Shown: positions 1 to 64,000 of the stretch, one piece after another | How positions within the stretch are numbered: the first letter of the stretch is position 1 | How the letters are laid out: every line of letters starts with the position of its first letter | The notes under the pieces: generated by a model | Database searches by the model: none | What the model was told of the DNA's origin: nothing | What the model saw: the letters and a program-made list of their open reading frames with translations, nothing else | Source of the DNA: Polytrichum commune | Taxonomy: Eukaryota > Streptophyta > Polytrichopsida > Polytrichales > Polytrichaceae | DNA length: 64,000 nucleotides | Direction of reading: 5' to 3' | Assembly (NCBI GenBank): GCA_950295325.1 | Contig: OX485808.1 | Coordinates: 9,426,501-9,490,500 of the forward strand | Translations under genes and position numbers: made by a program

Positions 1-1120
1 CCAAAACCACATTGGTGGGATGTTGGTGAGGTACAAGGATGTATTCACCAATATGTTGCCCAAAAAGTTACCGCCAAGGAGTGAAAAATAACTTTGCTCA
101 ACGAGAGATTGAGTTCTTGAGGTATGTGGTGACAAAGGAAATTGGTGGACGAACATGAAGAATGTCAAGGCAATCCAAAAGAGAATTGGCCCTTGATTCA
201 AAAAAGGCTTAGGTCATTGGTTGGCCTAGCCAACTACTACCACCACTTCATTCTAGATTTGTTTTAAGGTTGCTAAGACCTTATTCAACTTATTGAGGAA
301 ATGGCTATCCCAAGAGTGGAATGAGCATTGTCACCAAGCCTTTGGGAAGCTCAAGAGCAAAGTTCCCTTCACAAGATGTGGTTAAGTTTCCGGGTTTTCA
401 TAAGCATTTTGAGGTGCACATGGAGGCGAAGGACTTTACCATTGGCGGATGTTGATCCAAGATGGATGACCATTGCTTATGAGAGGATTAAGCTCCATGG
501 TTGTCGAACCTTGTCCGGCTTGTGCAAGAAATGGTTATCCCAAGAGTGGGATGAGCCGTGCCACCAAGCCATTGGGGAGCTTAAGAGCAAGTTGTCTTTG
601 CCGCCCGTGCTCAAGCTTGCGGAGTTTGCCAAACCTTTTGAGGTGCATACGGGGGCAAGTCACTTTGCCATTGGCGGATGTTGATCCAAGATGAAGGACC
701 ATTGCATATGAGAGCAATAAGCTCAATGGTTGTTAAACCTTGCCCGGCTTGTGCAAGACATGGCTATCCCAAGAGTGGGATGAGCCGTGCCACCCAGTCC
801 TTGAGGAGCTTAAAACCCAAGTTCTCTTTGCCGCCCGTGCTCAAGTTCGCGGAGCTTGACAAACCTTTTGAGGTGCATACGGGGGTGAGTGACTTTGCCA
901 ATGGTGGATTATTTGTAAGATGGATGGCCATTGCATATGGGAGCTTGAGGCTCGATGGTTGTCAAAGAAGACAACCAACTCATGACAAAGAACTTCTTTG
1001 CCGTAGTGCATTGCTTGAAGATGTGGCGACATTATTTGGGGTCGCACAAAGCAAAGGTCTACATGGACAATGTGTCCTAAAAGTATTTTAACATATACAA
1101 GCGCAAGTGAGCGCCAAGTC
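1..1120 (+). pseudogene. E1 RT tail and tandem RNase H remnants
   Basis: Translates in shifting frames to the end of a gypsy RT (REIEFLRYVVTKE, LANYYHHFI) joined to RNase H start motifs (KPFEVHTGASHF, where intact relatives have FEVHTDASDF). The unit that begins at the WLSQEW...C motif is repeated three times, near 298, 531 and 761, and is followed by a full RNase H tail (FAVVHCLKMWRHYLGSHKAK). The catalytic palm with its YxDD box is missing: the text passes directly from LPKKLPPR (near 50-80) to the NNFAQREIEF segment. Several stops and frameshifts are present. Confidence 0.8.
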
Positions 1121-1125
1121 ATTGC

Positions 1126-2098
1126 TGTCGCAACCCTTGCTAGCCCCCTTGACCATCTTGCCAATTTGCATTCCTAGCAAAGGTTACGAGCGCTAACCCT
1201 TCGCATACCGCGATGCTAATGGTTAGCTCCTCCTACCCCGGACCTTATAGTTCATAGGAGGGAACCAACCCTCCTACTTTGCTTTCGGGACTCACCCCTT
1301 AATCCGTAACCAAATCCCAAATGTGGACTTCCATCCATAGAAGTCCAATCCTATGTTGATCATCGCGTTGCCGGAGCAACACTACAACAACCCGAAGTAT
1401 ACTAGGCAACTATGGCCTCTCCATGGGCCAAAGCCCATGGAGGCCGTGCCGTTCGGCCTCGGGTGGGTGAGGCCACACCACCTCACCCATATAAGCCTCT
1501 AGGACTTCACGCGGGGCCCCTACCCCACCGTCAACCAACCTCTTGTCTCTCTACCAAGAGTTGGGGCCAAGTGGACATTTTCCTTTAGCTGCTGGGCTTA
1601 GAACCCCCCCAGCAGCTTCAGACCATCATAACTTCCTTGTATGATGTTTGATCATAACAACCAACCACTCCATCCTCATCTACGCTTCACGTACATGCCG
1701 ATGGACTCCTCACTTGCCCCATTCGGCCAAGTCTTGAGGAAGTTATGCCTGTTTGAACCTTGGCAGTCCCGGGAATCACTCCCAGGCACTGCTGTACCAG
1801 GGCGCTGTCCCGGGACAGCGCCCCACTCAAATGGCCATAACTCCTAGCTCACACCTCCGATTGAGGTGTTCTTGAGCATTCTAGAATCACCACGCCATGA
1901 GCTACGCATAGCTCTTGGCCTTACCCTTATGCCTCCTAGTCTCCGTGGGTGGGAGGCGTTCCCAACGCCCGGGGCCCTCACCCACACTAGGATCACTTGG
2001 GCCCTCTCACCAACGGCGCCACAAGTCCCGGGTGTCACTCCGGGGTCCCCCTTGTGCCCATGGTGTTTCGGCCACTCCTCATGGAGAGGTGCGCGACA
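1126..2098 (-). repeat. LTR (3' LTR of E2)
   Basis: 973 bp. On the plus strand it runs from TGTCGCAACCC to GTGCGCGACA, so both termini are TGTCGC...GCGACA. Flanked left by TSD ATTGC and right by the complement of the polypurine tract, which fixes the orientation as minus. Confidence 0.93.
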
Positions 2099-2114
2099 CT
2101 CACCCCCACCAAAC
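2099..2114 (-). promoter_or_regulatory. E2 polypurine tract
   Basis: Read on the minus strand this is GTTTGGTGGGGGTGAG, directly adjoining the 3' LTR. It is the expected primer for plus-strand DNA synthesis and is identical in E1, E4, E5 and E7. Confidence 0.75.
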
Positions 2115-2912
2115 GGAGTCGATGCCCTCATCGACTATACTCGTAGTCGGCACACCAATTCTCAAGTTGCCATCCTCTATGGTGCGGCATTGTGTTTACC
2201 TTAGGGCGCGACCCCCACAATGCATCTTCAAATTTGGCATGGTCCCAAAGGTGTCGTTCCTAGGTGGTCCGTTAGCGACCTTGGATCTCTCCTCCAAGGA
2301 CCTAACCTACACTAGACCCACCTACTTTGGGACTCACTTGGGTTGCCCCTCCTTTGGGGCCTCCCCCGTTAGGCTCCACTAGCCTAACGTGACACATCTA
2401 GGCGAGACCTCAACGCTTCCACTAAGTTGTCTCGGTTGCAACTCCGAGATGGCTTTCCATTGTTAAGCCACGCCTCGATCGCACGGGGGTGATGCCAAGT
2501 CCCGCCCGACTCGGTTCCCACTTTGCTCTTTCGAGACATGGGTTCATGACTCCCATGCGCCAACTCTCGTTAGCTCGCGGGTAGCACTTTTATGAGCACG
2601 CGCCATCACCTTGTCCCCGCCCGGACAAGCCCACGGCTAAGAAGTTTCTTGGTTTTATCCAAGGCCCCTCCAAGCCATGGCCCCCAATTACTCGGCTTAC
2701 CCAACCTAGTTTGGCATATCTATTCCCCCTCTTCCATTAACCAAGCACAAGTACAAGACTAGGACCTCATCTCATACTTTTCTCTTTGCACCACTAAAGT
2801 TTGGACTTTATTCCCTCAAGCCAAAGAACAAGTTCATGTTGTGGAGTAATTAACCTCGAAGCTAAGTGTGCTACTAGCGTCTCTCCCCCACTAAAGGAGA
2901 TTGATGTCCTCA

Positions 2913-3855
2913 TCAATGCCTACGCTTCATTTTATTGGAATCCTTAGCCTTAGTTTCTTCAAAGTGCTTTACTAATTCCTTGGCGTTCATCATGTCTCCT
3001 GCCGCTACCCAAACGGCTTCTTTCTCATGGTATCCTAACCATTTCACCAAGTACTCCTTTGTACATTTTCTTTCATTTTCACTTGGGCTTCCTACACTTG
3101 AGGATGCCCTCCTACCTCATGTTCCAAATGACGTCCACAAGGTCGAGAGGTGGCCTAATCACTTGCTTGTGATCGGGCCACAAGGTGTCGTCCTTAAATG
3201 GCTTTAGGATTGAGACATGAAATGTTAGATGCACTTTGATCTCCGGCGGTAATTCCAACTTATACATGTGCTTGAACACTTGTTCCACAATGGAAAACGA
3301 AGCTCCAATTTTGGACATGAAATTTGGAGTGAGGTCTTCCGGGAAAGTGAAGTTGTTCACATTCAACAACACCTTTTGGCCCACCTCATTCTCCACTTTG
3401 CGTCTTCCGGCATTGACTTGCACTTCGTAGCACCTTCGGGCTTTCTCCACCAACGACTTGGTCATCTCCAAGACTTCTTTACCATCCTTGGCCAAGTCCT
3501 CACCATCTTGGTTGAACTCTAGTGTTGAATGTGCCCCCTCGAGAGCTAGGTTAATAGGTTGGAGCGCATCCACTCCATAAGCCACCATGAAAGACAACCC
3601 CTTGGTCGCCAAGTGCGTGGCTACATAACAACTACACTCCGCTCGACCCACATAGTCCGCCCAATCTCCTTGGTCCGCCCCCACCAAGCTCCTCAAGTAT
3701 TGCTTCAAGACTCCATTCACACGCTCCGCTTTCCCATCCATTTGGGAATGCAAGGTCATGCTAAACCTTAGTTTCATTCCGACCTCCTTAGAGAAATGCA
3801 TTAAAAATGCACTTGTGAACTTTGGATCTTGATCCCACACAACCACTCTTGGCAA
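2913..3855 (-). pseudogene. E2 integrase C-terminal half and chromodomain
   Basis: Contains the longest surviving integrase frame of the family (247 codons, 3855 to 3112). It holds the second acidic residue (VVWDQDPKFTSAF), the third (KAERVNGVLKQYL) and the gypsy C-terminal signature (YKLELPPEIKVH, FHVSILKPF). Past the stop after VIWNMR, another frame encodes a chromodomain-like stretch: EYLVKWLGYHEKEAVW and then NAKELVKHFEE, matching the EYLVKWxGY...NAxELLxxYE pattern. The N-terminal part of the integrase core is in other frames upstream, so the protein is not functional. Confidence 0.85.
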
Positions 3856-3869
3856 CCCGTGGTGCCTCC

Positions 3870-5690
3870 ACCATCCTTTGAGAAAAGGCTATGCGGTCTC
3901 CAACGCGGTGGCGGTTCCCACAATCGGCACCATGTGTGCCAACTTGGCAAACCGCTCTACCATCAACAAGATGGCATCATACCCATGTGACTCCGGCAAA
4001 CTTGTGATCAAGTCCATGCACATACTATGCCATGGCGCCGACGGGATAGGCAACGGTTGCAAGAAACCGCCTTGCTTTTGGTAAGAGGCTCGGTTCACTT
4101 GGCACTTTATTCACGCCTTCACAAAGTGGGTTATATCCTCCTTTATGCACTGTCAACGGTACCTCTTTGACACCATTCTATGGCGGTTGTTTCTTTCTCC
4201 TCTATGGCCGGCAATAGGACTATCATATTCCTCCTTCAAAATTGATAGCCTCAACGTGCCTTGTGGCCATACACCCAACTTTGCTTGCACTTGAACAATC
4301 TGTCCACTAACTTAACCTCTTTGAGCACCTTGCTCTTGCGAAGCTCACCTAAAAGCTTTTGTGCTTTGGGGTAGTTAATTTACCCCTCCCGTATCTCGCA
4401 TCACAAGTTTCCTTCGCCGGCACACATTAGCCACAAGGTTTGGATGGTTCTCATTGCTTGGAACTCTTCCGGTCTACTTTGCGCATCCGGCACCACATTT
4501 CCACGGTCCAGTTTGTGGATCAAATCCACCTTCATAAGCGCCAAACTATCATGCCACCGCAGTGACTTGGCGCTCACTTGCGCTTGTATGTCAAAATTCT
4601 TTTAGGACACATTGTCCATGTAGACCTTTGCTTTGTGCGACCCCAAATAGTGTCGCCACATCTTCAAGCAAAGCGCTACGGCAAAGAAGTTCTTTGTCAT
4701 GAGTTGGTTGTCTTCTTTGACAACCATCGAGCTTCGTGCTCCCGTATGCAATGGCCATCCATCTTACACATAATCCACCATTGGCAAAGTCACTCACCCC
4801 CGTGTGCACCTCAAAAGGTTTGTCAAACTCCGCGAACTTGATCACGGGCGGCGAAGAGAACTTGGTCTTAAGCTCCCCAAAGACTCGTGACAAACATCAT
4901 CCCATTCTTGGGATAGTCATTTCTTCCACAAGTCGGACAAGGTCGGACAACCATCGAGCTTCATGCTCTCATATGCAATGGCCATCCATCTTGCATCAAC
5001 ATCCGCCAATGGTAAAGTCACTTGCCCCCGTATGCACCTCAAAAGGTTTGGCAAACTCCGCAAGCTTAAGCACGGGCGGCAAAGACAAGTTGCTCTTAAG
5101 CTCCCCAATGGCTTGGTGGCACGGCTCATCCCACTCTTGGGATAGCCATTTCTTGCACAAGCCGGACAAGGTTCGACAACCATGGAGCTTAATCCTCTCA
5201 TAAGCAATGGTCATCCATCTTGGATCAACATCCGCCAATGGTAAAGTCCTTCGTCTCCATGTGCACCTCAAAATGCTTATGAAAACCCGGAAACTTAACC
5301 ACATCTTGTGAAGGGAACTTGCTCTTGAGCTTCCCAAAGGCTTGGTGACAAGGCTCATCCCACTCTTGGGATAGCCATTTTCCTCAATAAGTTGACTAAG
5401 GTCCTAGCAACCTTAAAACAAATCTAGAATGAAGTGGTGGTAGTAGTTGGCTAGGCCAACCAATGACCTAAGCCTTTTTGGAGTCAAGGGCCAATTCTCC
5501 TCTTGGATTGCCTTGACATTCTTCATGTTTCTCCACCGACTTCCTTTGTCACCACATGCCTCAAGAACTCAATTTCTTCTTGACCAAAGTTGCAATTCAC
5601 TCCTTGGCGGTAACATTTTGAGCAACACATTAGTGAATACATCCTTGTATCTCACCAACATCCCACAAGTATGGTTTGGGGGAGGCCCAT
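3870..5690 (-). pseudogene. E2 RT tail, tandem RNase H and integrase N-terminus
   Basis: Read right to left: protease end, LPPR/REIEF deletion junction near 5580-5620, RT tail (LANYYHHF), three tandem units starting near 5380, 5143 and 4912, and an RNase H tail near 4590-4740. Then the HKPDRGN...DALS link, the zinc-binding segment (near 4130-4320) and the integrase start with MDLITSLPESHGYDAILLMV near 3960-4030. Stops and frameshifts break it throughout. No YxDD motif is present in any frame. Confidence 0.78.
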
Positions 5691-5695
5691 CTTTC

Positions 5696-6849
5696 CTAGC
5701 CTCCCCATGAGTTCCTTGGAGTTGCTCCAATTGAACCACGACCATTATGGTTTCTATTTTTCATTTGGTCCATTAAGACCAAATTCAACTTGGGTCCTCC
5801 TACCATAGGAGTCCTTGTCAATTTGAACTTCAATTCTTTGTCATTATGACACATCATAATGCACCGCAAGCACACCGGCTTGCACCTCACATCTATCATG
5901 TGAGTTTCAAAGAAGGCGGCCTTCACAATGACATGCATTTCATCTATTTCACATGGTGTGAAATTTTGACAAAAATCCAATGTCCCACATTGAAAAGTTA
6001 CATGCATCGCGGCCTCCTTTGTCTCATGCGGTTCGCGCTTTCCAAACCGCACCTTGATGGGCTTGCCCGCTCTATCAATCGGCAAGCCCCAACTCCCTTG
6101 TGAGTTTTGGGCTCAAGAAGGAATGGCTTGCCTCTTTGTCAACCCATGAGACATATCTCCCATTCATTTGAGCCTCAAGGTACAAAAGACTTGGCCTCGG
6201 CTTGAGGCTACTAGCCTTGGCCACAATGCCATCGTCTTACATTCGGTCCGCAGCACAAGTATTATTTGGTGTGGTACCTATCTCCCCTCAACGTCCATTG
6301 TTGTAAGGCACCGCCAAATTTCTTATTGGGGTCATCGGCCTTAATGCTCGTGGCAATTTTGATGATCCCCGCCACAACCTCAATAAACTTTTGGAAATTT
6401 GAACTTGGTATTCACCACCCGCTTTTGAAACCCCACCTTAAACGATGTATTTCTTAGAAAACTCGTTCATCTAAGATGTACAATTCATTTGGATGTGAAA
6501 TTCGCGCATATACGCCTTAAGAGGCCCGGACGCCTCATTTCCACCAAATTCATTCCAACCTCACTTCCTTACAAGCATTTCGAATTGGAATTTCAATCCA
6601 ACATTAATGCCTTCCAAGGTTTTGGGTGCATTCGGTATTATAGGCCCCAAATACTTTTTGAGGTTTGCGGGAGCCCTTTTCAAAGGACTCCTCCATTTGC
6701 CTTACCGAATCCACCCTCATGCCCACCATTGTCATTAGAACCAATGGTATGGTCAAATTCCATTTACACATGATCTTTGTTCCAATTTGAGCCTCACAAC
6801 CTTTTTGAAACCCCGGGTCACTACCATAACCCGCACATTTGATAGCCAT
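5696..6849 (-). pseudogene. E2 gag and retropepsin remnants
   Basis: The part nearest the primer site corresponds to gag and starts at the MAI initiation region common to all copies, near 6849. The part at 5696-6085 is an open stretch of 129 codons containing the protease body (KVRFGKREPHE, HVTFQCGTLDFCQNFTP), ending in an Asn/Gly-rich tail (NRNHNGRGS). I do not see a CCHC zinc knuckle. The protease active-site segment lies just upstream in a broken frame. Confidence 0.7.
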
Positions 6850-6886
6850 GCTTCCCTCAAAGTGCTAGCTCAAAAATTGGAACCCT

Positions 6887-6898
6887 GCTCTGATACCA
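6887..6898 (-). promoter_or_regulatory. E2 primer binding site (iMet tRNA type)
   Basis: Complement of TGGTATCAGAGC, two bases inside the 5' LTR edge. It matches the 3' end complement of plant initiator tRNA-Met used by many plant LTR elements. Confidence 0.88.
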
Positions 6899-6900
6899 CG

Positions 6901-7873
6901 TGTCGCAACCCTTGCTAGCCCCCTTGACCATCTTGCCAATTTGCATTCCTAGCAAAGGTTACGAGCGCTAACCCTTCGCATACCGCGATGCTAATGGTTA
7001 GCTCCTCCTACCCCGGACCTTATAGTTCATAGGAGGGAACCAACCCTCCTACTTTGCTTTCGGGACTCACCCCTTAATCCGTAACCAAATCCCAAATGTG
7101 GACTTCCATCCATAGAAGTCCAATCCTATGTTGATCATCGCGTTGCCGGAGCAACACTACAACAACCCGAAGTATACTAGGCAACTATGGCCTCTCCATG
7201 GGCCAAAGCCCATGGAGGCCGTGCCGTTCGGCCTCGGGTGGGTGAGGCCACACCACCTCACCCATATAAGCCTCTAGGACTTCACGCGGGGCCCCTACCC
7301 CACCGTCAACCAACCTCTTGTCTCTCTACCAAGAGTTGGGGCCAAGTGGACATTTTCCTTTAGCTGCTGGGCCTAGAACCCCCCCAGCAGCTTCAGACCA
7401 TCATAACTTCCTTGTATGATGTTTGATCATAACAACCAACCACTCCATCCTCATCTACGCTTCACGTACATGCCGATGGACTCCTCACTTGCCCCATTCG
7501 GCCAAGTCTTGAGGAAGTTATGCCTGTTTGAACCTTGGCAGTCCCGGGAATCACTCCCAGGCACTGCTGTACCAGGGCGCTGTCCCGGGACAGCGCCCCA
7601 CTCAAATGGCCATAACTCCTAGCTCACACCTCCGATTGAGGTGTTCTTGAGCATTCTAGAATCACCACGCCATGAGCTACGCATAGCTCATGGCCTTACC
7701 CTAGTGCCTCCTAGTCTCCGTGGGTGGGAGGCGTTCCCAACATCCGGGGCCCTCGCCCACACTAGGATCACTTGGGCCCTCTCACCAACGGCGCCACAAG
7801 TCCCGGGTGTCACTCCGGGGTCCCCCTTGTGCCCATGGTGTTTCGGGCACTCCTCATGGAGAGGTGCGCGACA
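6901..7873 (-). repeat. LTR (5' LTR of E2)
   Basis: 973 bp, from TGTCGCAACC to GCGACA, followed by TSD ATTGC at 7874-7878. Contains CATATAAG on the plus strand (CTTATATG in element sense), a possible TATA region, and the 24-bp perfect palindrome around GCTGTCCCGGGACAGC. Confidence 0.93.
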
Positions 7874-7878
7874 ATTGC

Positions 7879-9526
7879 GGTGGCATGATAGTTTGGCGCT
7901 TATGAAGGTGGATTTGGTCCACAAACCGGACCGTGGAAATGTGGTGCCGGATGCGCTAAGTAGACGGGAAGAGTTCCAAGCAATGAGAACCATCCAAACC
8001 TTGTGGCTAATGTGTGCCGGCGAAGGAAACTTGTGATGCAAGATACGGGAGGGGTAAATTAACTACCCCGAGGCACAAAAGCTTTTAGGTGAGCTTCGCA
8101 AGAGCAAGGTGCTCAAAGAGGTTAAGTTGGTGGACGGATTGTTCAAGTGTAAGCAAAGTCGGTTGTATGTGCCTCAAGGCAAGTTGAGGCTATCGGTTTT
8201 GAAGGAAGAATGTGATAGTCCTATTGCCGGCCATAGAGGAGAAAGAAAAAACCGCCATAGAATGGTGTCATGGAGGTACCATTGGCGGTGCATAAAGGAG
8301 GATATAACCCACTTTGTGAAGGCGTGAATAAAGTGTCAAAGTGAACCGAGCCTCTTACCAAAAGCAAGGCGGTTTCTTGCAACCGTTGCCTATCCCGTCG
8401 GCGCCATGACATACTATGTGCATGGACTTGATCACAAGTTTGCCGGAGTCACATGGGTATGATGCCATCTTGTTGATGGTAGAGCGGTTTGCAAAGTTGG
8501 CACACATGGTGCCGATTGTGGGAACCGCCACCGCGTTGAAGACCGCATAGCCTTTTCTCAAAGGATGGTTGAGGCACCACGGGTTGCCAAGAGTGATTGT
8601 GTGGGATCAAGATCCAAAGTTCACAAGTGCATTTTCAATGCATTTCTCTAAGGAGGTCGGAATGAAACTAAGGTTTAGCACGGCCTTGCATTCCCAAATG
8701 GATGGGAAAGCGGAGCATGTGAATGGAGTCTTGAAGCAATACTTGAGGAACTTGGTGGGGGCGGACCAAGGAGATTGGGCGGACTATGTGGGTCGAGCGG
8801 AGTGTAATTGCAATGTAGCCACGCACTTGGCTACCAAGGGGTGGTCTTTCGTGGTGGCCTATGGAGTGGATGCGCTCCAACCTATTAACCTTGCTCTCGA
8901 GGGGGCACATTCTACACTAGAGTTCAACCAAGATGGTGAGGACTTGGCTAAGAAGCGTGAACAAGTCTTGGAGATGACCAAGTTGTTGGTGGAAAAAACC
9001 CGAAGGTGCTACGGAGTGCAAGTCAATGCTGGAAGACGCGAAGTGGAGAATGAGGTGGGCCAAAAGGTGTTGTTGAATGTGAACAACTTCACTTAGCCGA
9101 AAGGCCTCACTCCAAAGTTCATGTCCAAAACTGGAACTCCGTTTCCCATTGTGGAACAAATGTTCAAGGACATGTATAAGTTGGAATTACCGCCCAAGAT
9201 CAAAGTGCATCCGACATTTCATGTCTCATTCCTAACGCCATTTAAGGACAACACCTTGTGGCCTTATCACAAGCAAGTGATTAGGCCACCTCCCGACCTT
9301 GTGGACGTCATTTGGAACATGAGGTAGGAGGGCATCCTCAAGTGTAGGAAGCCCAAGTGAAAAGGAAAGAAAATGTACAAAGGAGTAGTTGGTGAAATGA
9401 TGAGGATACCATGAGAAAGAAGCCGTTTGGGTAGCGGCAAGAGACATGATGAACGCCAAGGAATAGGTGAAGCACTTTGAAGAAACGAAGGCTAGACATT
9501 CCAATAAAATGAAGCGTAGGCATTGA
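7879..9526 (+). pseudogene. E1 integrase and chromodomain remnants
   Basis: Begins with the RNase H/integrase link (VHKPDRGNVVPDALSRREEF), then a zinc-binding-like region (SPIAGHRGERKNRHRM and a degenerate C..C) and the integrase core. The core includes CMDLITSLPESHGYDA in a shifted frame and a 175-codon frame (8569-9096) with VIVWDQDPKFTSAF and KAEHVNGVLKQYL, whose Glu is retained. The C-terminal part has YKLELPPKIKVHPTFHVSFL and ends VIWNMR at 9327. The chromodomain remnant runs to about 9526 with stops and a frameshift. Confidence 0.82.
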
Positions 9527-10326
9527 TGAGGACATCAATCTCCTTTAGTGAGGGGGAGAGACGCTAGTAGCACACGTAACTTCGAGGTTAATTATTCCAC
9601 AACATGAACTTGTTCTTTGGCTTGAGGGAATAAAGTCCAAACTTTAGTGGTGCAAAGAGAAAAGTATGAGATGAGGTCCTAGTCTTGTACTTGTGCTTGG
9701 TTAATGGAAGAGGGGGAATAGACATGCCAAACTAGGTTGGGTAAGCCGAGTAATTGGGGGCCATGGCTTGGAGGGGCCTTGGATAAAACCAAGAAACTTC
9801 TTCGTTATGGGCTTGTCCGGGCGGGGGCAAGGTGATGGCGCGTGCTCATAAAAGTGCTACCCGCGAGCTAACGAGAGTTGGCGCATGGGAGTCATGAACC
9901 CATGTCTCGAAAGAGCAAAGTGGGAACCGAGTCGGGCGGGACTTGGCATCACCCCCGTGCGATCGAGGCGTGGCTTAACAATGGAAAGCCATCTCGGAGT
10001 TGCAACCGAGACAACTTAGTGGAAGCGTTGAGGTCTCGCCTAGATGTGTCACGTTAGGCTAGTTGAGCTTAACGGGGGAGGCCCCAAAGGAGGGGCAACC
10101 CAAGTGAGTCCCAAAGTAGGTGGGTCTAGTATAGGTTAGGTCCTTGGAGGAGAGATCCAAGGTCGCTAACGGACCACCTAGGAACGACACCTTTGGGACT
10201 ATGCCAAATTTGAAGATGCATTGTGGGGGTCGCGCCCTAAGGTAAACACAATGCCGCACCATAGAGGATGGCAACTTGAGAATTGGTGTGCCGACTACGA
10301 GTATAGTCGATGAGGGCATCGACTCC

Positions 10327-10342
10327 GTTTGGTGGGGGTGAG
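10327..10342 (+). promoter_or_regulatory. E1 polypurine tract
   Basis: GTTTGGTGGGGGTGAG immediately before the 3' LTR TGTCGCGC. Same sequence and spacing as in E7. Confidence 0.75.
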
Positions 10343-11391
10343 TGTCGCGCACCTCTCCATGAGGAGTGGCCGAAACACCATGGGCACAAGGGGGACCCCG
10401 GAGTGACACCCGGGACTTGTGGCGCCGTTGGTGAGAGGGCCCAAGTGATCCTAGTGTGGGTGAGGGCCCCGGGCGTTGGGAACGCCTCCCACCCACGGAG
10501 ACTAGGAGGCATGAGGGTAAGGTCATAAGCTATGCGTAGCTCATGGCGTGGTGATTCTAGAATGCTCAAGATCACCTCAATCGGAGGTGTGAGCTAGGAG
10601 TTATGGCCATTTGAGTGGGGCGCTGTCCCGGGACAGCGCCCTGGTACAGCAGTGCCTGGGAGTGATTCCCGGGACTGCGAAGGTTCAAACAGGCATAACT
10701 TGCTCAAGACTTGCTCAAATGGGGCAAGTGAGGAGTCCATCAGCATCTACGTGAAGCGTAGATGAGGATGTAGTGGTTGGATGCTGGAATCAGACATCAT
10801 ACAAGGAAGTTATGATGGTCTGAAGCTGCTGGGGGCTTCTAGGCCCAGCGGCTAAAGGAAAGTGTCCACTTGGCCCCAACTCCATGCAAAAAAATCATTG
10901 AAATAGCATTTGGCTGAGGGCCCGGTCACATGCGACTTCACACTACACTTGAGGGTCCTTGGTAGAGAGACAAGAGGTTGGTTGACGGTGGGGTAGGGGC
11001 CCCGCGTAGAGTCCTAGAGGCTTATATGGGTGAGGTGGTGTGGCCTCACCCACCCGAGGCCAAACGGCAAGGCGTCCATGGGCATTGGCCCATTGTGAGG
11101 CCATAGTTGCCTAGTATGGTTCGGGTTGTTGTAGTGTTGCTCCGGCAATGCGATGATCAACATAGGATTGGACTTCCATGGATGGAAGTCCACATCTAAG
11201 GAATGGTTACTGATTAAGGGGTGAGTCCCAAAAGCAAAGTAGGAGGGTTGGTTCCCTCCTATGAACTATAAGGTCCGGGGTAGGAGGAGCTAATCATTAG
11301 CATGGCGGAATGCGAATGGTTAGCGCTCGTAACCTTTGCTAAAATTGAAAATTGGCAAGATTGTCAAGGGGGTTTAGCAAGGGTTGCGACA
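10343..11391 (+). repeat. LTR (3' LTR of E1) with 76-bp extra segment
   Basis: 1049 bp instead of 973. The extra 76 bp lie at about 10883-10958, between CCCCAACTC and TTGGTAGAGA, which are contiguous in the other LTRs. No duplicated flanks or inverted ends are obvious around it. Otherwise the LTR runs from TGTCGCGCACC to GGGTTGCGACA. Confidence 0.88.
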
Positions 11392-12151
11392 GGAGTTGTT
11401 CCAATAAGAATGAGAATGTTGTTTGTTTGTTTTGTGTCCTTGGTGGCTCTGAATTAAAATATATGTAATCATAGAGTTATTTTGTGTAGGATGTCTAGTG
11501 AGGTGGTTTTGGATAAATGTGGATTATACAATTATATGAGTGGATGTGGGGTTTTGATATGTCGTTCTAGAGGATTAGAAATTCCTATCATTTTTTTAGA
11601 AATTTTAAAGTCCAGTTAGGAATTGGTTGTTTTTGCAGGTCTATGATGCATATATCAATGGAAGAGTTGATTGTAACAATCAATATGCGTGGTATGTTGG
11701 TGTATGTAGTTGTGTAGGTTTGAATATGACAGTGTTGATCGAATGTGTAAGGAATGTGTGGTTTGAAAGAGTGGTTTGAAAGGTGTGGCTAAATGTTGGT
11801 ATTTTGGTTGCAGTTCAAAGAGTAATGTCTGTAGAAACCAATGTTGTTTGAAGCTGGGGTATAGTCAAGTGTCTTGAGAGCAATGGTCGGTAGGACATTG
11901 ATCGACCATAAAGGCAAGTAAATTTGTGAAGGCTATGAGAGTTATAGGCCAGTGTAAAGGAGTGATCCTCTGGCTATAACTTGAGAGGTATAAGAGAGAT
12001 GCACAAGCCTTTGAAAGAAAAGTAAGTCTTGACAATAAGCAAGAGTGGTATTACCTTAGTTTGTGAGAGAGAAAGGAAGACGAGTCGCCGTAAGAAGGGC
12101 GATAGCCTAACTACAAGCAAAAAAAAAAAAAGGTAAAGCTAAGTAGCTGAA
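11392..12151. other. Unique AT-rich spacer, no gene seen
   Basis: Non-repetitive relative to the rest of the window, with no convincing coding frame. Contains an A-run (about 12120-12131) shortly before the solo LTR target site CTGAA. No RNA gene or known element end recognised. Confidence 0.5.
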
Positions 12152-13127
12152 TGTCGCAACCCTTGCTAGCCCCCTTAGCAATCTTGCCAAATTTCCTTTC
12201 TAGCAAAGGTTACGAGCGCTAACCCTTCGCATACCGCCATGCTAATGGTTAGCTCCTCTTACCCCGGACCATATAATTCAAAGGAGGGGAACCAACCCTC
12301 CTACTTTGCTCTTTCGGGACTCATCCCTTAATCGGTAACCCATTTCTTTGATGTGGACTTCCATCCATGGAAGTCCAATCCCATGTTGATCATCGCGTTG
12401 CCGGAGCAACACTACAACAACCCGAACCATACTAGGCAACTATGGCCTCACATTGGGCCAATGCCCATGGAGGCCGTGCCGTTCGGCCTCGGGTGGGTGA
12501 GGCCACACCACCTCACCCATATAAGCCTCTAGGACTTCACGCGGGGCCCCTACCCCACCGTCAACCAACCTCTTTTCTCTCTACCAAGGGTTGGGGCCAA
12601 GTGGACATTTTCCTTTAGCTGCTGGGCCTAGAACCCCCTAGCAGCTTCAGACCATCATAACTTCCTTGTATGATGTTTGATCATAACAACCAACCACTCC
12701 ATCCTCATCTACGCTTCACGTACATGCCGATGGACTCCTCACTTGCCCCATTCGGCCAAGTGGTGAGGAAGTTATGCCTGTTTGAACCTTGGCAGTCCCG
12801 GGAATCACTCCCAGGCACTGCTGTACCAGGGCGCTGTCCCGGGACAGCGCCCCACTCAAATGGCCATAACTCCTAGCTCACACCTCTGATTGAGGTGTTC
12901 TTGAGCTTTCTAGAATCGCCACGCCATGAGCTACGCATAACTCATGGCCTTACCCTTGTGCCTCCTAGTCTTCGTGGGTGGGAGGCGTTCCCAACGCCCG
13001 GGGCCCTCACCCACACTAGGATCACTTGGGCCCTCTCACCAACGGCGCCACAAGTCCCGGGTGTCACTCCGGGGTCCCCCTTGTGCCCATGGTGTTTTGG
13101 GCACTCCTCATGGAGAGGTGCGCGACA
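12152..13127 (-). repeat. Solo LTR S1
   Basis: 976 bp, TGTCGCAACCC to GCGCGACA, flanked by the 5-bp direct repeat CTGAA (12147-12151 and 13128-13132). No internal region, primer site or polypurine tract adjoins it, so it is the product of LTR-LTR recombination. Confidence 0.93.
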
Positions 13128-13132
13128 CTGAA

Positions 13133-13886
13133 GGCTAAGAGATGTTGAAAAGAGAGAAAAGAGGCAAGTAGCCAGAGGGTAAGTGGTAAGTAGCCTTGGT
13201 ATGGATTGTTTATGATCAGAATGTGATGCATGGTGGGAATCTAGACAATAAAGAGCTAAGAGAGCACTGAGGTTGCGAGGCTCTTGAGTCCCGAAGTGCT
13301 GCTTGGAGGCAGGAAGGAGAGAGTTGTGTGGCAACGACATCTTCCTCGCCGCATAACCTACTACAACATACCAACAACATATGAGTACCACCACGCTCAC
13401 TCCCCCGAACCACTGCTCAAGATTGAAGTCTTCAATACCCTTCAAACACGATTTGGCCCTTCAGAATATACCTCTCTCAAAACAACTTTTCAAAACGCAA
13501 CCCCAAATTGAAAATGAAGATGTCAATTGAAGTCCTCAATATAATATGCTTGTCACAAGAACCAACAAAACGTAGGGCATTGTCACTACAAGAAATGGAG
13601 TCACATGGTTGATTCTTAATTCTTCACATTGTCTTGGAAACATGTACCATATAATTCATGCACAAGTTTAATATGAGTTTTGTATTTCATTTCTATATTC
13701 TTGGATTGACGTCTTGGATTTGAACCAGCCCTTCAATTGAAAGGCTAAATTTTGAGAGCCCTTCAAAATGAAACTCATACGAGGGCTTCAATCTTGAACA
13801 CTGCCCCGAACACACCACCACGCTCTCTCTACCACCACCAGAAGCTGCTCCTAAAACCCACTGAGAGTTGTTGCTAAGACTCCACC
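13133..13886. other. Unique spacer between LTRs, no gene seen
   Basis: Single-copy sequence with short open stretches that do not resemble known proteins. A 12-bp CACTACAAGAAA at 13584-13595 matches the start motif of many plant CACTA transposons, but no matching inverted end is visible. Near-palindromes such as the one around TTCAATTGAA (13735) suggest a decayed foldback element. Confidence 0.4.
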
Positions 13887-13891
13887 GAAAG

Positions 13892-14864
13892 TGTCGCAAC
13901 CCTTGCTAGCCCCCCTTGACAATCTTGCCAATTTTCAATTCTAGCAAAGGTAACGAGCGCTAACCATTCGCATTCCGCCATGCTAATGGTTAGCTCCTCC
14001 TACCCCGGACCTTATAGTTCATAGGAGGGAACCAACCCTCCTACTTTGCTTTCGGGACTCACCCCTTAATCGGTAACCCATTTCTTGGATGTGGACTTCC
14101 ATCCATGGAAGTCCAATCCTATGTTGATCATCGCGTTGCCGGAGCAACACTACAACAACCCGAACCATACTAGGCAACTATGGCCTCACATTGGGCCAAT
14201 GCCCATGGAGGCCGTGCCGTTTGGCCTCGGGTGGGTGAGGCCACACCACCTCACCCATATAAGCCTCTAGGACTTCACGCGGGGCCCCTACCCCACCGTC
14301 AACCAACCTCTTGTCTCTCTACCAAGAGTTGGGGCCAAGTGGACATTTTCCCTTAGCCGCTGGGCCTAGAAGCCCCCACAGCTTCAGGCCATCATAACTT
14401 CCTTGTATGATGTCTGATCATAACACTTGACCACTCCATCTTCATCTACCCTTCACGTAGATGCCGATGGACTCCTCACTTGCCCCATTCGGGCAAGTGG
14501 TGAGGAAGTTATGCCTGTTTGAACCTTGGAAGTCCCGGGAATCACTCCCAGGCACTGCTGTACCAGGGCGCTGTCCCGGGACAGCGCCCCACTCAAATGG
14601 CCATAACTCCTAGCTCACACCTCTGATTGAGGTGTTCTTGAGCTTTCTAGAATCACCACGCCATGAGCTACGCATAACTCATGGCCTTACCCTTGTGCCT
14701 CCTAGTCTTCGTGGGTGGGAGGCGTTCCCAACGCCCGGGGCCCTCACCCACACTAGGATCACTTGGGCCCTCTCACCAACGGCGCCACAAGTCCCGGGTG
14801 TCACTCCGGGGTCCCCCTTGTGCCCATGGTGTTTCGGCCACTCCTCATGGAGAGGTGCGCGACA
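13892..14864 (-). repeat. LTR (3' LTR of E4)
   Basis: 973 bp, TGTCGCAACCC to GCGCGACA, followed by the complement of the polypurine tract. Same hairpin-rich structure as the other copies. Confidence 0.92.
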
Positions 14865-15689
14865 CTCACCCCCACCAAACGGAGTCGATGCCCTCATCGA
14901 CTATACTCGTAGTCGGCACACCAATTCTCAAGTTGCCATCCTCTATGGTGCGGCATTGTGTTTACCTTAGGGCGCGACCCCCACAATGCATCTTCAAATT
15001 TGGCATAGTCCCAAAGGTGTCGTTCCTAGGTGGTCCGTTAGCGACCTTGGATCTCTCCTCCAAGGACCTAACCTACACTAGACCCACCTACTTTGGGACT
15101 CACTTGGGTTGCCCCTCCTTTGGGGCCTCCCCCGTTAGGCTCCACTAGCCTAACGTGACACATCTAGGCGAGACCTCAACGCTTCCACTAAGTTGTCTCG
15201 GTTGCAACTCCGAGATGGCTTTCCATTGTTAAGCCACGCCTCGATCGCACGGGGGTGATGCCAAGTCCCGCCCGACTCGGTTCCCACTTTGCTCTTTCGA
15301 GACATGGGTTCATGACTCCCATGCGCCAACTCTCGTTAGCTCGCGGGTAGCACTTTTATGAGCACGCGCCATCACCTTGCCCCCGCCCGGACAAGCCCAT
15401 AACGAAGAAGTTTCTTGGTTTTATCCAAGGCCCCTCCAAGCCATGGCCCCCAATTACTCGGCTTACCCAACCTAGTTTGGCATGTCTATTCCCCCTCTTC
15501 CATTAACCAAGCACAAGTACAAGACTAGGACCTCATCTCATACTTTTCTCTTTGCACCACTAAAGTTTGGACTTTATTCCCTCAATCCAAAGAACAAGTT
15601 CATGTTGTGGCGTAATTAACCTCGAAGCTAAGTGTGCTACTAGCGTCTCTCCCCCACTAAAGGAGATTGATGTCCTCATCAATGCCTAC

Positions 15690-16608
15690 GCTTCATTTTA
15701 TTGGAATGTCTAGCCTTCGTTTCTTCAAAGTGCTTTACCAATTCCTTGGCGTTCATCATGTCTCTTGCCGCTACCCAAACGGCTTCTTTCTCATGGTATC
15801 CTCATCATTTCACCAACTACTCCTTTGTACATGTTCTTCCTTTTCACTTGGGATTCCTACACTTGAGGATGCCCTCCTACCTCATGTTCCAAATGACGTC
15901 CACAAGGTCGGGAGGTGGCCTAATCACTTGCTTGTGATCGGGCCACAAGGTGTTGTCCTTAAATGGCTTTAGGAATGAGACATGAAATATCGGATGCACT
16001 TTGATCTTGGGCGGTAATTCCAACTTATACAGGTCCTTGAACATTTGTTCCACAATGGGAAACGGAGTTCCAATTTTGGACATGAACTTTGGAGTGAGGC
16101 CTTTCGGCTAAGTGAAGTTGTTCACATTCAAGAACACCTTTTGGCCCACCTCATTCTCCACTTCGCGTCTTCCGGCATTGACTTGCACTCCGTAGCACCT
16201 TCGGGCTTTCTCCACCAACAACTTGGTCATCTCCAAGACTTGTTTACCATCCTTGGCAAGTCCTCACCATCTTGGTTGAACTCTAGTGTTGAATGTGCCC
16301 CCTCGAGAGCTAGGTTAATAGGTTGGAGCGCATCCACTCCATAAGCCATCACGAAAGACCACCCCTTGGTAGCCAAGTGCGTGGCTACATTGCAATTACA
16401 ATCCGCTCGACCCACATAGTCCGCCCAATCTCCTTGGTCCGCCCCCACCAAGTTCCTCAAGTATTGCTTCAAGACTCCATTCACATGCTCCGCTTTCCCA
16501 TTCATTTGGGAATGCAAGGCCGTGCTAAACCTTAGTTTCATTCCGACCTCCTTAGAGAAATGCATTGAAAATGCACTTGTGAACTTTGGATCTTGATCCC
16601 ACACAATC
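15690..16608 (-). pseudogene. E4 integrase and chromodomain remnants
   Basis: Right to left: integrase core with VWDQDPKFTSAF and KAEHVNGVLKQYL (16616 to about 16227), a frameshift in the QDGEDL region, then YKLELPPKIKVHP (16083-15877) ending VIWNMR, and a chromodomain-like tail to about 15690. A further piece of the same integrase lies at 23661-23797, beyond E5. Confidence 0.8.
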
Positions 16609-17581
16609 TGTCGCAACCCTTGCTAGGTCCCTTAACAATCTTGCCAATTTTCGTTTCTAGCAAAGGTTACGAGCGCTAACCATTCGCATTCCGCCATGCT
16701 AATGGATAGCTCCTCTTACCCCGGACCAATAGTTCATAGGAGGGAACCAACCCTCCTACTTTGCTTTCGGGACTCACCCCTTAATTGGTAGCCCATTTCC
16801 CCAATGTGGACTTCCATCCATGGAAGTCCAATCCTATGTTGATCATCGCGTTGCCGGAGCAACACTACAACAACCCGAAGCATACTAGGCAACTATGGCC
16901 TCACAATAGGCCAAAGCCCATGGAGGCCTTGCCGTTCGGCCTCGGGTGGGTGAGGCCACACCACCTCACCCATATAAGCCTCTAGGACTCTACACGGAGC
17001 CCCTACCCCACCGCCAACCAACCTCTTGTCTCTCTACCAAGAGTTGGGGCCAAGTGGACATTTTCCCTTAGCTGCTGGGCCTAGAACCCCCCCAGCAGCT
17101 TCAGACCATCATAACTTCCTTGTATGATGTCTGATCATAACAACCAACCACTCCATCCTCATCTACGCTTCACGTAGATGCCGATGGACTCCTCGCTTGC
17201 CCCATTCGGGCAAGTCTTGAGGAAGTTATGCGTGTTTGAACCTTGGCAGTCCCGGGAATCACTCCCAGGCACTGCTGTACCAGGGCGCTGTCCCGGGACA
17301 GCGCCCCACTAAAATGGCCATAACTCCTAGCTCACACCTCCGATTGAGGTGTTCTTGAGCTTTCTAGAATCACCACGCCATGAGCTACGCATAGCTCATG
17401 GCCTTACCCTTGTGCCTCCTAGTCTTCGTGGGTGGGAGGCGTTCCCAACGCCCGGGGCCCTCACCCACACTAGGATCACTTGGGCCCTCTCACCAACGGC
17501 GCCACAAGTCCCGGGTGTCACTCCGGGGTCCCCCTTGTGCCCATGGTGTTTCGGCCACTCCTCATGGAGAGGTGCGCGACA
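16609..17581 (-). repeat. LTR (3' LTR of E5)
   Basis: 973 bp, identical by eye to 22683-23655. Preceded by TSD CAATC (16604-16608). Confidence 0.93.
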
Positions 17582-18399
17582 CTCACCCCCACCAAACGGA
17601 GTCGATGCCCTCATCGACTATACTCGTAGTCGGCACACCAATTCTCAAGTTGCCATCCTCTATGGTGCGGCATTGTGTTTACCTTAGGGCGCGACCCCCA
17701 CAATGCATCTTCAAATTTGGCATGGTCCCAAAGGTGTCGTTCCTAGGTGGTCCGTTAGCGACCTTGGATCTCTCCTCCAAGGACCTAACCTACACTAGAC
17801 CCACCTACTTTGGGACTCACTTGGGTTGCCCCTCCTTTGGGGCCTCCCCCGTTAGGCTCCACTAGCCTAACGTGACACATCTAGGCGAGACCTCAACGCT
17901 TCCACTAAGTTGTCTCGGTTGCAACTCCGAGATGGCTTTCCATTGTTAAGCCACGCCTCGATCGCACGGGGGTGATGCCAAGTCCCGCCCGACTCGGTTC
18001 CCACTTTGCTCTTTCGAGACATGGGTTCATGACTCCCATGCGCCAACTCTCGTTAGCTCGCGGGTAGCACTTTTATGAGCACGCGCCATCACCTTGTCCC
18101 CGCCCGGACAAGCCCACAATTAAGAAGTTTCTTGGTTTTATCCAAGGCCCCTCCAAGCCATGGCCCCCAATTACTCGGCTTACCCAACCTAGTTTGGCAT
18201 GTCTATTCCCCCTCTTCCATTAACCAAGCACAAGTACAAGACTAGGACCTCATCTCATACTTTTCTCTTTGCACCACTAAAGTTTGGATTTTATTCCCTC
18301 AAGCCAAAGAACAAGTTCATGTCGTGGAGCAATTAACCTCGAAGCTAAGTGTGCTACTAGCGTCTCTCCCCCACTAAAGGAGATTGATGTCCTCATCAA

Positions 18400-21300
18400 T
18401 GCCTACGCTTCATTTTATTGGAATCCTTAGCCTTAGTTTCTTCAAAGTGCTTCACCAATTCATTGGTGTTGACCATGTCTCTTGCCGCCACCCAAGCGGT
18501 TTCTTTCTCATGGTATCCTCACCATTTCACCAAGTACTCATTTGTACATTTTTTTTCATTTTCACTTGGGCTTCCTACACTTGAGGATGCCCTCCTACCT
18601 CATGTTCCAAATGACCTCCACAAGGTCGGGACGTGGCCTAATCACTTGCTTGTGATCGGGCCACAAGGTGTCGTCCTAAAATGACTTTCGTAATGAGACA
18701 TGAAATGTCGGATGCACTTTGATCTCCGGCGGTAATTCCAACTTATACATGTCCTTGAACACTTGTTCTACAATGGAAAACGAAGTTCCAATTTTGGACA
18801 TGAACTTTGGGAGTAAGGCCTTTGGGCAAGGTGGAGTTGTCCACATTCAACAACACCTTATTGGCCCACCTCATTCTCCACTTCGCGTCTTCCGGCATTG
18901 ACTTGCACTCCGTAGCACCTTCGGGCTTTCTCCACCAACAACTTGGTCATCTCCAAGACTTGTTCACGCTTCTTAGCCAAGTCCTCACCATCTTGGTTGA
19001 ACTCTAGTGTTGAATGTGCCCCCTCGAGAGCTAGATTAATAGGTTGGAGCGCATCCACTCCATAAGCCACCACCAAAGACCACCCCTTGGTAGCCAAGTG
19101 CGTGGCTACATTGCCATTACACTCCGCTCGACCCACATAGTCCGCCCAATCTCCTTGGTCCGCCCCCACCAAGTTCCTCAAGTATTGCTTCAAGACTCCA
19201 TTCACACGCTCCGTTTTCCCATCCATTTGGGGATGCAAGGCCGTGCTAAACCTTAGTTTCATTCCGACCTCCTTAGAGAAATGCATTGAAAATGCACTTG
19301 TGAACTTTGGATCTTGATCCCACACAATCACTCTTGGCAACCCGTGGTGCCTCAACCATCCTTTGAGAAAAGGCTATGCGGTCTCCAACGCGGTGGCGGT
19401 TCCCACAATCGGCACCATGTGTGCCAACTTGGCAAACCGCTCTACCATCAACAAGATGGCATCATACCCATGTGACTCCGGCAAACTTGTGATCAAGTCC
19501 ATGCACATACTATGCCATGACGCCGACGGGATAGGCAACGGTTGCAAGAAACCGCCTTGCTTTTGGTAAGAGGCTCGGTTCGCTTGGCACTTTATTCACG
19601 CCTTCACAAAGTGGGTTATATCCTCCTTTATGCACCCCCAATGGTACCTCTTTGACACCATTCTATGGCGGTTGTTTCTTTCTCCTTTATGGCCGGCAAT
19701 AGGACTATCATATTCCTCCTTCAAAACCGATAGCCTCAACTTGCCTTGTGGCACATACACCCAACTTTGCTTGCACTTGAACAATCCGTCCACGAACTTA
19801 ACCTCTTTGAGCACCTTGCTCTTGCGAAGCTCACCTAAAAGCTTTTGTGCTTTGGGGTAGTTAATTTACCCCTCCCGTATCTTGCATCACAAGTTTCCTT
19901 CGCCGGCACACATTAGCCACAAGGTTTGGATGGTTCTCATTGCTTGGAACTCATCCGGTCTACTTAGCGCATCCGGCACCACATTTCCATGGTCCGGTTT
20001 GTGGATCAAATCCACCTTCATAAGCGCCAAACTATCATGCCACCGCAATGACTTGGCGCTCACTTGCGCTTGTATATGTTAAAATACTTTTAGGACACAT
20101 TGTCCATGTAGACCTTTGCTTTGTGCGACCCCAAATAGTGTCGCCACATCTTCAAGCAATGCACTACGGCAAAGAAGTTCTTTGTCATGAGTTGGTTGCC
20201 TTCTTTGACAACCATCGAGCCTCAAGCCCCCATATGCAAAGGCCATCCATCTTACATTAACAATCCGCCATTGGCAAAGTCATTCACCCCCGTATGCACC
20301 TCAAAAGGTATGTCAAGCTCCGCGAACTTGAGCACGGGCGGCGAAGAGAACTTGCTCTTAAGCTCCCCAAAGACTTGGTGACAAGGCTAGTCCCACTCTT
20401 GGGATAGCCATTTCTTTCACAAGTCGGACAACCATCGAGCTTCATGCTCCCATATGCAATGGCCATCCATCTTACATCAACAATCCGCCATTGGCAAAGT
20501 CATTCACCCCCGTATGCACCTCAAAAGGTTTGTCAAGCTCCGCGAACTTGAGCACGGGCGTCAAAGACAATTTTGTATTAAGCTCCCCAAAGACTTTGGG
20601 GCAAGGCTCATCCCACTCTTGAGATAGCCATTTCTTTCATAGGTCGCACAAGGTTTGACAACCTTTAAGCTTAATACTCCCATATGCAATGGGCATCCAT
20701 CTTGGATCAACATCCGCCAATGGTAAAGTCACTCGCCTCCATGTGCACCTCAAAATGCTTATGAAAACCCGGAAACTTAACCACATCTTGTGAAGGGAAC
20801 TTGCTCTTGAGCTTCCCAAAGGCTTGGTGACAAGGCTCATCCCACTCTTGGGATAGCCATTTTTTCAACAAATTGACTAAGGTCCTAGCAACCTTAGAAA
20901 AACCTCGAATGAAGTGGTGGTAGTAGTTGGCTAGGCCAACAAATGACCTAAGCCATTTTCTTGAGTCAAGGACCAATTCTCCTTTTGGATGGCCTTGATA
21001 TTCTTCATGTTTGTCACCAACTTCCTTTGTCACCACATACCTCTAGAACTCAATATGTTGTTGAGCAAAGTTATTTTCATTTCTTGGCGGTAACTTTTGG
21101 GCAACACATTGATGAATACATCATTGTATCTCCCCAACATCCCACCAAAGTGGTTTAGGGGAGGCCCATCTTTCCTAGCCTCCCCATAAGTTCTATCGAG
21201 TTGCTCCAATTGAACCACGACTATTATGCTTTCTATTTTTCATTTGGTCCATTAAGACCAAATTCAACTTAGATCCTCCTACCATAGGAGTCCTTGTCAA

Positions 21301-21600
21301 TTTGAACTTCAATTCTTTGCCATTATGACACATCATAATGCACCGCAAGCACACCGGCTTGCACCTCACATCTATCATGTGAGCTTCAAAGTAGGCGGCC
21401 TTCACAATGACATGCATTTCATCTATTTCACTTGGTGTGAAATTTTGACAAAAATCCAATGTCCCACATTGAAAGGTTACATGCATCGCGGCCTCCTTTG
21501 TCTCATGCGGTTTGCCCTTTCCAAACCGCACCTTGGTGGGCTTGCCCGCTCTACCAATCGGCAAGCCCCAACTCCCTTATGAGTTTTGGGCTCAAGAAGG
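18400..21600 (-). pseudogene. E5 pol remnants (protease to chromodomain)
   Basis: Right to left: protease body (KVRFGKGKPHE, HVTFQCGTLDFC; 21564-21193), RT deletion junction near 21060-21100, RT tail LANYYHHFIRGF (near 20900-20950), three tandem RNase H units (starting near 20855, 20625, 20405), RNase H tail, HKPD...DALS link, zinc region, and an integrase frame of 165 codons (19355-18858) with VIVWDQDPKFTSAF and HPQMDGKTERVNGVL, the least altered catalytic-Glu segment of the family. YKLELPPEI and the chromodomain follow, broken, to about 18400. Confidence 0.8.
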
Positions 21601-21719
21601 CATGGCTTGCCTCTTTGTCAACCCATTAGACGTTTGTCCCATTCATTTGAGCCTCAAGATATAAAATAGTTGGCCTTGGCTTAAGGCTACTAGCCTTGGC
21701 CACAATGCCATTGTCTTAC

Positions 21720-22020
21720 ATTTGGTCCTCGGCAACTTGGCTTGGCTTGGTCCGCAAAGCCAACTTTAAACATTTCGTCCGCGGGACAAATTGGTTTGGT
21801 GCCACAAAACCAATTTCTAATAGTTTGTCCGCAAAACAAACATGTTTTGCCTTGGTAGCACAAAGCCACCTTCCCACACTCCGTCCGCAACACGAACATG
21901 AATTGCCTTGGTAGGACAAACCCACCTCCCAACATTCCGTCCGCGGCACAAGTATGATTTGCTTTGGAAGCATAAAGCCACCTTTCAACATTCCGTCCGC
22001 GGCACCAACATGTTTTGCCT
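21720..22020 (-). repeat. Five tandem ~60-bp units in E5 gag region
   Basis: Units carry the shared string CCGTCCGC followed by a variable spacer and GCCTTGGTAGCACAAAGCCACC-like text (plus strand). Only about one unit is present at the same place in E2, E6 and E7 (near 6250, 26420 and 57460). The units encode Cys-containing segments in one minus frame but are not clearly zinc knuckles. Confidence 0.6.
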
Positions 22021-22039
22021 AAGTAAAATGGACCAAACA

Positions 22040-22680
22040 ATTTGCACTCATTTCTTTGGGACCTACTTTGGCTAAAGCCACTTGTGGTGATGCGCCGCCA
22101 AACTTCTCTTTGGGACCATCGGCTTCAATGCTCTTGCAAACTTGATGGTCCCCACCATGTCCTCAAGAAGCCTTAGGGACTTAAACAAGGCATCCACCAC
22201 CCGCTTTTAAAACCCCACCTAAAGGATGCATTTCTTAGAAAGCTCGTCCGTTTTAGGTGTATCCTTCATTTGTGCGTTTGAATAGCGCACATAGGCCTTA
22301 AGAGGCCCCGGGTGCCTCTTTAGCACCAAATTCATTCCAACATCAATACCTTCCAAGCATTTCGAATTGGAATTTCAATCCAACATTAATGCCCTCCAAG
22401 GTTTTGGGTGCATTCGGTATTCTAGCCCCAAATGTTTTTCGAGGTTTGGGGGAGCCCTTTTCAAAGCACTCCTCCATTTTCCTTACCAAATCCACCCTCA
22501 TGCCCACCATTGTCATTTGAACCAATGGTATGGTCAAATTCCACTTGCACATGATCCTTGTTCCAATTTGAGCCTCACAACCTTTTGGAAACCCCGGGCT
22601 CACCATCATAACCCTCATTTTTGATACCCATGTTTCCCTCAAAGTGCGAGCTCAAAACTTGGAACCCTGCTCTGATACCA
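22040..22680 (-). pseudogene. E5 gag remnant and primer binding site
   Basis: Leader and gag-like sequence shared with the other copies, broken by stops. The primer site complement of TGGTATCAGAGC lies at 22669-22680, two bases from the LTR. No zinc knuckle is recognised. Confidence 0.7.
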
Positions 22681-22682
22681 CG

Positions 22683-23655
22683 TGTCGCAACCCTTGCTAG
22701 GTCCCTTAACAATCTTGCCAATTTTCGTTTCTAGCAAAGGTTACGAGCGCTAACCATTCGCATTCCGCCATGCTAATGGATAGCTCCTCTTACCCCGGAC
22801 CAATAGTTCATAGGAGGGAACCAACCCTCCTACTTTGCTTTCGGGACTCACCCCTTAATTGGTAGCCCATTTCCCCAATGTGGACTTCCATCCATGGAAG
22901 TCCAATCCTATGTTGATCATCGCGTTGCCGGAGCAACACTACAACAACCCGAAGCATACTAGGCAACTATGGCCTCACAATAGGCCAAAGCCCATGGAGG
23001 CCTTGCCGTTCGGCCTCGGGTGGGTGAGGCCACACCACCTCACCCATATAAGCCTCTAGGACTCTACACGGAGCCCCTACCCCACCGCCAACCAACCTCT
23101 TGTCTCTCTACCAAGAGTTGGGGCCAAGTGGACATTTTCCCTTAGCTGCTGGGCCTAGAACCCCCCCAGCAGCTTCAGACCATCATAACTTCCTTGTATG
23201 ATGTCTGATCATAACAACCAACCACTCCATCCTCATCTACGCTTCACGTAGATGCCGATGGACTCCTCGCTTGCCCCATTCGGGCAAGTCTTGAGGAAGT
23301 TATGCGTGTTTGAACCTTGGCAGTCCCGGGAATCACTCCCAGGCACTGCTGTACCAGGGCGCTGTCCCGGGACAGCGCCCCACTAAAATGGCCATAACTC
23401 CTAGCTCACACCTCCGATTGAGGTGTTCTTGAGCTTTCTAGAATCACCACGCCATGAGCTACGCATAGCTCATGGCCTTACCCTTGTGCCTCCTAGTCTT
23501 CGTGGGTGGGAGGCGTTCCCAACGCCCGGGGCCCTCACCCACACTAGGATCACTTGGGCCCTCTCACCAACGGCGCCACAAGTCCCGGGTGTCACTCCGG
23601 GGTCCCCCTTGTGCCCATGGTGTTTCGGCCACTCCTCATGGAGAGGTGCGCGACA
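22683..23655 (-). repeat. LTR (5' LTR of E5)
   Basis: 973 bp, followed by TSD CAATC (23656-23660) and resumption of E4 integrase sequence. Confidence 0.93.
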
Positions 23656-23797
23656 CAATCACTCTTGGCAACCCGTGGTGCCTCAACCATCCTTTGAGAA
23701 AAGGCTATGCGGTCTCCAACGCGGTGGTAGTTCCCACAATCGGCACCATGTGTGCCAACTTTGCAAACCGCTCTACCATCAACAAGATGGCATCATA

Positions 23798-24792
23798 TGT
23801 CGCGCACCTCTCCATGAGGAGTGCCCGAAACACCATGGGCACAAGGGGGACCCCGGAGTGACACCCGGGACTTGTGGCGCCGTTGGTGAGAGGGCCCAAG
23901 TGATCCTAGTGTGGGTGAGGGCACCGGGCGTTGAGAACGCCTCCCACCCACGGAGACTAGGAGGCATGAGGGTAAGGCCATGAGCTATGCGTAGCTCATG
24001 GCGTGGTGATTCTAGAATGCTCAAGAACACCTCAAGCGGAGGTGTGAGCTAGGAGTTATGGCCATTTGAGTGGGGCGCTGTCCCGGGACAGCGCCCTGGT
24101 ACAGCAGTGCCTGGGAGTGATTCCCGGGACTGCCAAGGTTCAAACAGGCATAACTTCCTCACCACTTGCCCTAATGGGGCAAGTGAGGGGTCCATCGGCA
24201 TCTACGTGAAGCGTAGATGAAGATGGAGTGGTCAACTGGTAGAATCAGACATCATACAAGGAAGTTATGATGGTCTGAAGCTGTGGGGGCTTCTAGGCCC
24301 AGCGGCTAAGGGAAAATGTCCACTTGTCCCCAACTCTTGGTAGAGAGACAAGAGGTTGGTTGACGGTGGGTTAGGGGCCCCGCCTAGAGTCCTAGAGGCT
24401 TATATGGGTGAGGTGGTGTGGCCTCACCCACCCGAGGCCGAACGGCACGGCCTCCATGGGCATTGGCCCATTGTGAGGCCATAGTTGCCTAGTATGGTTC
24501 GGGTTGTTGTAGTGTTGCTCCGGCAACGTGATGATCAACATAGGATTGGACTTCCATGGATGGAAGTCCACATCTAAGGATTGGTTACCGATAAAAGGGG
24601 TTGGGTACCGATTAAAGGGGTGAGTCCCGAAGTCAAAGTAGGAGGGTTGGTTCCCCTCCTATGAACTAATGGTCCGGGGTTAGACGAGCTAACCATTAGC
24701 ATGGCGGTATGCGAAGGGTTAGCGACTCGTAACCTTTGCTAGAATTGAAAATTGGCAAGATGGTCAAGGTGGGGCTAGCAAGGGTTGCGACA
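23798..24792 (+). repeat. LTR (5' LTR of E6)
   Basis: 995 bp; the extra 22 bp come from a short local duplication of the GGTTACCGAT...AAAGGGG segment near 24580-24620. Runs from TGTCGCGCACC to GGTTGCGACA and is followed by the primer binding site. Confidence 0.9.
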
Positions 24793-24794
24793 CT

Positions 24795-24806
24795 TGGTAT
24801 CAGAGC
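24795..24806 (+). promoter_or_regulatory. E6 primer binding site
   Basis: TGGTATCAGAGC two bases past the LTR end, as in E2, E5 and E7. Confidence 0.88.
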
Positions 24807-25126
24807 AGGGTTCCAATATTTGAGCTAGCACTTTGAGGGAGACATGGCTATCAACAATGCGGGTCATATTGATGAGCACGGGGTTTCCAAAAGGTTGTGA
24901 GGCTCAAATTGGAACAAGGATCATGTGCAAATGAAATTTGACCCTACCATTGGTTCTAATGACAATGGTGGGCATGAGGGTGGATCGGTAAGGAAAATGG
25001 AGGAGTCCTTTGAAAGGGCTCCCGCACACCTCAAAAAAACATTTGGGGCCTAGAAAAACGAATGCACCCAAAACCTTGGAGGGCATTAATGTTGGATTGA
25101 AATTCCAATTCGAAATGCTTGGAAGG

Positions 25127-26096
25127 TGTCGCAACCCTTGCTAAGCCCCCTTGACAATCTTGCCAATTTTCAATTCTAGCAAAGGTTACGAGCGCTAACC
25201 ATTCGCATTCCGCCATGCTAATGGTTAGCTCCTCCTACCCCGGACCTTATAGTTCATAGGAGGGAACCAACCCTCCTACTTTGCTTTTTGGACTCACCCC
25301 TTAATCGGTAACCATTCCTTAGATGTGGACTTCCATCCATGGAAGCCCAATCCTATGTTGATCATCGCATTGCCGGAGCAACACTACAACAACCCGAACC
25401 ATACTAGGCAACTATGGCCTCACAATGGGCCAATGCCCATGGACGCCTTGCCGTTTGGCCTCGGGTGGGTGAGGCCACACCACCTCACCCATATAAGCCT
25501 CTAGGACTCTACGCGGGGCCCCTACCCCACCGTCAACCAACCTCTTGTCTCTACCAAGAGTTGGGGCCAAGTGGACATTTTCCCTTAGCCGCTGGGCCTA
25601 GAAGCCCCCACAGCTTCAGACCATCATAACTTCCTTGTATGATGTTTGATGCTAACACTTGACCACTCCATCTTCATCTACGCTTCACGTAGATGCCGAT
25701 GCACTCCTCACTTGCCCCATTCGGGCAAGTGGTGAGGAAGTTATGCCTGTTTGAACCTTCGCAGTCCTGGGAATCACTCCCAGGCACTGCTGTACCAGGG
25801 CGCTGTCCCGGGACAGCGCCCCACTCAAATGGCCATAACTCCTAGCTCACGCCTCCGATTGAGGTGTTCTTGAGCATTCTAGAATCACCACGCCATGAGC
25901 TACGCATAGCTCATGGCCTTACCCTAGTGCCTCCTAGTCTCCGTGGGTGGGAGGCGTTCCCAACGCCCGGGGCCCTCACCCACACTAGGATCACTTGGGC
26001 CCTCTCACCAACGGCGCCACAAGTCCCGGGTGTCACTACGGGGTCCCCCTTGTGCCCATGGTGTTTCGGGCACTCCTCTTGGAGAGGTGCGCGACA
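25127..26096 (-). repeat. Solo LTR S2 inside E6
   Basis: 970 bp with TSD GAAGG (25122-25126 and 26097-26101). E6 gag sequence is continuous across it if one GAAGG is removed. Confidence 0.93.
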
Positions 26097-26447
26097 GAAG
26101 GTATTCATGTTGGAATGAATTTGATGGAAATGAGGCACCCCGAGCCTCTTAAGGCCTATGTGCGCAATTCAAACGCACATATGAAGGATACACCTAAAAT
26201 GGACAAGCTTTGTAAGAAATTCATCATTTTTGGTGGGGTTTCAAAAGCGGGTGGTGAATACCAAGTTCAAATTTCCAAAAGTGTATTGAGGTTGTGGCGG
26301 GGATCATCAAAATTATTGCCGTGAGCATTAAAGCCGATGACCCCAATAAGAAATTTGGCGGTGCCTTACAACAATGGACGTTGAGGGGAGATGGGTACCA
26401 CGCCAAATAATATTTATGCCGCGGACCGAATGTAAGACAATGGCATT

Positions 26448-26975
26448 GTGGCCAATGCTAGTAGCCTTAAGCCAAGGCCAAGTCTTTTGTACTTTGAGAC
26501 TCAAATGAATGGGAGAAATGTCTCATGGGTTGACAAAGGAGCAACGGACTCCTTCATGAGCCCAAAACTCACAAGTAGTTGGGGCTTGCCGATCGGAAGA
26601 GCGGGCAAGCCCTCCAAGGTGCGGTTTGGAAAGGGCAAACCGCATGAGACAAATGAGGCCGCGATGCATGTAACCTTTCAATGTGGGACATTAGATTTTT
26701 GTCAAAATTCCACACCATGTGAAATAGATGAAATGCATGTCATTGTGAAGGTCATCTTCTTTGAAACTCACATGATAGATGTGAGGTGCAAGCCGGTGTG
26801 CTTGCGGTGCATTATGATGTGTCATAATGGCAAAGAGTTGAAATCCAAATTGACAAGGTCTCCAATGGTAGGAGGACCCAAGTTGAATTTGGTCTTAATG
26901 GACCAAATGAAAAATAGAAACCATAATGGTCGTGGTTCAATTGGAGCAACTCCAATGAACGTATGGGGAGGCTAG
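26448..26975 (+). pseudogene. E6 retropepsin domain, open frame of 175 codons
   Basis: The best preserved protease stretch of the family. It begins in the gag-protease linker, then has the active-site segment WVDKGATDSFMSPKL near residues 28-42. Here the catalytic Asp is kept but the usual Ser/Thr of D-S/T-G is Lys. The body includes KVRFGKGKPHE and CGTLDFCQN, and the tail is rich in Asn and Gly. Retropepsins dimerise to process Gag-Pol; the Lys substitution makes activity doubtful. The frame ends at a stop before the truncated RT. Confidence 0.75.
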
Positions 26976-27000
26976 GAAAGATGGGCCTCCCCCAAATCAC

Positions 27001-28510
27001 ATTGGTGGGATGTTGGTGAGATACAAGGATGTATTCACCAATGTGTTGCCCAAAAAGTTACCGCCAAGGAATGAAAAATAACTTTGCTCAACGAGAGATT
27101 GAGTTCTTGAGGTATGTGGTGACAAAGGAAGTTGGTGGACGAACGTGAAGGATGTCAAGGCAATCCAAAAGGAGAATTGACCCTTGATTCAAAAAGGGCT
27201 TAGGTCATTTGTTGGCCTAGCCAACTACCACCACCACTTCATTCGAGAGTTTTTTAAGGTTGCTAGGACCTTATTCAACTTATTGAGGAAATGGCTATCC
27301 CAAGAGTGGGATGAGCCTTGTCACCAAGCCTTTGGGAAGCTCAAGAGCAAAGTTCCCTTCACAAGATGTGGTTAAGTTTCCGCGTTTTCATAAGCATTTT
27401 GAGGTGCACATGGAGACGAAGGACTTTATCATTGGCGGATGTTGATCCAAGATGGATAACCATTGCTTATGAGAGCATTAAACTCCATGGTTGTCGAACC
27501 TTGTCCGGCTTGTGCAAGAAATGGCTATCCCAAGAGTGGGATGAGCCGTGCCACCAAGCCATTGGGGAGCTTAAGAGCAAGTTGTCTTTGCCGCCCGTGC
27601 TCAAGCTTGCGGAGTTTGCCAAACCTTTTGAGGTGCATACGGGGGCGAGTCACTTTGCCATTGGCGGATGTTGATCCAAGATGGAGGACCATTGCATATG
27701 AGAGCAATAAGCTCAATGGTTGTTAAACCTTGTCCGGCTTGTGCAAGACATGGCTATCCCAAGAGTTGGATGAGCCGTGCCACCAAGTCCTTGAGGAGCT
27801 TAAGACGAAGTTCTCTTCGCCGCCCGTGCTCAAGTTCGCAGAGTTTGACATACCTTTTGAGGTGCATACGGGGGCGAGTGACTTTATCATTGGCGGATGT
27901 TGATATAAAAAAAAAGATGGCCATTGCATATGGGAGCATGAAGCTCGATGGTTGTCCGACCTTGTCCGACTTGTGAAAGAAATGGCTATCCCAAGAGTGG
28001 GACTAGCCTTGTCACCAAGTCTTTGAGGAGCTTAAGAGCAAGTTCTCTTCGCCGCCCGTGCTCAAGTTCGTGGAGTTTGACAAACCTTTTGAGGTGCATA
28101 CGGGGGCGAGTAATTTTGCCAATGATGAATTGTTAATGTTAGATGGATGGCCTTTGCATATGGGGGCTTGAGGCTCGATGGTTGTCATAGAAGACAACTA
28201 ACTCATGACAAAGAACTTCTTTGCCGTAGTGCATTGCTTGAAGATGTGGCGACATTATTTGGGGTCGCACAAAGCAAAGGTCTACATGGATAATGTGTCC
28301 TAAGGGTATTTTAACATATACAAGCGCAAGTGAGCGCCAAGTCATTGCGTTGGCATGATAGCTTGGCGCTTATGAAGGTGGATTTGATCCACAAACCGGA
28401 CCGTGGAAATGTGGTGCCGGATGCGCAAAGTAGACCGGAAGAGTTCCAAGCAATGATAACCATCCAAACCTTGTGGCTAATGTGTGCCGGCGAAGGAAAC
28501 TTGTGATGCA
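27001..28510 (+). pseudogene. E6 RT tail and four tandem RNase H units
   Basis: Starts with HIGGMLVRYKDVFTNVLPKK and LPPR, passes the shared deletion junction (about 27060-27100) to NNFAQREIEFLRYVV, then LRSFVGLANYHHHFIREF. Four tandem copies of the WLSQEWDEPCHQ...KPFEVHTG unit start near 27291, 27523, 27753 and 27983. An RNase H tail and the HKPDRGN...DA link follow. No YxDD motif in any frame. Confidence 0.8.
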
Positions 28511-28559
28511 AGATACGGGAGGGGTAAATTTACTACCCCAAAGCACAAATACTTTTAGG

Positions 28560-30970
28560 TGAGCTTCGCAAGAGCAAGGTGCTTAAAGAGGTTAAGTTGG
28601 TGGACGGATTGTTCAAGTGCAAGCAAAGTCGGGTGTATGTGCCACAAGGCAAGTTGAGGCTATGGGTTTTGAAGGAGGAATATGATAGTCCTATTGCCGG
28701 CCATAAAGGAGAAAAAGAAAACCACCATAGAATGGTGTCAAAGAGGTACCATTGGCGGTGCGTAAAGTTGGATATAACCCACTTTGTGAACGCGTGAATA
28801 AAGTGCCAAGTGAACCGAGCCTCTTACCAAAAGCAAGGCGGTTTCTTGCAACCGTGCCTATCCCGTCGGCGCCATGGCAGAGTATGTGCATGGACTTGAT
28901 CACAAGTTTGCCGGAGTCACATGGGTATGATGCCATCTTGTTGATGGTAGAGCGGTTTGCCAAGTTGGCACACATGGTGTCGCAACCCTTGCTAGCCCCC
29001 CTTGACAATCTTGCCAATTTTCAATTCTAGCAAAGGTTACGAGCGCTAACCATTCGCATTCCGCCATGCTAATGGTTAGCTCCTCCTACCCCGGACCTTA
29101 TAGTTCATAGGAGGGAACCAACCCTCCTACTTTGCTTTCGGGACTCACCCCTTAATCGGTAACTCATTTCTTGGATGTGGACTTCCATCCATGGAAGTCC
29201 AATCCTATGTTGATCATCGCGTTGCCGGAGCAACACTACAACAACCCGAACCATACTAGGCAACTATAGCCTCACATTGGGCCAATGCCCATGGAGGCCG
29301 TGCCGTTTGGCCTCGGGTGGGTGAGGCCACACCACCTCACCCATATAAGCCTCTAGGACTTCACGCGGGGCCCCTACCCCACCGTCAACCAACCTCTTGT
29401 CTCTCTACGAAGAGTTGGGGCCAAGTGGACATTTTCCTTTACTAGGTGCTGGGCCTAGAACCCCCCAGCAGCTTCAGACCATCATAACTTCCTTGTATGA
29501 TGTCTGATCATAACAATCAACCACTCCATCTTCATCTACGCTTCACGTAGATGCCGATGGACTCCTCACTTGCCCCATTCGGGCAAGTCTTGAGGAAGTT
29601 ATGCCTGTTTGAACCTTGGCAGTCCCGGGAATCACTCCCAGGCACTGCTGTACCAGGGCGCTGTCCCGGGACAGCGCCCCACTCAAATGGCCATAACTCC
29701 TAGCTCACACCTCCGATTGAGGTGTTCTTGAGCTTTCTAGAATCACCACGCCATGAGCTACGCATAACTCATGGCCTTACCCTTGTGCCTCCTAGTCTTC
29801 GTGGGTGGGAGGCGTTCCCAACGCCCGGGGCCCTCACCCACACTAGGATCACTTGGGCCCTCTCACCAACGGCGCCACAAGTCCCGGGTGTCAGTCCGGG
29901 GTCCCCCTTGTGCCCATGGTGTTTCGGGCACTCCTCATGGAGAGGTGCGCGACACATGGTGCCGATTGTGGGAACCGCAACCGCGTTGGAGACCACATAG
30001 TCTTTTCTCAAAGGATGGTTGAGGCACCACGGGTTGCCAAGAGTGATTGTGTGGGATCAAGATCCAAAGTTCACAAGTGCATTTTCAATGCATTTCTCTA
30101 AGGAGGTCGGAATGAAACTAAGGTTTAGCACGGCCTTGCATTCCCAAATGGATGGGAAAGCGGAGCCTGTGAATGGAGTCTTGAAGCAATACTTGAGGAA
30201 CTTGGTGGGGGCGGACTAAGGAGATTGGGCGGACTATGTGGGTCGAGCGGAGTGTAATTGCAATGTAGCCACGCACTTGGCTACCAAGGGGTGGTCTTTC
30301 GTGGTGGCTTATGGAGTGGATGCGCTCCAACCTATTAACCTAGCTCTCGAGGGGGCACATTCAACACTAGAGTTCAACCTAGATGGTGAGGACTTGGCCA
30401 AGAATGGTAAACAAGTCTTGGAGATGACCAAGTTGTTGGTAGAAAAAGCCCGAAGGTGCTACGGAGTCAATGCCGGAAGACGTGAAGTGGAGAATGAGGT
30501 GGGCCAAAAGGTGTTGTTGAATGTAAACAACTTCACTTAGCCGAAAGGCCTCACTCCAAAGTTCATGTCCAAAATTGGAACTCCGCTTCCCGTTGTGGAA
30601 CAAATGTTCAAGGACATGTATAAGTTGGAATTACCGCCGGAGATCAAAGTGCATCCTACATATCATGTCTCATTCCTAAAGCCATTTAAGGACAACACCT
30701 TGTGGCCCGATCACAAGCAAGTGATTAGGCCACCTCCCGACCTTGTGGACGTCATTTGGAACATGAGGTAGGAGGGCATCCTCAAGTGTAGGAAGCCCAA
30801 GTGAAAAGGAAAGAAAATGTACAAAGGAGTACTTGGTGAAATGGTGAGGATACCATGAGAAAGAAGTCGTTTGGGTAGCGGCAAGAGACATGATGAACGC
30901 CAAGGAATTGGTAAAGCACTTTGAAAAAACTAAGGCTAAGGATTCCAATAAAATGAAGCGTAGGCATTGA
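28560..30970 (+). pseudogene. E6 integrase and chromodomain, split by solo LTR
   Basis: Zinc-binding and integrase start (CMDLITSLPESHGYDA near 28885-28930) lie left of solo LTR S3. The core continues at 29955 with VIVWDQDPKFTSAF and KAEPVNGVLKQYL, then YKLELPPEIKVHPT and VIWNMR (30771), then a chromodomain remnant (KEYLVKW, EKEAVWVAARDMMNA) to about 30970. A stop after LVGAD (30217-30219) and other stops disable it. Confidence 0.8.
28978..29954 (-). repeat. Solo LTR S3 inside E6
   Basis: 977 bp with TSD CATGG (28973-28977 and 29955-29959). Inserted in the integrase region of E6, in opposite orientation to it. Confidence 0.93.
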
Positions 30971-31128
30971 TGTGGACATCAATCTCCTTTAGTGGGGGAG
31001 AGACGCTAGTAGCACACTTAGCTTCGAGGCTAATTGCTCCACAACATTAACTTGTTCTTTGGCTTGAGGGAATAAAGTCCAAACTTTAGTGGTGCAAAGA
31101 GAAAAGTATGAGATGAGGTCCTAGTCTT

Positions 31129-31156
31129 AACACTATATTCGTTAAATTGAGACTTT
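31129..31156 (+). repeat. Left terminal inverted repeat
   Basis: 28 bp, exact inverse of 47324-47351. Followed by a small foldback in which GAGACT (31149-31154) pairs with AGTCTC (31161-31166). The AGTCTC motif recurs just inside the other ends (about 47308 and 53520). Confidence 0.75.
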
Positions 31157-31660
31157 CTCTAGTCTCAAATTAATATATGGATCAAAGAACTTGAAGAGGC
31201 CCGAAACTATATTGTCAACAATCTCAATTATATTATATGTTCTAATATCCCAAATCTATGATGTGCGGACATAAGCACATATGGTAGAGCACTCGACACC
31301 AACTTCATCAACAAAAACACATTGGGTAGAGCACTTCAAACAAGTTTCACCCAAAAATATATATAAAATGATTTCTATTATTAGCATGTTCAATAGAATA
31401 TAGACATTGCAACATACAAAGTGCATGTAATAAATGCATGTTTCTTCATTCGAGAATATAGTCCCAAGCATAATAATAAGATGAACTTCAATTGCAGCTT
31501 GAAATATAGTAAATGGATATTCATCCAACTCCAAACAATATAGTATTCGTAAGTTCTACCCAAACTCTGCCCCAATTTTGAAGAGCACACATATGTGTAA
31601 TTTATATTGCTATAATTACGTATTAAACTATAATCATGCTAACACAATCCTACCAACTTC
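31157..31660. other. AT-rich subterminal region, no gene seen
   Basis: About 500 bp between the left terminal repeat and the stop codon of the DUF7869 gene; likely its 3' untranslated region plus transposon end. No convincing coding frame. Confidence 0.5.
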
Positions 31661-34600
31661 TCATTCAACGTGGGTTGCTTCTTCTGCAATCCGAGCAAGG
31701 TTGTCTTTTGCAAAAGTTATGTACTTTTGAGGGATGGACACTGATCCACTATGGTGTTTCCGTGGTTTCCATGCTATGAATATGGAATCTGTATCTACCC
31801 AAGATGGACCGTGCTCAGAATCCACCTTCCACCGAAAGTTAGGGTTTGTATCCCAGCCTGTATAATGCCGAATCACATCTTCATTCCTTGCTGTCGGTCG
31901 ATAGTACTCCACTTGTATTTGTCGAAAATGAGGGCTGGAAGTTACAAAATTTGGATTGGACAAAGCTCTTGCCACCCACACTGGCTTCGCATATGTCTCG
32001 TCTCCAGGACGCAAAATGAGCATATAACCTTCATGACAATCCACTGCAATGCGGAAAGATGGTGGGGGACGACTACTAGCAGGCCCCACGTAATGGTCGT
32101 CCACATCAAACTCCTCTCGAACCTCTCCATTTCCCAAAAGACTAGGCTCTGAAGCTTGTACATCGACTCGTGTTTGTGGCCAAAATCCATGCCTCAAAGT
32201 ATGAGGGCTATCTTGGTGGAGGTCTGCCAAGGCGGCACGAACACGTGTCCAATAATGTATCCAACTCCCATAACGATGCCAACATGATCCGCCAACATCC
32301 GCTATTTTCAAACTCTCCCAATATTGTATGAAGCCTGATATACCTTTCAAAATATCCTCCAAATTCTTCATGGCTATTGGCTTACAAGGCCTAGGCTCCC
32401 CATCCGGTAACATGGTCTTTCCATCCGCATCCACGCGCCACACAAGAAGACCCTCCGGCGGGCTCCAGTCTTGTGACGTGCACAACAACTTGTATTGCAT
32501 GGCCGGGACACCATCGTCACGCATATAGAAGCGGAATTGTTGTGCCTTCGTATGCCCGATCAATCGGTGAGCTCCACTTCGAATATAAGGTTCTATAAAT
32601 GCCTTGAAGTCTGGCACCTCCTCAATCATATGGGGGATGACGGGAACGTTCTCCAAATCCATGTACGACTTCATCAATAATGGAATTGTAGGAAAATCCT
32701 CCTCCCGCAACTTCATGCTCCACCGCCCAAAAGATGCATCAATATCATCGTGCGTGTGGCCTACCAATAGGAAGGACACAAAAACCTCCTTGAAAATGCC
32801 TTTCGCAACCAACAACGACCAATATGCAAATACATATCTGCTTTTATTGTCCTTGGCACAATTGTCCAATTGGACACGCAAAGTTGGAGGCAACTTCTTG
32901 GCAATCACGGGTTCATTGGGTGGCTCGGGCAACGAATGCAAGCATACATCTTTTCCATCCAACACCGCTTCATATAAAGGTGTTGAACCCGTGTTCTCAA
33001 ATAACAATCCTGAAGAATAGGCTGGTGGTTTCTCTAAATCACGTAAAAGCCTTGCAAATGATCCTATCGTGTGGTTTGAATCCGCTGGATACAAATCAAG
33101 AGCATAATGGGCAAATTTGACATCACCGTGTCCATGTGCAATCATTCCTGCAATGCCAACCCAACGTGATTAGCATCTATGTATGAATAAACCATTATGA
33201 AGGAATCCATGTTCTCCAGTACATCACGGAATAAAATACAACAACATTTAGGGTATGTCATGACATTGTTTCGAAGTTCACCTGTAACCGATACAGGCAA
33301 CTTGAAAAACCCATCCGTGGCCTTGATTCGATTTGCAAAACATGGGGAGGCTGTTTTGGCATGGTCCATTTTGTCATGGATGACCGTAAGAACCTCCAAG
33401 GGCCTGGAGATGGACAAAGCTCTATTTGTGTAGTAATCATTACGGTGTGCCTCTTGCATGTTTACGTGCTTGAAATAGTTCAATTGATGCGCTGCATATG
33501 ACTCGGTGCCCATCGTGTGTGCATCCCGGAGGCGCTTCAACTTCTCGCAATTAGAGCACCTGGCAAATTTGTCCCCTCGTCTTTTTGTAATGTATTCGCT
33601 AAAGTTTTGTTTCTTGATTGCACTCAATTTTGACAATGAAATTGGCTCCAACCCAATCTTCTCGCCAACTGCATTAACGTCCAACAATATGTCTTTCCAT
33701 TTTGTGCCTGTGGGAAGAACTTTCTCCACAACCTTTTCACCGGTTGTGAGTGTGCGTGTTTTGTGCGGCATTGCATCGGCAAGAGGGACAATGATGGTTG
33801 CTAGAGTGGCCGTTGCTTGCCTTGTTGCTTCCCTAGGCTTCTTTAAACCCACGTTACCATGGTGACGGGACCGGCGGCCTTCCTTGGCATAAGCAGCTTG
33901 TCTATAAAAGTCCGATTTCGACACACCGTGAATGGTGTACCATGCCTTACAACACACGTCTATGCTTTCAATGGTGATGACCTTGCGACCCGTCCCATTC
34001 ACATGTATCGCCCTATGGACATCAAGTTTTCTTGTGGATCTTAGACGGAAATCTCCAAGCCACATTTCTTCGCGGATGACCTTCAATTTATCCCTTGGAA
34101 ACAATTGGCAACAACGATGCACACAACAATCCTTTGTGGCAACTTCTCTAATGGACTCCTCCCCGAGCAACCTTTGACGTTTACAATCAGTTGCAGACGG
34201 AGCAGGACGTGCCAATGTATCGTACTTTCTTTGACCCTTGCGCGGCCGCATGTTTGATTGCACCTCCTTTTCGATTTGCATGTGTCGTTGCTCATGTTCA
34301 CGCAAGCTAACTCCATCAATTGTGACATTCCTCAATGGCCACCTGCGGAGGGAGAACCTATGAGTGGGATCCACCTCGGAATGAACGACCGACTCCAATA
34401 TGACAACCCCAACGTCCTCAGTGCCAAGCGGGTTTTCATCAATGCAATCTTGCGGATGGGTGTTACGGCAAATCCCCTCCGCCACAACAACTCCACTATC
34501 GTTAAGAAGTATCACCTCCAAATTCACCCACGAAGCCCTTGAAAGTCCCGTACATTCAACAATGGGACACTGCGGTACGGAAGACGAAGGTAAATCCAAA

Positions 34601-34725
34601 TGATCTTCATCCGCACTGTCAGCCATAGTAGCCTCCCCGACAATGTCTAGGTCATCATCAGATGCAGATGGCCAAGTGGCCATGTCATCAGATGACCAAT
34701 CCCCTATTTCACTAAACCCATCCAT
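31661..34725 (-). CDS. DUF7869-type protein, putative transposase (976 aa, one intron)
   Basis: Two frames, 34725-33282 and 33147-31661, join when a 134-bp GT-AG intron (33148-33281; donor ACAG/GTGAAC, acceptor ATTGCAG/GAATG) is removed; the split codon becomes Gly in SVTG-MIAHGHGD. Start chosen at MDGFSEIGDW because an acceptor-like TAGGCAG lies just before it. Order: acidic N-terminus (1-60), Cys/His cluster CCVHRCC (200-206), CCKAWYTIHGVSKSDFY (258-274), CSNC (390-393), then the conserved half with IHDKMDH (449-455), SNHTIGSFARLLRDLE (505-520), QLDNCAKDNKSRYVFAY (574-590) and GHTHDDIDASFGRWS (611-625). The last three blocks are recognisable from uncharacterised DUF7869 proteins of plants. 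Spaced acidic residues (D451 or D454, D576, D615-D618) would fit an RNase H-fold nuclease. That role is inference; position beside a terminal repeat supports it. The frame is intact. Confidence 0.8.
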
Positions 34726-34925
34726 TCTGCCTACACACATGAACATTGAACATTGTCTTAAAATCACAAAAATTGTAGGTTCAAATCGAAGAACAAAAAA
34801 ACCATCATATATAAACAAAATTGCAAATACTCAGTGCTCATACAAGTTCATATGACTGCTATGCCATTGGGCTTGCAAAGGTTTCGGAAGGCCAGTGGCC
34901 ACACCGGCACCCAGATCCCAACCAC

Positions 34926-35897
34926 ACTTAGAGGCTGGGTTTGGGTCGAGCGACCCAAACCTTTTGGGAGGATGGGTTCAGGCTCAATACAGAGAGCACC
35001 CACACTTAGGCGCTGGATTTGGGTCGAGCGACCCAAACCTTCTGGCAGGATGGGTTTAGGCTCACTACAGACAGCATCCACACTTAGGGGCTGGGTTTGG
35101 GTCGAGCGACCCAAACCTTTTGGCAGAATGGGTTTTGGGTCACGACAGGGAGCACCCACACTTAGAGGGCTGGGTTTGGGTCGAGCGACCCAAACCTTTT
35201 TGCAGGATGGGTTCAGGCTCACAACAGTGAGCACCCACAGTGTAGGGCTAGGTTTGGGTCGATCGACCCAAACCATGAGGCAGGATGGGTTCAGGCTCAC
35301 AACAATGAGCACCCACACTGTAGGGCTGGGTTTGGGTCGATCGACCCAAACCATGAGGCAGGATGGGTTCAGGCTCACAACAGAGAGCACCCACACTGTA
35401 AGGCTGGGTTTGGGTCGACCGACCCAAACCATGAGGCAGGATGGGTTCAGGCTCACAACAGTGAGCACCCACACTGTAGGGCTGGGTTTGGGTCGATCGA
35501 CCCAAACCATGAGGCAGGATGGGTTCAGGCTCACAACAGTGAGCACCCACACTGTAGGGCTGGGTTTGGGTCGATCGACCCAAACCATGAGGCAGGATGG
35601 GTTCAGGCTCACAACAGAGAGCACCCACACTGTAAGGCTGGGTTTGGGTCGACCGACCCAAACCATGAGGCAGGATGGGTTCATGCTCACAACAGTGAGC
35701 ACCCACACTGTAGGGCTGGGTTTGGGTCGATCGACCCAAACCATGAGGCAGGATGGGTTCAGGCTCACAACAGTGAGCACCCACACTGTAGGGCTGGGTT
35801 TGGGTCGATCGACCCAAACCTTGAGGCAGGATGGGTTCTGGCTCAATACAGAGAGCACCCACACTGTAAGGCTGGGTTTGGGTCGACCGACCCAAAC
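34926..35897. repeat. 78-bp satellite, 13 units, each with the 20-bp palindrome
   Basis: Palindromes TTTGGGTCGNNCGACCCAAA start at 34940, 35018, 35096, 35175, 35253, 35331, 35409, 35487, 35565, 35643, 35721, 35799 and 35877. The first four have centre AG; the last nine run AT, AT, AC three times over, giving a 234-bp higher-order unit. Because 78 is a multiple of 3, long frames are open on both strands (372 codons +, 338 codons -), but they are repeat artefacts. The array begins about 200 bp upstream of the DUF7869 start codon, so it may serve as its promoter or operator region. Confidence 0.93.
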
Positions 35898-35952
35898 AAT
35901 TCCGCAAAATCCGCCTATTTATTCGGGTGATGCTCTATTAATCTATTTATAA

Positions 35953-38250
35953 CCTATTTGGGACAACTGAACTCATAGATGCTTGTTGTAATTAGCTGCT
36001 CATGAATGGAAGCGTATACAAACCGTGTATTACAGCTCCAACTTAGAGAGCTTGCAGCAATCTCAGGATTGGGACATGAAAGAAAGAACCAGCATTTGGG
36101 GGGGTTGGGCTCTTTATACTACCCGCCTCCGCTTTGGGCATCCTCTTTGGATGCCTTTCCCACCTGGTCTCCTTTGGATGTTAATTCAAACCTTCTGACT
36201 CAATTTCCCGCTTCTTGTCAATAATAGAGAATGTATATTTAGCTTGGCTCTTCGTTGCCCCAACCACCAAATGAATAATTCAACATATATTTAAAGTTGT
36301 TACCACCCTAACTTGGTCAACACTATTCTTCAACTCTTTCATAATTAGTTTTATACATGAATACACCACCACCTTCCCTATTGCCATCTCCTTTCTCCTT
36401 TTATCATTGTTGTATATTTTTCTCACATCCTTACTAATACTAAATCCCTATATGTAACTTCCATATATCACCATAGTGGATATTTAGTGTTTGAGTTTAC
36501 ATTTAATGTTACTTACTCTCATAGGGTTAGTAATGGGAAGTGTATGTGTTCGTTTTAAGTGTATCAAACACTAACTATCATATAACTAAAAAGGATATAA
36601 AGGTTTTGATACACTACATATGAACGCATACACTGAATACCAATAACCCTATGACAATATGTAAGATTATATCTATTAAGGGGTTTTACTCTACTTGTAG
36701 TCAAACATTATGGTATATTTCAAACAATATATTGACAAAAGATGTGCATGTATTATAAAACTTCATATACTAAAAGTCACTAAATATAATAGTTAATGCT
36801 ATTATTTAGACTCTCACATGAGGACTTATATTTTGAAAACAAATAATTAATGCCATGACAAACTTGAATAATTTGGCCAACTTTCAATTTCTGCTAATTA
36901 AAAGAACATATGTTGTGTTGTAATGTGTGCACCCAATATTGCTTCATCCTCAAGACTCCAAGTGTGACAATAACCTAGTACCTATGTGGAAGTCATTAAT
37001 GGAACCCTAAACCACAAATGACATTTGGCACGTTCAATCTTCCAAGGATGTTTGAACCTATCGTGAAGTCCCTTGAACTCTACCAATGTGTGTGAGCAAA
37101 ACATGCAAAGTTCAAAAGGTATGTCCTCATATCATTCACAACATGAAATCTACTTTAAATTAATATATAATATTTCACTATTCCAAATAACATGTTAACA
37201 TGAACAACATCCTATCCATTATAATCTAGTTCTTATGCTTTTCTTACCAGGTGACAAGGTTATAGGTTAATATTGTATCACCTACTTGTGAGCACAATAT
37301 CGTTTATTTCCTTTAGTGCGTTCATTCGTGAAAAACCACACATCCATCTTTCACGTTTGTGAATTAGGATGTTGTGATGACAATATACATTTGTATTGGA
37401 AACTACAAGCACCAAGGCCCATGTCATTTGACCTATGTGCCATCCAGTTATGGTTTGTGTTGTTTAAGGTTTAGGGTTTAGGGTTTAGGGTTTAGGGTTC
37501 AGGCATCATCAAACATCAAACTGAATGTTTAAATGACTTCATATGATATGTGAACTCCATGGGGTTGCAGTAGATACATTTGTAATCATTTGTTTCTCCC
37601 ATGTACTTCAAATGTGAACTTCTAAGTACATATATTAATGTTCACTCTAATGCTACTTGTTAGGGTATCCATTATAGACTAGAGCATTGTCCTCTACCAA
37701 CAACCATCATATAAATTACAATACATAATCCTAAACTGTTAACCATGTGAATGGTTACCATATTTATATTATTGCACCGTGTAATTGCCTTTGTGGATTG
37801 CAATATAATTATGACTTACTCCTCTTAGACTTTGTAACACTCTCATATGATTCCATAAATTACATTATTCATACACCAAAACGATAATGGCTACATTCAA
37901 CGATGTTATCAATTCCAACGGGTGATCATTCAATTGAACACCATTAAAATATGAGTTGGTGATGGTGTTAATTTTGTGGAATACCTTAGTCCACGTAGGT
38001 TTTTGAGTGGTATTGAATTGCCGCTAATGAATAGCGGGTTAGAAGGCCGGGGCCGGGCGGCCAAGAGAGGCGCCGGCCCTCCTATGTCCCGCACCTAGGG
38101 GCAAGGACAACCAGGAAGGCAATCTCCCTAGGGTGGCAGGTGTCAACACCACAAGCCTCGCGGGCAACCACCTAAACCAAGGAGGTGTCGACACCTGGCA
38201 AGGTGTTGGCCCGCGAGGCTTCTGAGCCGTTGATGGGCCCGGCGCAATCT
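35953..38250. other. AT-rich intergenic region, no gene seen
   Basis: About 2.3 kb between the satellite and the leader of the large plus-strand gene. Mostly AT-rich and single copy; the last 200 bp are GC-rich and contain a repeated AGGTGTCGACACC-like text and GGGCCCGG. Only the telomere-like run at 37467-37499 stands out. Confidence 0.5.
37467..37499 (+). repeat. Interstitial telomere-like repeat (TTTAGGG)
   Basis: About four and a half perfect TTTAGGG units followed by a degenerate TTCAGG. This is the plant telomeric unit. A shorter GGGTTTAGGGT lies at 38268. Such short runs are also common in plant promoters as telo-boxes. Confidence 0.85.
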
Positions 38251-38269
38251 AATGGCCCGGATTCGAGGG

Positions 38270-38881
38270 TTTAGGGTGACCCCTTCCGCTCTCTCCTTCT
38301 CTCCCCTCCTCTTTTTCCTTTCTCTCTTTTTCTTCCTCTCTTCCTCCGCGCCAAGCGCCGCTCTTGGAAACGCCGCCGCCGCTTTCCATAGCGCCGCGCC
38401 AAGCGCTTCCTCTCGCACCTTTTGCTTTTGTCTTGGTCGCGCCGCTTCCCTTCATTCTTCTTTCTCCTTCATTCCTCTCCTCCTCTCTGATGCTTCTCCT
38501 CCTCTTCTCTCATTCTATTCCTCTTGTTATTGTCTTCCTCTTCTTATTCTCTCTTCTTGGTCCAGAGTGTTAGCTTTGAGTGAGTTCGGAGCGGTTTATT
38601 GTGTTGAACTCCTTACTTGTTTTGTAAAATTCATGCATGGAGTGATTTTAGGTTGAGTAGAAGTGAGCACGGTCGAGTGTGATAGAAAGGTAGAGGTCTT
38701 TCAAATTAGGCCTGAGTTTGCAAGAATCAGGGGGTTTGTGAGAAAGTTTTAGGGTGCTTGAGAGATTCATTGTGTTTCTGAGATCTTTGTGAGAGTTGTT
38801 CTTTAGTGCCACAACAGAGTTTCTGAGTCTGGTTGTAAGAAGCAGATTGTGAGAGCAGCTTTCAAGAGTTTGAAAGACAAG
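38270..38881 (+). promoter_or_regulatory. Probable core promoter and 5' untranslated exon of large gene
   Basis: A GC-rich segment with GGGCCC elements and a telo-box is followed by a long pyrimidine-rich run (38280-38345), typical of plant transcription start regions. The stretch ends in a good donor, GACAAG/GTAAGC, at 38881/38882; the matching acceptor ATTGCAG ends at 39967, directly before the ATG at 39968. The start site within 38270-38350 is inferred; no TATA box was found. Confidence 0.5.
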
Positions 38882-39002
38882 GTAAGCAATTTGCATCAGT
38901 GCACACAATTTGCATCATTCCCTTTAGGTTCCTGTTACATATACAATGCATAAGCATTGTATATGTTGCCCAAGCATTAAACATGCATCTGGAAACACAG
39001 TA

Positions 39003-39940
39003 GTTTGGGGAGACGACCCAAACTCATATTAAAATATAATAAATATTTGAATTGCAGCCTAAAATGAACTAAATGTTTGGGTCGTTCGACCCAAACATTG
39101 TAGCCTCTTGTTTGGGTCGAGCGACCCAAACATTGGAGCCTCATTATGTTTGGGTCGCTCGACCCAAACATTACAGGGAGAAGAACTAAACCACATTGTA
39201 AAATATAAAAGAACTTTAAAAATTAAGTAAATGTTTGGGTCGTTCGACCCAAACATTGCAGACTGAAATGACTGGGTTTGGGTACCTAAATTTGCAGCCT
39301 AACATGTTTGGGTCGCTCGACCCAAACATTACAGGGAGAAGAACTAAACCACATTGTAAAATATAAAAGAACTTCAAAAATTAAGTGAATGTTTGGGTCG
39401 TTCGACCCAAACATTGCAGTCTGAAATGATTGGGTTGAGCTACCTAAATTTGCAACCTAACATGTTTCGGTCGGTCGACCCAAACATTACAGGGAGAAGA
39501 ACTAAAGCACATTGTAAAATAAAAAAGAAATTTGAAAATTAAGTAATTGTTTGGGTCGTTCGACCCAAACATTGCAGTCTGAAATGAATGGGTTGAGCTA
39601 CCTAAATTTGCAGCCTAACATATTTGGGTCGCTCGACCCAAACATTACAAGGAGAAGAACTAAACCACATTGTAAAATATAAAAGAACTTCGAAAATTAA
39701 GTAATTGTTTGGGTCGTTCGACCCAAACATTGCAGTCTGAAATGAATGTGTTGAGATACCTAAATTTGCAGCCTCATCATGTTTGGGTCGCTCGACCCAA
39801 ACATTACAGGGTGACCACCTAAACCACACTTTAAAATCTAAAAGATCTTTTAAAACGACTTTGAAAATTAAGTAAATGTTTGGGTCAATCCTCCAAATGT
39901 TAAATGCACATTGCAATACTTTGGGTCGATCGACCGAAAC
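39003..39940. repeat. Intron 1 array: 158-bp units with paired palindromes
   Basis: Ten perfect copies of TTTGGGTCGNNCGACCCAAA start at 39076, 39111, 39149, 39234, 39307, 39392, 39550, 39623, 39708 and 39782; imperfect ones at 39003, 39465 and 39921. Copies with centre TT (39234, 39392, 39550, 39708) recur every 158 bp, and copies with centre CT (39149, 39307, 39623, 39782) interleave at the same period. The whole array lies within the inferred intron 38882-39967. Confidence 0.92.
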
Positions 39941-39967
39941 TCACAGTTTCGATTTCTTGGATTGCAG

Positions 39968-42900
39968 ATGGCCCCTAAAAAGAGACCAGGTGAAAGGTGG
40001 TTCATGCTCGCGCCAGACCACCTTTGGCAGGAGTATGAAACTCCACAGGACGATTCTTACGTCCCAAAAGATGGCGTCGTTTTGGCATGGTCCGTTCAGG
40101 TGGTGAAGGCATCCATGTTCAAGCTGCTATTCGTGGTGAAGGTGGGGACCCACGAGCAGCACACCTGGGCAACGCTGACGGGATGGGAGGTTGCGTCCGT
40201 CCAGTCTCTCGGGGACTACGTAGACGTGATACTGGAGAACTCCGCCGTGCAGAACGTCCACATGTTCATGCACCAGTTCTCCGAGCCCTTCGACCCCCTG
40301 TACGCCAAGGAGACTTGCGTCGACCCTGAAACCATAAAACCGGAGGCCATATTCATAGATGGTAGTGTAACGAACACGAAGGTTGCGAGCAGGTTCACGA
40401 AGTTAAAACAGGCTATCACGGTTCTCAACAAGGCGCTGCAAAGCAAACCCAAGACGCAGCAGCCTGTGAGGCGGAAGGCAACGACGGAAGAAGGCGCAGG
40501 GTCCTCAAGACCACAAACTGTGAGGAAACCGCGGGCGGTCCCTGCAGACTCGAGACGGACGAGCACTACAACAACGCCGGCTGACAGCGAGACGCCAACG
40601 CCATCAGGAAGCCGTCAGACGACCCCTTCCAAGAGGGGAAGAGAGTCATCGGGGATGACTGACGAGCCTGTTTCCCCGGAGCTCCGGATGCCGAAGCCTG
40701 GCCAAGAGGTGGATGCAGGCGAAATACAAAAAATAAACAACAACTTCGAGACAAAATGCCTGCACTGCTTCTTCATGGGCAGGGACTTCAAATTCGAGGT
40801 CAACATTGCGCAGTGCCACCTTGCGCCACCAGAGAAGTGCGTCCGAGCCAAGGAGGACGCCTACGTCGACTGGATGGTCGCTCAAATCTTGGGCGGGCAG
40901 TTCAAGGACGACAGGCAGACAATTGTTGTCATGCCACAAGGGCTGAAAAGAATGCCGACGCCTGAGATGTGGCCGGCAATCTCTAAAGGAGACTTCTGGC
41001 TGATTGACGGGCAGCACAGTGTGGAGGCCTCGAAAAAAATCCAGCTGATGACCGAGTGGGACGACCCGAACAACCAGAAGGAGAAGCTAAAAGTTTGGAA
41101 GGCTTTGGTGGTTTGGTCGGACAACGAGACGGTCCTCAGCGACATCTCCAGGTTCTTCAACATGGGGAACAAAAAGAGGGCCTATCAGGCATCGTGGATC
41201 AGAAACATCATGGCCTCGAGGGAGGTGTGGGAGTTTTATGGAAGGCCTCCCAAGGAAAGGGAGAATGCTAAAGACAAGAACCCCAAATGGGAGGTGAGTA
41301 TGTTTGGGTCGATCGACCCAAACTCCTACATTGTTTTGTTGTCATCGCCAGGTTGATAGTTTGGGTCGGTCGACCCAAACTCTGAAATTATTTTGATATT
41401 GTCCCCAGGTTCATAGTTTGGGTCGGTCGACCCAAACTCTGAAATTGTTAAGATGTTTTCGCCAGGTTCATAGTTTGGGTCGTTCGACCCAAACTGCTGT
41501 TGCATTTGTTTTTCCATTATGTGTTGTCTAACATGTGCTAATGTCTTCCTGTGCAGGACTTCAAATATCAAATGATCAATAAATTCTCCTCGATCGACAA
41601 TGCTAGCCACAAGCAGAAAAAGTATAACGAGCTGAGAGGAGAAATCTATTTGATCACAGCGTCCGATTCCGTATGGGCAAGATGGAAGAGTGTTTTTGAA
41701 AAACACGAGACGGGGGACCTCATGGACCCCGACACCGGCATGCTCTTCAACCAGACTACGCGCTTCAAGCAAATGAAGCCTCTGGTGAGGGAGTTCTTCA
41801 GAGCGCTTCAAGGTCTCTCCGAGACAGAGATGGGAAAAGCGGCGTCCCACATCCTACACGTGGAGACGACGGCGAAGAGATGCTGGGTCCACCCTAAGAT
41901 CGTCTTCACCAAACCCAAGATCTTCGTCCCTTCATGCTACACAATGAAGGAATGGACGGAGAACAGGAAGAAGAAGACGACCATCGTCCAGGAGCTGCAC
42001 AAGCTTGTGCCAGAGAAGAAGCTCATCGTGGACGGAGAGGTCGACGAGGCGCACTGGAGGGCCTTCAAAGCCGAATATAAGTTTACCAGTGCGTCCATGG
42101 CGGCACTCATGAGGGAGGCGGGAGACGACTTCCTCAGATCCAAGCTCGTGAAGGGGGGGAGGAACCGGGCGCTTCCCGAACACTCAGTGCGGGCCTTCTC
42201 CAACTTCATAAAGGAGAAGAAGATCGTCAGTTTCGAAGGCGATGCGCAATTCAACATGGTCACTGTCGAACCTCTCAGGATCCAGGGTTGGCCGGGTTCT
42301 GAGTCAAGGAAGGCGATCAGGACTAGAGCCGGGGACCGCTTCCCCTTCGGAATGATAGACTTCAGGAACATCCCTGGAGCCTCATTCGAGGGGACTATGA
42401 GCACCCCTTTTTACGATCCTTTCTTGTCGAAGTTCGTGGACTACGGCAGCCCCAAATTCAGGGAGGTCGACGTCTGGCTCTGGATTGTCGAGGACAGAAG
42501 GGCAGAGCAGGTTTACGAGATCGTGCGCAAATTGCAGCCGGAGTATGCCGTCTCGAAATCTCACTACGTTGCTGCACCGGCGGAGGGGGCGTACAGCACG
42601 CTGAAAGACAAGAAGACGAAGATCGTCAACGTGCTGTGTTTGTACTTCGTGTACAAAGCTGAGCTGGTTAAGGTGCCAAACCATCCCATAGCCAGGATGG
42701 AAAAGCTCTTCCAAGTCCAAGAAGGGTTGGGTACCAGCAGGAGCTTATATGACGAGGCGAAGTACGCCAACTACCCCGCGGATGAGCTGCGCATGGAGTT
42801 CTACCTGCGGATGATGAGGACCCTCACGAAGAGAGGGGACTGCATCTTCAACGTTTTCGGGGGGTCCAAACCGATTTTTGCAGCCATTGTAAGCAGAAAA

Positions 42901-45894
42901 CCCAGAAGTCCCTATACGTTCGGTTTGGGTCGAACGACCCAAACTAGGGGCATGCACAGTTTGGGTCGAGCGACCCAAACTAGGGCCATGCATAGTTTGG
43001 GTCGAGCGACCCAAACTAACTATTCTTATTTTGTTTTGGAAGTCATTTTCCATTATATGTTCATTTGGTGTTACTAATAGTATTGATTTTGATTGTGCAG
43101 ATGTCTGGGTTGAACATCTACTCCTATGTGGAGGATGCCGATGTTCAATTCTACAGGACCCAAAAGGCGCTGGCCAAGAGAATGGACATCCTCGACTGGA
43201 TACCCGGATCCTACGTCGAAGAGATCGTCGAGGGGGGCGAGAATCCTTTGGATATTGCGAGGCGAATCAACCCGGGTGAATTCGCCATGCGGGCCCCCGT
43301 TCAATTGCCAGAGCCGCTCATCGGGTTGCATCCGGGCAATCCGTCTATGGGAGCAGGTGGCGAGGTTGGGGAGGAGGGGGAGGAAGACGAGGAGGAGGCG
43401 GAGGAGGAAGCAGAGAAAGTGGAGGGGGAGGTGGAGGAAGGGGCAACAGGATTCACTCAAGAATCCGAGGCCCCTCAGCGGAAGAAGGCCATGCGGCCTG
43501 CCACGCCGCAGAGCAGGCTGGTGCCCGCGTTGACGGTGGACGACGCCAAGGATATGTACTCGAGGGACGCGACGGCCACCTTCAGGGAGCGTAGAAGGAT
43601 GAAGGGGAAGAAGCTGTACGGGGACTATGCGGTGGAGGAGACGATCGCAATAAGCTCCGAGGACGAGGACGACATGGAACTCGCCAAGAAGCTGAGGTCT
43701 GATCCTGCCTCCCCCAGAGCGTTCGCCGGGAATGTGAGGGTGAAACCGGAGGTCCTCACCGTGGAGGAGGCGAACGCAAAAATGCTCCGAGACGAGGAGC
43801 AGCGTGTGCGACTGCAGAGGGCTGCCGCCGAGGAACCCTCTGTCCGCAACGAAGTCGCGGAGTTGAGGGCTCTCCTGTTGGAGCAGGAGCGGCAAAGGGC
43901 GATGTCCCAAACTCCGTCCCAAGCGGACCTCATCACGCAAGTGATCCAGGGCATGCTGGCGCAGGGATTGGTGATGGCTCCCCCGAGTTCATTCCCTCAC
44001 TTGCCCGCAGGCTTCCCTCCACAGGATATCCGCCCGCGGCCGGCGTTGGAGCATTCCTTCAGCTTCGCGGATTTGCTGCAGCCGCACGCCCGTCCTTACG
44101 CGCCTGTGCAGCAGGTGGATGATCCAAACCTTTGGCGCGTCCCCGGAGCGTCCAGCTCGTTGGCACCCCCCCCGCTCCGGCCTCCCATCCTCTTGCCCCC
44201 ACACCACCAGCGGGACGACCCCCACATGTTTGGGTCGTCCGACCCAAACAGTGCCGACGTTGCAGCGTCGCAGAGCGACCCTCGCCAAGCAGCAGGGTTT
44301 GGGTCGGCCGACCCAAACCCCGTCCCCCATCAGACCCCGGTCGACGAGCCTATGCTAGATGTTGAAGGCCCGCAAGGGCCTGGTGATACCTCTACTCCTA
44401 ACCCAGTCGATGAACCAATGCATGATGCGCATGCGGAGGTTGGGTTGGGACAAAGGCCTGACAGTCAGCCTTTGCAGGAGCAGGTTGCGGCTGACGGCGT
44501 CGTCGGAGGCGGCGGTGACAGAGGTGGGGCAGCGCACGCGATGCCGGCATCAACGTCGTCAAGGCACGACCAAGGCGAGGTAATGCACTGACCCCACTCA
44601 GTTTGGGTCGGTCGACCCAAACTTCCTGGGTCTTTGACTTCTTGCCTTGGTCGTGTCCCCTAGCTAGGACGAACTTAGGCCCCCCCCGGCACTCGCGCCC
44701 TTCGTCACCCCCAGCGACCATTCGTTCGTCCACCTACCCCCGGCTTTGCAACGAAGTCTTCATCACGGCGGCCCGTCTCTTCAATTTTTTCTAGATGTAG
44801 AAGTAGGCTAGTTTGAACGCATCGTTCAACGCGGCTCCCCCAATCAAGATGTACATAGAGCATTGTATATAATATAATCACCATTTTTGACTCCTATATA
44901 CTTGTATATTGTGTTTGAATGTATTTTGTATGCTCTTGTATCCCTTGTATCCCTTGTTGCACCCCCTCCAAAATGAATCAAATGCTTTTGTGTTTGCACC
45001 GAGAACGCTCGTTTCCTTAATGCTTCGTTTGGACATAGCATGACATAAGTCGCCCCCGTTTTCTCTCGCTCGTATCCGCAGGGCTCGGAGCATAGCGTAG
45101 CGGCTCCCCGACGCTCTTCCCCAAGGAGCGGAGAGGGCAGCGCGGCGGCGCCCCCGGTTTTACCCGCCCCGCCCCCGCTGCCGAAGAAACGATTCCTGGT
45201 GTTAGACCTGAACGGGGTCCTCGTCCAATGCGTTCATTGCCCTAGGACCCCCACGGTGCCCTTTTGCAAGCCCGAGGACGCTAATTACGACGGGCCGCCC
45301 ACGTTCATAAAGAGCAAACTAGTTCACCTCCGCCCGTGGCTTCGGACCTTCCTCCAGATCGCCCAACAACGATGGTGGGTGGTCGTCTGGAGCTCCATGA
45401 AGGCCGAGAACACCAATGCCGTCGTGGAGTTCATCTTCAAGGGCATCGAGCCCCCCTGCATGGTCCTAGCACAAGAAGCCTGTAGAATATTGTACACACC
45501 TGACGGCAAAGTCGTCAAAAAACCAAACAACCCCGCTTCCCCCCAATATCTCAAGGTCTTGAAGCCCATTTTTTGGGACCAACGTCCGTCCTTGATAGGC
45601 GTCCCCTACGACGTCCGCCCCACCCGCGAGAACACGCTCATGGTGGACGACAGCGCCGCAAAGAACATGTTGAACCCGACGGCCAACCTCATAGTTTGCC
45701 CTACATGGACGGTCGAGAAGGTCCGGGACCGATTTTTGTTAGACCTTAGTAAATACCTCCAGGCGCTCTGGGGTAGCGGGCTACCTGTAAACAATTTTGT
45801 TAGGAACAATCCGATAGGCGAGAGATACTTGGATCCACGAGACCATTTGTACAGAGAGTTGTTCTCACACGCGAAATTCAACAAGCTCATTTGA
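39968..45894 (+). CDS. ParB-like / amino-methyltransferase-like / FCP1-type phosphatase fusion (about 1649 aa, 4 coding exons)
   Basis: Exons 39968-41293, 41557-42888, 43101-44579 and 45082-45894; all three internal introns have GT-AG ends and phase 0. Residues 1-160 unknown; 160-250 a low-complexity linker; about 265-425 a ParB/DndB-like fold with IVVMPQG (319-325) and FWLIDGQHSVEA (343-354). Residues 443-906 resemble an N6-adenine/N4-cytosine methyltransferase of the order with the SAM motif last: TKRGDCIFNVFGGSKP (866-881), FAAI/MSGL across intron 3, then YSYVEDADVQF (893-903). The expected D/N-PPY catalytic box is not seen; VDVWLWIVEDRR (746-757) sits where it should be, so the domain may bind DNA or SAM without methylating. 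Residues 907-1379 are an acidic, Pro-rich linker with a SUMO-binding-like TIAISSEDEDD and a coiled coil. Residues 1417-1649 are an FCP1/NLI-type HAD domain: FLVLDLNGVL, VVVWSSMKAEN, LMVDDSAAKNMLNP. DLNG in place of DxDG is common in the plant subgroup. Single-transcript status is inferred from phase agreement. Confidence 0.68.
41303..41493. repeat. Intron 2 array: four palindromes at 57-bp spacing
   Basis: Perfect palindromes start at 41303 (centre AT), 41360 (GT), 41417 (GT) and 41474 (TT), exactly 57 bp apart, in intron 41294-41556. The spacer text (GCCAGGTTCATAG and similar) is unrelated to the spacers of the other arrays. Confidence 0.93.
42924..43015. repeat. Intron 3 array: three palindromes at 36-bp spacing
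   Basis: Perfect palindromes start at 42924 (centre AA), 42960 (AG) and 42996 (AG), exactly 36 bp apart, in intron 42889-43100. The spacer is CTAGGGGCATGCACAG-like, again different from the other arrays. Confidence 0.93.
44229..44317. repeat. Two palindromes inside the coding sequence
   Basis: Perfect copies at 44229-44248 (centre TC) and 44298-44317 (centre GC) within the linker exon. In frame they read FGSSDPN and FGSADPN, in a Pro-rich disordered region, so the protein tolerates them. Confidence 0.92.
44602..44621. repeat. Palindrome in intron 4
   Basis: Single perfect copy (centre GT), 22 bp after the donor GAG/GTAATG at 44579/44580, in intron 44580-45081. Confidence 0.92.
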
Positions 45895-46031
45895 GGCACT
45901 ATGTGTGTTTGTATGTGTGTGTGTGTGCCCGCCCACTTTGTGTAATATATGCTTCATATGTATCTTGATTTTCACGCGCTCTATCAAACCCTCCTCCCTT
46001 GGGTTTTGTTTTGTTTTAATTTTGGCTCCAG

Positions 46032-46802
46032 CGTTTGGATCCCTCGATTGACATCGTGAGCGAGTCAAACTTGGGGAGCTTCTTCTACGAGACTGTTTAC
46101 GACGCCGCGTCAACCATTGACTACTCCAAGGAGCCTATTGACGCCGGCGTCGTCGATAGCCCCCCACCCAAGCAAATCTTCCGGCGATCTGCGTCCCCGT
46201 CGCCGCTCAAGGGCATAAATCGCAAATGCGTCCGGACGTCCCCCTCTCGACCCGGCGGCCATATTACACCTCAACGGCGGCTGCGGATGGACGCTCGGCC
46301 AACGAAGAGTGGAACCCTTCCTATTCCTTTGCGGGACGCCTTGCCCCTCCTCGCCAACTCCGACGGGAACGCCCCCGGTGACAAGGTGAACCCCCCCCCC
46401 CCAACATGGTTAACCGCGCATTACAATCATCCCACACTTAAAAAATGAACGTGTGACACGTTTGGGTCTTCCTCCCTTAACTAACACGTGTGTTCTTGCA
46501 TTCACGCGTTGCAGGTTGCTCCCGCCCGTAAACCTATGCGGGATGATCCGTCCGTCGAGGTGGAGCGTTTCTACTCCATGACCAGAAATGCAAGACAGTC
46601 CACTTCATCGTATTCGAATTCTTCGTCGTATAATTCGGGCGGCCGACGGAATCCAAAATGTGTTATTGTTGGCTGTCACCCCAAGAATGGCTATAGTCGC
46701 GGGGCGGAGATTTTCAGGAATGTTGAAGCAATGCGAGCAAAAGAAGCCGCAGCAAAAGAAAAAGAGGCAAAAGAAAAAGAGGCACTCTCCGAGGCTAGAT
46801 AG
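46032..46802 (+). CDS. Small conserved protein, copy 1 (3' two exons seen)
   Basis: Exons 46032-46385 and 46515-46802, joined in phase 0 (donor ACAAG/GTGAAC, acceptor TTGCAG/GTTGCT), give 213 residues. No ATG precedes the first one in frame: an in-frame TAA at 46017 is followed by an acceptor-like GGCTCCAG, so an upstream exon is needed. Landmarks shared with copy 2 (52175-53161): YDAASTIDYS, GVVDSPPP, SPSPL, the intron position, and the C-terminal NGYSRGAEIFRNVEA followed by a Lys/Glu/Ala helix. The function is unknown to me. It lies just downstream of the phosphatase exon in both copies. Because the exon accepts in phase 0, it could also be an alternative last exon of the large gene. Confidence 0.6.
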
Positions 46803-47323
46803 GCCATAGTAGGCGTAGGGTTTTGGGCCATAGGCAAGAACATTTTGGGTCGCACTATCCAATGGATGTTTAGGTGTTAGCATGCTATGCATTTTACATG
46901 CCATACTTTGTATGTTCTATTTGCAATAATATAAGTGTCATATGATTTCCCCTTCCATATGGTCTAAGGTTTGGATTGCCCTACCTAAACCATCACAAAT
47001 ATGAGTTTGGAATATTTTGTATGCCATATTATATTGGTTAACATATTAACCCTTCAATAAGATCTATGGTTTGGATTGCCCTACCTAAACCATATTCGTA
47101 CAAGCTCTAATATTTTGTGTGCAATAATATGAATGTTTTAAGGTTTCCCCTTCAATTTGGTCTAAGGTTTGGGTTGCCCACCCTAAACCATCACAAATAT
47201 GAGTTATATATGGGGTTTTTTGGTCTAAACACCCGCTTCAAAGTGTTCGCATCTTACAACTTTCTCCAATATGTGTTCCATTTATCCTTGTTCTTATTTT
47301 TATGAATGTCTCAAAATGCCCAA
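46803..47323. other. Right subterminal region with ~100-bp degenerate repeats
   Basis: Non-coding. Three degenerate units near 46961, 47060 and 47158 share an imperfect palindrome of the form GGTTTGGATTGCCCTACC followed by TAAACC, distinct from but reminiscent of the GTTTGGG...CCCAAAC palindromes elsewhere in the element. Confidence 0.6.
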
Positions 47324-47351
47324 AAAGTCTCAATTTAACGAATATAGTGTT
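47324..47351 (-). repeat. Right terminal inverted repeat
   Basis: 28 bp ending CGAATATAGTGTT, exact inverse of 31129-31156. Directly followed by the first unit of the 48-bp minisatellite (AGTGGCTCTTG). Confidence 0.75.
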
Positions 47352-50000
47352 AGTGGCTCTTGTGTGTGAGGTTAAGGCCTTGGCCAAACATATTCGATTA
47401 GTGGCTCTTGTGTGTGAGGTTAAGGCCTTGGCCAAACATATCAGATTAGTGACTCTTGTGTGTGAGGTTAAGGCCTTTGGCCAAAAATTTGTGATTGTAG
47501 GCTCTTGTATATGAGGTTAAGGCCTTGGCCAAGAATTTGTGATTGTATCCTCTTCTATATGAGGTTAAGGGCTTGGCCAAAAATTTGTGATTGTAGGCTC
47601 TTGTATATGAGGTTAAGGCCTTGGCCAAATATTTCAGATTGTAGGCTCTTGTGTATGAGGTTAAGGCCTTGGCCACAAAATTTCAGATTGTATCCTCTTG
47701 TATGTGAGGTTAATGCATTGCCAAAAGTTTGTGATTGTTGGCTCTTGTGTGTGAGGTTAAGGACTTGGCCAAAAAATTGTGATTGTATCCTCTTCTATAT
47801 GAGGTTAAGGGCTTGGCCAAAAATTTGTGATTGTAGGCTCTTGTATATGAGGTTAAGGCCTTGGCCAAATATTTCAGATTGTAGGCTCTTGTGTATGAGG
47901 TTAAGGCCTTGGCCACAAAATTTCAGATTGTATCCTCTTGTATGTGAGGTTAATGCATTGCCAAAAGTTTGTGATTGTTGGCTCTTGTGTGTGAGGTTAA
48001 GGACTTGGCCAAAAAATTGTGATTGTATCCTCTTCTATATGAGGTTAAGGGCTTGGACAAAAATTTGTGATTGTAGGCTCTTGTATATGAGGTTAAGTCC
48101 TTGGCCAAACATATCACATTAGTGGCTGTTGTGTGTGAGGTTAAGGCCTTGGCCAAAAATTTCGGATTGTATCCTCTTGTATGTGATGTTAAGGCCTTGG
48201 GCAAAAATTTCAGATTGTTGGCTGTCGCAACCCTTGCTAGGTCCCTTAACAATCTTGCCAATTTTCGTTTCTAGCAAAGGTTACGAGCGCTAACCATTCG
48301 CATTCCGCCATGCTAATGGATAGCTCCTCTTACCCTGGACCAATAGTTCATAGGAGGGAACCAACCCTCCTACTTTGCTTTCGGGACTCACCCCTTAATC
48401 GGTAACCCATTTCCCCAATGTGGACTTCCATCCATGGAAGTCCAATCCTATGTTGATCATCGCGTTGCCGGAGCAACACTACAACAACCCGAAGCATACT
48501 AGGCAACTATGGCCTCACAATAGGCCAAAGCCCATGGAGGCCTTGCCGTTCGGCCTCGGGTGGGTGAGGCCACACCACCTCACCCATATAAGCCTCTAGG
48601 ACTTCACGCGGGGCCCCTACCCCACCGTCAACCAACCTCTTGTCTCTCTACCAAGAGTTGGGGCCAAGTGGACATTTTCCCTTAGCCGCTGGGCCTAGAA
48701 GCCCCCAGCAGCTTCAGACCATCATAACTTCCTTGTATGATGTCTGATTCCAGTAACCAACCACTCCATCTTCATCTACGCTTCACGTAGATGCCGATGG
48801 ACTGGTCACTTGCCCCATTCGGGCAAGTGGTGAGGAAGTTATGCCTGTTTGAACCTTGGCAGTCCCGGGAATCACTCCCAGGCACTGCTGTAGCAGGGCG
48901 CTGTCCCGGGACAGCGCCCCACTCAAATGGCCATAACTCCTAGCTCACACCTCGGATTGAGGTGTTCTTGAGCATTCTAGAAACACCACGCCATGAGCTA
49001 CGCATAGCTCATGGCCTTACCCTTGTGCCTCCTAGTCTTCGTGGATGGGAGGCGTTCCCAACGCCCGGGGACCTCACCCACACTAGGATCACTTGGGCCC
49101 TCTCACCAACGGCGCCACAAGTCCCGGGTGTCACTCCAGGGTCCCCCTTGTGCCCATGGTGTTTCGGGCACTCCTCATGGAGAGGTGCGCGACATTGGCT
49201 CTTGTGTGTGAGGTTAAGGCCTTGGCCAAAAATTTGTGATTGTAGGCTCTTGTATATGAGGTTAAGGCCTTGGCCACAAAATTTCAGATTGTATCCTCTT
49301 GTATGTGAGGTTAATGCATTGCCAAAAATTTGTGATTGTTGGCTCTTGTGTGTGAGGTTAAGGCCTTGGCCACAAAATTTCAGATTGTATCCTCTTGTAT
49401 GTGAGGTTAATGCATTGCCAAAAATTTGTGATTGTTGGCTCTTGTGTGTGAGGTTAAGGCCTTGGCCATAAATTTCAGATTGTAGCCTCTTGTATGTGAG
49501 GTTAAGGCCTTGGCCAAACATATCAGATTAGTGGCTCTTGTGTGTGAGGTTAAGGCCTTGGCCAAACATATCATATTAGTGGCTCTTGTGTGTGAGGTTA
49601 AGGCCTTGGCCAAAAATTTGTGATTGTAGGCTCTTGTATATGAGGTTGAGGCCTTGGCCAAGAATTTGTGATTGTTGGCTCTTGTGTGTGAGGTTAAGCC
49701 CTTGGCCAAAAATTTGTGATTGTATCCTCTTCTATATGAGGTTAAGGGCTTGGCCAAACATATCAGATTAGTGGCTCTTGTGTGTGAGGTTAAGGCCTTG
49801 GCCAAAAATTTCAGATTGTATCCTCTTGTATATGAGGTTAAGGCCTTGGCCAGAAAATTCAGATTGTTGGCTCTTGTGTGTGAGGTTAAGGCCTTGGCCA
49901 AAAATTTGTGATTGTAGGCTCTTGTATATGAGATTAAGGCCTTGGCCAAAAGTTTCAGATTGTATGCTCTTGTGTGTGAGGTTAAGGCTCTTGTGAATTT
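47352..50000. repeat. 48-bp minisatellite, about 35 units, split by a solo LTR
   Basis: Unit of the form GGCTCTTGTGTGTGAGGTTA then AGGCCTTGGCCAAAAATTTG and TGATTGTA. Units run 47352-48222 and 49195-50000. In the left block a five-unit (240-bp) higher-order repeat is visible: CCTCTTCTATATGAGG recurs at about 47549, 47789 and 48029. The unit is 16 codons long, so long frames on both strands (up to 225 codons) are artefacts. Each unit holds the near-palindrome AAGGCCTTGG. Confidence 0.93.
48223..49194 (-). repeat. Solo LTR S4 inside the minisatellite
   Basis: 972 bp with TSD TTGGC (48218-48222 and 49195-49199). Its variants (TAGGTCCCTTAAC, TTTCCCCAATG) place it closest to the E5 LTRs. Confidence 0.93.
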
Positions 50001-50097
50001 TAAGCATTCTTGAGTCTTTGGGTTGAGGTTAAGTTCTTGGCCAAAATTTACTTGATTTTTGAGTTCATTTGTGTACCTCATCATTTGTTCATCAGGT

Positions 50098-50690
50098 TGT
50101 GGAAGATCGCTCTAATTGCACGTCATGGAGCCACTCGTATTGCATCTGGACCTAGATGTACAATTGTCAGTCTTAGTTCCCAACTTATTGGTGGGTGCCG
50201 CAAATGTGGATACGAGCCGGGAGACGGTATTGGACACCCAACGTCGTTTGTCGCTAATCCACGATTTGAGGCTATGTTGCAAATCATGGAAAAATGTTGT
50301 GGATAAAAGTGTGGAGTACAATGCTCTTCGTTTGGCTTAATATGAATACGCCATGGGTCCCAATGTAGACTTAAGGGTGTGTTTGCCACGTGAACATAAC
50401 CTCATCACACAATTTCAAATGAACATGATGTGGTTCTCTCATAGCCGCCACGTCAGCTTAAAAATTTCGCGGAGGATTCTTATGTCGGACTGGGGGATTT
50501 GTCATTACGTTCATTGGCTAAGCTAAGGGATGAATTGGAGAGTTGCTGGTGTGCGGAGGAGTTATATGGCATGATCTTTGAATCATTTTACCCATATTGG
50601 ACATGCCCGGCCGATAGGGTGTAGATGGAAATAAAGTAGAGGATGGTTGTATATAGCTACTTGAACTGAATACACATTTTTGTAAGTCTT
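50098..50690 (+). pseudogene. F-box-like fragment, degenerate
   Basis: After an acceptor-like TTCATCAG, one frame reads LRLCCKSWKNVVDKSVEYNALRLA, similar to the second half of an F-box (LRxVCKxWRxLID). An in-frame TAA interrupts it at 50338-50340, then YEYAMGPNV and further open text, a frameshift near 50500, and a stop before 50625. The N-terminal part of an F-box domain is not clear, so the assignment is tentative. Confidence 0.35.
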
Positions 50691-51284
50691 GAGTTTGGCA
50701 CCTAACTTCATGAACATTTTCTCGGCCAATCAAATATTTTGTGTATGGTAATTATTGAAATCTAATCGTACTTGGAAATAGTACCCAACCTACTTGGCGC
50801 AATTTATCACTTTGTGGAAATCATTTATGTACACTTAAGTTGTTCATCATATGTTAATGTTTGATTTCAATTGGTGACGTCAGCCCTAATTTAATATGAA
50901 ACATTTCAAACCTAGACTATAGGATGTTTGAGAACAAATGGAATCTTCCACGCCTATAGGATCCGTTGGTTTCTCGAACAATTCAGGGTTCTTATGTCCA
51001 CGGGAATGGGGTGCCTTTCCAACAAATTGAATTCAAACTACCCCTAAATCCACGAAAATAGGCACGGCTTCTCCTAAAATTACCCAATAAAATCTAAATT
51101 TTTCGCTCTCCAATCACCGCTCTCCGCTCTCCGCTCACACTACTAAGTTTCCCTGCACTTGACCACATTCTACTTGCACTATTTTCCTCGCATCATCGTC
51201 TTTTTCCATATGCATCGTCATTTTCCTTCATGCGATCTTATTTATTGGATCATAGAATTAAACTAGTCGAGTTGTTAATCACAG
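50691..51284. other. Spacer upstream of second phosphatase exon, no gene seen
   Basis: About 600 bp of AT-rich non-coding sequence, with CGCTCTCCGCTCTCCGCTC near 51110-51135. Ends in an acceptor-like GTTGTTAATCACAG at 51284. No ParB- or methylase-like exon is found between 46803 and this point. Confidence 0.5.
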
Positions 51285-52052
51285 GACCCCCCGGAGATAG
51301 GTCGCAACCCCTCGACCAGTGGACGTCAGACCCGAAACAAACCGTTCGTCGTGTTTGACCTGAACGGGGTGTTGTGTCACACCGAACACATCCCTAGGGT
51401 CCCCACGCGTCCCTTCCGTCACCCCGACGAAAGGGACTACGACGGCGACCTCGACACCCTCATTAACCGCAAGGCTGTCCGCGCCCGTCCCGGCCTGCGT
51501 GACTTCCTTCGAGAGGTGCTCGACGTAGCTCACGTCATTGTGTGGAGCTCCATGGTCATGGAGAACACCGAGCCAATCGTCGACTTCCTCTTCCGCGATC
51601 TTCCGAGCCCTTGCCTCGTCCTCGGCCAAGAGGATTGCGATGAATTGCTCGACGAAAAGGGTCTGCCGGTTCCAAAGTTCGGCGGTCGTGGCGGAGGACA
51701 ACAATTCCTCAAGGTCCTGAGGTCAAGACTGTGGCGGGGCATCCCCCGGCTGCAGGGGGTACCCCACGGGTGGTGGCCGACCCCCGAGAACACCATCCTC
51801 GTCGACGACAACCCCACCAAAAGCGTCTTGAACCCCCCGGGGAACGTCATCTTCCCCGCCACTTGGACCGGCGATAGGAACGACACGTTTTTGGTCGATA
51901 CGCTAGCGCCTTACCTTAGAAGGCTTGTTGTCCACGCCGGTAGCATACCATTTTTTGTTAGGTCCAACCCCATCGGCAATGTGGGTTTAAGCCCCCATGA
52001 TAATGTATTCAAGAGCATCATGAGGCTCGCCAAACTCAATAAATTGATTTGA
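51285..52052 (+). CDS. FCP1/NLI-type HAD phosphatase domain, second copy (terminal exon)
   Basis: Phase-0 exon of 255 codons plus stop, paralogous to the last exon of the large gene (45082-45894). Motifs: FVVFDLNGVLCHTEH (HAD motif I with DLNG), VIVWSSMVMENTEPIVDFLF (motif II), and TILVDDNPTKSVLNPPGN (the conserved acidic pair). Ends KLNKLI where copy 1 ends KFNKLI, so the stop codon is conserved. FCP1-like enzymes remove phosphate from Ser/Thr of proteins such as RNA polymerase II tails; the substrate here is unknown. No start codon lies between the acceptor and the domain, so upstream exons are missing or distant. Probably a truncated copy of the fusion gene. Confidence 0.75.
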   Translation, partial: DPPEIGRNPSTSGRQTRNKPFVVFDLNGVLCHTEHIPRVPTRPFRHPDERDYDGDLDTLINRKAVRARPGLRDFLREVLDVAHVIVWSSMVMENTEPIVDFLFRDLPSPCLVLGQEDCDELLDEKGLPVPKFGGRGGGQQFLKVLRSRLWRGIPRLQGVPHGWWPTPENTILVDDNPTKSVLNPPGNVIFPATWTGDRNDTFLVDTLAPYLRRLVVHAGSIPFFVRSNPIGNVGLSPHDNVFKSIMRLAKLNKLI

Positions 52053-52174
52053 AACGCCTCCATGTCTTTGCTTTGTATCATGTGGTTCACATTTACTAAT
52101 GCTTGCTCCGTTTTTGGATGTCTTTTTGTTGTTGTTTTTTGTTGTTGTTGTGCTTGTGGTTGTTGCCCCCTTAG

Positions 52175-53161
52175 TCTGCCCCCATATGCGACACCCCTAT
52201 CATGGATGGCCCTTCCCATCCCGACTCGGCCCTTGGCTCCCCTTCCCGCGACGTCACGAACTTCCAAATGCCATCCCTCTACCAGTTCTCGGCGGTCGAC
52301 GCGGCCTCGGCCGTGGATTACTCCCGCGACGTCGGCATCGACGACGGCGTCGTCAACAGCCCGCCCCCCGCACTTGTCGCCCACACCTACGCCCCGTCGC
52401 CCTCCCCCCTCTCCAAGGAGAAACGGACGCTCGTTCGTTTGGGGCACCTCTCGCCCTCGAAGGACGACGGCGTCGCTTGTCGCGGGCCGAGCCGGCGTCT
52501 CTGCATGGAAGGCCCCCGTTGCCACACCTCCCCCGCCAACTCTGTTCATCCCCCCGCAACGTCCTCCGCGATCGTGGGCCCTCCACGCCTCGACTCCCCC
52601 CCGCCATCCAACAGTGCAATAGTTCCATCGGCTCCGGATGTTCCCGTTGACGCCCCCCTCGTTCCCACCATCCCCCGCATGGACGTCCCCAAAGCCAAGG
52701 TGCAAACCCTCAACCCTAAACCCCTTTCCTGCTTTTGCTTCCCTTGTCTTCCGTGTGCGTGCCGTTATCTTTACGATCGCCCACCCCAAACCGCTCTCAT
52801 TATTTTCCCCACTACATTCTTATACTTAGCTTCCTATGACGTTGTTTCGCAGGTGGCTACCCGCTCGCTTGGTGCCCGGCCCTCCTCCACGTCCTCCTTG
52901 GACAGGCACGCCCTGAAGGCCGCATCATTCGAGTCCGATCGTTGTTTGGCCCTCTGCCGTAGCGCAAGACATTCCCTCTCGCAAACGCACTCGTATTCCA
53001 CTCACAATACCACTCTGTACAATTTGGGAGCGCGTCCGGAAATTTGGAAGAACGATACGTATTCCGGGTCCGTCAACAAAAACGGTTATAGCCGCGGGCC
53101 TGAGATTTTCAGAGCCATGGAGGCTGCCAAAAACAAGGACTTAGCCGCGAAAAAAAAATAG
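52175..53161 (+). CDS. Small conserved protein, copy 2
   Basis: Exons 52175-52699 and 52853-53161, phase 0 (donor GCCAAG/GTGCAA, acceptor TTTCGCAG/GTGGCT). The 153-bp intron is itself free of stops, so an unspliced frame of 319 codons also exists. With the ATG at 52202 the spliced protein has 268 residues; the frame is open back to an acceptor-like CCCCTTAG at 52174, so an upstream exon is possible. Shared with copy 1: VDAASAVDYS, GVVNSPPP, SPSPL, and NGYSRGPEIFRAMEA near the C-terminus followed by Lys-rich text. Middle part Pro/Ser-rich and probably disordered. Function unknown. Confidence 0.65.
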   Translation, partial: SAPICDTPIMDGPSHPDSALGSPSRDVTNFQMPSLYQFSAVDAASAVDYSRDVGIDDGVVNSPPPALVAHTYAPSPSPLSKEKRTLVRLGHLSPSKDDGVACRGPSRRLCMEGPRCHTSPANSVHPPATSSAIVGPPRLDSPPPSNSAIVPSAPDVPVDAPLVPTIPRMDVPKAKVQTLNPKPLSCFCFPCLPCACRYLYDRPPQTALIIFPTTFLYLASYDVVSQVATRSLGARPSSTSSLDRHALKAASFESDRCLALCRSARHSLSQTHSYSTHNTTLYNLGARPEIWKNDTYSGSVNKNGYSRGPEIFRAMEAAKNKDLAAKKK

Positions 53162-53536
53162 TGGGTCGGACTAGTGGGACTTGAAGCGTACTAGTGGGAC
53201 GGACTCCCTAAATGCGCTTAGGTGTAGAACATATAATTTAGTGCTTACTTTCTATTGTATTCCAAGTTACTCAAGACATTGATGGTATTTCCATTATATT
53301 TGTATTTCAATCCCATTGGATTCATTCAACTTCCATTCATTCTCCGCATCTTTCCTTCCATTCATAACGATCTCTCATTTCATACGCAACTATTCTCATG
53401 TATGCCTCACATTTTTGTTCACTTTCATGCCTTTGTGTCTAATAATAGTGTCCAAAATTATACATATGGGATTTTTGGCCGTCATTACTGGTCCAATTTT
53501 GAAAAGTGCATCCTTATTTAGTCTCATAATCAACAA
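53162..53536. other. Right subterminal region of the second copy, no gene seen
   Basis: About 375 bp of AT-rich sequence between the small gene and the terminal repeat, probably its 3' untranslated region. AGTCTC at 53520 repeats the subterminal motif of the other ends. Confidence 0.5.
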
Positions 53537-53564
53537 AAAGTCTCCAATTACCGAATATAGTGTT
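53537..53564 (-). repeat. Third copy of the terminal repeat (right end)
   Basis: 28 bp ending CCGAATATAGTGTT; differs from 47324-47351 at only a few positions. It lies 403 bp past the small gene, comparable to 549 bp in copy 1. No partner left end for this copy was found in the window. Confidence 0.7.
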
Positions 53565-54743
53565 TGATGCTGGCAGACTACCAGCGGAACGATGGAATCC
53601 GTTTGGATGTAGGGTGGGAGGGTTGGGTGTTCATGGCTTCTTTAGATTCGTGTGGGAATGCTAAGGGTCTTCATGACCAATATTATATCCACAATGGGAA
53701 AAAACTAATAAATCCGTTGCTTTCAGCTGCTAAAACTTTGCAGTTAGGAGGAGATTTGTGTCTCCATGATCACATAGAGCAAGTATTTCAACAGTTTACG
53801 GTTGAAGAACATGGTTTGACTGGAGAAGATGTAGAAAGAAGGGACCGGCAGAATTGGGCTACGGCACAGAGGTTGTGTCAGTCAAAAGTCAGGACATGTT
53901 TGGCTCGCATGCGTGCTCTTGATTATCCTCATCGTGAAAGAACCCTCGGAACGGAATTGTACTTGGATATATGTGTTGCCTCTATTTGACATTTTCCATT
54001 CTCCTGCTTTGGACTTGCGTTCTAGGATAGTATTGTGTGGCAAGGTCCCCTTTTTTTTTCGACTTTGGAGGTTGTGGTTGCAGCATGGAGATCACGGTGT
54101 ATTGGGTAATTTGGAACCACTTGTGTAGGCAAAGAACTTTGGAAGCCTACAATGTTTTATTGATATTCAATTATCGTGTCATTTTGTTGTTCTTTTAATT
54201 TGTCATTTCAAAGACAAGTTCCCCGACTTAGCTGTGTCGCTGCATTTGACTGGGAGTGATTCCTGCGAAATCTTCTTCTCAAGAATTGGTGGCATGAATG
54301 GCCACGAACGTGCCTATGACTTCCATCAATTGGTGAACACCGCAAATACATTGAACCACATTTCAACTGTCAAGTATGGGAAAAACGGTCTAGTCTTCAA
54401 GAAACAACACAACAAGATGGATACTGTCTGGGAATCATTGCACAAGCTGCAACCTTGGGAGCAGCGTTGCAATTTGGGTGACTACAGTCTGATTTCAACA
54501 AACGTAGAGGTGATATCAACTCTACAGGAAGGACTGAAACAAACCCAAGGCATGCTGAGGTCGCTGAATATAGTGCCAAGTACACAGTGCCAACCACGAC
54601 GAAGAATTTGGTATGACAAACCCTGGCTGGTGGAGAGAGAAGACCCTAAATGCTTCCACTACAAACCGGGTGCAACGACGCTACCGTGTCAGCGGTGGGA
54701 CGCGAGCGGTGAGCAGAAAAAAGTCAACGCTTTCCAATTATAG
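53565..54743 (+). pseudogene. Transposase-like pseudogene, family uncertain
   Basis: Begins at the terminal repeat, so it is probably cut by it. Two frames joined by a shift near 53985, with one in-frame TAG at 54126-54128. Landmarks: LADYQRNDGIRLDVG, LGTELYLDICV, IFHSPALDLRSRIVL, FRLWRLWLQ, and LTGSDSCEIFFSRIGGMNGH followed by RAYDFHQLVNTANTLNHIS. The SD-CE-FFS-GG block recalls the C-terminal part of cut-and-paste transposases, but I cannot name the family. The C-terminus is rich in Cys, His and Trp. Confidence 0.4.
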
Positions 54744-55266
54744 TAAAATTTCCAAATTTAGAATCCATAAATAGAAAAATCGTGGGACCTCTTTTTTTAG
54801 TAAAAATGATGGACCTATTTCCGTGGAAATTTTGAGGGATTTAAGGACAAAGACTTGGTTTTAGGGTACCTTTCAGAGAGACTAGTTCACATGATTTACT
54901 TAAACCAGGGAACTTTTGACTGTCCATATTATGGTGAGAGCCGCTTAATCATAGGCTATGGTCACAACGTAAGAAAAAATTCTAAGTCATAAAATTAAAG
55001 CATTCAAGCATTCAAGCAAAGTAGCAAAACTCGTACCATTCAATAACATCTAAAACTACTGTTGGAAGGAGAGACCCATAAATATTTAGAAACCTTTATA
55101 GATATTTAAAAACGATTACAATTCACATCATGTAGATAATGATAGGTCTGAAATATCAACGATATTTTCGGAATACGTGCACTCATACTATAGTATACTC
55201 AACGCAATAATACTTAGCGACAAATTATAAATAAGGGGGGCAGCCTAGCTCCTATAGGTATCCACG
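54744..55266. other. AT-rich spacer between convergent pseudogenes, no gene seen
   Basis: About 520 bp containing the convergent 3' ends of the flanking genes; no coding or RNA feature recognised. Confidence 0.5.
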
Positions 55267-55840
55267 CTAAGGTCCCACATGCTTCATGATGCCACTTTCG
55301 AGGAGGTGCTTCACTTCATTGAAACTAAGACTCGGAGCATGGATGAAAGTGTCTTCGTATTGATCCAAGTTGCAGGTCACACGGAAGATGAAGTACAAGT
55401 GCTTGCAGTTCACCCAAGTGCGCCGCTTCCCAAGTGCTCTTGTTGACATCTCCACGAAATCCGGGCAGGTGCACGACGGGAAGGTGCTGATAGTGATACG
55501 GTACTCTTCAACCTTAGCCTTCTTTCGGGACTGGAAGAGAATGATGCAGCCGATCCCTGGGTGAGGTATCATTGTGACGGAGGTGATTTGTCCGTCGACG
55601 TTGAGGGTTGACTCCCACTTGTTGCGTTGTTGGATGCATGGTCCGTTGTTACTGCGTCGGATCTTCTTTCCAAACTTGAGCGTAGGGTATTGATCGGCTT
55701 GGGCCGGGGTAGGGAGTTCGGCCATGGATGAGGCAACATTGGAGGAGTCGCCGAAGAGTCTTCTGGGTGACACATCTTGACGCTGCTGAAGTTGGAATCC
55801 CCCTTCTTCAAGGGCCAAAACCTCCTGGAGAGTGAGGTTT

Positions 55841-56813
55841 TGTCGCGCACCTCTCCATGAGGAGTGCCCGAAACACCATGGGCACAAGGGGGACCCCGGA
55901 GTGACACCCGGGACTTGTGGCGCCGTTGGTGAGAAGGCCCAAGTGATCCTAGTGTGGGTGAGGGCCCCGGGCGTTGGGAACGCCTCCCACCCACGGAGAC
56001 TAGGAGGCAGAAGGGTTAGGCATGAGCTATGCGTAGCTCATGGCGTGGTGATTCTAGAATGCTCAAGATCACCTCAATCGGAGGTGTGAGCTAGGAGTTA
56101 TGGCCATTTGAGTGGGGCGCTGTCCCGGGACAGCGCCCTGGTACAGCAGTGCCTGGGAGTGATTCCCGGGACTGCCAAGGTTCAAACAGGCATAACTTCC
56201 TCAAGACTTGCCCGAATGGGGCAAGTGACCAGTCCATCGGCATCTACGTGAAGTGTAGATGAAGATGGAGTGGTTGGTTGTTATGATCAGACATCATACA
56301 AGGAAGTTATGATGGTCTGAAGCTGCTGGGGGGGTTCTAGGCGCAGCAGCTAAAGGAAAATGTCCACTTGGCCCCAACTCTTGGTAGAGAGACAAGAGGT
56401 TGGTTGACGGTGGGGTAGGGGCCCCGCGTAGAGTCCTAGAGGCTTATATGGGTGAGGTGGTGTGGCCTCACCCACCCGAGGCCGAACGGCTCGGCCTCCA
56501 TGGGCTTTGGCCCATTGTGAGGCCATAGTTGCCTAGTATGGTTCGGGTTGTTGTAGTGTTGCTCCGGCAACGCGATGATCAACATGGGATTGGACTTCCA
56601 TGGACGGAAGTCCACATCTAGGAATGGGTTACCGATTAAGGGGTGAGTCCCGAAAGCAAAGTAGGAGGGTTGGTTCCCTCCTATGAACTATAAGGTCCGG
56701 GGTAGGAGGAGCTAACCATTAGCATGGCGGAATGCGAATGGTTAGCGCTCGTAACCTTTGCTAGAATTGAAAATTGGCAAGATTGTCAAGGGGGGCTAGC
56801 AAGGGTGGCGACA
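55841..56813 (+). repeat. LTR (5' LTR of E7)
   Basis: 973 bp from TGTCGCGCACC to GGTGGCGACA. Contains a chain of short perfect inverted repeats, for example 55970-55984, 56021-56042, 56115-56138, 56207-56225, 56241-56261, 56292-56314, 56322-56350, 56450-56473, 56478-56498, 56592-56613, 56662-56683 and 56711-56746. A possible TATA region CTTATATG lies at 56443-56450. Confidence 0.95.
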
Positions 56814-56815
56814 CT

Positions 56816-56827
56816 TGGTATCAGAGC
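56816..56827 (+). promoter_or_regulatory. E7 primer binding site
   Basis: TGGTATCAGAGC, two bases after the LTR; complement of the plant iMet tRNA 3' end. Confidence 0.9.
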
Positions 56828-56863
56828 AGGGTTCCAATATTTGAGCTAGCACTTTGAGGGAGA

Positions 56864-57450
56864 CATGGCTATCAAACCTGAGGGTTATTATGGTGACCCC
56901 GGGGTTTCAAAAAGGTTGTGAGGCTCAAATTGGAACAAAGATCATGTGTAAATGGAATTTGACCATACCATTAGTTCTAATGACAATGGTGGGCATGATG
57001 GTGGATTCGGTAAGGAAAATGGTGGAGTCCTTTGAAAGGGCTCCCGCACACCTCAAAAAACATTTGGGGCCTAGAATACCGAATGCACCCAAAACCTTGG
57101 AAGGCATTAATGTTGAATTGAAATTCCAATTCCAAATGCTTGGAAGGTATTGATGTTGGAATGAATTTGGTGGAAATGAGGCGTCCGGGCCTCTTAAGGC
57201 ATATATGCGCGCATTTCACACCCGAATGAATTGTACATCTTAGATGAACGAGCTTTCTAAGAAATGCATCGTTTTAGGTGGGTTTCAAAAGCGGGTGGTG
57301 AATACCAAGTTCAAATTTCCAAAGTTTATTGAGGTTGTGGCGGGGATCATCAAAATTGCCATGAGCATCAAGGCCGATGACCCCATTAAGCAATTTGGCG
57401 GTGCGTTACAACAATGGACGTTGAGGGGAGATAGGTACCCCGCCAAATAA
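56864..57450 (+). pseudogene. E7 gag remnant
   Basis: Starts at ATG 56864 (MAIK), about 36 bp after the primer site. Readable pieces in different frames include HLKKHLGPRIPNAPKTLEGINV, a stop, then MNELSKKCIVLGGFQKRVVN and KIAMSIKADDPIKQFGGALQQW. Shorter than usual chromovirus Gag, and no CCHC knuckle is seen. Confidence 0.6.
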
Positions 57451-57479
57451 TACTTGTGCCGCGAACCGAATGTAAGACG

Positions 57480-58018
57480 ATGACATTGTGGCCAAGGCTA
57501 ATAGCCTTAAGCCGAGGCCAAGTCTTTTGTACCTTGAGGCTCAAATGAATGGGAGAAATGTCTCATGTATTGACAAAGAGGCTACCACTCCTTCTTGAGC
57601 CCAAAACTCATAAGGGAGTTGGGGCTTGCCGATGGGTAGAGCGGGCAAGCCCACCAAGGTGCGGTTTGGAAAGGGCAAACCGCATGAGACAAAGGAGGTC
57701 GCGATGCATGTAACCTTTCAATGTGGGACATTGGATTTTTGTCAAAATTTCACACCAAGTGAAATAGATGAAATGCATGTCATTGTGAAGGCCGCCTTCT
57801 TTGAAACTCACATGATAGATGTGAGGTGCAAGCCGGTGTGCTTGCGGTGCATTATGATGTGTCATAATGGCAAAGAATTGAAGTTCAAATTAACAAGGAC
57901 TCCTATGGTAGGAGGACCTAAGTTGAATTTGGTCTTAATGGACCAAATGAAAAAAAGAAAAAGACATAATGGTCGTGGTTCAATTGGAGCAACTCCAAGG
58001 AACGTATGGGGAGGCTAG
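57480..58018 (+). pseudogene. E7 retropepsin remnant
   Basis: Active-site segment upstream of 57626 is out of frame and altered (IDKEAT where the family has VDKGAT). The body is open from 57626 to 58018 (130 codons) with KVRFGKGKPHE and CGTLDFCQN. Ends at the stop before the RT remnant. Confidence 0.7.
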
Positions 58019-58029
58019 GAAAGATGGGC

Positions 58030-59780
58030 CTCCCCCAAACCACATTGGTGGGACGTTGGTGAGATACAAGGATGTATTCACCAATGTGTTGCCCAAAAAG
58101 TTACCGCCAAGGAGTGAAAAATAACTTTGCTCAACGAGAGATTGAGTTCTTGAGGTATGTGGTGACAAAGGGCGTTGGTGGATGAACATGAAGAATGTCA
58201 AAGCAATCCAAAAGGAGACTTGGCCCTTCATTCAAAAAAAAGCTTAGGTCATTTGTTGGCCTAGCCAACTACTACCACCACTTCATTCGAGAGTTTTCGA
58301 AGGTTGCTAGGACCTTATTCAACTTATTGAGGGAAATGGCTATCCCAAGAGTGGGATGAGCCTTGTCACCAAGCCTTTGGGGAGCTCAAGAGCAAGTTCT
58401 CTTCACAAGATGTGGTTAAGTTTCCGGGTTTTCATAAGCATTTTGAGGTGCACATGGAGGCGAAGGATTTTACCATTGGTGGATGTTGATCCAAGATGGA
58501 TGACCATTGCTTGTGGGAGCATTAAGCTCCATGGTTGTCGAACCTTGTCCGGCTTGTGCAAGAAATGGTTATCCCAAGAGTGGGATGAGCCTTGCCACCA
58601 AGTCTTTGAGGAGCTTAAGAGCAAGTTCTCTTCGCCGCCCGTGCTCAAGTTCGCGGAGTTTGACAAACCTTTTGAGGTGCATACGGGGGCGAGTAACTTT
58701 ACCATTGGCGGATGTGATCCAAGATGGATGCCCATTGCATATGGGAGCATTAAGCTTAATGGTTGTCGAACCTTGTGTGACTTGTGAAAGAAAGGGCTAT
58801 CCCAAGAGTGGGATGAGCCTTGTCACCAAGTCTTTGGGGAGCTTAAGAGCAAGTTCTCTTCGCCGCCCGTGCTCAAGTTCGCGGAGTTTGACAAACCTTT
58901 TGAGGTGCATACGGGGGCGAGTAACTTTACCATTGGCGGATGTGATCCAAGATGGATGCCCATTGCATATGGGAGCATTAAGCTTAATGGTTGTCGAACC
59001 TTGTGTGACTTGTGAAAGAAATGGCTATCCCAAGAGTGGGATGAGCCTTGTCACCAAGTCTTTGGGGAGCTTAAGAGCAAGTTCTCTTCGCCGCCCGTGC
59101 TCAAGTTCGTGGAGTTTGACAAACCTTTTGAGGTGCATACGGGGGCGAGTGACTTACCATTGGCGGATGTTGAGGCAAGATGGAAGGCCATTGCATATGA
59201 GAGCATGAAGCTCGATGGTTGTCCCACCTTGTCCGACTTGTGGAAGAAATGGCTATCCCAAGAGTGGGATGATGTTTGTCATGAGTCTTTGGGGAGCTTA
59301 AGACCAAGTTCTCTTTGCCGCCCGTGCTCAAGTTCGCGGAGCTTGACAAACCTTTTGAGGTGCATACGGGGGTGAGTGACTTTGCCAATGGTGGATTATG
59401 TGTAATTGGATGGCCATTGCATATGGGAGCATGAAGCTCGATGGTTGTCAAAGAAGACAACCAACTCATGACAAAGAACTTCTTTGCGGTAGTGCATTGC
59501 TTGAAGATGTGGCGATACTATTTGGGGTCGCACAAAGAAAAGGTCTACATGGACAATGTGTCCTAAAAGAATTTTGACATACAAGCGCAAGTGAGCGCCA
59601 AGTCACTGCGGTGGCATGATAGTTTGGCGCTTATGAAGGTGGATTTGATCCACAAACCGGACCGTGGAAATGTGGTGCCGGATGCGCGAAGTAGACGGGA
59701 AGAGTTCCAAGCAATGAGAACCATCCAAACCTTGTGGCTAATGTGTGCCGGCGAAGGAAACTTGTGATGCAAGATACGGG
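58030..59780 (+). pseudogene. E7 RT tail and five tandem RNase H units
   Basis: LVRYKDVFTNVLPKKLPPRS is followed within a few codons by NNFAQREIEFLRYVVTK, so the RT fingers and palm are missing. LRSFVGLANYYHHFIREF follows. The unit WLSQEWDEPCHQ...KPFEVHTGASNFTIGGC starts near 58336, 58563, 58787, 59018 and 59246 (spacing 227, 224, 231, 228). An RNase H tail (FAVVHCLKMWRYYLGSHKEK) and the HKPDRGN...DA link close it. Confidence 0.82.
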
Positions 59781-59819
59781 AGGGGTAAATTCACTACCCC
59801 AAAGCACAAAAGCTTTTAG

Positions 59820-61255
59820 GTGAGCTTCACAAGAGCAAGGTGCTCAAAGAGGTTAAGTTGGTGGACGGATTGTTCAAGTGCAAGCAAAGTTGGGTGTATG
59901 TGCCACAAGGCAAGTTGAGGCTATCGGTTTTGAAGAAGAAATATGATAGTCACATTGCCGGCCAAAGAGAAGAAAGAAAAAACCGCCATAAAATGGTGTC
60001 TTGGAGGTACCATTGGCGGTGCATAAAGGAGGATATAGCCCACTTTGTGAAGGCTTGGATGAAGTGCCAAGTGAACCGAGCCTCTAACCAAAACCAAGGT
60101 GGTTTCTTGCAACCGTTGCCTATCCCGTTGGCGCCATGGCATGGCATGTGCATGGACTTGATCACAAGTTTGCCGGAGTCACATGGGTACGATGCCATCT
60201 TGTTGATGGTAGAGCGGTTTGCCAAGTTGGCACACATGGTGCCGATTGTGGGAACCGCCACCGCGTTGGAGACCGCATAGCCTTTTCTCAAAGGATGGTT
60301 GAGGCACCACGGGTTGCCAAGAGTGATTGTGTGGGATCAAGATCCAAAGTTCACAAGTGCATTTTCAATGCATTTCTCTAAGGAGGTCGGAATGAAACTA
60401 AGGTTTAGCACGACCTTGCATTCCCAAATGAATGGGAAATCGGAGCGTGTGAATGGAGTCTTGAAGCAATACTTGAGGAACTTGGTGGGGGCGGACCAAG
60501 GAGATTGGGTGGACTATGTGGGTCGAGCGGAGTGTAATTGCAATGTAGCCACGCACTTGGCTACCAAGGGGTGGTCTTTGATGGTGGCTTATGGAGTGGA
60601 TGTGCTCCAACCTATTAACCTAGCTCTCGAGGGGGCACATTCAACACTAGAGTTCAACCAAGATGGTGAGGACTTGGCCAAGAAGCGTGAACAAGTCTTG
60701 GAGATGACCAAGTTGTTGGTGGAGAAAGTCCGAAGGTGCTACGGAGTGCAAGTCAATGCCGGAAGACGCGAAGTGGAGAATGAGGTGGGCCAAAAGGTGT
60801 TGTTGAATGTGAACAACTTCACTTAGCCGGAAGGCCTCACTCCAAAGTTCATGTCCAAAATTGGAGCTCCGTTTCCCATTGTGGAACAAGTGGTCAAGGA
60901 CATATATAAGTTGGAATTACCGCCGGAGATCAAAGTGCATCCGACATTTCATGTCTCGTTACGAAAGTGATTTTAGGACGACACCTTGTGGCCCGATCAC
61001 AAGCAAGTGATTAGGCCATGTCCCGACCTTGTGGAGGTCATTTGGAACATGAGGTAAGAGGGCATCCTCAAGTGTAGGAAGCCCAAGTGAAAAGGAAAGA
61101 AAAAGTACAAAGGAGTACTTGGTGAAATGGTGAGGATACCATGAGAAAGAAACCGCTTTGGTAGCGGCAAGAGACATGGTCAACACCAATGAATTGGTGA
61201 AGCACTTTGAAGAAACTAAGGCTAGACATTCCAATAAAAAGAAGCGTAGGCATTG
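59820..61255 (+). pseudogene. E7 integrase and chromodomain remnants
   Basis: A 146-codon frame (59840-60280) carries the zinc-binding segment (H...C with WMKCQ) and CMDLITSLPESHGYDAILLM; a stop and frame change follow. The second frame (60299-60826) has VIVWDQDPKFTSAF and KSERVNGVLKQYL with all acidic positions kept. YKLELPPEIKVHPTFHVS and a broken chromodomain (EYLVKW stop GYHEKEALV-like) end near 61255. This copy is closest to having an intact integrase, but it is split. Confidence 0.82.
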
Positions 61256-62051
61256 ATGAGGACATCAATCTCCTTTAGTGGGGGAGAGACTCTAGTAGCA
61301 AACATAGCTTCGAGGTTAATTGCTCCACTACATGCACTTGTTCTTTGGCTGAGGGAATAAAGTCCAAACTTTAGTGGTGCAAAGAGAAAAGTATGAGATG
61401 AGGTCCTAGTCTTGTACTTGTGCTTGGTTAATGGAAGAGGGGGAATAGACATGCCAAACTAGGTTGGGTAAGCCGAGTAATTGGGGCCACGGCTTGGAGG
61501 GGCCTTGGATAAAACCAAGAAACTTCTTAGTTGTGGGCTTGTCCGGGCGGGGACAAGGTGATGGCGCGTGCTCATAAAAGTGCTACCCGCGAGCTAACGA
61601 GAGTTGGCGCATGGGAGTCATGAACCCATGTCTCGAAAGAACAAAGTGGGAACCGAGTCGGGCGGGACTTAGCATCACCCCCGTGCGATCGAGGCGTGGC
61701 TTAACAATGGAAAGCCATCTCGGAGTTGCAACCGAGACAACTTAGTAGAAGCGTTGAGGTCTCGCCTAGATGTGTCATGTTAGGCTAGTGGAGCCTAACG
61801 GGGGAGGCCCAAAGGAGGGGCAACCCAAGTGAGTCCCAAAGTAGGTGGGTCTAGTGTAGGTTAGGTCCTTGGAGGAGAAATCCAAGGTCGCTAACGGACC
61901 ACCTAGGAACGACACCTTTGGGACTATGCCAAATTTGAAGATGCATTGTGGGGGTCGCGCCCTAAGGTAAACACAATGCCGCACCATAGAGGATGGCAAC
62001 TTGAGAATTGGTGTGCCGACTACGAGTATAGTCGATGAGGGCATCGACTCC
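61256..62051 (+). other. E7 3' non-coding region before the polypurine tract
   Basis: About 800 bp conserved in E1, E2, E4 and E5 but non-coding. Contains GTTAGGCTAGTGGAGCCTAAC-like foldbacks (near 61780-61800) and repeated GGACCACCTAGG text. May hold packaging or RNA-structure signals; nothing recognised. Confidence 0.6.
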
Positions 62052-62067
62052 GTTTGGTGGGGGTGAG
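62052..62067 (+). promoter_or_regulatory. E7 polypurine tract
   Basis: GTTTGGTGGGGGTGAG directly before the 3' LTR. Confidence 0.78.
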
Positions 62068-63040
62068 TGTCGCGCACCTCTCCATGAGGAGTGCCCGAAA
62101 CACCATGGGCACAAGGGGGACCCCGGAGTGACACCCGGGACTTGTGGCGCCGTTGGTGAGAAGGCCCAAGTGATCCTAGTGTGGGTGAGGGCCCCGGGCG
62201 TTGGGAACGCCTCCCACCCACGGAGACTAGGAGGCAGAAGGGTTAGGCATGAGCTATGCGTAGCTCATGGCGTGGTGATTCTAGAATGCTCAAGATCACC
62301 TCAATCGGAGGTGTGAGCTAGGAGTTATGGCCATTTGAGTGGGGCGCTGTCCCGGGACAGCGCCCTGGTACAGCAGTGCCTGGGAGTGATTCCCGGGACT
62401 GCCAAGGTTCAAACAGGCATAACTTCCTCAAGACTTGCCCGAATGGGGCAAGTGACCAGTCCATCGGCATCTACGTGAAGTGTAGATGAAGATGGAGTGG
62501 TTGGTTGTTATGATCAGACATCATACAAGGAAGTTATGATGGTCTGAAGCTGCTGGGGGGGTTCTAGGCGCAGCAGCTAAAGGAAAATGTCCACTTGGCC
62601 CCAACTCTTGGTAGAGAGACAAGAGGTTGGTTGACGGTGGGGTAGGGGCCCCGCGTAGAGTCCTAGAGGCTTATATGGGTGAGGTGGTGTGGCCTCACCC
62701 ACCCGAGGCCGAACGGCTCGGCCTCCATGGGCTTTGGCCCATTGTGAGGCCATAGTTGCCTAGTATGGTTCGGGTTGTTGTAGTGTTGCTCCGGCAACGC
62801 GATGATCAACATGGGATTGGACTTCCATGGACGGAAGTCCACATCTAGGAATGGGTTACCGATTAAGGGGTGAGTCCCGAAAGCAAAGTAGGAGGGTTGG
62901 TTCCCTCCTATGAACTATAAGGTCCGGGGTAGGAGGAGCTAACCATTAGCATGGCGGAATGCGAATGGTTAGCGCTCGTAACCTTTGCTAGAATTGAAAA
63001 TTGGCAAGATTGTCAAGGGGGGCTAGCAAGGGTGGCGACA
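62068..63040 (+). repeat. LTR (3' LTR of E7)
   Basis: 973 bp, identical by eye to 55841-56813; followed by TSD GGTTT (63041-63045). Confidence 0.95.
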
Positions 63041-63881
63041 GGTTTGTCCCAGTGAGGACAGGCCAGACGTCCGGGACATCCGGACGGTGCTGCACCCACT
63101 TCCTCCTGGTGCCTTTGACACATCTTTCAATGTCGTCGTTGCAGAAGAAGAATTGTGTCAAGAATTCCTTGTTCTTCTTGTAGTCGCGCATGTAGCCGGT
63201 GTACGTAGGAGCTGGAGTACTTTTACCATGCCGAACGATCTTCTGGGTGCACTTGGTCTTTGTGCGAGCTTGCATGGCGAAGCAGGCCTTGGCGGAAGTC
63301 TTGGGCAGTCTAGAAATGTGCCACTTGGAGACATCGCAGTGGGTCTCCTGAATGTTATTGACGTGGGTGACCCGTTGTGGAATCGATTTCTCGGGTGATT
63401 GTGCTAGGGGCAGGTCTGATGGTGTGGAGGAATCAGTACGTGCCTTGGTTGACCTAGTGCTCACTCGTGGATGAGAGAAGCTAACCTTGTCGGGTCTATG
63501 TGAATCATGATCAGAACCAGGGGGCATATCAAGTTTGCGCTTGGTGGTGCCAAAGACCTCCTCTCCTTCGAGTTGGGGTTTGCGGGTGCACCAATGCTCT
63601 GCTCCAGGCATGTGCTCGAGTGCTGCAACAATTCTCTTGGCGTCACCGGATCGTTGTGCAGCACGAGGGCAGAGTTCTTCCTTTCATGGGCCAGTACCAG
63701 AGCGATCACCCTTCAAGTAGGCGTAGTAGTTCGTACATTGCATGAACGCCCTCACAAAATCATCGACGGTCGCAACATATAGATCAGAGCCACAGTTTCT
63801 AGACTGCTGAAGCCATTTGTTATGGACTGTCTCGGAGAGGTTGCAAGATGGCATCTCTGCCAACTCAGAATCTGTGAAATT

Positions 63882-64000
63882 CTGAGAGAAATCAAGAAAA
63901 TGTAGTGAGAACGCTTTGTACAAAAACAGGCTAAAATCCTAAATTGACACCCACAAACAAAAAAACCCACAAAAACAAAACAAAATCCAAAAAAAATTCA
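63882..64000. other. Intron upstream of SWIM pseudogene exon
   Basis: Minus-strand sequence ending TTTCTCTCAG before the exon at 63881; A-rich on the plus strand. The donor lies outside the window. Confidence 0.5.

Follow-up and report, generated by a model that had tools for sequence, protein, structure and literature searches.

Self-recognition by transposons, together with resistance to host silencing, is to our knowledge known in few systems, with VANDAL/VANC among the plant cases. The VANDAL passages of PMC5735166 and PMC10398659 describe VANDAL21 (Hiun) of Arabidopsis as a multi-gene DNA transposon whose noncoding regions, upstream of genes and within introns, hold tandem arrays of a short motif, and they report that this motif varies between related VANDAL families, the protein families being common to them; VANDAL elements are of the MuDR type (PMC12730594). 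The CACTA (En/Spm) elements, e.g. the 20.5-kb Tgmt* of soybean, can likewise be large, and the account given in PMC2613891 has them encode a second, DNA-binding protein whose repeated target motifs differ in sequence from element to element. An acquired extra gene is also described for fungal DNA transposons such as Dileera, Plavaka, ESTA and others, which carry a TET/JBP dioxygenase with a presumed action on silencing marks (PMC12730594, whose main text contains no occurrence of 'ParB').

The locus analyzed here, which lies in a 64-kb window (the whole stretch of Polytrichum commune DNA under study) and whose features are collected in the table below, is likely a large DNA transposon for which no match to a described family was made. 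By analogy, its palindrome arrays resemble the VANDAL/VANC self-recognition system with different proteins, an anti-silencing role being conjecture in the present case: in both, arrays of the motif occupy the element's noncoding DNA, and here no copy lies outside the element within the window, but the VANDAL/VANC motif, as given in the sources cited, is the 9-base YAGTATTAY in one orientation whereas ours is a 22-bp palindrome, and none of the eight scanned ORF pieces of the element gave a Mutator-type (MULE) Pfam match. With CACTA elements it shares a large size, the letters CACTA inside the terminal repeat, a transposase (here a candidate) plus a second function, and repeated motifs thought to be bound by an element protein (PMC2613891); in contrast, its terminus reads AACACTA and not exactly CACTA, its candidate transposase is a DUF7869 protein, and its good motifs are internal rather than subterminal. 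The fungal TET/JBP transposons differ from it in their hosts and in their cargo, since none of the same eight ORF pieces matched the TET/JBP family.

Table. Features of the element and of its diverged neighbor (window positions)
Feature	Position	Strand	Basis or remark
Left terminal inverted repeat, starts AACACTATATTCG	31129..31156	+	Perfect inverted match to 47324-47351; abrupt boundary with the retrotransposon
DUF7869 gene exon 2, C-terminal part, stop at 31661-31663	31661..33147	-	PF25273 match; spliced frame without internal stops
DUF7869 gene exon 1, ATG at 34725	33282..34725	-	Predicted exon boundary, based on relatives and splice consensus
78-bp tandem array, 13 palindromes	34922..35897	.	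5' of DUF7869 start codon; TRF and pattern scan
158-bp tandem array (39061-39855) plus one more copy at 39919, together 12 palindromes	39061..39940	.	5' of gene-2 start codon; TRF and pattern scan
Gene 2 exon 1, 442 aa	39968..41293	+	43 database relatives; start codon 39968; LIDGQHS resembles ParB/DGQHR by eye
Four palindromes in intron 1	41302..41494	.	First lies 8 bp past splice donor
Gene 2 exon 2, 444 aa	41557..42888	+	FNVFGGSK resembles amino-methylase motif by eye
Three palindromes in intron 2	42923..43016	.	Pattern scan
Gene 2 exon 3, ending at stop 44589-44591 or at a splice, 44579/44580	43101..44591	+	Two in-frame palindromes (FGSSDPN, FGSADPN)
Palindrome past exon-3 stop or within putative intron 3	44601..44622	.	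Pattern scan
NIF/FCP-like phosphatase exon, stop after ...NKLI	45082..45894	+	PF03031, E 4.5e-15; same end in second element
Third ORF exon 1, no start codon identified	46032..46385	+	42% to second-element stretch 52253-52510
Third ORF exon 2	46515..46802	+	45% to second-element stretch 52925-53158
Right subterminal 98-bp tandem repeat, three degenerate palindromes with four mismatches each (46969, 47069, 47167)	46922..47199	.	TRF and scan
Right terminal inverted repeat	47324..47351	-	Inverted partner of 31129-31156
Second, diverged element, 3' part	51285..53564	+	Phosphatase match 51336-52049; third ORF 52253-52510 and 52925-53158; terminal repeat 53537-53564

The first-pass annotation had described a perfect 28-bp inverted repeat spanning 16.2 kb and had read the interval as one cut-and-paste element. 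The repeat is indeed present at both limits (29 bp if the outermost T/A pair is counted, 31128-31156 and 47324-47352), and about 3e-8 perfect inverted pairs of 28 bp are expected in 64 kb; a third copy with three mismatches, on the minus strand, ends the second element, all three termini read AACACTA, and the terminal repeat includes CACTATATTCG. The left edge is sharp: the retrotransposon on that flank has five other copies in the window, all of which continue beyond the element start, reading GTCTT followed by GTACTTG where the element-bearing copy has GTCTT followed by AACACTA, and extend 600 bp or more past the junction point at 97.7-99.5% identity to the copy at 9687. At the right edge, terminal similarity to the second element ceases at the same base, and no copy with similarity extending beyond 31129 or 47351 was seen in the window. 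Both ends, as judged by these alignments, look real. The reading as a single bounded TIR element is thus upheld by two sharp edges and by a palindrome common to both gene units, whereas the cut-and-paste part of the claim stays putative, there being neither a target-site duplication at 31129-47351 nor a second complete copy in the window. The left flank is the retrotransposon and the right flank a 48-bp satellite, so that the flanks differ in origin, which also makes the failure to find a 3-bp duplication of the CACTA type a weak test; because of these differing flanks, the missing duplication and the absence of the rest of the interrupted retrotransposon to the right of the element, this copy is recombinant, rearranged or a chimeric assembly.

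Two divergent gene units had been noted and are found, a DUF7869 unit on the minus strand and a phosphatase-bearing unit on the plus strand, the latter comprising gene 2 with its three large novel exons, the phosphatase and a small third ORF, and they are tied together because the palindrome is common to both. The DUF7869 assignment is borne out by Pfam PF25273 (E 1.1e-42; 146.2 bits against a curated cut-off of 26), and the frame, joined across a predicted splice, is intact over 976 aa; the protein is 42% identical to P0069 (Physcomitrium patens by name) over residues 34-966 and 50% identical to P0018 over residues 163-970. Acidic residues are conserved across 49 rows in P0007 numbering (D101 in 43 with 6 gaps, D104 in 44 with 5 gaps, D225 in 49), and D265 and D267 are invariant. 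None of the 49 members matched a transposase profile, nor did profile searches give a DNA-binding or transposase fold; its conserved acidic residues make the DUF7869 protein a candidate transposase of the element.

Fusions of ParB to methylases, like ParB-parS, occur in phages and plasmids, and it is this arrangement that the two motifs spotted by eye in adjoining exons of gene 2, alongside a palindromic repeated site, recall. Profile searches back neither domain and gave the earlier ParB and methylase labels of this gene no support. No Pfam match reached E 1 for exons 1-3 of the window; none of 31 exon-1 sequences (the window and 30 of 43 relatives) hit a ParB family of Pfam with an E limit of 1, and the 12 PDB matches (E up to 10) included no ParB chain, leaving a ParB/DGQHR fold for exon 1 unsupported. 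The exon-2 search returned 56 matches, six of which (P0214-P0219) cover the start of exon 3 only; none of 40 exon-2 sequences (the window and 39 of the 56 relatives) hit a methylase family of Pfam with an E limit of 10, none of five PDB matches was a methylase, and the position compared by eye with the catalytic DPPY motif reads DFRN, leaving an amino-type DNA methylase unsupported as well. That exons 1-3 and the phosphatase form one fused gene would depend on a putative splice after exon 3 and is not confirmed.

The unusual palindrome family reported in the interval proved well founded. A pattern scan for GTTTGGGTCG-NN-CGACCCAAAC (22 bp, up to three mismatches) gave 35 copies in the 64-kb window, every one inside the element, against a mean of 0.00 in 100 dinucleotide shuffles; even at four mismatches, the level of the subterminal copies, only 0.05 are expected per 64 kb. 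The two central bases are free (54-63% conserved per position), the arms are nearly invariant (91-100%, with five substitutions across the 35 copies, at 35017, 39464, 39622 and two in 39919), and the flanks are little conserved (left 37-54%, right 34-77%, the high values coming with tandem copies and standing at 29-57% in 14 hand-picked representatives). In this window 33 of the 35 lie outside coding exons.

Traces of the palindrome were also sought in the intron read-through tails of gene-2 relatives. Among close relatives (at least 60% identity), 16 of 27 intron-1 tails hold an exact trace (19 with one mismatch, leaving 8 without; shuffles expect 0.02), as do 13 of 24 intron-2 tails (14 with one mismatch, leaving 10 without; shuffles expect 0.00). 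Exon 3 shows traces in 6 of 7 relatives with 55-77% identity. The window palindrome is absent from all 15 far-relative intron-2 tails; these were compared with three frames of TTTACGAACG-NN-CGTTCGTAAA, a motif derived, after inspection, from peptides of the same data, and 5 of 15 matched exactly and 8 of 15 with one mismatch (0.03 expected), the other 7 and one of two far intron-1 tails falling outside the motif. A template-free palindrome score gave z values of 9.3, 7.4 and 2.8, none of 200 shuffles scoring as high in those three groups. The far clade seems to have a different palindrome with the same 10+2+10 plan in the same place. No trace was found among the 120 matches listed for DUF7869, whose ORFs are not expected to span the leader.

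We consider it fairly probable that the locus is a large TIR DNA transposon with a palindrome bound by an element protein and with clade-specific self-recognition. The DUF7869 protein would be the transposase working on the terminal repeats, and the palindrome would be bound symmetrically, across a 2-bp spacer, by a dimer of a protein that the element encodes, gene 2 being its most likely source; such binding may mark the element's own leaders and introns and sustain expression against host silencing or, alternatively, let the element control its own expression. Site and binding protein would change together between clades, and we propose that, if they switch jointly, each lineage would therefore mainly recognize itself. 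Mobility, the palindrome-binding protein and the anti-silencing role are ascribed to the element by inference. The palindromes could instead be transposition sites, where an accessory protein gathers the ends or represses transcription as TnpA does in En/Spm; the motif binding of the second CACTA protein (PMC2613891) and the three degenerate palindromes about 150-430 bp from the right terminus speak for this, but we hold it rather unlikely, as the 35 good palindromes lie at least 3.8 kb from the left end and at least 2.7 kb from the right, in leaders, introns and one exon, and none with up to six mismatches falls between 31129 and 34938. That the whole is a diverged CACTA element is quite improbable: its size, second protein and terminal letters would fit (PMC2613891), but the AA before CACTA in all three termini is not target sequence, as the uninterrupted retrotransposon copies show, and none of the eight ORF pieces matched the Tnp2-type transposase family in Pfam.

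A role in RNA, as 9-bp hairpins with a GNNC loop that control splicing or export from leader and intron transcripts, would suit palindromes that sit in likely transcribed regions and begin 8, 34 and 21 bp downstream of the three splice donors, and one of the five arm substitutions (35017) gives a G-U pair in DUF7869 sense-strand RNA. The other four, however, break the pair with no G-U in gene-2 sense RNA, the arms are near-fixed in sequence beyond what pairing alone asks, and 25 of the 35 copies are in arrays upstream of the two genes, exceeding the need of introns, so that we give this reading little probability. It is also improbable that the interval comprises two neighboring elements, or is a chimeric assembly joined at a long repeat: the unlike flanks and missing duplication would agree, but the terminal repeats match perfectly in opposite orientation, both gene units carry a palindrome absent from the rest of the window, the second element closes with the same genes and terminus, and a chimera alters flanks without necessarily altering the interior. 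Rickettsia palindromic elements spread by copying, also in frame into exons. That our palindromes are a small copying parasite of this kind is very improbable; it would account for the in-frame exon-3 traces, of which those six relatives have 1 to 3 each, yet no copy lies outside the element in 64 kb where other repeats abound, much of the expansion is through tandem arrays, and the far-clade traces seem to reflect a differing palindrome built on the same geometry.

Building on the preferred reading of a self-recognizing TIR transposon, we advance more tentatively, and with appreciable doubt, a recognition code independent of VANDAL/VANC, in which a protein encoded by the element and belonging to a new fold family would read a symmetric 10+2+10 site that has a CG-NN-CG core and has multiplied in the element's leaders and introns and even in a reading frame, and would keep the element unsilenced, site and reader switching jointly from clade to clade. 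If true, this would be a second, apparently unrelated self-recognition system with a palindromic, easily assayed site, and site switching between clades would open reader-site coevolution to direct tests, for which mosses, some of them easily transformed, may be suitable. It would also suggest a role for the uncharacterized DUF7869 family, as the transposase of an element with known ends.

The phosphatase-like claim is substantiated by PF03031, which was matched in both elements. The NIF/FCP-type catalytic motif is DxDx(T/V); it is absent from both, which have DLNGV with the second Asp replaced. A putative splice acceptor sets the 5' limit of the second element part, 51285. In the main and the second element alike, the phosphatase is followed by the third ORF and then the terminus, and the two phosphatases share 44% identity.

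The palindrome GTTTGGGTCGNNCGACCCAAAC, 22 bp long with two 10-bp arms around two free central bases, is present in 35 copies (31 exact, three with one mismatch and one with two), every one of them inside the element and none elsewhere in the 64 kb. Thirteen copies precede the DUF7869 gene and twelve precede gene 2, the plus-strand unit; four and three lie in introns 1 and 2 of the latter, two in its exon 3 and one after that exon. The first-pass annotation had already recorded this palindrome family, the 28-bp inverted repeat and two divergent gene units, and all three stand: the terminal match is perfect and encloses DUF7869 on the minus strand and the phosphatase-bearing unit on the plus strand. 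What is new is that the palindrome is confined to the element within this window and that its sequence is apparently clade-specific.

Coordinates of features in and around the element (window positions)
Feature	Position	Strand	Remarks
Terminal inverted repeats	31129-31156 and 47324-47351		perfect over 28 bp
DUF7869 gene, two exons	34725-33282 and 33147-31661	-	exon boundary inferred; 976-aa open frame when joined
Imperfect hairpin	36498-36675		long; two 82-nt arms, 72% complementary
GTTTAGG repeat, plant telomere type	37462-37503		six copies; between gene units, space otherwise palindrome-free
Gene 2, exons 1-3	39968-41293, 41557-42888, 43101-44579 or -44591	+	phase 0 kept throughout
NIF-type phosphatase exon (exon 4)	45082-45894	+	3' of gene-2 exons 1-3
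Small third ORF, two exons	46032-46385, 46515-46802	+
Second element, 3' part	51285-53564		phosphatase, third ORF, terminal repeat 53537-53564; strongly diverged, same kind
220-229-bp tandem duplication	298-966, 4719-5380, 20207-20867, 27288-28187, 58333-59449		2.9 to 4.9 copies

Fourteen representatives were chosen by hand so as to include fewer tandem copies; among them conservation is 93-100% at the 20 arm positions, 50-57% at the two central ones and 29-57% in the flanks (12 positions per side). Across all 35 copies, conservation in the right flank rises at some positions to 77%. The upstream arrays differ in unit, 78 bp before DUF7869 versus 158 bp before gene 2, and it is mainly the palindrome core that they have in common. 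Five arm substitutions occur among the 35 copies, none compensated on the opposite arm, and one of the five, at 35017, would form a G-U pair in DUF7869 sense-strand RNA. Near the right end, a 98-bp tandem array holds three degenerate palindromes with four mismatches each (46969, 47069 and 47167), of which 0.05 would be expected per 64 kb.

Traces of the palindrome, that is, seven-residue readings in any of its three frames, were sought in database proteins whose open frames run on into introns rather than in the DNA of the relatives. Such traces are exact in 15/43 exon-1 matches (18/43 allowing one mismatch) and in 19/56 matches of the exon-2/3 search (21/56), and absent from the 120 DUF7869 relatives listed out of 217 found. 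When the count is restricted to read-through tails of at least nine residues in relatives with at least 60% identity (the close clade), 16 of 27 intron-1 tails carry an exact trace and 19 one with a mismatch allowed, where shuffling predicts 0.02; for intron 2 the figures are 13/24 and 14/24, with a shuffled expectation of 0.00. Eight of the 27 and ten of the 24 tails remain without a trace even at one mismatch. Leading stretches of at least nine residues show it, at one mismatch, in 3/4 cases before exon 1 and 3/13 before exon 2, and six of seven relatives hold one to three in-frame palindromes each in exon 3, 12 in total, P0219 having none there.

Below 60% identity the element's palindrome is found in none of 15 intron-2 tails and none of three intron-1 tails. 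The intron-2 tails of this far clade instead repeat LRT.VRK, YER.FVN and FTN.RS, the three frames of TTTACGAACG-NN-CGTTCGTAAA, a sequence that agrees with the element palindrome in its 10+2+10 plan and CG-NN-CG core. This far motif is exact in 5/15 far intron-2 tails and within one mismatch in 8/15, and one of two far intron-1 tails fits it with one mismatch; the shuffled expectation for intron 2, 0.03, is not a clean test, since the template was taken from the same data. In the close clade it occurs in 0/28 and 0/25 tails, totals that count the stop sign and thereby add one to tail length, and the window has no copy with up to five mismatches. Three more far tails (P0205, P0210 and P0208) carry LRPRGRK or FTDARP, which we read as changes on both arms of the far motif; falling outside the template, they were left out of these counts. 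The capacity of a tail to encode a 10+2+10 palindrome was also scored without a template, with z values of 9.3 for the 27 close intron-1 tails, 7.4 for the 24 intron-2 tails and 2.8 for the 15 far tails, levels that none of 200 shuffles reached, and of 2.6 for the two far intron-1 tails, where two of 200 did; this test is weakened by the fact that the top-scoring stretch is the far motif or a variant in only 8/15 far tails. Scores for spacers of 0 and 2 lie close together (216.2 versus 211.7 and 159.4 versus 173.4 in the close clade, 86.0 versus 88.0 in the far clade) because most pairs are common to both, so the evidence for a 2-bp spacer comes from the window DNA.

In the scheme considered likely, the DUF7869 protein would move the element via its terminal repeats, and a symmetric dimer of an element protein, most likely the gene-2 product, would bind each palindrome. 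Gene 2 is the preferred candidate because the palindrome sequence appears to differ between gene-2 clades, in a comparison that covers gene 2 alone. VANDAL/VANC is the closest functional parallel, described in PMC5735166 and PMC10398659 as a system in which an element protein binds noncoding motif arrays, introns included, of its own family, binding induces loss of methylation and the motif sequence varies between families. The window element resembles it in having motif arrays in noncoding regions, introns included, and a motif that appears specific to the clade. The main rival reading is that the palindromes serve transposition itself, in a role like that of TnpA as outlined in PMC2613891; between the two, our preference for a VANC-like role is an inference. 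Open-licence literature yielded no mention of DUF7869, and the papers listed there on moss transposons and palindromes, on ParB in eukaryotic transposons and on anti-silencing through palindromic motifs contain no description of such an element, which may still be described elsewhere. Viral contigs gave no match to palindrome or terminal repeat, and two and 53 pattern matches to gene-2 exon 1 and the DUF7869 profile, none confirmed; a generalised far-clade palindrome in two viral contigs was taken as chance, the pattern amounting to 16 bases. One scan of a prokaryote genome collection found no palindrome.

The joined DUF7869 frame scores 146.2 bits in Pfam against a cut-off of 26 and is co-linear with P0069 of Physcomitrium patens, at 42% identity across residues 34-966, and P0018, at 50% identity across 163-970. 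Among the 120 matches listed of 217, the closest relatives are 66-98% identical, and the only organisms named are two mosses, Ceratodon purpureus (P0033) and Physcomitrium patens (P0054, P0069, P0081), on which grounds the host is presumed to be a moss. In P0007 numbering, D101 and D104 of HDKMDH are kept in 43/49 and 44/49 rows, the remainder being gapped, D225 of QLDN in 49/49, and D265/D267 are invariant; these acidic positions are candidates for a D/D/D or D/D/E set. Transposase profiles matched none of the 49 members, and it is the DUF7869 protein that we would propose as transposase.

As for the gene that had been called ParB/methylase/phosphatase-like, the phosphatase part holds in both elements and the other two parts found no profile match: no ParB family among 31 exon-1 sequences scanned (the window and 30/43 matches), no methylase family among 40 exon-2 sequences (the window and 39/56), and no ParB, methylase or transposase in profile searches against solved structures. 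By eye, the exon-1 motif LIDGQHS and the exon-2 motif FNVFGGSK resemble ParB and methylase folds, respectively. Exon searches of NCBIfam, PADLOC and PHROGs gave nothing usable beyond phosphatase matches under the curated cut-off, and tblastn against phages gave no match for the ParB-like part and, weakly, one hypothetical-protein region in four Vibrio phages (E 3). Both elements read DLN where the catalytic DxD motif of this phosphatase type is expected, making phosphatase activity doubtful. The exon-3 frame can either stop at 44589-44591 or splice at 44580 onto the phosphatase, and fusion is taken as a possibility, since P0165, P0214 and P0219 retain the GEVMH or GEVMY end. A splice from exon 4 to the third ORF was dropped, the stop after NKLI being common to both elements. 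A DUF7869 first-exon match outside the element (24904-25080, 29%, E 0.039) was taken as chance, and the hairpin between the gene units is possibly a small nested inverted-repeat element.

The proposal of one bounded element gains support from its left edge and from the matching terminus of the second element. The 629 bp of retrotransposon adjoining on the left have five other matches in the window (92.8-95.7% identity), whose alignments all stop at 31128. These five continue with GTACTTGTGC, and in the 600 bp that follow four of them show 97.7-99.5% identity to the one at 9687, whereas the copy beside the element changes to AACACTATATTCG; this places the left edge exactly and shows that the leading AA does not come from the target. 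The second element matches the phosphatase at 51336-52049 (44% identity) and the third ORF at 52253-52510 (42%) and 52925-53158 (45%), and the two termini agree up to the last T and then diverge; the one palindrome match within it, at 52770, has six mismatches, and 2.25 matches of that quality are expected per 64 kb. Directly at the element's right end begins a 48-bp satellite (47355-50050), interrupted by an LTR-like repeat of ~970 bp (about 48224-49194) that recurs a dozen times elsewhere in the window; the retrotransposon remainder is absent there and found in the window at the five other copies alone. With satellite rather than retrotransposon remainder on the right, no target duplication is to be expected in this copy, which may have arisen by recombination between two copies or by rearrangement, or may be a mis-joined assembly; the element presumably moves by cut-and-paste. 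A TA duplication at the ends was considered and dropped, because it shares bases with both the terminal repeat and the satellite.

The 48-bp satellite might be an internal array of the second element. At the outer edge of the latter begin open frames (53561-54740), two pieces of which have no Pfam match, possibly an unknown gene into which it inserted. An 11-base terminus match with one mismatch lies outside both elements at 54565-54575 (minus strand), 0.43 with at most one mismatch being expected by chance in the window. By eye, the five tandem-duplication sites look like a retrotransposon reverse-transcriptase region.
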